From assembly GCA_009602725.1 (NCBI GenBank), contig WELB01000224.1:179682-202915 (forward strand): a stretch of 23,234 nucleotides of DNA. Direction: 5' to 3'. This document shows positions 1 to 23,234 of this stretch, one piece after another (position 1 is the first letter of the stretch; each line of letters opens with the position of its first letter). The position numbers and the translations under genes are program-made. Source of the DNA: Spirogloea muscicola. Its lineage: Eukaryota; Streptophyta; Zygnematophyceae; Spirogloeales; Spirogloeaceae. The notes below the pieces were generated by a model. The model made no database searches, had not been told where the DNA came from, and saw nothing but the letters and a program-made list of their open reading frames with translations.

Positions 1-222
1 CTCTGCCGGCACGAAGGTGCAGCGCCCGGGCCATGGACCTCTGCAGCGAGACGGCCAGGCGCATTCGATACACTTGCGCCAGCGACCCGGCTGCAGGGAA
101 GTCAACCGGCTCCCCATGGAAGCGCCGGGCGATGGTGTGGCGGGCGAGTTGGGTGAGCAGCTCGAGCCACCGAGCGCCCAGCGCCCCATGTGTGTCGATG
201 GCCAACGGGAAGAACTCGTCTT
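1..222 (-). mobile_element. LINE 3'-end fragment (reverse transcriptase C-terminal tail)
   Basis: The minus strand reads open from about 222 to the window edge. It encodes the same tail seen repeatedly in this window: a DEFFPLAIDTHGALG-like start, then LARH...ARR, then a YRMRLAVSLQRSMARALHLR block. Proteins ending in a K-Y...FVPL..D..GALG motif followed by an L..RLSVALQR-type helix are characteristic of the C-terminus of non-LTR retrotransposon polyproteins (family knowledge). Only this extreme 3' part is present, as expected for a 5'-truncated copy. It abuts a plus-strand tail fragment at about 225-245, so this is a junction of two opposite copies. Confidence 0.6.
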
Positions 223-320
223 CCCGCTTAGCAGAGGTTACTGAGTGATTCGTAGCTGCTTTGTTTCTCTGTGTGCTTGTTTATCTTAGCGCGTCCCCTG
301 GCCCCCTTCCCTTCTGTCGG

Positions 321-545
321 CCTGTTTGCAGCGTGCTCAGGCTAGTGCCTTGTCACCAGAAAGCTGGGCGAGCTCTAGTAGGTGGCAGAAGGGCTCCGTT
401 CCTGGCATCTAGTATTCATGCATCGAGTAGTGACCTTTATGTTTTGACCCGTGGTTATTGAGCGGGTCAATCTGCTGTAGGTTATGTAGATATTTAGATG
501 TGCTTGCCTTTGTACCTGGCCATTTGGCCGACATTTCTTTCTAAT
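321..545 (+). repeat. Dispersed repeat X, copy 1 (empty-site reference)
   Basis: This stretch matches 11176-11465 with only scattered differences, and part of it recurs at 698-860. It contains a short palindrome, TTGACCCG at 444-451 and CGGGTCAA at 463-470. It matters because it shows the uninterrupted sequence at two positions (GGTGGCAGAAGGGCTCC near 391 and GCCTTTGTACCTGGCC near 506) where the other copies carry hairpin-element insertions. No coding capacity is recognised, and its own class is unknown. Confidence 0.7.
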
Positions 546-556
546 ACACGATCTCT

Positions 557-677
557 CCTTCTCGTACTCTGTTCATTCTTTTTTGGGCTGGCTTTTCCAG
601 CCTCTATTCTCAATAGGCGAGCACTTCTCCTTGCTGGAAAAGCCAGCCCAAAAAAGAATGAACAGAGGACGAGAAGG
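557..677. repeat. Foldback of two opposed hairpin-element copies
   Basis: The left arm (557-601) and right arm (633-677) are near-perfect inverted complements of about 44 bases with roughly one mismatch, separated by a 31-base spacer that reads CTATTCTCAATAGGCGAGCA. The arms include the family lead-in (GTTCATTCTTTTTTGGGCTGG) and the small GGGCTGG/CCAGCC stem. It looks like a plus copy joined to a partial minus copy of the hairpin element. It would form a very stable cruciform or hairpin. Confidence 0.8.
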
Positions 678-739
678 GGGCCAGCGCTTCCCCTGGCTGT
701 AGGTCATGTAGATCTTTAGATGGGCTTGCCTTTGTACTT

Positions 740-811
740 CTTTTGGATTTTGTCCATTCTTTTTTGGCTGGCTTCTGCCAGCCCCTCTCTTCTATGGGCG
801 AGCTCATCTTC
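740..811 (+). mobile_element. Hairpin element, type B, with 9-bp target-site duplication
   Basis: A 72-bp insertion in repeat X. TTTGTACTT stands on both sides (731-739 and 812-820), while the uninterrupted copies near 506 and 11430 have the motif once. The insert carries the lead-in TTGTCCATTCTTTTTTGG, the stem GGCTGG...CCAGCC, and the type B 3' end CCTCTCTTCTATGGGCGAG...CATCTTC. There is no terminal inverted repeat and no coding sequence. Confidence 0.75.
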
Positions 812-893
812 TTTGTACTTGGCCATTTGGCCTACATTTGTTTCTTATACCCGAAATTATATTCTCGTCCTTCGCTTATTCTTTTTTGGGCTG

Positions 894-996
894 GCTTTTC
901 CAACCCCTATTCTCAATGGGCGAGCACTTTCTTCGCCAGGGGAAGCGCTAAGAAAAGAAGAAAGTGCTCGCCCATTGAGCATAGGGGCTGGAAAAG
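894..996. repeat. Foldback of type B hairpin elements
   Basis: The plus arm (about 894-934) and minus arm (about 957-996) are inverted copies of the type B 3' half, including TCAATGGGCGAGCAC. They are separated by a 22-base spacer containing GCCAGGGGAAGCGCTAAG, itself a fragment of the region usually found upstream of the element. This is a head-to-head arrangement similar to that at 557-677. Confidence 0.7.
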
Positions 997-1003
997 AGGA
1001 AGC

Positions 1004-1045
1004 GCGGCCAGATTGACTGGTGGCTGCGAAAGGCAGCCCAAAGCA
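1004..1045 (-). repeat. Hairpin element, type A, minus copy
   Basis: This is the reverse complement of the type A 3' half: GCGGCCAGATTGACTGGTGG followed by GGCTGC...GCAGCCC. One stem base pair differs from the consensus GGCTGG, but the opposite arm is changed to match (GGCTGC/GCAGCC). The change is therefore compensatory, hinting that the stem itself is maintained or was copied as RNA. Confidence 0.6.
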
Positions 1046-1106
1046 GAATTGAAAACACAACGCCCGGGCGAAGACCTCTGCCGCAAGACGGACAATAAAC
1101 CGCGGC

Positions 1107-1160
1107 CAGATTGACTGGTGGCTGGGAAAGGCCAGCCCTAAGGAATGGACAAGATCCGAA
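1107..1160 (-). repeat. Hairpin element, type A, minus copy
   Basis: A second minus type A copy about 60 bases beyond the first, with GCGGCCAGATTGACTGGTGG, GGCTGGGAAAGGCCAGCC and then AAGGAATGGACAAG, the complement of the CTTGTCCATTC lead-in. No flanking duplication was found. Confidence 0.6.
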
Positions 1161-1223
1161 GGAGCCGGAGTGCGAAGGACTAGGACTAAGACATCAGCCA
1201 GGGAACGCTCAGTGAAAAGAAAG

Positions 1224-1275
1224 AAAGTGCTCGCCCATTGAGAATAGGGGCTGGAAAAGCCAGCCCATGAAAAGT
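1224..1275 (-). repeat. Hairpin element, type B, minus copy
   Basis: It reads AAGTGCTCGCCCATTGAGAA, then GGGGCTGGAAAAGCCAGCCC, then a diverged complement of the lead-in. Immediately beyond it lies GGACGAGAAGGGGGCCAGGG, the complement of the sequence that commonly precedes type B copies. Confidence 0.65.
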
Positions 1276-1353
1276 CAACAAAGGACGAGAAGGGGGCCAG
1301 GGGAAGCGCTAAGAAAAACAAGCACACAAAGAAACAAAGCAGCTATGGATCAC

Positions 1354-1690
1354 TCAGTAACCTCTGCTAAGCAGCCTCAGGTCAGAGACGCTAGGCTCCT
1401 GGAAGTTTGTCCCCTGGCCAGAGCCAGAGGCAGCAGCGAGGGCTCTGCCGGCCCGCAGGTGCAGCGCGCGGGACATTGACCGCTGCAGCGAGACGGCCAA
1501 GCGCATCCGGTACACCTGCGCTAGCGACACGGCTGCAGGAAAGTCCACCGGCTCCCCATGGAAGCGACGGGCGATGGCGTGGCGGGCGAGCTGGGTGAGC
1601 AATTCGAGCCACCGAGCGCCCAACGCCCCATGCGTGTCAATCGCCAGCCGGGTGAACTCGTCTACCCGCGGATGGTTGGCGTACTTGAGC
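1354..1690 (-). mobile_element. LINE 3'-end copy with intact tail and stop
   Basis: The minus strand reads KELKYANHPRVDEF from about 1690, then a THGALGARWLELL block, an RMRLAVSLQRSMSRALHL block, and ends SVSDLRLLSRGY-stop at 1354. The K..KY...DEF..LA.D..GALG pattern is the recognisable end of a reverse transcriptase polyprotein (family knowledge). About 110 residues are open, and everything upstream is missing. It is one of the two best-preserved tails in the window and a good probe for finding the full-length parent. Confidence 0.65.
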
Positions 1691-1724
1691 TCTTTAAAGA
1701 AAGAGCCCCGTGAAAATGCTCAGT

Positions 1725-1945
1725 AACCTCTAGTCAGGAGATGCAAGTCTGAGTAGCTAGCCGGCGGAAAGACGTCGCCCGTGACGGAAGCCGGAGGCCG
1801 CCGCCCAAGCTCGGGCTGCGTGCAAGTGAACGGCGAAGGCAAGGGACCGCTGCATCGAGACGATGGCCAAACGCATTCGGAAGACTTGAGCGAGGGACCC
1901 GGCGACGTAGACGGAGGTCTACGGCAGACGGACGGTGGGCGCAAA
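1725..1945 (-). mobile_element. LINE 3'-end copy, second subfamily, minus
   Basis: The minus strand carries the diverged tail (CGAATGCGTTTGGCC, LQRSLAFAVHL-like coding, then a GFR.GDVFPPASYSDLHLLTRGY-type end). An in-frame reading is broken near the QR block. It abuts a plus-strand tail fragment starting at 1953, so two opposite copies are fused here. Confidence 0.55.
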
Positions 1946-1952
1946 GGAACGG

Positions 1953-2015
1953 AAATACTCGGACCACCCGGTGGGAGACGAGTTTATTCCAATGGCAGTT
2001 GACGTGCACGGAGCT
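1953..2015 (+). mobile_element. LINE tail fragment, plus strand
   Basis: The plus strand reads KYSDHPVGDEFIPMAVDVHG, matching the KAAKHSDHPPADEFVPLAVD stretch of the 7510-8229 copy but in the opposite orientation to the neighbouring minus copy. Only about 21 codons remain before the sequence switches to a retroelement 3'-tail at about 2018. Confidence 0.55.
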
Positions 2016-2111
2016 TTTGTGTGCTTGTTTGTCCTAGCGCTTCCCCTGGCCCCCTTCTCGTACTCTGTTCATTCTTTTTTGGGCTAGCTTTTCCAGCCCC
2101 TATCCTCCCCT

Positions 2112-2257
2112 GGCCGTCTCGATGCAGCGGTCCCTCGCCTTCGCGGTTCACTTGCGCGCAGGCCGAGCTTTGGCGGCGGCCTCCGGCTTCCGTCAGGGCG
2201 ACGTCTTTCCACCAGCTAGCTACTCGGATCTGCATCTCCTGTCTAGAGGTTACTGAG
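2112..2257 (+). mobile_element. LINE 3'-end copy, plus
   Basis: Plus-strand codons give SMQRSLAFAVHLRAGRALAA and end in YSDLHLLSRGY-stop near 2257. The copy is truncated at its 5' side, where it joins a hairpin element cut off at CCCCTATCCTCC. Confidence 0.6.
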
Positions 2258-2311
2258 CGTTCCCTGGCTGATGTCTTAGTCCTAGTCGTTCGCACTCAAG
2301 CTCCCTCAGAC

Positions 2312-2370
2312 CTTGTCCATTCTTTTGGGCTGGCCTTTCCCAGCCACCAGTCAATCTGGCCGCGCTTTCT
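2312..2370 (+). repeat. Hairpin element, type A, plus copy
   Basis: CTTGTCCATTCTTTTGGG is followed by GGCTGGCCTTTCCCAGCC and the type A 3' end, CACCAGTCAATCTGGCCGCG. It closely resembles the 10936-10993 copy, but no flanking duplication is evident. Confidence 0.7.
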
Positions 2371-2400
2371 CTATCCTCAATGGGCGAGCACTTTCCTTTT

Positions 2401-2625
2401 TCTGCTATTCACACACTTGCTTCACCGCCTTGCTCGGCGTGCAGCGGCCCGCCGCCTTGGGCAGCAGGGCGAGCAGCCCGGCTTCAATGTCGCCGGGTCC
2501 CTCGCTCAGGTCTTCCGAATGCGTTTGGGCATCTCGATGCAGCGGTCTCTTGCCTTCGCGGTTCACTTGCGCGCAGCCCGAGCTTTGGCGGCGGCCTCCG
2601 GTTTCCGTTAGGGCGACGTCTTTCC
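2401..2625 (+). mobile_element. LINE 3'-end copy, plus
   Basis: The open plus frame gives LLHRLARRAAARRLGQQGEQ, VAGSLAQVFRMRLGISMQRS and RALAAASGFR, then stops. It belongs to the same tail family as 8366-8612 (the LGQQGE/GSRA segment is shared). It ends abruptly at about 2625 and continues directly into another copy. Confidence 0.6.
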
Positions 2626-2631
2626 AAGTGT

Positions 2632-2795
2632 ATCGAATGCGCCTGGCCGTCTCGCTGCAGAGGTCTATGGCCCGGGCGTTGCACCTTCGTGCCGGCAGAG
2701 CCCTCGCTGCTGCTTCTGGCTCTGGCCAGGGGACCCACTTCAACGAGCCTAGCATCTCCGACCTGCGGCTGCTTAGCAGAGGTTGCTGAGTGATT
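2632..2795 (+). mobile_element. LINE 3'-end copy, plus
   Basis: The plus strand encodes VYRMRLAVSLQRSMARALHL and ends ISDLRLLSRGC-stop at about 2789. After the stop comes the usual 3' tail GTGATTCGTAGCTGCTTTG, then sequence leading to a type B hairpin. The order 'tail, stop, 3' tail, hairpin' recurs at 8800-8945. Confidence 0.6.
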
Positions 2796-2844
2796 CGTAG
2801 CTGCTTTGTTTCTGTTTCTTAGCGCGTCCCCTGGCCCCCTTCTC

Positions 2845-2915
2845 GTGTTCTGTTCATTCTTTTTCGGGCTGGTTTTTCCAGCCCCTATTCTCAATGGGCG
2901 AGCACTTGCTTCAAG
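2845..2915 (+). repeat. Hairpin element, type B, plus copy
   Basis: GTTCATTCTTTTTCGGGCTG, a stem closed by CCAGCC, then CCCTATTCTCAATGGGCGAG and CACTTGCTTC. It sits downstream of a LINE tail and is followed by another short LINE-tail remnant (about 2911-2965). Confidence 0.65.
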
Positions 2916-3049
2916 GAGCCTAGCGTCTCCGACCTGAGGCTGCTTAGCAGGGGTTACTGAGTGATCCGTAGCTGGTTTGTTTCTTTATGTTGCTGTTTTT
3001 CTGGCCGCGCTTCTTAATTTCTATGCGCTTCCCCTGGCCCCCTTCTCGT

Positions 3050-3116
3050 CCTTTGTTGATTCTTTTTTGGGCTGGCTTTTCCAGCCCCTATTCTCAATGG
3101 GCGAGCACTTTCTTCT
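3050..3116 (+). repeat. Hairpin element, type B, plus copy
   Basis: This is one of the cleanest type B copies: TTGTTGATTCTTTTTTGGGC, the stem, CTATTCTCAATGGGCGAGCA and the 3' end CTTTCTTC. A LINE-tail remnant (CCGGCTAGCTACTCAGACTT) follows directly from about 3118. Confidence 0.65.
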
Positions 3117-3221
3117 TTCCGCCGGCTAGCTACTCAGACTTGCATCTCCTGACTAGAAGTCACTAAGCGTTCCCTGGCTGATGTCTTAGTCCTAGTCCTT
3201 CGCACTTCGGCTCCTTCAGAC

Positions 3222-3282
3222 CTTGTCCATTCCTTTGGGCTGGCCTTTCCCAGCCACCAGTCAATCTGGCCGCGCTTTCTGC
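3222..3282 (+). repeat. Hairpin element, type A, plus copy
   Basis: CCTTGTCCATTCCTTTGGGC, GGCTGGCCTTTCCCAGCC, then CACCAGTCAATCTGGCCGCG. It is fused at its 3' end to a LINE-tail fragment reading GCCGCAAGACGGCCAGGCGC in the minus sense. Confidence 0.65.
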
Positions 3283-3589
3283 CGCAAGACGGCCAGGCGC
3301 ATACGAGGAGAGTAACCTTCTATGGCCGTTTGGACCTCGTCCGTCTTTTCTTCTTTCTAGGCTGGCTTTTTACACAGCCCCCCGTGACATAACCTCACTG
3401 GTTAGAAAGAGCTCTCCCGCAGAGAGAGAAGGCGCGCGGAGCGCATGGAAAAGCGGCTGCTGATATTAAAAATCGGCTGTAAACTGCCAGCCAGATGCAT
3501 ACAGGTGTTCATGACGGAGCCAAAGGCTAGGCAGACAGGGCGCCCTCAATACCCCCGTGTCAGCAGTAGGAAGTCAGATGAGCTGAGGG

Positions 3590-3933
3590 GAGGAAGAGCA
3601 ACCCCGCTGCGCAAACCAGAGGCTGCTGCAAGGGCGCGACCAGCCCGGCGATGCAAAGCAATCGCCTGGGACCGCTGTAGGGACATAGACAAGCGCATAC
3701 GGTAGCAGACACAAGACCCAAAGGCACCGAGCCACCGGGAAGGGCTGCACCCCGTTCCCGGCGACGCTGGTCAGCTTGAGAGGCCAGCAGCGAAACACGA
3801 GGACCACTGACCCCCGTAACACCCGTGGATGTCCATGGCCAGGGAGAAGGCGCGCGGTGCGCAGGGGGTAAAAGGTGTCACCCGCCGGGTGGTCCTTGTA
3901 CTTGTTCAACTTCGTCTGTTCGGCCACCTTCAC
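3590..3933 (-). mobile_element. Diverged LINE 3'-end copy, minus
   Basis: Near 3933 the minus strand reads KLNKYKDHPAGDTFYPL. Towards 3600 it reads YRMRLSMSLQRSQAIALHRR and RALAAASGLRSG. The middle is shifted and scrambled. It is an older or separate subfamily member: the tail architecture is clear, but residues differ from the 1354 and 7510 copies. Confidence 0.5.
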
Positions 3934-4014
3934 AGCATAGCCGGTCTCAGGGAAAGAAGGGAGGCCAGTTCAAGCCAATCCAGTGTTCAGGCAGAGTCTA
4001 GTGCAAATTAAACA

Positions 4015-4165
4015 AGGGTAGGGGCTGGGAAGGCCAGCCTAAAAAGAATTTGTTAGGACCCGGAGGCAGCAGGCAAGGCGCGTAGTGCATGGGCAAAACG
4101 AAGGAACGCTGCAGGGAGGTAGCAAGGCGCATCCTGTGCACCCGAGCAAGCGACCCGACCGCTTG
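4015..4165 (-). mobile_element. Hairpin plus decayed LINE tail, minus
   Basis: A GGGGCTGGGAAGGCCAGCCT hairpin (about 4020-4040) is followed by a minus-strand tail remnant reading VGSLARVHRMRLATSLQRSF. It marks the edge of the left repeat bed, and the transposon-derived signal ends by about 4165. Confidence 0.5.
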
Positions 4166-4691
4166 AAGCCAGCTGCTCGAAGTATGGGACATGTTGTAGA
4201 GTATCTCTTCAAAGCACAGATTTATGTCGTATATCAACAGATTACGAGCTGTGAACCAAGATAATCGAGGTAAAAGTGGAGCGGGCACTGATGGAGTAAA
4301 CAGCACTTCCATAACCGAACATTACTCTCCTCCATTGACTTTGTGGAAGTCACTATACGATCAATCACAAGCATGTGGGCGTGCATACTTACTGCAGATG
4401 AAGGTACTGTGAGATCTGTGCTTGCTAGGGAGATGTGTTGATGGAATAAACTGTGATGCCTGAACACTGAGATTTTAGTCTTGTTCAATGTAGCACCCTA
4501 GCAATTGTCATTGTTCTGTACAGCATGTCCATCTGGCCAACTTTGACCAGATATGATACAGACACTCCCACTTGTTACTACCCTACTCTCCCCCTAAAGC
4601 TGCAAAATGCACGTACTCTGAGCACCTCAGCACCTTGTACTCGCACCTCCATGTGCACATTCGGTATCTCTATAGACATCTATAAGGACTT
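4166..4691. other. Intergenic spacer, no feature recognised
   Basis: This AT-richer spacer lies between the repeat bed and the stop codon of the membrane-protein gene. I see no repeat-family match and no convincing coding. Since that gene runs leftwards, its 3' UTR and polyadenylation site should fall here, but I found no clear signal. Confidence 0.4.
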
Positions 4692-6521
4692 TCAAAGGAC
4701 TGGTATGTGGGAGCCATGGTGGTACCCGGCCAGGGCAATCGCGCTGTCATTTCGCCAGTAATGAGGAAGGAAGACGCCAACTTGATTGCACGCTGGCCAC
4801 GTCAACACTCCCAGGCAAAACCAAGAAAGGCTCAGCAGCATCATGCCTTCCATCACCCATCCACCTCTGCTATCTTCCTCGGCTTGGTCTATACTGCCAG
4901 CAAAATTTCCAGTCTCCAAAGATTGACTGCTCTTGGACGCCTCAAACTCATCCTGACCTTCAGTAACGGCATCCTGACGACCAGGAATGGTATCCAGCCC
5001 TGCCGCCCATGCTGTACCTGAAGAGGAGTTGAGTCGCATGCTTTGTGGAACCACTTCCAGGTCAATCTTGCTCTCTTTCCGGGCCTGCACCAAAACGCTC
5101 TCCTGACGCAGAAGCCAGTACACGTTGCCCAACACAACTAGAACAGCAAGGAGGCTGGCTACAAGTGGACCTGTGCTGCCCGTCTGCCAGACGACAATTG
5201 CAGCCATAGTGGCTGAGGTGCCCATACAGAGGACGTTGGACACAACACACGCCCGCTGGAATCCTATCTCCTTCTGATGAGTCTTCTGATGACCCTGCAC
5301 TCCTCCAACCAAAGGAGCCAGTGGCTTTGCCTCTTGCGTATGCTCCTGGTGTGTAGCAACTGGCTCAGGTGACAGAGGCGCTCTCTTGCTTTCCTTATTT
5401 CTGCTTTTCCCTACTTTGCCCTTCTTCCTCTTGACTTTCGGGGCTGGCGGGTCACGAGATTCAGGCAAATGTTCCTTGCTGGTATCTGGAGGAGCCTCTG
5501 CTGCATGGCTTGCCTCTCTGATACCTATACCTGCTTCCGTGTCAGTTCCACTCTGTACTCGCTGTGCATCAGAATCTCCAACTTGTACTACATTCTTTTC
5601 CTCCTGGACACTGACACTGTACTCCGCGCGCAATCTCTCAAATATCTTGGCTGCAGTTGCCAAAGCTTTCACATCGTCCTCAGCTCTGGCTGCGTCTTGC
5701 TTGGCAGACGTCGCCTCACCTTCCATTCTCTTGCGCAGTGCATCGACCTCTTTCAACTGAGTATGCCAAAGCACAACAAACACGATGAGTGTGCTTCAAA
5801 TCCTTTGAGCATTGCATAGAATGCTGATAAGTTGTCCACAAGAGTTCACAAAGAGAGATTATTGGTAAAGAGCTACATAAGTACAACAATAGAGAAAGAA
5901 TAATGCAAGTTGGCAAATCACTCGCAGCAGGCAAGAGCAACTGCAGCTGAACGGGAGCATGTCAAGGAAAGCACCTGGGCACATCTCTCCAATATGTGCT
6001 CCTTCAATCTGCTGCGGTCTTGCAAGGCCTTCTCAAGCTTCTGGAAGATCCTGCTCCTATCCCGCTGGGCCTTGGCAAGCTTTCCTCCCAAGTCCTCCAT
6101 GACCTCCGACATTTCCTGAAGCTCGCGTTCAAGTATCACAAGTTGCGCCCTCGTCTGCCAGGCAGCCAGTGAAGAGTCAGCTTAAAAATTGCACTGTGGG
6201 CTTACTGTGCCAGGACGGCCTTTCATCCACTCTAATTGCTACAAAGCTCGCCTATGCGGCAGCGTCCCGACATCTAGGTCCACAATGAGGTGGCCCCACT
6301 CAGGATGGAGCTGTGTGACACTTAAGGCACTAAGGATGGACCTTGGGCTCCCGGCGAGCAGCAGCAAACGTCCGCAAGGGCCACATGAGCACGCCAACAA
6401 CGGCGGCTGTCACGGTCTTGACCCCAAGGAAGTACCACTGCAGCATCCACCAGCTGGCCATCCTCCAGGGCCACGTGAGTCCGTCAAAGGCTCCGGCTAC
6501 CACCGACAAGATGGCACCCAT
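4692..6521 (-). CDS. Coiled-coil membrane protein of unknown function (3 exons)
   Basis: The model has exons at 6521-6342, 6154-5975 and 5756-4692, all joined in phase 0, for about 474 residues. Acceptors read GGCAG and CTCAG; donors read AAG/GTCC and CAG/GTGC. Residues 1-60 start MGAILSVVAGAFDGL and contain two hydrophobic, Trp-rich segments (LTWPWRMASWWMLQWYF and a Val/Ala-rich one). Residues about 62-180 are a charged, heptad-like coiled coil (ILERELQEMSEVM...; LKEVDALRKRMEGE...). About 227-245 is a Lys/Arg-rich patch (KVKRKKGKVGKSRNKESKR). About 290-335 holds two close transmembrane segments, and about 423-450 a final hydrophobic stretch (MMLLSLSWFCLGVLTW). I do not recognise the family. 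The arrangement suggests an endomembrane tether or organiser, which is inference. No neighbour gives a pathway clue. The start is the first Met of the hydrophobic exon. Confidence 0.72.
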
Positions 6522-6890
6522 GGCTGCTCAGACCGAGCCTGCTCCGAGCTCGCCTTCTGCTTTAGATTGCCGAAGAAGTGCGTGGAAGGTCCTCAGGCGC
6601 TGAAACGCGATACTCCCAGGTCATGCAATAGAAGCCCGTGCTCTGGCTGCGCACGCGCGCCCCTGGCGCGGCAATCCCGTCTTCGGTCGCCAACAGGCCG
6701 AAGGCGGTCCTCTTTTCGCTTCGGGGAGGGACGCCGCCGCCCGACTCCGCCTCTTGCCCGGCAGAAGCGCGGGGCTGCGATGGCGGCGCGCGCGGTGGCC
6801 GCGGCGCGGGCGCGGCGCCTCGCGAGCTGCGGAGGTGCCGCAGGCCTCGTGCGTCGACCAGCACTTCTGGGAGGGCTACTTGCGACGTAG
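6522..6890 (-). promoter_or_regulatory. CpG-rich probable promoter/5' UTR of the membrane-protein gene
   Basis: Directly upstream of the start codon the composition switches to strongly GC- and CpG-rich, peaking at about 6640-6850 with runs such as GCGGCGCGCGCGGTGGCC. Comparable GC-rich stretches precede or cover the 5' ends of the FANCD2 and GNAT genes in this window. The position fits a promoter and 5' UTR. No TATA box or specific site can be assigned. Open frames across it on the plus strand are antisense by-products of the composition. Confidence 0.4.
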
Positions 6891-7024
6891 TCTTGGGTCA
6901 CCGTCCGGATCGATGACGCTGAGAAAGTCGAAGTCTGTCTATCGGTGCCGTTCATTAGCAAACCCCTCGGCCGCCGGTGAACGCAATTTTAGCAGCTGAA
7001 TCGCCGTTTGCGCACGCTCGACAG

Positions 7025-7120
7025 AAGAAGGTGCTCGCCCATTGAGAAGAGGGGGCTGGCAAAGCCAACCCAAAAAGAATGGACAATGTTCAAAGCCAAA
7101 GAAAGAGGTGCTGAAACGGA
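7025..7120 (-). mobile_element. Hairpin element, type B, minus, with 8-bp direct repeats
   Basis: CTCGACAG occurs at 7017-7024 and 7121-7128, bracketing a minus type B copy. In the minus sense the 3' end reads GGCGAGCACCTTCTT and abuts the duplication exactly where the other copies end. The 5' side is longer (96 bp in total). The stem is GGCTGGCAAAGCCAACC with one mispair. Confidence 0.55.
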
Positions 7121-7228
7121 CTCGACAGCTCATGCGCGCCGCCCTCTACGAGGTGGGGCACCGGAGGGAAGGTCGCCGTCGACGGGACGGGCGCTTTCAT
7201 CAAAGATCATTAATTTTAAGGTAAAAGC

Positions 7229-7275
7229 AAGCGCGGCCACATCAACTGGTGGCTGGGAGAGGCCAGCCCAAGGAA
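7229..7275 (-). repeat. Hairpin element, type A, minus copy
   Basis: GCGCGGCCACATCAACTGGT, then GGCTGGGAGAGGCCAGCCC, then AAGGAACGGA. Both the CAGTCAAT-derived segment and the stem have diverged slightly. No clear flanking duplication. Confidence 0.6.
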
Positions 7276-7509
7276 CGGAAAGTGAGGATAGGACCAGTGA
7301 GAAGCGCACCGGAACGGCTGGATGATCAGGGATGCGGGGACCCGGCCGCCTCGGCTTCCCTGCAGAAGAAGTGGCACTCCCAATGGGGGCAAGGGCTGCG
7401 AAAAGCCAGCCCAAAAAGAATTCACAAAGGTTCAGAGGGGCCTAAGAGCGGTGAGCAGCTACAAAGGGGCCTGAGGATGCAATGGTAAAACAGGGGGAGG
7501 ATGGATCAC

Positions 7510-8229
7510 TCAATAAGTACGAGTGAGGAGCCTCAGATCCGACAGACTAGCTGCCGGGAAGCTATCACCCTGACGAAAGCCAGAGCCCGCAGCGAGAGCA
7601 CGGCCAGCTCGCAGATGCAGAGCGTGGGCCATGGACCGCTGCAGGGATACAGAGAGGCGCATCCGATATACCTGAGCCCACGAGCCCGCGGCGTTGAAGT
7701 CGGCTGGCTCGCCGCGTCTGCGGGACACAGCCCGCCGCGCAAGCCTAGCCAATAGGTCAAGCCACTGGGACCCAAGAGCCCCGTGCACGTCCACCGCCAA
7801 GGGGACGAACTCGTCGGCAGGTGGGTGATCGGAGTGCTTGGCCGCCTTGCAGCGAGCGGCCTTCGAGGCAGCGTGGCCGGCCCGCGAGGCAGAGAGCCCC
7901 AGGTTGGAGCTGCAGAGGAGCCAGGGAGTGGGGGGGGCGCCTGCCATGCACGCCACGTGGTGACCTCGCTGGCTCGCCCCTACTGTCTGTCGGCCAACGG
8001 GGGTGCTCACGGTGCGCCCTTTCGCCGCTGTTGTTGCGGCAAGCACTTGACGCATGGCAGGGCCTTTCCAGTGGGTCGGTGAGAAGCTCTTCCTCGTCCA
8101 TTCCTCTGTGCTGGCCTTTCCCAGCCACCAGTCAATCTGGCCGCGCTTCCTATTCGAAGAAGGTGCCTTTCGTCGTTTTTGGCTTGAAGAGGCGCCCTTC
8201 CGGCCTTTCCGGACATCGGACCTTGTCAT
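7510..8229 (-). mobile_element. Longest LINE 3'-end copy (RT polyprotein C-terminus)
   Basis: A 239-codon open frame on the minus strand. The N-terminal third is low-complexity, Lys/Arg/Ser-rich sequence partly overlapping a type A hairpin element (8097-8150), so it is probably not native coding. From about residue 110 it reads SASRAGHAASKAARCKAAKH, SDHPPADEFVPLAVDVHGAL, ARLARRAVSRRRGEPADFNA, YRMRLSVSLQRSMAHALHLR and ends SLSDLRLLTRTY-stop. This is the best guide in the window to the parent element's C-terminus. The A...RK.AKH..P..FVPL..D..GALG pattern is typical of non-LTR reverse transcriptase tails. No RT catalytic FADD motif or endonuclease is present, so the copy cannot move by itself. 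Confidence 0.65.
8097..8150 (+). repeat. Hairpin element, type A, plus copy
   Basis: CGTCCATTCCTCTGTGCTGG, a stem closed by CCCAGCC, then ACCAGTCAATCTGGCCGCGC. It is inserted at the 5' edge of the minus LINE copy. CTTCCT occurs on both sides, but that motif overlaps the element's own 3' end, so I do not count it as a duplication. Confidence 0.6.
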
Positions 8230-8365
8230 ACTTTCCGGGCTGGCTGTTCATCACAGCCCCTCGCCCCCTCTAAAGCGCTTGTCTTTCATAGGAGAGCCAC
8301 TTTCTTCCAGACCTTGTTGATTCCATTGTCCGAAGCTTCTGGCTGGCTTTTCGCAAATGGCTTGA

Positions 8366-8612
8366 CCTGCTTCACCGCCTTGAGCGGCGAGCAGCGGCCC
8401 GCCGCCTCGGGCAGCAGGGCGAGCCTGATTTCAAATGTCGCCGGGTCCCTAGCTCACGTCTTCCGGATGCGCTTGGCCATCTCTTTGCAGCGGTCCCTTA
8501 CCTTCGTGGTTCATTTGCGTGCAGGCCGCGCTTTGTACCGTATGCGCCTGGCCGTCTCGCTGCAGAGGTCTATGGCCCGCGCGCTGCACCTTCATGCCGG
8601 CAGAGCCCTCAT
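8366..8612 (+). mobile_element. LINE 3'-end copies fused in tandem, plus
   Basis: The plus frame reads VFRMRLAISLQRSLTFVVHL and RAGRAL, and then directly repeats the same block from a different subfamily (YRMRLAVSLQRSMARALHLH, AGRAL). Two tails are thus joined inside the homologous segment. The fusion could come from unequal recombination or template switching during reverse transcription. Confidence 0.6.
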
Positions 8613-8731
8613 GTGTGCTTGTTTGTGTGCTTGTTTTTCTTAGCGCTTCCCCTGGCCCCCTTCTCGTCCTTTGTTGATTCTTTTGTGGGCTGGCTTTTCC
8701 AGCCCCTATTCTCAACGGGCGAGCACTTTCC
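8611..8731 (+). mobile_element. 3'-tail plus type B hairpin inserted in a LINE tail
   Basis: The LINE coding tail breaks after CCGGCAGAGCCCTC (about 8610) and resumes at GCTGCTGCCTCTGGCTCTGG (about 8733), where uninterrupted copies run straight through. The intervening 120 bases are a TGTGTGCTTGTTTTTCTTAG tail, CCCCTGGCCCCCTTCTCGTC and a type B hairpin ending GAGCACTTTC. No clear duplication is visible at the edges. Confidence 0.55.
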
Positions 8732-8815
8732 CCGCTGCTGCCTCTGGCTCTGGCCAGGGGACCCCACTTCCAGCAGCCTAGCCTCTTGATCTGCGGCTGC
8801 TTAGCAGGGGTTACT
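8732..8815 (+). mobile_element. LINE 3'-end remnant, plus
   Basis: This is the continuation of the interrupted tail: GCTGCTGCCTCTGGCTCTGG through CTGCGGCTGCTTAGCAGGGG and TTACTGA. Compared with 2700-2790 it has small indels, so the frame is lost. Confidence 0.5.
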
Positions 8816-8819
8816 GAGT

Positions 8820-8945
8820 GATTCGTAGCTGCTTTGTTTCTTTGTGTGCTTGTTTTTCTTAGCGCTTCCCCTGGCCCCCTTCTCGTACTCTATTCATTCT
8901 TTTTTTGGGCTGGCTTTTCCAGCCCTATCCTCAATGGGCGAGCAC
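8820..8945 (+). repeat. 3'-tail plus type B hairpin, plus copy
   Basis: GATTCGTAGCTGCTTTGTTT, then TTCTTAGCGCTTCCCCTGGC, the lead-in ATTCATTCTTTTTTTGGGCT, the stem, and CTCAATGGGCGAGCACTT. At 8944 it runs into LINE coding sequence (TGGCGGCGGCCTCCGG) through the shared letters GAGC..TTTGG, which suggests a microhomology junction. Confidence 0.6.
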
Positions 8946-9035
8946 TTTGGCGGCGGCCTCCGGCATTCCGTCAGGGCGACGTCTTTCCGCCTGCGAGCTA
9001 TTCCGATTTGCATCTTCTGACTAGAAGGTTACTGA
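8945..9035 (+). mobile_element. LINE 3'-end remnant, plus
   Basis: GGCGGCGGCCTCCGGCATTC, CGTCAGGGCGACGTC and CATCTTCTGACTAGAAGGTT match the last 30 codons of the second tail subfamily (SYSDLHLLTR...). Small indels disrupt the frame. Confidence 0.5.
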
Positions 9036-9087
9036 GCGTCCCCTTGTTGCTGTCTTAGTCCTTAGCACCCCGACTCCTTCAAACCTT

Positions 9088-9140
9088 GTCCAGTCCTTTG
9101 GGCTGGCCCCTCCCAGCCACTAGTTCATGTGGCCGCGCTT
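9088..9140 (+). repeat. Hairpin element, type A, diverged
   Basis: CTTGTCCAGTCCTTTGGGCT, a GGCTGGCCCCTCCCAGCC stem and CACTAGTTCATGTGGCCGCG. The stem pairs are kept while the loop and 3' half have mutated. Confidence 0.55.
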
Positions 9141-9199
9141 TGTTTTCACAGCCCTCGCCCCCTTTTTCGAATGCCATCCTTCTTCACTAAATGTTACCA

Positions 9200-9356
9200 A
9201 GGGGAGCAGGCTTATCTCATACAACGCTGCAGCATTGCATCGCGCACCGGTCCCGCTTTGGCTGCGGCCTCTGGCTATAGACAGCGGACGCCTTACCCTG
9301 GGACTCGCTACCCGACTGGTTTCTCTGACCAGCTGCTGCTCAACAGGGGACATTGA
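9200..9356 (+). mobile_element. Old, diverged LINE 3'-end copy, plus
   Basis: The plus frame reads CSIASRTGPALAAASGYRQR and ends FSDQLLLNRGH-stop at 9356. This aligns position by position with RAGRALAAASG.RQGDSFPA...LSDLRLLTRGY. It is far more diverged than the neighbouring copies, showing that the family has been active over a long time. Confidence 0.5.
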
Positions 9357-10058
9357 GCACCAGTGGCGACTTGGGTTGCAGTATGCTTTAGTGCAAAGCG
9401 GGCCCCTTCGAACTTGGCTCATTTTTTTCCTGCGCTGGTCACACAACCATCGCCCTCTACTGGAAGGGTCTTTCTTCTTTTATATGCTGGCCTCTCAAAG
9501 TAGTAGGGAATTGCCAAGTTACCATCCTTCGTGATGATTGCTTAGTTGAGTGTATTAGCACTTCCTGGCCCCTACAAAGCTTGTCCACTGGTTTCGGGCT
9601 CGCTTTTCACAGCCCTCGCCCCCTTTAGGTGAGCTCTTGTCTTTAGGTGAGCTCTTGAGAGAAGAAGCTCTTCCAGAGGGTGCAGTGGCTGGGGAGAAGA
9701 AGCAGCTCTTTCGAGGTATGCGAGGCTGTGAAAAGCAAGCCCACGTAGCTGAATATGGCCAGTTCGGAAAGATAGACACGGTCCAAACGGGCCAGGAAGC
9801 ACAAAACACGTAATAAGAAGAAGACTCTTCCAGTCGAGGGGCAAATAGAGGTCTCTACCACCATGAGCACTGAGCAGCTCGGCTCGGCCTCCCTTCATTT
9901 TATGTACACCCCGCTTTCTATCGCTGACAAATGGGGCAATGGCCATGAGAGGCCAGCCCAAAGGAAGTAGACACGAGGAGAACAAGACAGGACAAAGCCC
10001 TCAGCAAAGCTCCGCTACACAGATCCACTCGGTAGTCGAGTTGGCAACTACAAGTCAG
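9357..10058. repeat. Decayed hairpin-rich spacer
   Basis: No gene is seen. The spacer contains several degenerate hairpins (GGGCTCGCTTTTCACAGCCC near 9596; an opposed GGCTGTGAAAAGCAAGCCC near 9725; GGCCATGAGAGGCCAGCCC near 9940). It also has a short tandem duplication of CTTTAGGTGAGCTCTTG at about 9624-9656. The first two hairpins face each other across about 110 bases as a degenerate foldback. Confidence 0.45.
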
Positions 10059-10142
10059 AGAGGAGCAGGGAGGAGCAGGGCAGGCAGGAGGGCAGGGAGG
10101 AGGGCAGGGAGGAGGGAGCAGGGAGCAAATGCAGCAGGGAGG
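10059..10142. repeat. Purine-rich GGGAGGAGCA minisatellite
   Basis: An imperfect tandem array of GGAGGAGCAGG / GCAGGGAGGAGG units, almost purely purine on the plus strand. Open frames across it are low-complexity Arg/Gly or Leu/Pro/Ala readings and are not credited as genes. Confidence 0.75.
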
Positions 10143-10562
10143 AGCCGCACCGCCGAAGAGGAGGTGGCGGACGTGGAAGGCCAGCTCAGAGAAGATGCTC
10201 TTTCAAGGGGACCGATGGTTGTGGGAGGCCAACTCGAAATGAAGAAGCCGAAGGGGCCATGGCTGTCCATAAGCCAGCCCACGATGAAGTGAACAAGGTT
10301 TAACGGAATTGGAAACCATAGAGACCAATGAAGGTAAGCACTAGCTTGTGCCTGAACAGACCAGGGCTTGTTGTGGCCATCCCTTCAGTCATGCGCACCA
10401 AGCGCCTTCCCCCTTCTCTCGTGCAATGGAGTAAAAGTCCGAATGGGGGCCGGGGAGCGCAATTCACGAGGTCGGAGATGGTCAAGGGGGAAATTTTAGC
10501 ACGTACTGCATGCGGCTCAGCAGAACAGTTGTTACAACAGATGGCCCAATCGTAACCCCTTT

Positions 10563-10920
10563 TCAGAACAGCCTCAAGGGGGGCTCTAGCGGTGGCAGGG
10601 CCCTTCCTGTGTGTGCGTCGCTATTGAATTTGCAGCATGCCGTTAGCATCAGTCTTAACGGGGCCCGGCTACCCCACATGCCCTGGCCGGCTTGATTGGC
10701 GACGCCGGCTACCGTGCGGTCGTGGAAGTCAACAGTATCATGCCTATCACCACGGACGCCCAGGGACGTCATCATCGCCGCACACTTGACATTGTGGGCG
10801 TGCAACCTGGTGGGGGACCACGGGCCCTGGTCGACGTTGTTGCGGAGGCATATGAAGGCCCAGCATCGACACATCGCTGGGCACGCATTGGGCGGTGCAG
10901 AACAAAGAAAACTTCGGCAC
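10563..10920. mobile_element. Possible retroelement polyprotein remnant, strand unsure
   Basis: Both strands are open here. The plus strand reads RRTLDIVGVQPGGGPRALVD followed by VVAEAYEGPA. The minus strand reads SLGVRGDRHDTVDFHDRTVA. Each resembles the 'xxLDVxVxxP' segment that lies before the tail in LINE polyproteins. Composition is GC-rich like the LINE tails. A type A hairpin element lies just beyond, at 10936. I cannot decide the strand or exclude an unrelated gene fragment. Confidence 0.25.
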
Positions 10921-10935
10921 TACTCCGATTAGCCC

Positions 10936-10993
10936 ATGTCCATTCTTTTGGGCTGGCCTTTCCCAGCCACCAGTCAATCTGGCCGCGCTTTCT
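10936..10993 (+). mobile_element. Hairpin element, type A, with 10-bp target-site duplication
   Basis: CGATTAGCCC stands at 10926-10935 and again at 10994-11003, exactly bracketing a 58-bp type A element: ATGTCCATTCTTTTG, the stem GGCTGGCCTTTCCCAGCC, and CACCAGTCAATCTGGCCGCG with CTTTCT at its 3' end. There is no terminal inverted repeat. It is the clearest solitary insertion in the window, in sequence otherwise free of repeats. Confidence 0.8.
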
Positions 10994-11175
10994 CGATTAG
11001 CCCCAATGCGATCAGCTCCAGCCAGCGCCAATCGACATTTTTGGCTGTCTGGGTCCTCGTTTCCACGCTCTCCTTCCAAACATTGCCAATCTAGGCTACA
11101 CTCGACGTGCAGATGTGTTTCCGGCTGAGATGGGCTTGCCAGCTGCATATCTGTCGCTCTTGCGACCTGTTTCAG

Positions 11176-11465
11176 CCTGTTTGCAGCGTGCTCAAAGCTA
11201 GTGCCTTGCACCAGAAAGCTGGGCGAGCTGTAGTTGGTGGCAGAAGTAGTTGTCCATTCTTTTTTGGCTGGCTTCTGCCAGCCCCTCTCTTCTATGGGCG
11301 AGCTCATCTTCGGCAGAAGGGCTCCGTTTCTGGCATCTGGTATTCATGCATCGATTAGTGACCTTTATGTTTTGACCCGTGGTTATTGAGCGGGTCAATC
11401 TGCTGTAGGTTATGTAGATCTTTAGATGTCCTTGCCTTTGTACTTGGCACATTTGTTTCTCATAC
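11176..11465 (+). repeat. Dispersed repeat X, copy 2 (carries an insertion)
   Basis: This copy is nearly identical to 321-545, including the palindrome TTGACCCG/CGGGTCAA at 11372-11398, but is interrupted at 11247-11311 by a hairpin element. The two copies lie about 10.8 kb apart in the same orientation and flank the membrane-protein gene and both repeat beds. Confidence 0.7.
11247..11311 (+). mobile_element. Hairpin element, type B, with 8-bp target-site duplication
   Basis: GGCAGAAG at 11239-11246 is repeated at 11312-11319. Copy 1 of repeat X has GGTGGCAGAAGGGCTCC uninterrupted. The 65-bp insert starts TAGTTGTCCATTCTTTTTTG and ends CTCATCTTC. Its 3' 55 bases are identical to the 740-811 copy, but its 5' end differs, as expected for elements copied from the 3' end. 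Confidence 0.8.
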
Positions 11466-11589
11466 ACGGAATTGTTCCAGGTCGCGCGCAGGCCCGCCTT
11501 CTAAAAATTCAAAATCGCCGTCATACCACATCCGCCCATCAAGTTACGTACAAGCTCCTGAGGATCCGTCCAGACCAAGAATTATTACG

Positions 11590-11663
11590 GAGGATCCACG
11601 CCGCCTACTAGCCTGGCCGCGCCGCCGCCGCCGCCGCCGCCGGGAGCTGCGGTGGTGCTCTGT
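11590..11663 (+). promoter_or_regulatory. GCC-repeat 5' leader of FANCD2
   Basis: About eight GCC triplets (11617-11642) lie just before the proposed start codon at 11664, within a short GC-rich patch. This looks like a 5' UTR or promoter-proximal region. The poly-Arg reading of this repeat in another frame is not a gene. No TATA box was identified. Confidence 0.4.
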
Positions 11664-14002
11664 ATGGCCGCCCCACGCTCTGAGGCGAAGCATTCGGGGT
11701 GAAGCCGGAGCACGAAGCATTGCAGGGCATGACCAGTCTCGAGCCATCACAGGTGGCGCCTCAACCTCCTGGATCTCCGCGGTGACTTCCACAAAGGCGA
11801 TCCAGGGACCTCTGGGTGGTCCCAGATGCGGAGCATGCCTTCATGCGACCGTCAGTGAGGCGCGGAAGTGTATGGCATGATGATGAGGACATCTTCCACG
11901 CTCAGCTAGCTGCAGCAGGCTTGCATAGGGGAGAAGATGGTGGCTTTCTGGCGAAGGACCCTTTGGCGGTCGGGCGTCAATTGGAGCAGCAACTGCAAGA
12001 TGAGGTCTTGAGAGAGGCATTTGTCCGCTGCCTGTATACTCAGTTGGCAGAAGAATCGTCACTTCGCAGGTGCCAACCTGCCGCCTCGCCTGCAAAGGAT
12101 GACTAGCTAACAGTGGAAACACTACTGAACCTTGTGATCTTTCGAGGTAGTATGCACAGGTTGGCCTGAGACAAGACGGAACTTTTTGTGCACTGACAGG
12201 CACACTGACAGGAAATTAGCAGCACATGAGCTTGCTGGAACCTTATTAGTAACTCCCAACGAATTTGAAGCTGGTAATAATCTGCATACTGGAAGCCATC
12301 GCACACAAGCTGTCTCATCCATAACGACATTGCAACAGGTTGCTGGCTCCTATTACAGGTGTCTTCTCCTTGGTCGCTGAACGGACCACTGATGAAAGCA
12401 CTGCAGCAATTCTCTTGCGCGTCCCTCCATCCAAGTTGAGGTTTCAAATGCACTTCTGGAGAAACTCCCTGAATATCTTGAAGAAACTAATGATGACTCT
12501 CTGCAACACGCTACCTCTCGAACGAATCTGCCTGTGCTCATTGTTAGCCAGTTCTTATGGCTGGAACACCTGAACAACAGCTCAACGGTCACGCAAAAGC
12601 TACTTGAGATACTACCCCTCTGTCATTTGACGCTCAAGGTATGCCTTTGCTTTGCCTTCATTTGTGCCATGTATTGATTAGAACATCCGGCAGAAGAAGT
12701 CACTTAATGTGTACTGATCATTTGTGCAGCTTTGCACTATGGTATCTGTACTACTTATGTCCTAATGATTGGATTCTCAGAACAGAGACTGCCTCATCAC
12801 TTGTGTTTCAATTTTCCAGCAGTCATACTCCTCATGAATGGGTGCATCTCGAAGCAGCACAATTTTACACGTCAACATGGTCAAAGGGTTGCACCTTCCA
12901 CAAGCAGTATGCCACCTGCAGGGTGATCAAACTCTTGGCTATGTGATGCTTTGCAGAAGGAGATAATTGCGGTCTTGCCAGACATTACTGCTGATGCAGA
13001 TCAGACCATAGTCCTCCTGACACTTGAGCAGATGCTTCACGACGACCTAGATTTTACAGTCAGTGTAATTGAGGCCTTCTCAAAGTTTGACCTGAGTGAG
13101 GAGCTCCTTGAGCAGGTGAACACGTCTACCCTCCCTTCTCAAGGAATTCATGTTTCTCAAAGCAAGTCAAGCACTGAAGCCCAGTGGAGACATGAAAGCA
13201 TCCATTCCGTTGTCAACTAGTCTTCAATCTAATCTCACTGTTTTTCACCAATAAGCCCTGTCCCTTTCAGGCTGTTGCAGTGGCCATGACTTCCTTGAGA
13301 TCAGCAAATATAGGATCCGTTCCAAAGGTTACTCAATTCCTACTGCATTGTGCAAGCTCTTGCGAACATCAGCATCTTGTGCACCAATTGAGGACAATCC
13401 TTGGCAGACTGTTTCAGAGCTGGCCTCACAAGTCATGTAAAAGTGGCAAACAGAAAGAAGCAGCAGTCAGCAGGGACGTGGAACACTATGTGATACAGAT
13501 TCTCGGCAGTCAAATGAACCTGCATCAGGTACTGTCTTGCAGCCTCTAGACATCCTTCAAACTTTCAGCCATGAAATCCTTCACAACTGCAATGGAAGTC
13601 CAACAGTGTCAGACCACAAGTACGCATTGACTTTGGGTCCCTGGTATGATGGCTTAGGTCTTATGCAGCCTCTTTTTGAAGGAAATAAAGGAGATAGGGA
13701 ACAGTGAGAAGCTCACACCGCTGGACATTCTGCTGCTGATTATGGTTGTGCATGCAAGCCCTGGCAAGCGGACAACTCTGGAAAGTGTTATGAAGAATAT
13801 GGTCTTAACAGGACAACTGACTGAGGAGCTCCTAGCTCAAAGTCTTGAGGGCAATGGAGCTGTTTTATCATCGTACTTGCGGGCTATCCTCGATGTATGC
13901 GAGATGTTTTTGGGAGCCAAAGAGGATACCTTTGTTGTCTTTGGTTGTGCAGCTTACTTCACATGCTACATTACATATACTGGAACATATGAAAGGCAGG
14001 AG
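11664..14002 (+). other. FANCD2: FANCD2 N-terminal solenoid exons
   Basis: The start at 11664 (MAAPRSEAKHSG) is chosen because exon 1 (phase 2 donor GGG/GTGAAG) joins the ATCCAG acceptor at 11805 in frame. An alternative is the in-frame Met at 11843. DIFHAQLAAAGL followed by LEQQLQDEVLREAF matches the first conserved helices. 12339-12638 runs LLAPITGV...ILLRVP then SIQVEVSNALLEKLPEYL, but needs a one-base correction at about 12424. 12957-13115 (EIIAVLPDITADADQ...) and 13271-13528 (SVPKVTQFLLHC...) are clean. 13543-13619 (PLDILQTFSHEILHN) and 13669-14002 (FLKEIKEIGNSEKL, RTTLESVMKNMV) fit the family pattern, but the short joins between them (14 and 49 nt) are unusual for this gene, whose other introns are about 89-336 nt. 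Confidence 0.75.
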
Positions 14003-17000
14003 GTACTTTCACCATGCCTTTTCATTTAGAAATGATCTGCAAGAGAAGGACTGGCACAGAACCAAGCCAGTTACTATGCTGCAATGTATGCTGCAACGCA
14101 TATATTTGGGTGAAGAAGTATCTTCACCCCAAGTGCCATTCTGCTGCTTCTCTTCTAAGGTACTGGGATCTCTTATCACTCACACGGGTTCCACTTCACA
14201 AGGCCAAGTTGAAGGTGCCTTGGATGTCCTGTCAATGCTGGCAAGGAAGTGCCCTCAGGAACTCCTCCCTTTTGCTCCATTTATTAATGGCATCTTAGAC
14301 TACCTGGATAGCTACAACTGCAAACAACTCGAGAAGGTAAATCCTGAAGATGTCTATTAGCAGTAGACAAGTACATTTTAAGCTCTTAACAAATACATAA
14401 TAAGCTCTAGCATGTCAAATCAACCTTACACCAGTATCTGCAAGCAATAGATCAACTTCATCTTTTTGCAAGCATAAAGCTAGCCACCCCAAACCTTCTC
14501 CATCCCTTAGCTCATCCCGCAGTTTCACATTCTTGACAGCTTGACAGAGCAGCTCATGACAATTAAAGCTGTTGATGTCAGGTGTATGACCTTTTCTGCA
14601 CCCTAGCTGTAGCTGCCAAGAAGTATAGCAGCAACAAGAGTGGGGGTTCAGTCATGGACGATGTGATGATGTTGATCAGCAAGCAGAGTGTTAGTGTCAA
14701 CTGCAAATATCAGAAATTGAGCATACTAGGCACACTTGGACTGCTCTGTTATCGTGGAGCAGAGGTTTCTTGCTTTGATGTGGAGGAGACAGGAAATAGA
14801 GGAGTCAGTTCCAAGCTTATACCCTCTTGTGCGCTTGCATTGTAAGCATTTACAGGGATGCAAGTACTAGTGCAGTCTCCGAGCTTGCAAATGTATCGGC
14901 CCACTGCATGACACCAAGTGCGTGCATTGGTCCTAGACTAGGCTATGTAGCAAGACTTGGCGATAGTCAATTGTGGAGCGGATTACGATGTAGATGTCCT
15001 GATTGTGATGGTGATTTTGTGTGGGCTCAGGTATCTGAGCCACGATCTGAGACTACGCAGCTCCTGCAGATCCTCGCAGCATCACTCTCTCTTTCTCCGC
15101 CAGTGCAGATCTTCCTCTTCGATGGGCTTGCAAGGGTTGTGGCTGGTGGCGAATGTGATGCAGGCCTGATCAGATGGCAAGTACCAGATGATCAATAGAC
15201 TGATGCAGTAAACAGACAATCATCTGTGCTATGCTTAGATGTCAATTTGCTGGTGACCTTAAGTGAATGCTGCAGCTCATTACAGCTCCCAGTTGTCCAG
15301 GATCCAGAAGAATATGTTGGACTTTGAGGGAGCCTTTCTTGGTAATATGGATGACTATCAGCTTGCGGAAGTGGTCAATGAGGCATGCAACATTGCAGGT
15401 TATACTGCCTCCTCTTGTGCACCTTGCAATGTGCTCATGAAGCATTCACCGTCCTCCAGCAGTTAATACTGACTCGCTAAGCCGAGAGCAGATAGCTGAC
15501 TACTTCTTCTACGACATCTGTGGCTGCAGGGGAACATGTAATGAACTTGGATCACGAAGATACATCGGTCACAGTCAGGATCTTGAGTCTCCTTAGAGAG
15601 GGCCAGACCCACGTTCTTGACACCATGCCTGCTCAAATCCACCTCCTCACAGTGCTTGAAGCTGCAACCAACAAAGGATCCCTTGAAAATGTGGACGCCC
15701 TCCTTGGCTGCCCACTACAACTTCCCCATAGTCAAGTAAGTTCTTCAATTTCAGGAGGATCAGGGCAGCTCGAAAGGCTTGACTTCGGCCTGCCCGTGAC
15801 AGCAATTGATAGTGTGCCTATCATTGATGGCTCGCTTACCCAGGCCTCAGCCTAACAGAAAACAACATGCTCTCCTCTTGCCCAGCTGCTGACTGGAAAG
15901 GGGTGGAGGTCTTTGGGGGAGAAAGAGCAGGAGATTATCTGTCTAGCCTTGTACTATGCTGTAAATTGGTTAAGAGAAGTTATAAACGCATTTGCGTCAC
16001 AGCAAAAGTCCTCTTCTGGAAGAAGCAGTCAAGCTGTTGACACAGATATTTCTGCCAAGCTGTTGAAGCGCATCAGAAATCTTGTGTAAATTCCCATACT
16101 CCACGACTCAGCTTACAATTCATCTTTCTTAGCTGGTATAGCATTTATCTACGCAAGTTCCTGTGACACGACTGCACAAGAGAAAAACCTTGAACTGATC
16201 CATGTCTACTGCTGTCAGGTCCATGGAGCATCTGCTCACGAAGTGCATCGAACATAGCTCTCCCATCGTCCTTCCGCAACTCAATTCCACTGTCAGCAAC
16301 TCTGATGGAGAAATTATCAACTCCAACCTGAATAAGAGGCAAGTCCCTGAGTGTAGGCCTAGGCAGACCAAAGCCAGAAAAAGAAACACTCTAAACGAAA
16401 GTGATGGTCATAGCACCAGCAGTGCTGTCAAGAGCAATGAAAGCCAGAGACAAAGTAGCAGACACCAGGCCAGTGGCACAAATCGAATCAGAGGTGGAGA
16501 GGCGATTCAAAGCCAAGGAGTGACAGTGGAGAACACTGCTGAAAGTCCGAAGGAGGCTGCAAGAATTGAAAGTGTGGAAGAGTCTGCGGCACAAGAGCAT
16601 GGTGATCTGGCTTCTAGTTTGTGCGACATCGAAACAGAAGGCCAGATTGACCTACAGAGCGAGAAGTGGCGGCCTCTGAGCCTTTCGGCTATATCGTTGT
16701 TATCAGCTGGAAATGTAAGATTGTCCATTTCTTTAGTTTCTGCTTTGTCAGGATTTGAGCGACTGTTAACATGCAGTCGGTTGATGACATCCATTGATGA
16801 CATCAATAGGGCTTTATGTGCCGTATTTTGAGTGCTGGAAGCTGTAATGAGCGATCTTTTGTGCATGTCTTTGGCAGAAAAAGGCGTCCCCTGTATACTG
16901 TTGTCCTGACCCCCACGCTCAAGTGAGCTGCTTGCCTACCCACAGTATCATACTTGTCTCCTTTAAGGGTGCTGCTTGCTCAACTGTGTCCAGTCCAAGT

Positions 17001-20000
17001 GGGCTGGTCTCTCTGCGCCACGAGCCCCTCTGATAGAGCCTTCTTCAATGACATTCAATTGACATACATCCGATCGACATTGATTACTGCTGCTGCATTG
17101 CACATTTGCCTGCTGCTATATCTTCAGAGACGTTCTTCTTGTTGTTCATGTTGTTGCCGTCATCAGAAGGAGATGCAAGGGTGCCTGGCAGACTGAGTCA
17201 CACCTTGCATCGTATACCTGCAGCTTCCAGTATACCTGTGTCTGTTGAAGGAACTTGACAGGAAGCTCAGTGACTGTCCTGGCGTTCGAAGGTGGCTAGT
17301 CAGCTCCTCTGTGCAATCTTTGTCAAAGAGCAGGCCCACTCCACCTATGGACGCTGACCCCAGGACGTGCTCCCAGACTCTACTTCAGCTTCAGCCTATG
17401 TTGCCAAGTCTAAGGCGCCACCTCGATTGCGCAGCCTCCACTCTGCAGACTGGTGCGTTGTGTCTAGTTGCCTGACTGAAAGCAAGGCAGAATGCTGGAG
17501 TGAAGAACTCCCCTAAGCTCCCCCAGGATGCGCAGGGACCAGTATAGATTAGCTCCTGAGCAGGAAGGCCATCCTTGCACTCAGAGCCCTTGGAGAAGTC
17601 AATCTGTTCTGCAGTATGGAGAATCTACACTGACATTTGCAATGTGAGCGTCAATGTACTTGCAGTAAAAGCTTCAGATGATGACTCTTGTGGTCATCAC
17701 TGGCACAATGCTTGTGTGGAGGCGCACACGTATGCTGCATGTAGGCTACACCCTTCTCCAACAGCTACCCCAGAAGAAGTCATTGCTACAATCTTCCGAT
17801 GCATCTCAAAGGTTGCACCTCCATATATTTGTGTGCAATATATGCTATAATAGAGGCGGCTGAGCAACTCGACAATTCATAACGGGACATGTAGCTACTC
17901 AATCTGTTGGTTGTCTAATGCCCAACTTGTTGTGAAGCAAGCAAGACATTTCTGCATACTGTGACAGGCGAAGTAAAATAAGCTACGTAGAAGGGCTTCT
18001 CCTTCACTGCCGTAACCTGAGACTTTCCTGCTGGTGCAGCTTCTTTCCTGCCCTGTAATGAGCAATCCAGCTGGGGAGCCTGTCCTAAGAGCTCTCCTTG
18101 ATGCCTTTGCCTGCGACAAAGATGCAGAAGAAGAAATCATTAGTGAAATTCATCCACCTCCGGTCCCTGGCTCAATGGGGTATGCATTTTGTGGTATGCT
18201 TGGTTATCTGAGAGTCCAGGGTTCGGATGCAGGTACAAATCCCAACCTGGAAAATTGGCTTCTGAGGACTGATGAGATTGAGATTGTCACTCTTTCCAGC
18301 ACTCACTGACCCTTGATTCAGTGGTGCAAATGCTTATGATGTGGCAAACGTGTAGCCCACGTGTTTGTGATGTTTGTGATGCACAATCTGAGCACAATTC
18401 TAAGCTCAAATGTGCAGTTGCAAGTACAAGTTTGGCCACTAAGCTGGAGCTTCTCTCTGCCAGCGAGGCTCTGGGAGATTGTGCGTCATCTTGTGAGAGA
18501 AATGTGAGAGGTGGAGCCAGGTCTCAGAGAAGCAGGAGTGGCTTGGAAAAAGCAACCGGTCTGCGAAGTGTCGTGGGACTCCTTAGGAGCAACCTAGGGT
18601 CTATTGCAGAAGCCATTCTCAAGACGCAGAGGGAAGGAAGTGAAGCTACAGGTGCTTGGAAGGGCAAGGTACTCATCCGGCAATTGTTAACTTGCTGGTA
18701 TGGTAATAAAGCAAGCCATGCACTATGGCAACAAGAGGGTCTCTCATGACTCAATGGCTGCCTTCTGACAGGCCAATGTACTCAGGGTGCTGCTCAGGGT
18801 CTTCATTCGTAACCAGCCTTTGCCTCTCGAGCTTCTGCAAGAGCTCGCAACAAATGTGATGCCCCAGGTAGATTGACTCTCATATAACTGCATTAGCCTG
18901 ACGCCACTTATGTATCCACAATTAGATACATGCAGTTGACATGCTTGTGTCTGCTGTGCATCTTTTCTGGGCCTGTAGCTGTCATTAACAGACACATCTA
19001 CGCTTCTGAGGTAAGCAGGTAACACTAACTCGAGCAAGGCAAGGCTGCGCGGACGAGCTGGAGGCTTACCCAACTCTCTCACGTGCTACCTTCTTGGTGT
19101 GGTATCGGGTTCAGGTAGATAAGCTCTGGTTTGACCTTGAGATTCTTACGGGTGTGGTAGCCTGTCTTGGCTACTAGTTCTTATTGCTCCCCACATCAGC
19201 CAGATCAAGACCCGCTACTACAGCATGTGCAGTTGCTACAGATTGTTACTCTTGAAGACAACACTAAGTCATTCAGGACACCAGAGCCACTCTGCTACTG
19301 AGAAATTGCTACATTTACACTGGTTGCTGAGACACTGTCCTGTGCAGCATGAGGAGGTGCACCATCTTCTCACAAAAGTGGTAAACGGCCACCCACCTGG
19401 CTGGATGCCAATGCATGATACTAACACAACCATACGGCCAACTTGTCATGGTGGTAGCATCAGTGCTCATCAAGAAATGTAGACATAATCTAAAATACAG
19501 ACATTGACGGGTGGATGTACAATTCCTGCAGATAAAGGAGATGGTGACAGCAGGAGAGGCGAAAACGGGGCTAGGAGACGAGACCGTGACAAACTTGCTA
19601 GGAGAGCTCCGTGCCTGCATCTCCATTCATGTGGCACTTGTCCTGCTCACAAGGGCTCATGTGAAGGTGAGGTTCAAGACCGACTCTCAGCTCTTATTGT
19701 CGGGTCCAGGGGCGTACCATACAGTCATCTTTGCTGTGCAAATCCGGTGTTGTCCAAGGCATTCTTTACGTGATAGGCTGAGCACTCCGACATGTAGAGT
19801 AAGTTTGGCAACACATGCAGCATGAGTCTGATATGTGTGGGTTAAAGGTCCTGCTAACGGTTAGGTCGTGTTAACGATGCGAAGTCCTATGAAAGGACAA
19901 GTCAAGAACTTCAAATCGTCTCTTGTGCAGATATCTGCACATGCCATTGCTGTCAAGAGCGTTGGGAATTTTGTCAACACGTTCTTGAAAGGTGCAAGCA

Positions 20001-21102
20001 TCTATTCCTGAAAGCACCACAACAGGCGTCACTGGAATCTACGATATTGTGCAAATGGGTGACATGCCTTATGGGCTCCTATGGGGGTTGACTGACCTGT
20101 AGGGCCACTTGTTTGTGCTGGTCGCAAGACCTCATCCAGACAACTTACACATCTCTGTTACAGGCATGGACTTCCTTGAGACCTACTTCGAGCACCACAA
20201 GGACACCATAAATTTGCTGGTAGACATTGCGTCCTGCCTTCCTAATGGACGAGCAATGTGCAAGATGCAACTTCCAAACAGTGTGCTGTGCATTCTTGCT
20301 TGTGGTCCTGCTGATGCAGGTCAGTTGTACAAAGTACGACCTTTGACTTACCTACAGCACAAAAGCTGCATGCAGGCGCCTCAAGGCCCGCAGTTTAGAC
20401 TTACAAATTGTGGTTGCTTCTGTCAAAATGCAGTTGCGAGACTTGCAAAAGTCAACAAGAACCGTGCAAACTATTTGTAGTGAAGCCAAGGTAGGCTCAC
20501 TGTTGAGCACTTGCAAAACCTGCACATGATGAGCACCACCACTGGGCAGTGTGCTTAGCACACTGCCTGACGATGAGAAGCACGACTCTGCCAAGTTAGT
20601 GAAAGTGTTGTGGAGGGACTTGAAACCCCCTGCCTTACCTACGAACTTGACAAGTCAAGCTGGCCAAGCCAAAAGCAGGAGAAGGAATTTGACAGTTGTT
20701 GTCATCGCTATTCTCCATACAGGGACAGAAGAGCATGCCAATAACAACGAGGATTCCAGCAGTCAAGCGAATCATGGAAAGGTTGCTCTTCAGAGTGAAG
20801 GCAATGTACCATGCCTCATCACATGCAGGTTCCTTTGGGATCGGTGGGTTCCATTTGCAGTCGAGATTCCTCTCCAACATGCTCAATGGCAGTGATGGCA
20901 TTTTATATTTCCCTCGACATTTTATGTTCATCGAGGTGCCAGTTCAGATCTTTTATGCCGCTCCTGTTGAGCAAGTGCAGACCCTGTACTGTCATGCTCA
21001 GGCAATCTCAAGCACAAGGACTTGCAAGGGAGGATCATTTCTTCCCAGCTGCCAAGTAGTCAAGCTGCGGAGGAAGAGGATGCTGCTGAAGAGACTCCGT
21101 GA
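11664..21102 (+). CDS. FANCD2: Fanconi anaemia group D2 protein homologue (about 27 exons)
   Basis: FANCD2 pairs with FANCI as an alpha-solenoid clamp on DNA and is monoubiquitinated during interstrand-crosslink repair in the nucleus (established). Recognition rests on ordered matches along the whole protein: LLEKLPEYLEETND, GILDYLDSYN, CKYQKLSILG, GSLENVDALLGCPL, LALYYAVNWLREVINAF, RPLSLSAISLL, LQKSTRTVQTICSEAK, IPAVKRIMERLLFRVKAM, and near the end GNLKHKDLQGRIISSQ with an acidic tail, stop at 21100. About 1,555 residues, against about 1,450-1,470 in human. Modelled exons: 11664-11698, 11806-12069, 12339-12638, 12957-13115, 13271-13528, 13543-13619, 13669-14002, 14160-14336, 14582-14764, 15031-15180, 15293-15398, 15530-15735, 15886-16085, 16219-16714, 16878-16922, 17224-17452, 17666-17811, 18040-18232, 18322-18668, 18772-18867, 19224-19380, 19532-19666, 19931-19991, 20164-20219, 20434-20490, 20723-20828, 21002-21102. 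Phases chain except at three frame breaks. The 5' start and the 14-nt gap at 13529 are the weakest points. Confidence 0.88.
14160..15180 (+). other. FANCD2: FANCD2 exons with the monoubiquitination-site region
   Basis: 14160-14336 ends GILDYLDSYNCKQLEK, and 14582-14764 reads VMMLISKQSVSVN then CKYQKLSILGTLGLL. Human FANCD2 is ubiquitinated at Lys561 in a stretch reading FKYKLIGIIGA (from memory). Here the matching stretch has lysines at codons 14705-14707 and 14714-14716. In an ungapped alignment the human target lysine falls on Gln with Lys next to it, so the acceptor may have moved by one residue or the alignment needs a gap. Exon 15031-15180 (TTQLLQILAASLSLSP, IFLFDGLARVV) follows in phase 0. 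The donor at 14764 (GAG/GTTTCT) is weak, and a stronger GTAAGC lies at 14842 but gives the wrong phase. Confidence 0.75.
20164..21102 (+). other. FANCD2: FANCD2 C-terminal exons and acidic tail
   Basis: The four final exons encode GMDFLETYFEHHKDTINLL, LRDLQKSTRTVQTICSEAK, GQKSMPITTRIPAVKRIMER and GNLKHKDLQGRIISSQLPSS, ending in a run rich in Glu/Asp/Ala with a TGA at 21100. This order and the GNLK.KDLQG signature are diagnostic of the FANCD2 C-terminus. The last acceptor could be 21001 (CTCAG) or 20980 (GTGCAG); both keep frame and differ by seven residues. An aromatic pair normally found just before GNLK (FW.GNLK in human) is absent with either choice. Confidence 0.8.
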
Positions 21103-21527
21103 ACTGGTCTGTCCGCCACAGACTGCAAGCAGCCTTTTTGCAGCCCAGCAACAGTGCTTGGTATGCAGGCCATGTCAAATGAGTACCTTTGCATGCACGT
21201 GCACTTGGCAAGGCCTGACGAAAAGTTGTGCCTAAGCCCAGCTGCAAAACGGAAACTTCCACATGCTCTCCATCTTCAAGCTCAAGATTTCATGCCCAAG
21301 CGCCCTTCGATCTGTGCCCATGGATCGGAATATATGTGCGCATTTATGTAGTACAGCTTAGGCCAGCGAATCTGCCTGCACCCATGTACCGCTGCTTGCA
21401 CTGGCACCATAACTGGCACCGCGACACCAATGTCTGTTAAAAAGCCTTCAAACAACCCTTTCAGACTTAACTTTGGCAAAACTTGGCGAGAGCAAGCTCT
21501 TCATTGCGCCTCTCTTGCAGACAAATA
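21103..21527. other. Convergent intergenic spacer
   Basis: These 425 bases between the stop codons of FANCD2 (plus) and the GNAT gene (minus) must hold both 3' UTRs. I see no AATAAA signal on either strand that I would trust, no repeat-family match and no coding. Confidence 0.4.
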
Positions 21528-23234
21528 TTAATGGTTCTGAGTGAGGATACCCTCCATGTGTCTTCTCAAGGTCAGCGCCACAGAGAGGGCGGGCGGGGGC
21601 TCGTAGCACCAGCCATTGCTGGTGGTAGATTGCTGTGTCCTACAAGCTCCTCTACTGCCTGGGAAAGGCTGAGTTCCAGGCGGCAAACGCTTCAGGTATG
21701 ACATGGTGGTGGACCCTAGCATGTCGTTGCCAAACCCGCAGCTGGCGAAAAAAGACCTGCAGGTCACAAACTTGTGAGGTACCCTGAGTTGGCAGAGTTT
21801 GAAGGTATCATCAAGTTTGATAGACTGGCAGGAACAGCTGAGGGGCATCTATCAGGGGCACATTGAGGAGGCTGACAGGCACCGCAGCTCCGGCGGACTG
21901 AGGACTGCGATGTCCATGATGCCAGCTCGTGTCAGCTCCCTGCCACGCAAGTGAAGTAGAGCATCAGAGAGTTGAGGAGCTTGCAATTAAATGTGGGTGT
22001 GGGCATAGGGGCATGCTTTCCTCAAGTTTAGGTCTAAGCCTCCGTAGATAGAACGAGAATCCTAGTGTGTGGACAAGTGTTAAGGTGTTACTCCGACGTG
22101 GCCAAAGATTGAAGCTATGAAGCCTAGAGTGTTGAGATGGCAATACTGGTGCACAGATAGCAAGGCAGGTTTTGAGTATCACAATCTGCCCCCGCACCCA
22201 ATAACTCGACGCATCACTCGCTGACCAATGCCCGTCCCCTGCAGCGACGGCGCGACCTGCGGCAGGAAAATGCAGGTAGGCGACTTCGCCATCAGCCACC
22301 AACTCAGAAGTTGCAGGCATCAGCGACCAAAGCTGCAAGCAGCCAGCTCAATGACGCTTCTTTGGCACCCCCTTAAACAGTGACACCTGATCCTGGTTTC
22401 TGTACTTACGACCAAGTCGTAGCAGCCCCGAAGCCTAACCCACTTGAGTGTGTCTCAAGCAGGAATTGGCGCTCACAACAATGTCGTAGATAGAGGCTGT
22501 GAGTGTCGTGTCGGAGGTCGCGCGCCCAAAGCCCACAAGCTTCATGCTGCCAGGCAGGCCCATCGCCATGATGGAATCAAGCCAGCTGCCGTTGGGGGCA
22601 GGGCGAGCCACTGGCAACCCTGCTGCTTCTGCCGCGCTGCCGCCCCTGTCCATGTAGTCCCCACCTGGGATGTCGCCCTTGACGTACATGGACACCACCA
22701 CCGCGCTGCAGCAAGGAAAGCTTCGTCGCGGCCATCAGTAGAGGACACGACGGACAGCGCTGCTCATGCGAGTACGTGGAGCCAGACTGCGAAGCTCGGT
22801 GGTGGTGGTGGTGGCCAGAAGAGCACAGACGACACAGCAACATGAGCCAGCGAGCGACTGAGGGAGCGCTGACTGCCTGTTGTCGAGCGCCCGCTGGAGC
22901 TTCACAAGGTCGACCTGCTGCAAGGCATGTCCTTGTCTGGCACCTGGAGGCGACAGCGGCAGTGGGCCGCCTTCTTGGTCATCAAGGCCCGTCATAAGCA
23001 GTGTACTGAGCATAGCTGACGGTGCTACCCTCAGTGGGAACGCCGGGGCCGTGGAAGACGGCGGGGGCCGACGGGGCAGCCCACCGGGGTGGCGGAAGAG
23101 CTCGCAGCTGTGGCCCGCCGCGCCGAAGAGAGCCGCGAGCTCCGCGACGTGCACGGCGGCGGCGCCCTTGGCCACGAAGAGGTGCGGTGCGGCGGCGGGG
23201 GCCGCGCGGCGGGCGACGGCGCAACGGCTCGGCG
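21528..23234 (-). CDS. GNAT-family N-acetyltransferase, plastid/NSI-like (5' partial)
   Basis: GNAT enzymes transfer acetyl from acetyl-CoA to amino groups; the plant plastid/NSI-type members acetylate protein N-termini and lysines (established). Modelled minus-strand exons: 23234-23029, 22917-22874, 22705-22477, 22256-22198, 21939-21883, 21756-21528. The spliced protein shows an Arg/Ala-rich leader, VHVAELAALFGAAGH (cf. the DEL..LF..VGFP start of plant homologues), VKLQRALDN, KLVGFGRATSDTTLTASIYD, then motif A VAPSLQGTGIGQRVMRRVI with the acetyl-CoA-binding Q-x-x-G-x-G, ELTRAGIMDIAVLSPPEL, and SFFASCGFGNDMLGSTTMSY. Phases of the last three joins agree exactly. The first exon runs off the window. 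The donor at 22874 (GCA/GTCAGC) and the first exon's 3' edge are weak. The C-terminal 50 residues after motif B are unlike anything I recall. Convergent with FANCD2. Confidence 0.75.
22796..22815. repeat. GGT trinucleotide run
   Basis: A short CGGTGGTGGTGGTGGTGG run inside a GNAT intron. The poly-His and poly-Thr readings across it on the minus strand come from this simple repeat, not from an exon. Confidence 0.7.

Follow-up and report, generated by a model that had tools for sequence, protein, structure and literature searches.

Hairpin units in the Spirogloea muscicola genome are very probably the 3' ends of related, often early-truncated LINEs with an R2-like reverse transcriptase

The short hairpin units scattered over a 23,234-nucleotide stretch of the Spirogloea muscicola genome (contig WELB01000224.1; hereafter the window) are very probably the 3' ends of related non-LTR (LINE) families, whose reverse transcriptase is nearest that of R2 and whose copies are often truncated early. 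This reading is carried by a constant 3' end with a ladder of 5' ends, an excess of target-site duplications, empty sites, the attachment of three tail types (A, B and C) to ORFs and the presence of a reverse transcriptase domain. An earlier note on the window had proposed that a tiny structured RNA is retroposed. Retroposition from a structured 3' end stands, but the independent element does not, as the tails are attached to LINE ORFs. The proposed size of 58-96 bp was too narrow, the copies ranging from 21-25 bp to approximately 4.1 kb, and the description of the units as devoid of coding sequence holds for short copies, whereas longer ones reach the LINE ORF. The note had also regarded units at a fixed position within a larger transposon as an argument against its own proposal, and this is the arrangement of the longer copies.

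A BLAST search of the window with three tail types (E <= 0.01) matched 25 separate places on both strands, spanning positions 570-4049 and 7024-11311, in agreement with the more than 20 copies noted before; one of them, a 20-base match at 9947-9966 (minus strand), is marginal (E 0.003). C-type tails are found on the plus strand at 570-628, 878-934, 2066-2107 (3' side incomplete), 2848-2912, 3052-3115, 8670-8730 and 8893-8948, the first of which forms an inverted arrangement with a C-type hairpin half at 633-664 (minus). B-type tails are present on the plus strand at 3224-3280, 8096-8151, 9087-9141 (diverged) and 10936-10993 and on the minus strand at 1097-1151 and 7226-7271 (degenerate). Two places hold flush tails: a head-to-tail pair at 957-1052 (minus), with B at 997-1052 followed by C at 957-996, and a pair at 2313-2395 (plus), with B at 2313-2370 followed by a short C-type tail at 2371-2395. 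As for the A type, copies lie at 740-811 (5'-truncated) and 11247-11311 (both plus), and an A5-type tail with a longer 5' part lies at 7024-7120 (minus). Degenerate tails occur on the minus strand at 4019-4049 (hairpin part) and 7365-7430 (of the A/C kind).

The window also harbours the ends of LINE ORFs. One C-terminal end at 1354-1719 (minus), with a KELKY motif and 86.5% identity to the ORF of locus L065 over its match, has a C-type tail downstream at 1221-1280 (minus). A second, at 7513-7890 (minus), is 65% identical to the corresponding end of L065. An older LINE end, which we call D (10683-11455, plus), comprises an ORF remnant (10683-11150, 30% identity to residues 1146-1286 of the L065 ORF) and a 3' UTR, and it hosts the tails at 10936-10993 and 11247-11311.

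Longer copies elsewhere in the 153-Mb assembly, whose loci bear the L-numbers used here, reveal the parent elements. Upstream of the tail, they have a 3' UTR of approximately 130 bp preceded by an ORF of approximately 1,340 codons; in L065, an open frame of 1337 codons is followed by the UTR and a C tail. This ORF holds an RVT_1 domain (Pfam, E 8.3e-16), and the best PDB matches are R2 proteins (E about 1e-6), while its C-terminal 308 residues matched no PDB chain at E <= 10. The C tail is attached to related LINE ORFs in L062, L063 and L065-L067, the A tail follows related ORF ends in L072 and L073, and the B tail does so in L070. Among 150 scored ORF-end matches, 19 fall in open frames of at least 1,142 residues. 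A KX2KY motif is found as KELKY or KERKY in L062, L064, L072 and the ORF end of the window, and the endonuclease may on that basis be of the restriction-like type (RLE). Zinc-finger-like motifs can be discerned by eye near the N-terminus, where C2H2 models score below the Pfam cut-offs in L065 (E 0.096-0.39); a C, C, H, C cluster, also recognised by eye in this ORF, differs in spacing from the CX2-3CX7-8HX4C zinc knuckle published for RLE-type LINEs, where it precedes the endonuclease. L065 and L066 share 99.85% identity over 4,111 bp, which indicates that the LINE family was active recently. Locus L154 contains an LHCII fragment matching chlorophyll a/b chains of the plant type, which places the genome in the green lineage.

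The constant 3' end and variable 5' end described in the window hold genome-wide, as judged from 149 distinct copies with exact 3' ends, which retain from 21-25 nt up to the whole reference; the lower limit is partly set by the 17-21-base search patterns. Exact 3' ends number 134 for A, 822 for B and 1759 for C, 2,715 in total, and the reversed-pattern controls gave none for any type. Because copies were retrieved by an exact match to the 3' end, its constancy is shown by the sharp switch to differing flanks beyond it. At most 60 bases are retained in 51 of 121 copies, a count from samples that, in one family, are biased towards short copies. A TGTCC start, such as RNA processing or a ribozyme might generate, was considered for L041-L060, but the head-anchored pattern that retrieved them itself requires TGTCC; we dropped this idea, as the 5' starts are spread among 3'-anchored copies.

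It might be argued that the units are an independent tiny retroposed RNA, a SINE-like hairpin element borrowing the LINE machinery. Many copies are indeed tail-only, no ORF parent was traced for the A5 tail of the window, and eight of 44 B copies begin at 45-48 nt, which could reflect a defined 5' end, although we make no claim of a fixed start there because T-rich flanks blur that edge. Nevertheless, the 5' ends make up a ladder of lengths instead of sharing one start, and the A, B and C tails run on directly from LINE ORFs. SINEs bear an RNA polymerase III-type head (tRNA, 5S or 7SL) ahead of the LINE tail; neither a tRNA nor an Rfam family was matched in the window. We deem this origin highly improbable.

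The four direct repeats reported earlier are exactly where they had been placed: TTTGTACTT at 731-739/812-820 around the A-type tail at 740, CTCGACAG at 7017-7024/7121-7128 around the A5-type tail, and, within D, CGATTAGCCC at 10926-10935/10994-11003 and GGCAGAAG at 11239-11246/11312-11319 around the B-type and A-type tails, respectively. By joining the flanks and seeking paralogous matches in the window and the loci, we found empty sites for three of these four insertions, one more than claimed before. The insertion at 740 has ungapped empty sites at window positions 474-551 and in L073, L089, L015 and L067, that at 10935 has ungapped ones in L056 and L067, and that at 11250 has them at window positions 334-441 (two gaps) and in L067 (one gap). 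For the insertion at 7025, the joined-flank search returned only its own two flanks and no empty site.

The note had suggested checking flanking duplications over the whole genome; in a sample of truncated copies, they exceed chance. Direct repeats of at least 7 bp surround 25 of 101 truncated copies, compared with a mean of 3.9 and a maximum of 9 copies in 300 permutations and with 3.5% for mispaired flanks; the other 76 copies have no such repeat. Eight of the 25 duplications repeat LINE sequence itself, and 17 of the 101 copies remain without those. Duplications of 8-10 bp and a small size would also suit a cut-and-paste miniature DNA transposon (MITE) or another DNA element. However, a MITE has two fixed ends with terminal inverted repeats, whereas the 5' end of these units varies and their place is at the 3' terminus of an element with a reverse transcriptase. 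We give this possibility virtually no credence; the earlier note had likewise preferred retroposition to cut-and-paste transposition, and the constant 3' end, the 5' ladder, the duplications and the empty sites bear out that preference. Introners, which carry or create splice sites and lie in coding exons, were also considered in view of the 8-bp duplications; inspected by eye, the tails terminate in CTTC or CTTTC and not in AG.

The hairpin is probably a 3' tail common to related LINE families that serves as a handle for target-primed reverse transcription. The RNA of the element would end in a stem-loop tail of approximately 60 nt, which the LINE protein most likely grips; the protein would then nick the target and copy the RNA from its 3' end. 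Such copying presumably often halts very early, which would leave many insertions barely longer than the tail between short target-site duplications. Among the listed copies, the flanking sequence varies from one copy to the next, indicating that the elements insert at more than one target sequence. R2 proper, which uses a single site in the 28S rRNA gene, does not fit for this reason.

Folding of the tail RNA is plausible. The approximately 60-nt tail contains a GGGCTGG/CCAGCCC stem-loop, and its z-scores relative to shuffled sequences are -4.09 for A, -2.81 for A5, -1.53 for B, -1.47 for C and -0.86 for a degenerate tail at 9583, B and C thus folding only slightly better than shuffles. A possible outer helix in families A, A5 and C pairs in 88.1% of cells, compared with 28.6-52.4% in slid versions. 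We do not regard this as proving that the structure is conserved: nowhere has the helix changed on both sides, and 500 of 500 shuffles were equal or better on all five measures.

Zepp of Chlorella and Coccomyxa is an abundant algal LINE whose copies are nested in one another, a behaviour shared by the elements described here. Zepp is L1-like and has an APE endonuclease, whereas no such domain is listed by Pfam in the L065 ORF at E <= 1. UnaL2 and ZfL2, stringent-type LINEs, belong to the L2 clade, unlike the R2-like LINEs of this study, and recognition of their stem-loop by the protein was shown by experiment, whereas here we infer it. The likeness lies in a stem-loop that terminates the RNA on its 3' side and is shared between elements, as described for UnaL2/ZfL2-type LINEs in PMC5135761 and PMC4176376. 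Resemblance to the RLE-encoding LINEs (CRE, R2, R4, NeSL and HERO clades) extends to a single long ORF whose reverse transcriptase is closest to R2 proteins, to the KX2KY motif, which PMC5678591 reports for RLE LINEs, and, as judged by eye, to the zinc-finger-like motifs near the N-terminus. According to PMC4640811, CRE, R2, R4 and NeSL are mostly target-specific, in contrast with the varied insertion sequences found here, and HERO is often non-specific.

No description of this tail was noticed among the papers listed by searches of the open-licence literature. Our observations illustrate how a repeat with the look of an autonomous, structured mobile RNA can represent the shortest products of a LINE, and the 2,715 exact tail ends offer a natural set in which to read what RNA handle an R2-like LINE uses, where its copies are truncated and how it chooses its targets. 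The extreme truncation is one notable feature, and same-strand arrays that mix tails of different families are another.

Regarding these arrays, we found 25 runs of flush tails, 21 of which are not plain splits of one tail, and tails within 60 bp of each other are on the same strand in 75 cases and on opposite strands in 17. Truncated copies whose 5' flank runs into a tail on the same strand provide 29 junctions, of which 16 are 0-10 nt from the 3' end of that tail and 13 lie inside it. Template jumping is known for R2, and it is possible, if doubtful, that the reverse transcriptase similarly jumps between LINE RNAs, so that one insertion holds several tails. The composition of the runs, the junctions at tail ends and the strand bias are in line with such jumps. 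However, older tails are split by younger ones in L003, L008, L009 and L010, and L087 and L110 can also be read in this manner; the second tail of L116 has CTTTCTTC on either flank, in line with an insertion of its own, and the excess is smaller at 120-180 bp, yet tails remain frequent at that distance (54 of 158).

Alternatively, and we lean slightly towards this explanation, new copies prefer the T/C-rich tails of older copies and insert in the same orientation. A T immediately follows the 3' end in 70% of A (n=60), 86% of B (n=44) and 93% of C copies (n=44), four insertions are plainly tail-in-tail, and the junctions inside tails also point to such self-targeting. Nevertheless, the T excess may stem from the TTC-like tail of the element itself, and the junctions at the very tail ends fit template jumping too. 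It is tempting to speculate, and we do so tentatively, that these are non-site-specific RLE-type LINEs of the green lineage that generate thousands of tail-only micro-insertions and, by self-targeting or RNA jumping, mosaic head-to-tail arrays. If so, the shared hairpin would let one protein mobilise tails of several families. The tails in the arrays are some 24-95 nt long.

The hairpin units of the window are best explained as 5'-truncated LINE products. Using units A (740-811), B (10935-10993) and C (3054-3115) as queries at E <= 0.01, we found 25 separate matching places in the window, on both strands, including a marginal match of 20 bases. An earlier note had proposed that four insertions are bracketed by direct repeats and that empty sites exist for some of them. 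The repeats flanking the insertions at 740, 7025, 10935 and 11250 are all exact and placed as claimed. Empty sites, sought by comparing the joined flanks of each insertion with the window and the loci fetched from the same assembly, were found for three of the four. Those of insertion 740 are all gapless (window 474-551, L073 at 97%, L089, L015 and L067), as are those of insertion 10935 (L056, 91.7%; L067, 87.2%), and those of insertion 11250 contain two gaps (window 334-441) or one (L067). For insertion 7025, the joined flanks matched only their own two flanks in the window and fetched loci.

The origin of the units is indicated by what lies upstream of them. Longer C copies are preceded by a 3' UTR of about 130 bp, itself preceded by a stop codon and an ORF. 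One such LINE ORF end is present in the window (1354-1719, minus strand), and its protein gave 150 scored matches from 18,755 first-look candidates, 19 of which lie in open frames of at least 1,142 aa. In locus L065, the UTR and the C hairpin come after an open frame of 1337 codons. This ORF contains an RVT_1 domain (E 8.3e-16), and among solved chains R2 retrotransposon proteins come closest to it (E ~1e-6). The copy to which it belongs is 99.85% identical to L066 in a gapless 4,111-bp alignment. This copy lies within a further C tail, where the BLAST pieces share a 12-bp overlap which, read by eye, is a duplication with one mismatch. Related ORF ends also precede A tails (L072, L073) and a B tail (L070), so A, B and C are tails belonging to different, though related, LINE families. 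No link to an ORF was found for the A5 tail type, which could represent a SINE or a LINE family of its own; A5 tails (L097, L002 and window 7024-7120) have the upstream part CAGCACCTCTTTCTTTGGCTTTGAACATTG.

An RLE-type endonuclease is probable, judging from its motif and the R2-like reverse transcriptase. The C-terminal regions of L062, L064 and L072 carry KELKY or KERKY; the ORF end in the window has KELKY, and variants of the motif occur at other points of the window. A published account of RLE LINEs describes KX2KY as the catalytic motif and a CX2-3CX7-8HX4C knuckle (PMC5678591), whose spacing differs from that seen here. The C-terminal 308 aa alone matched no PDB chain at E <= 10.

An older relative, D, occupies window 10683-11455, with an ORF remnant of 30% identity, and hosts the inserted B (10935) and A (11250) units. 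Ends of the D family lie at 317-560, 690-870 and 11172-11455. In place of the GGGCTGG hairpin, the D 3' UTR carries another small palindrome, GGCCATTTGGCC.

The 153-Mb assembly (471 contigs) contains 134 exact A, 822 B and 1759 C 3' ends, and reversed-pattern controls gave none for any of the three; there are 929 occurrences of the B hairpin core and 293 of the A head. From the first 100 matches listed per pattern, we fetched loci around 60 A ends, 40 B ends, 20 C ends and 20 A heads; nine longer stretches were fetched as well. When 149 distinct copies whose 3' end is exact (61 A, 44 B and 44 C) were aligned to the tail references, retained lengths ranged from 21-25 nt, a floor partly set by the search patterns, up to the whole reference. 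Copies of at most 60 nt make up 26/60 of the 3'-anchored A sample, which is biased to short copies as it omits places already known at 64 bases or more, and 19/41 and 6/20 of the B and C samples, from which some crowded places were left out.

Of the 101 truncated copies for which both flanks are available, 25 have a correctly placed direct repeat of 7 bp or longer, compared with 3.5% of mispaired flanks and with a mean of 3.9 copies (maximum 9) in 300 permutations; the remaining 76 have shorter repeats. Eight of the 25 repeats are themselves LINE sequence (L025, L087 twice, L094, L110 twice, L116 and a 40-nt C copy in L061) and could reflect neighbouring copies. Excluding them leaves 17/101, against a control that was not trimmed to match. 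T is the first base past the 3' end in 70% of A (n=60), 86% of B (n=44) and 93% of C copies (n=44), reflecting either a TTC-like tail or a target preference, or the two combined.

Tails also cluster. After exclusion of same-copy continuations (8, 6 and 7 for the three distances), tails were found in 92/200 flank segments up to 60 bp from a truncated copy (75 same strand, 17 other), 71/192 at 60-120 bp (45 and 26) and 54/158 at 120-180 bp (30 and 24). Among 232 units, L061-L066, L154 and L155 excluded, there are 25 runs of flush tails. In four (L003, L008, L009 and L010) an older tail is split by a younger one, as may be the case in part for L087 and L110. In most others a truncated tail, frequently from a different family, comes directly after a complete 3' end. 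Such arrays may result from self-targeting of the T/C-rich tails or from template jumping, both of which predict this arrangement alike. Runs of three or four tails occur in L020, L025, L100 and L110 (in the latter, C60, A52, C27, B33).

Twelve tails, taken from the window and the loci, have most of the GGGCTGG...CCAGCC stem in common. Compared with shuffled sequences, folding is better for A and A5 (z -4.09 and -2.81) and hardly so for B and C (-1.53 and -1.47). A candidate outer helix, TGTCCAT/ATGGGCG, pairs in 88% of cells across six tails; all changes in it are one-sided, and it does no better than shuffles. In zebrafish elements, terminal stem-loops of LINE RNA are described as bound by the LINE protein (PMC4176376; PMC5135761); by analogy, the hairpin may serve as a handle for the LINE protein here. 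Target-primed reverse transcription by R2-like, probably RLE-type LINEs, with loss of the 5' part of the product, best explains the units. The earlier proposal of a tiny structured RNA moving independently holds for retroposition but not for independence. The kind of element is already known; what is worth keeping is the extreme truncation, the hairpin common to several families, and the arrays.

Elsewhere in the window, a 367-codon open frame (4692-5795, minus strand) has no Pfam family above its cut-off. Positions 13658-14029 (plus strand) and their surroundings match the Fanconi anaemia protein FancD2 (Pfam E 1.1e-11), whose exons seem to extend across a large part of the window's right half.
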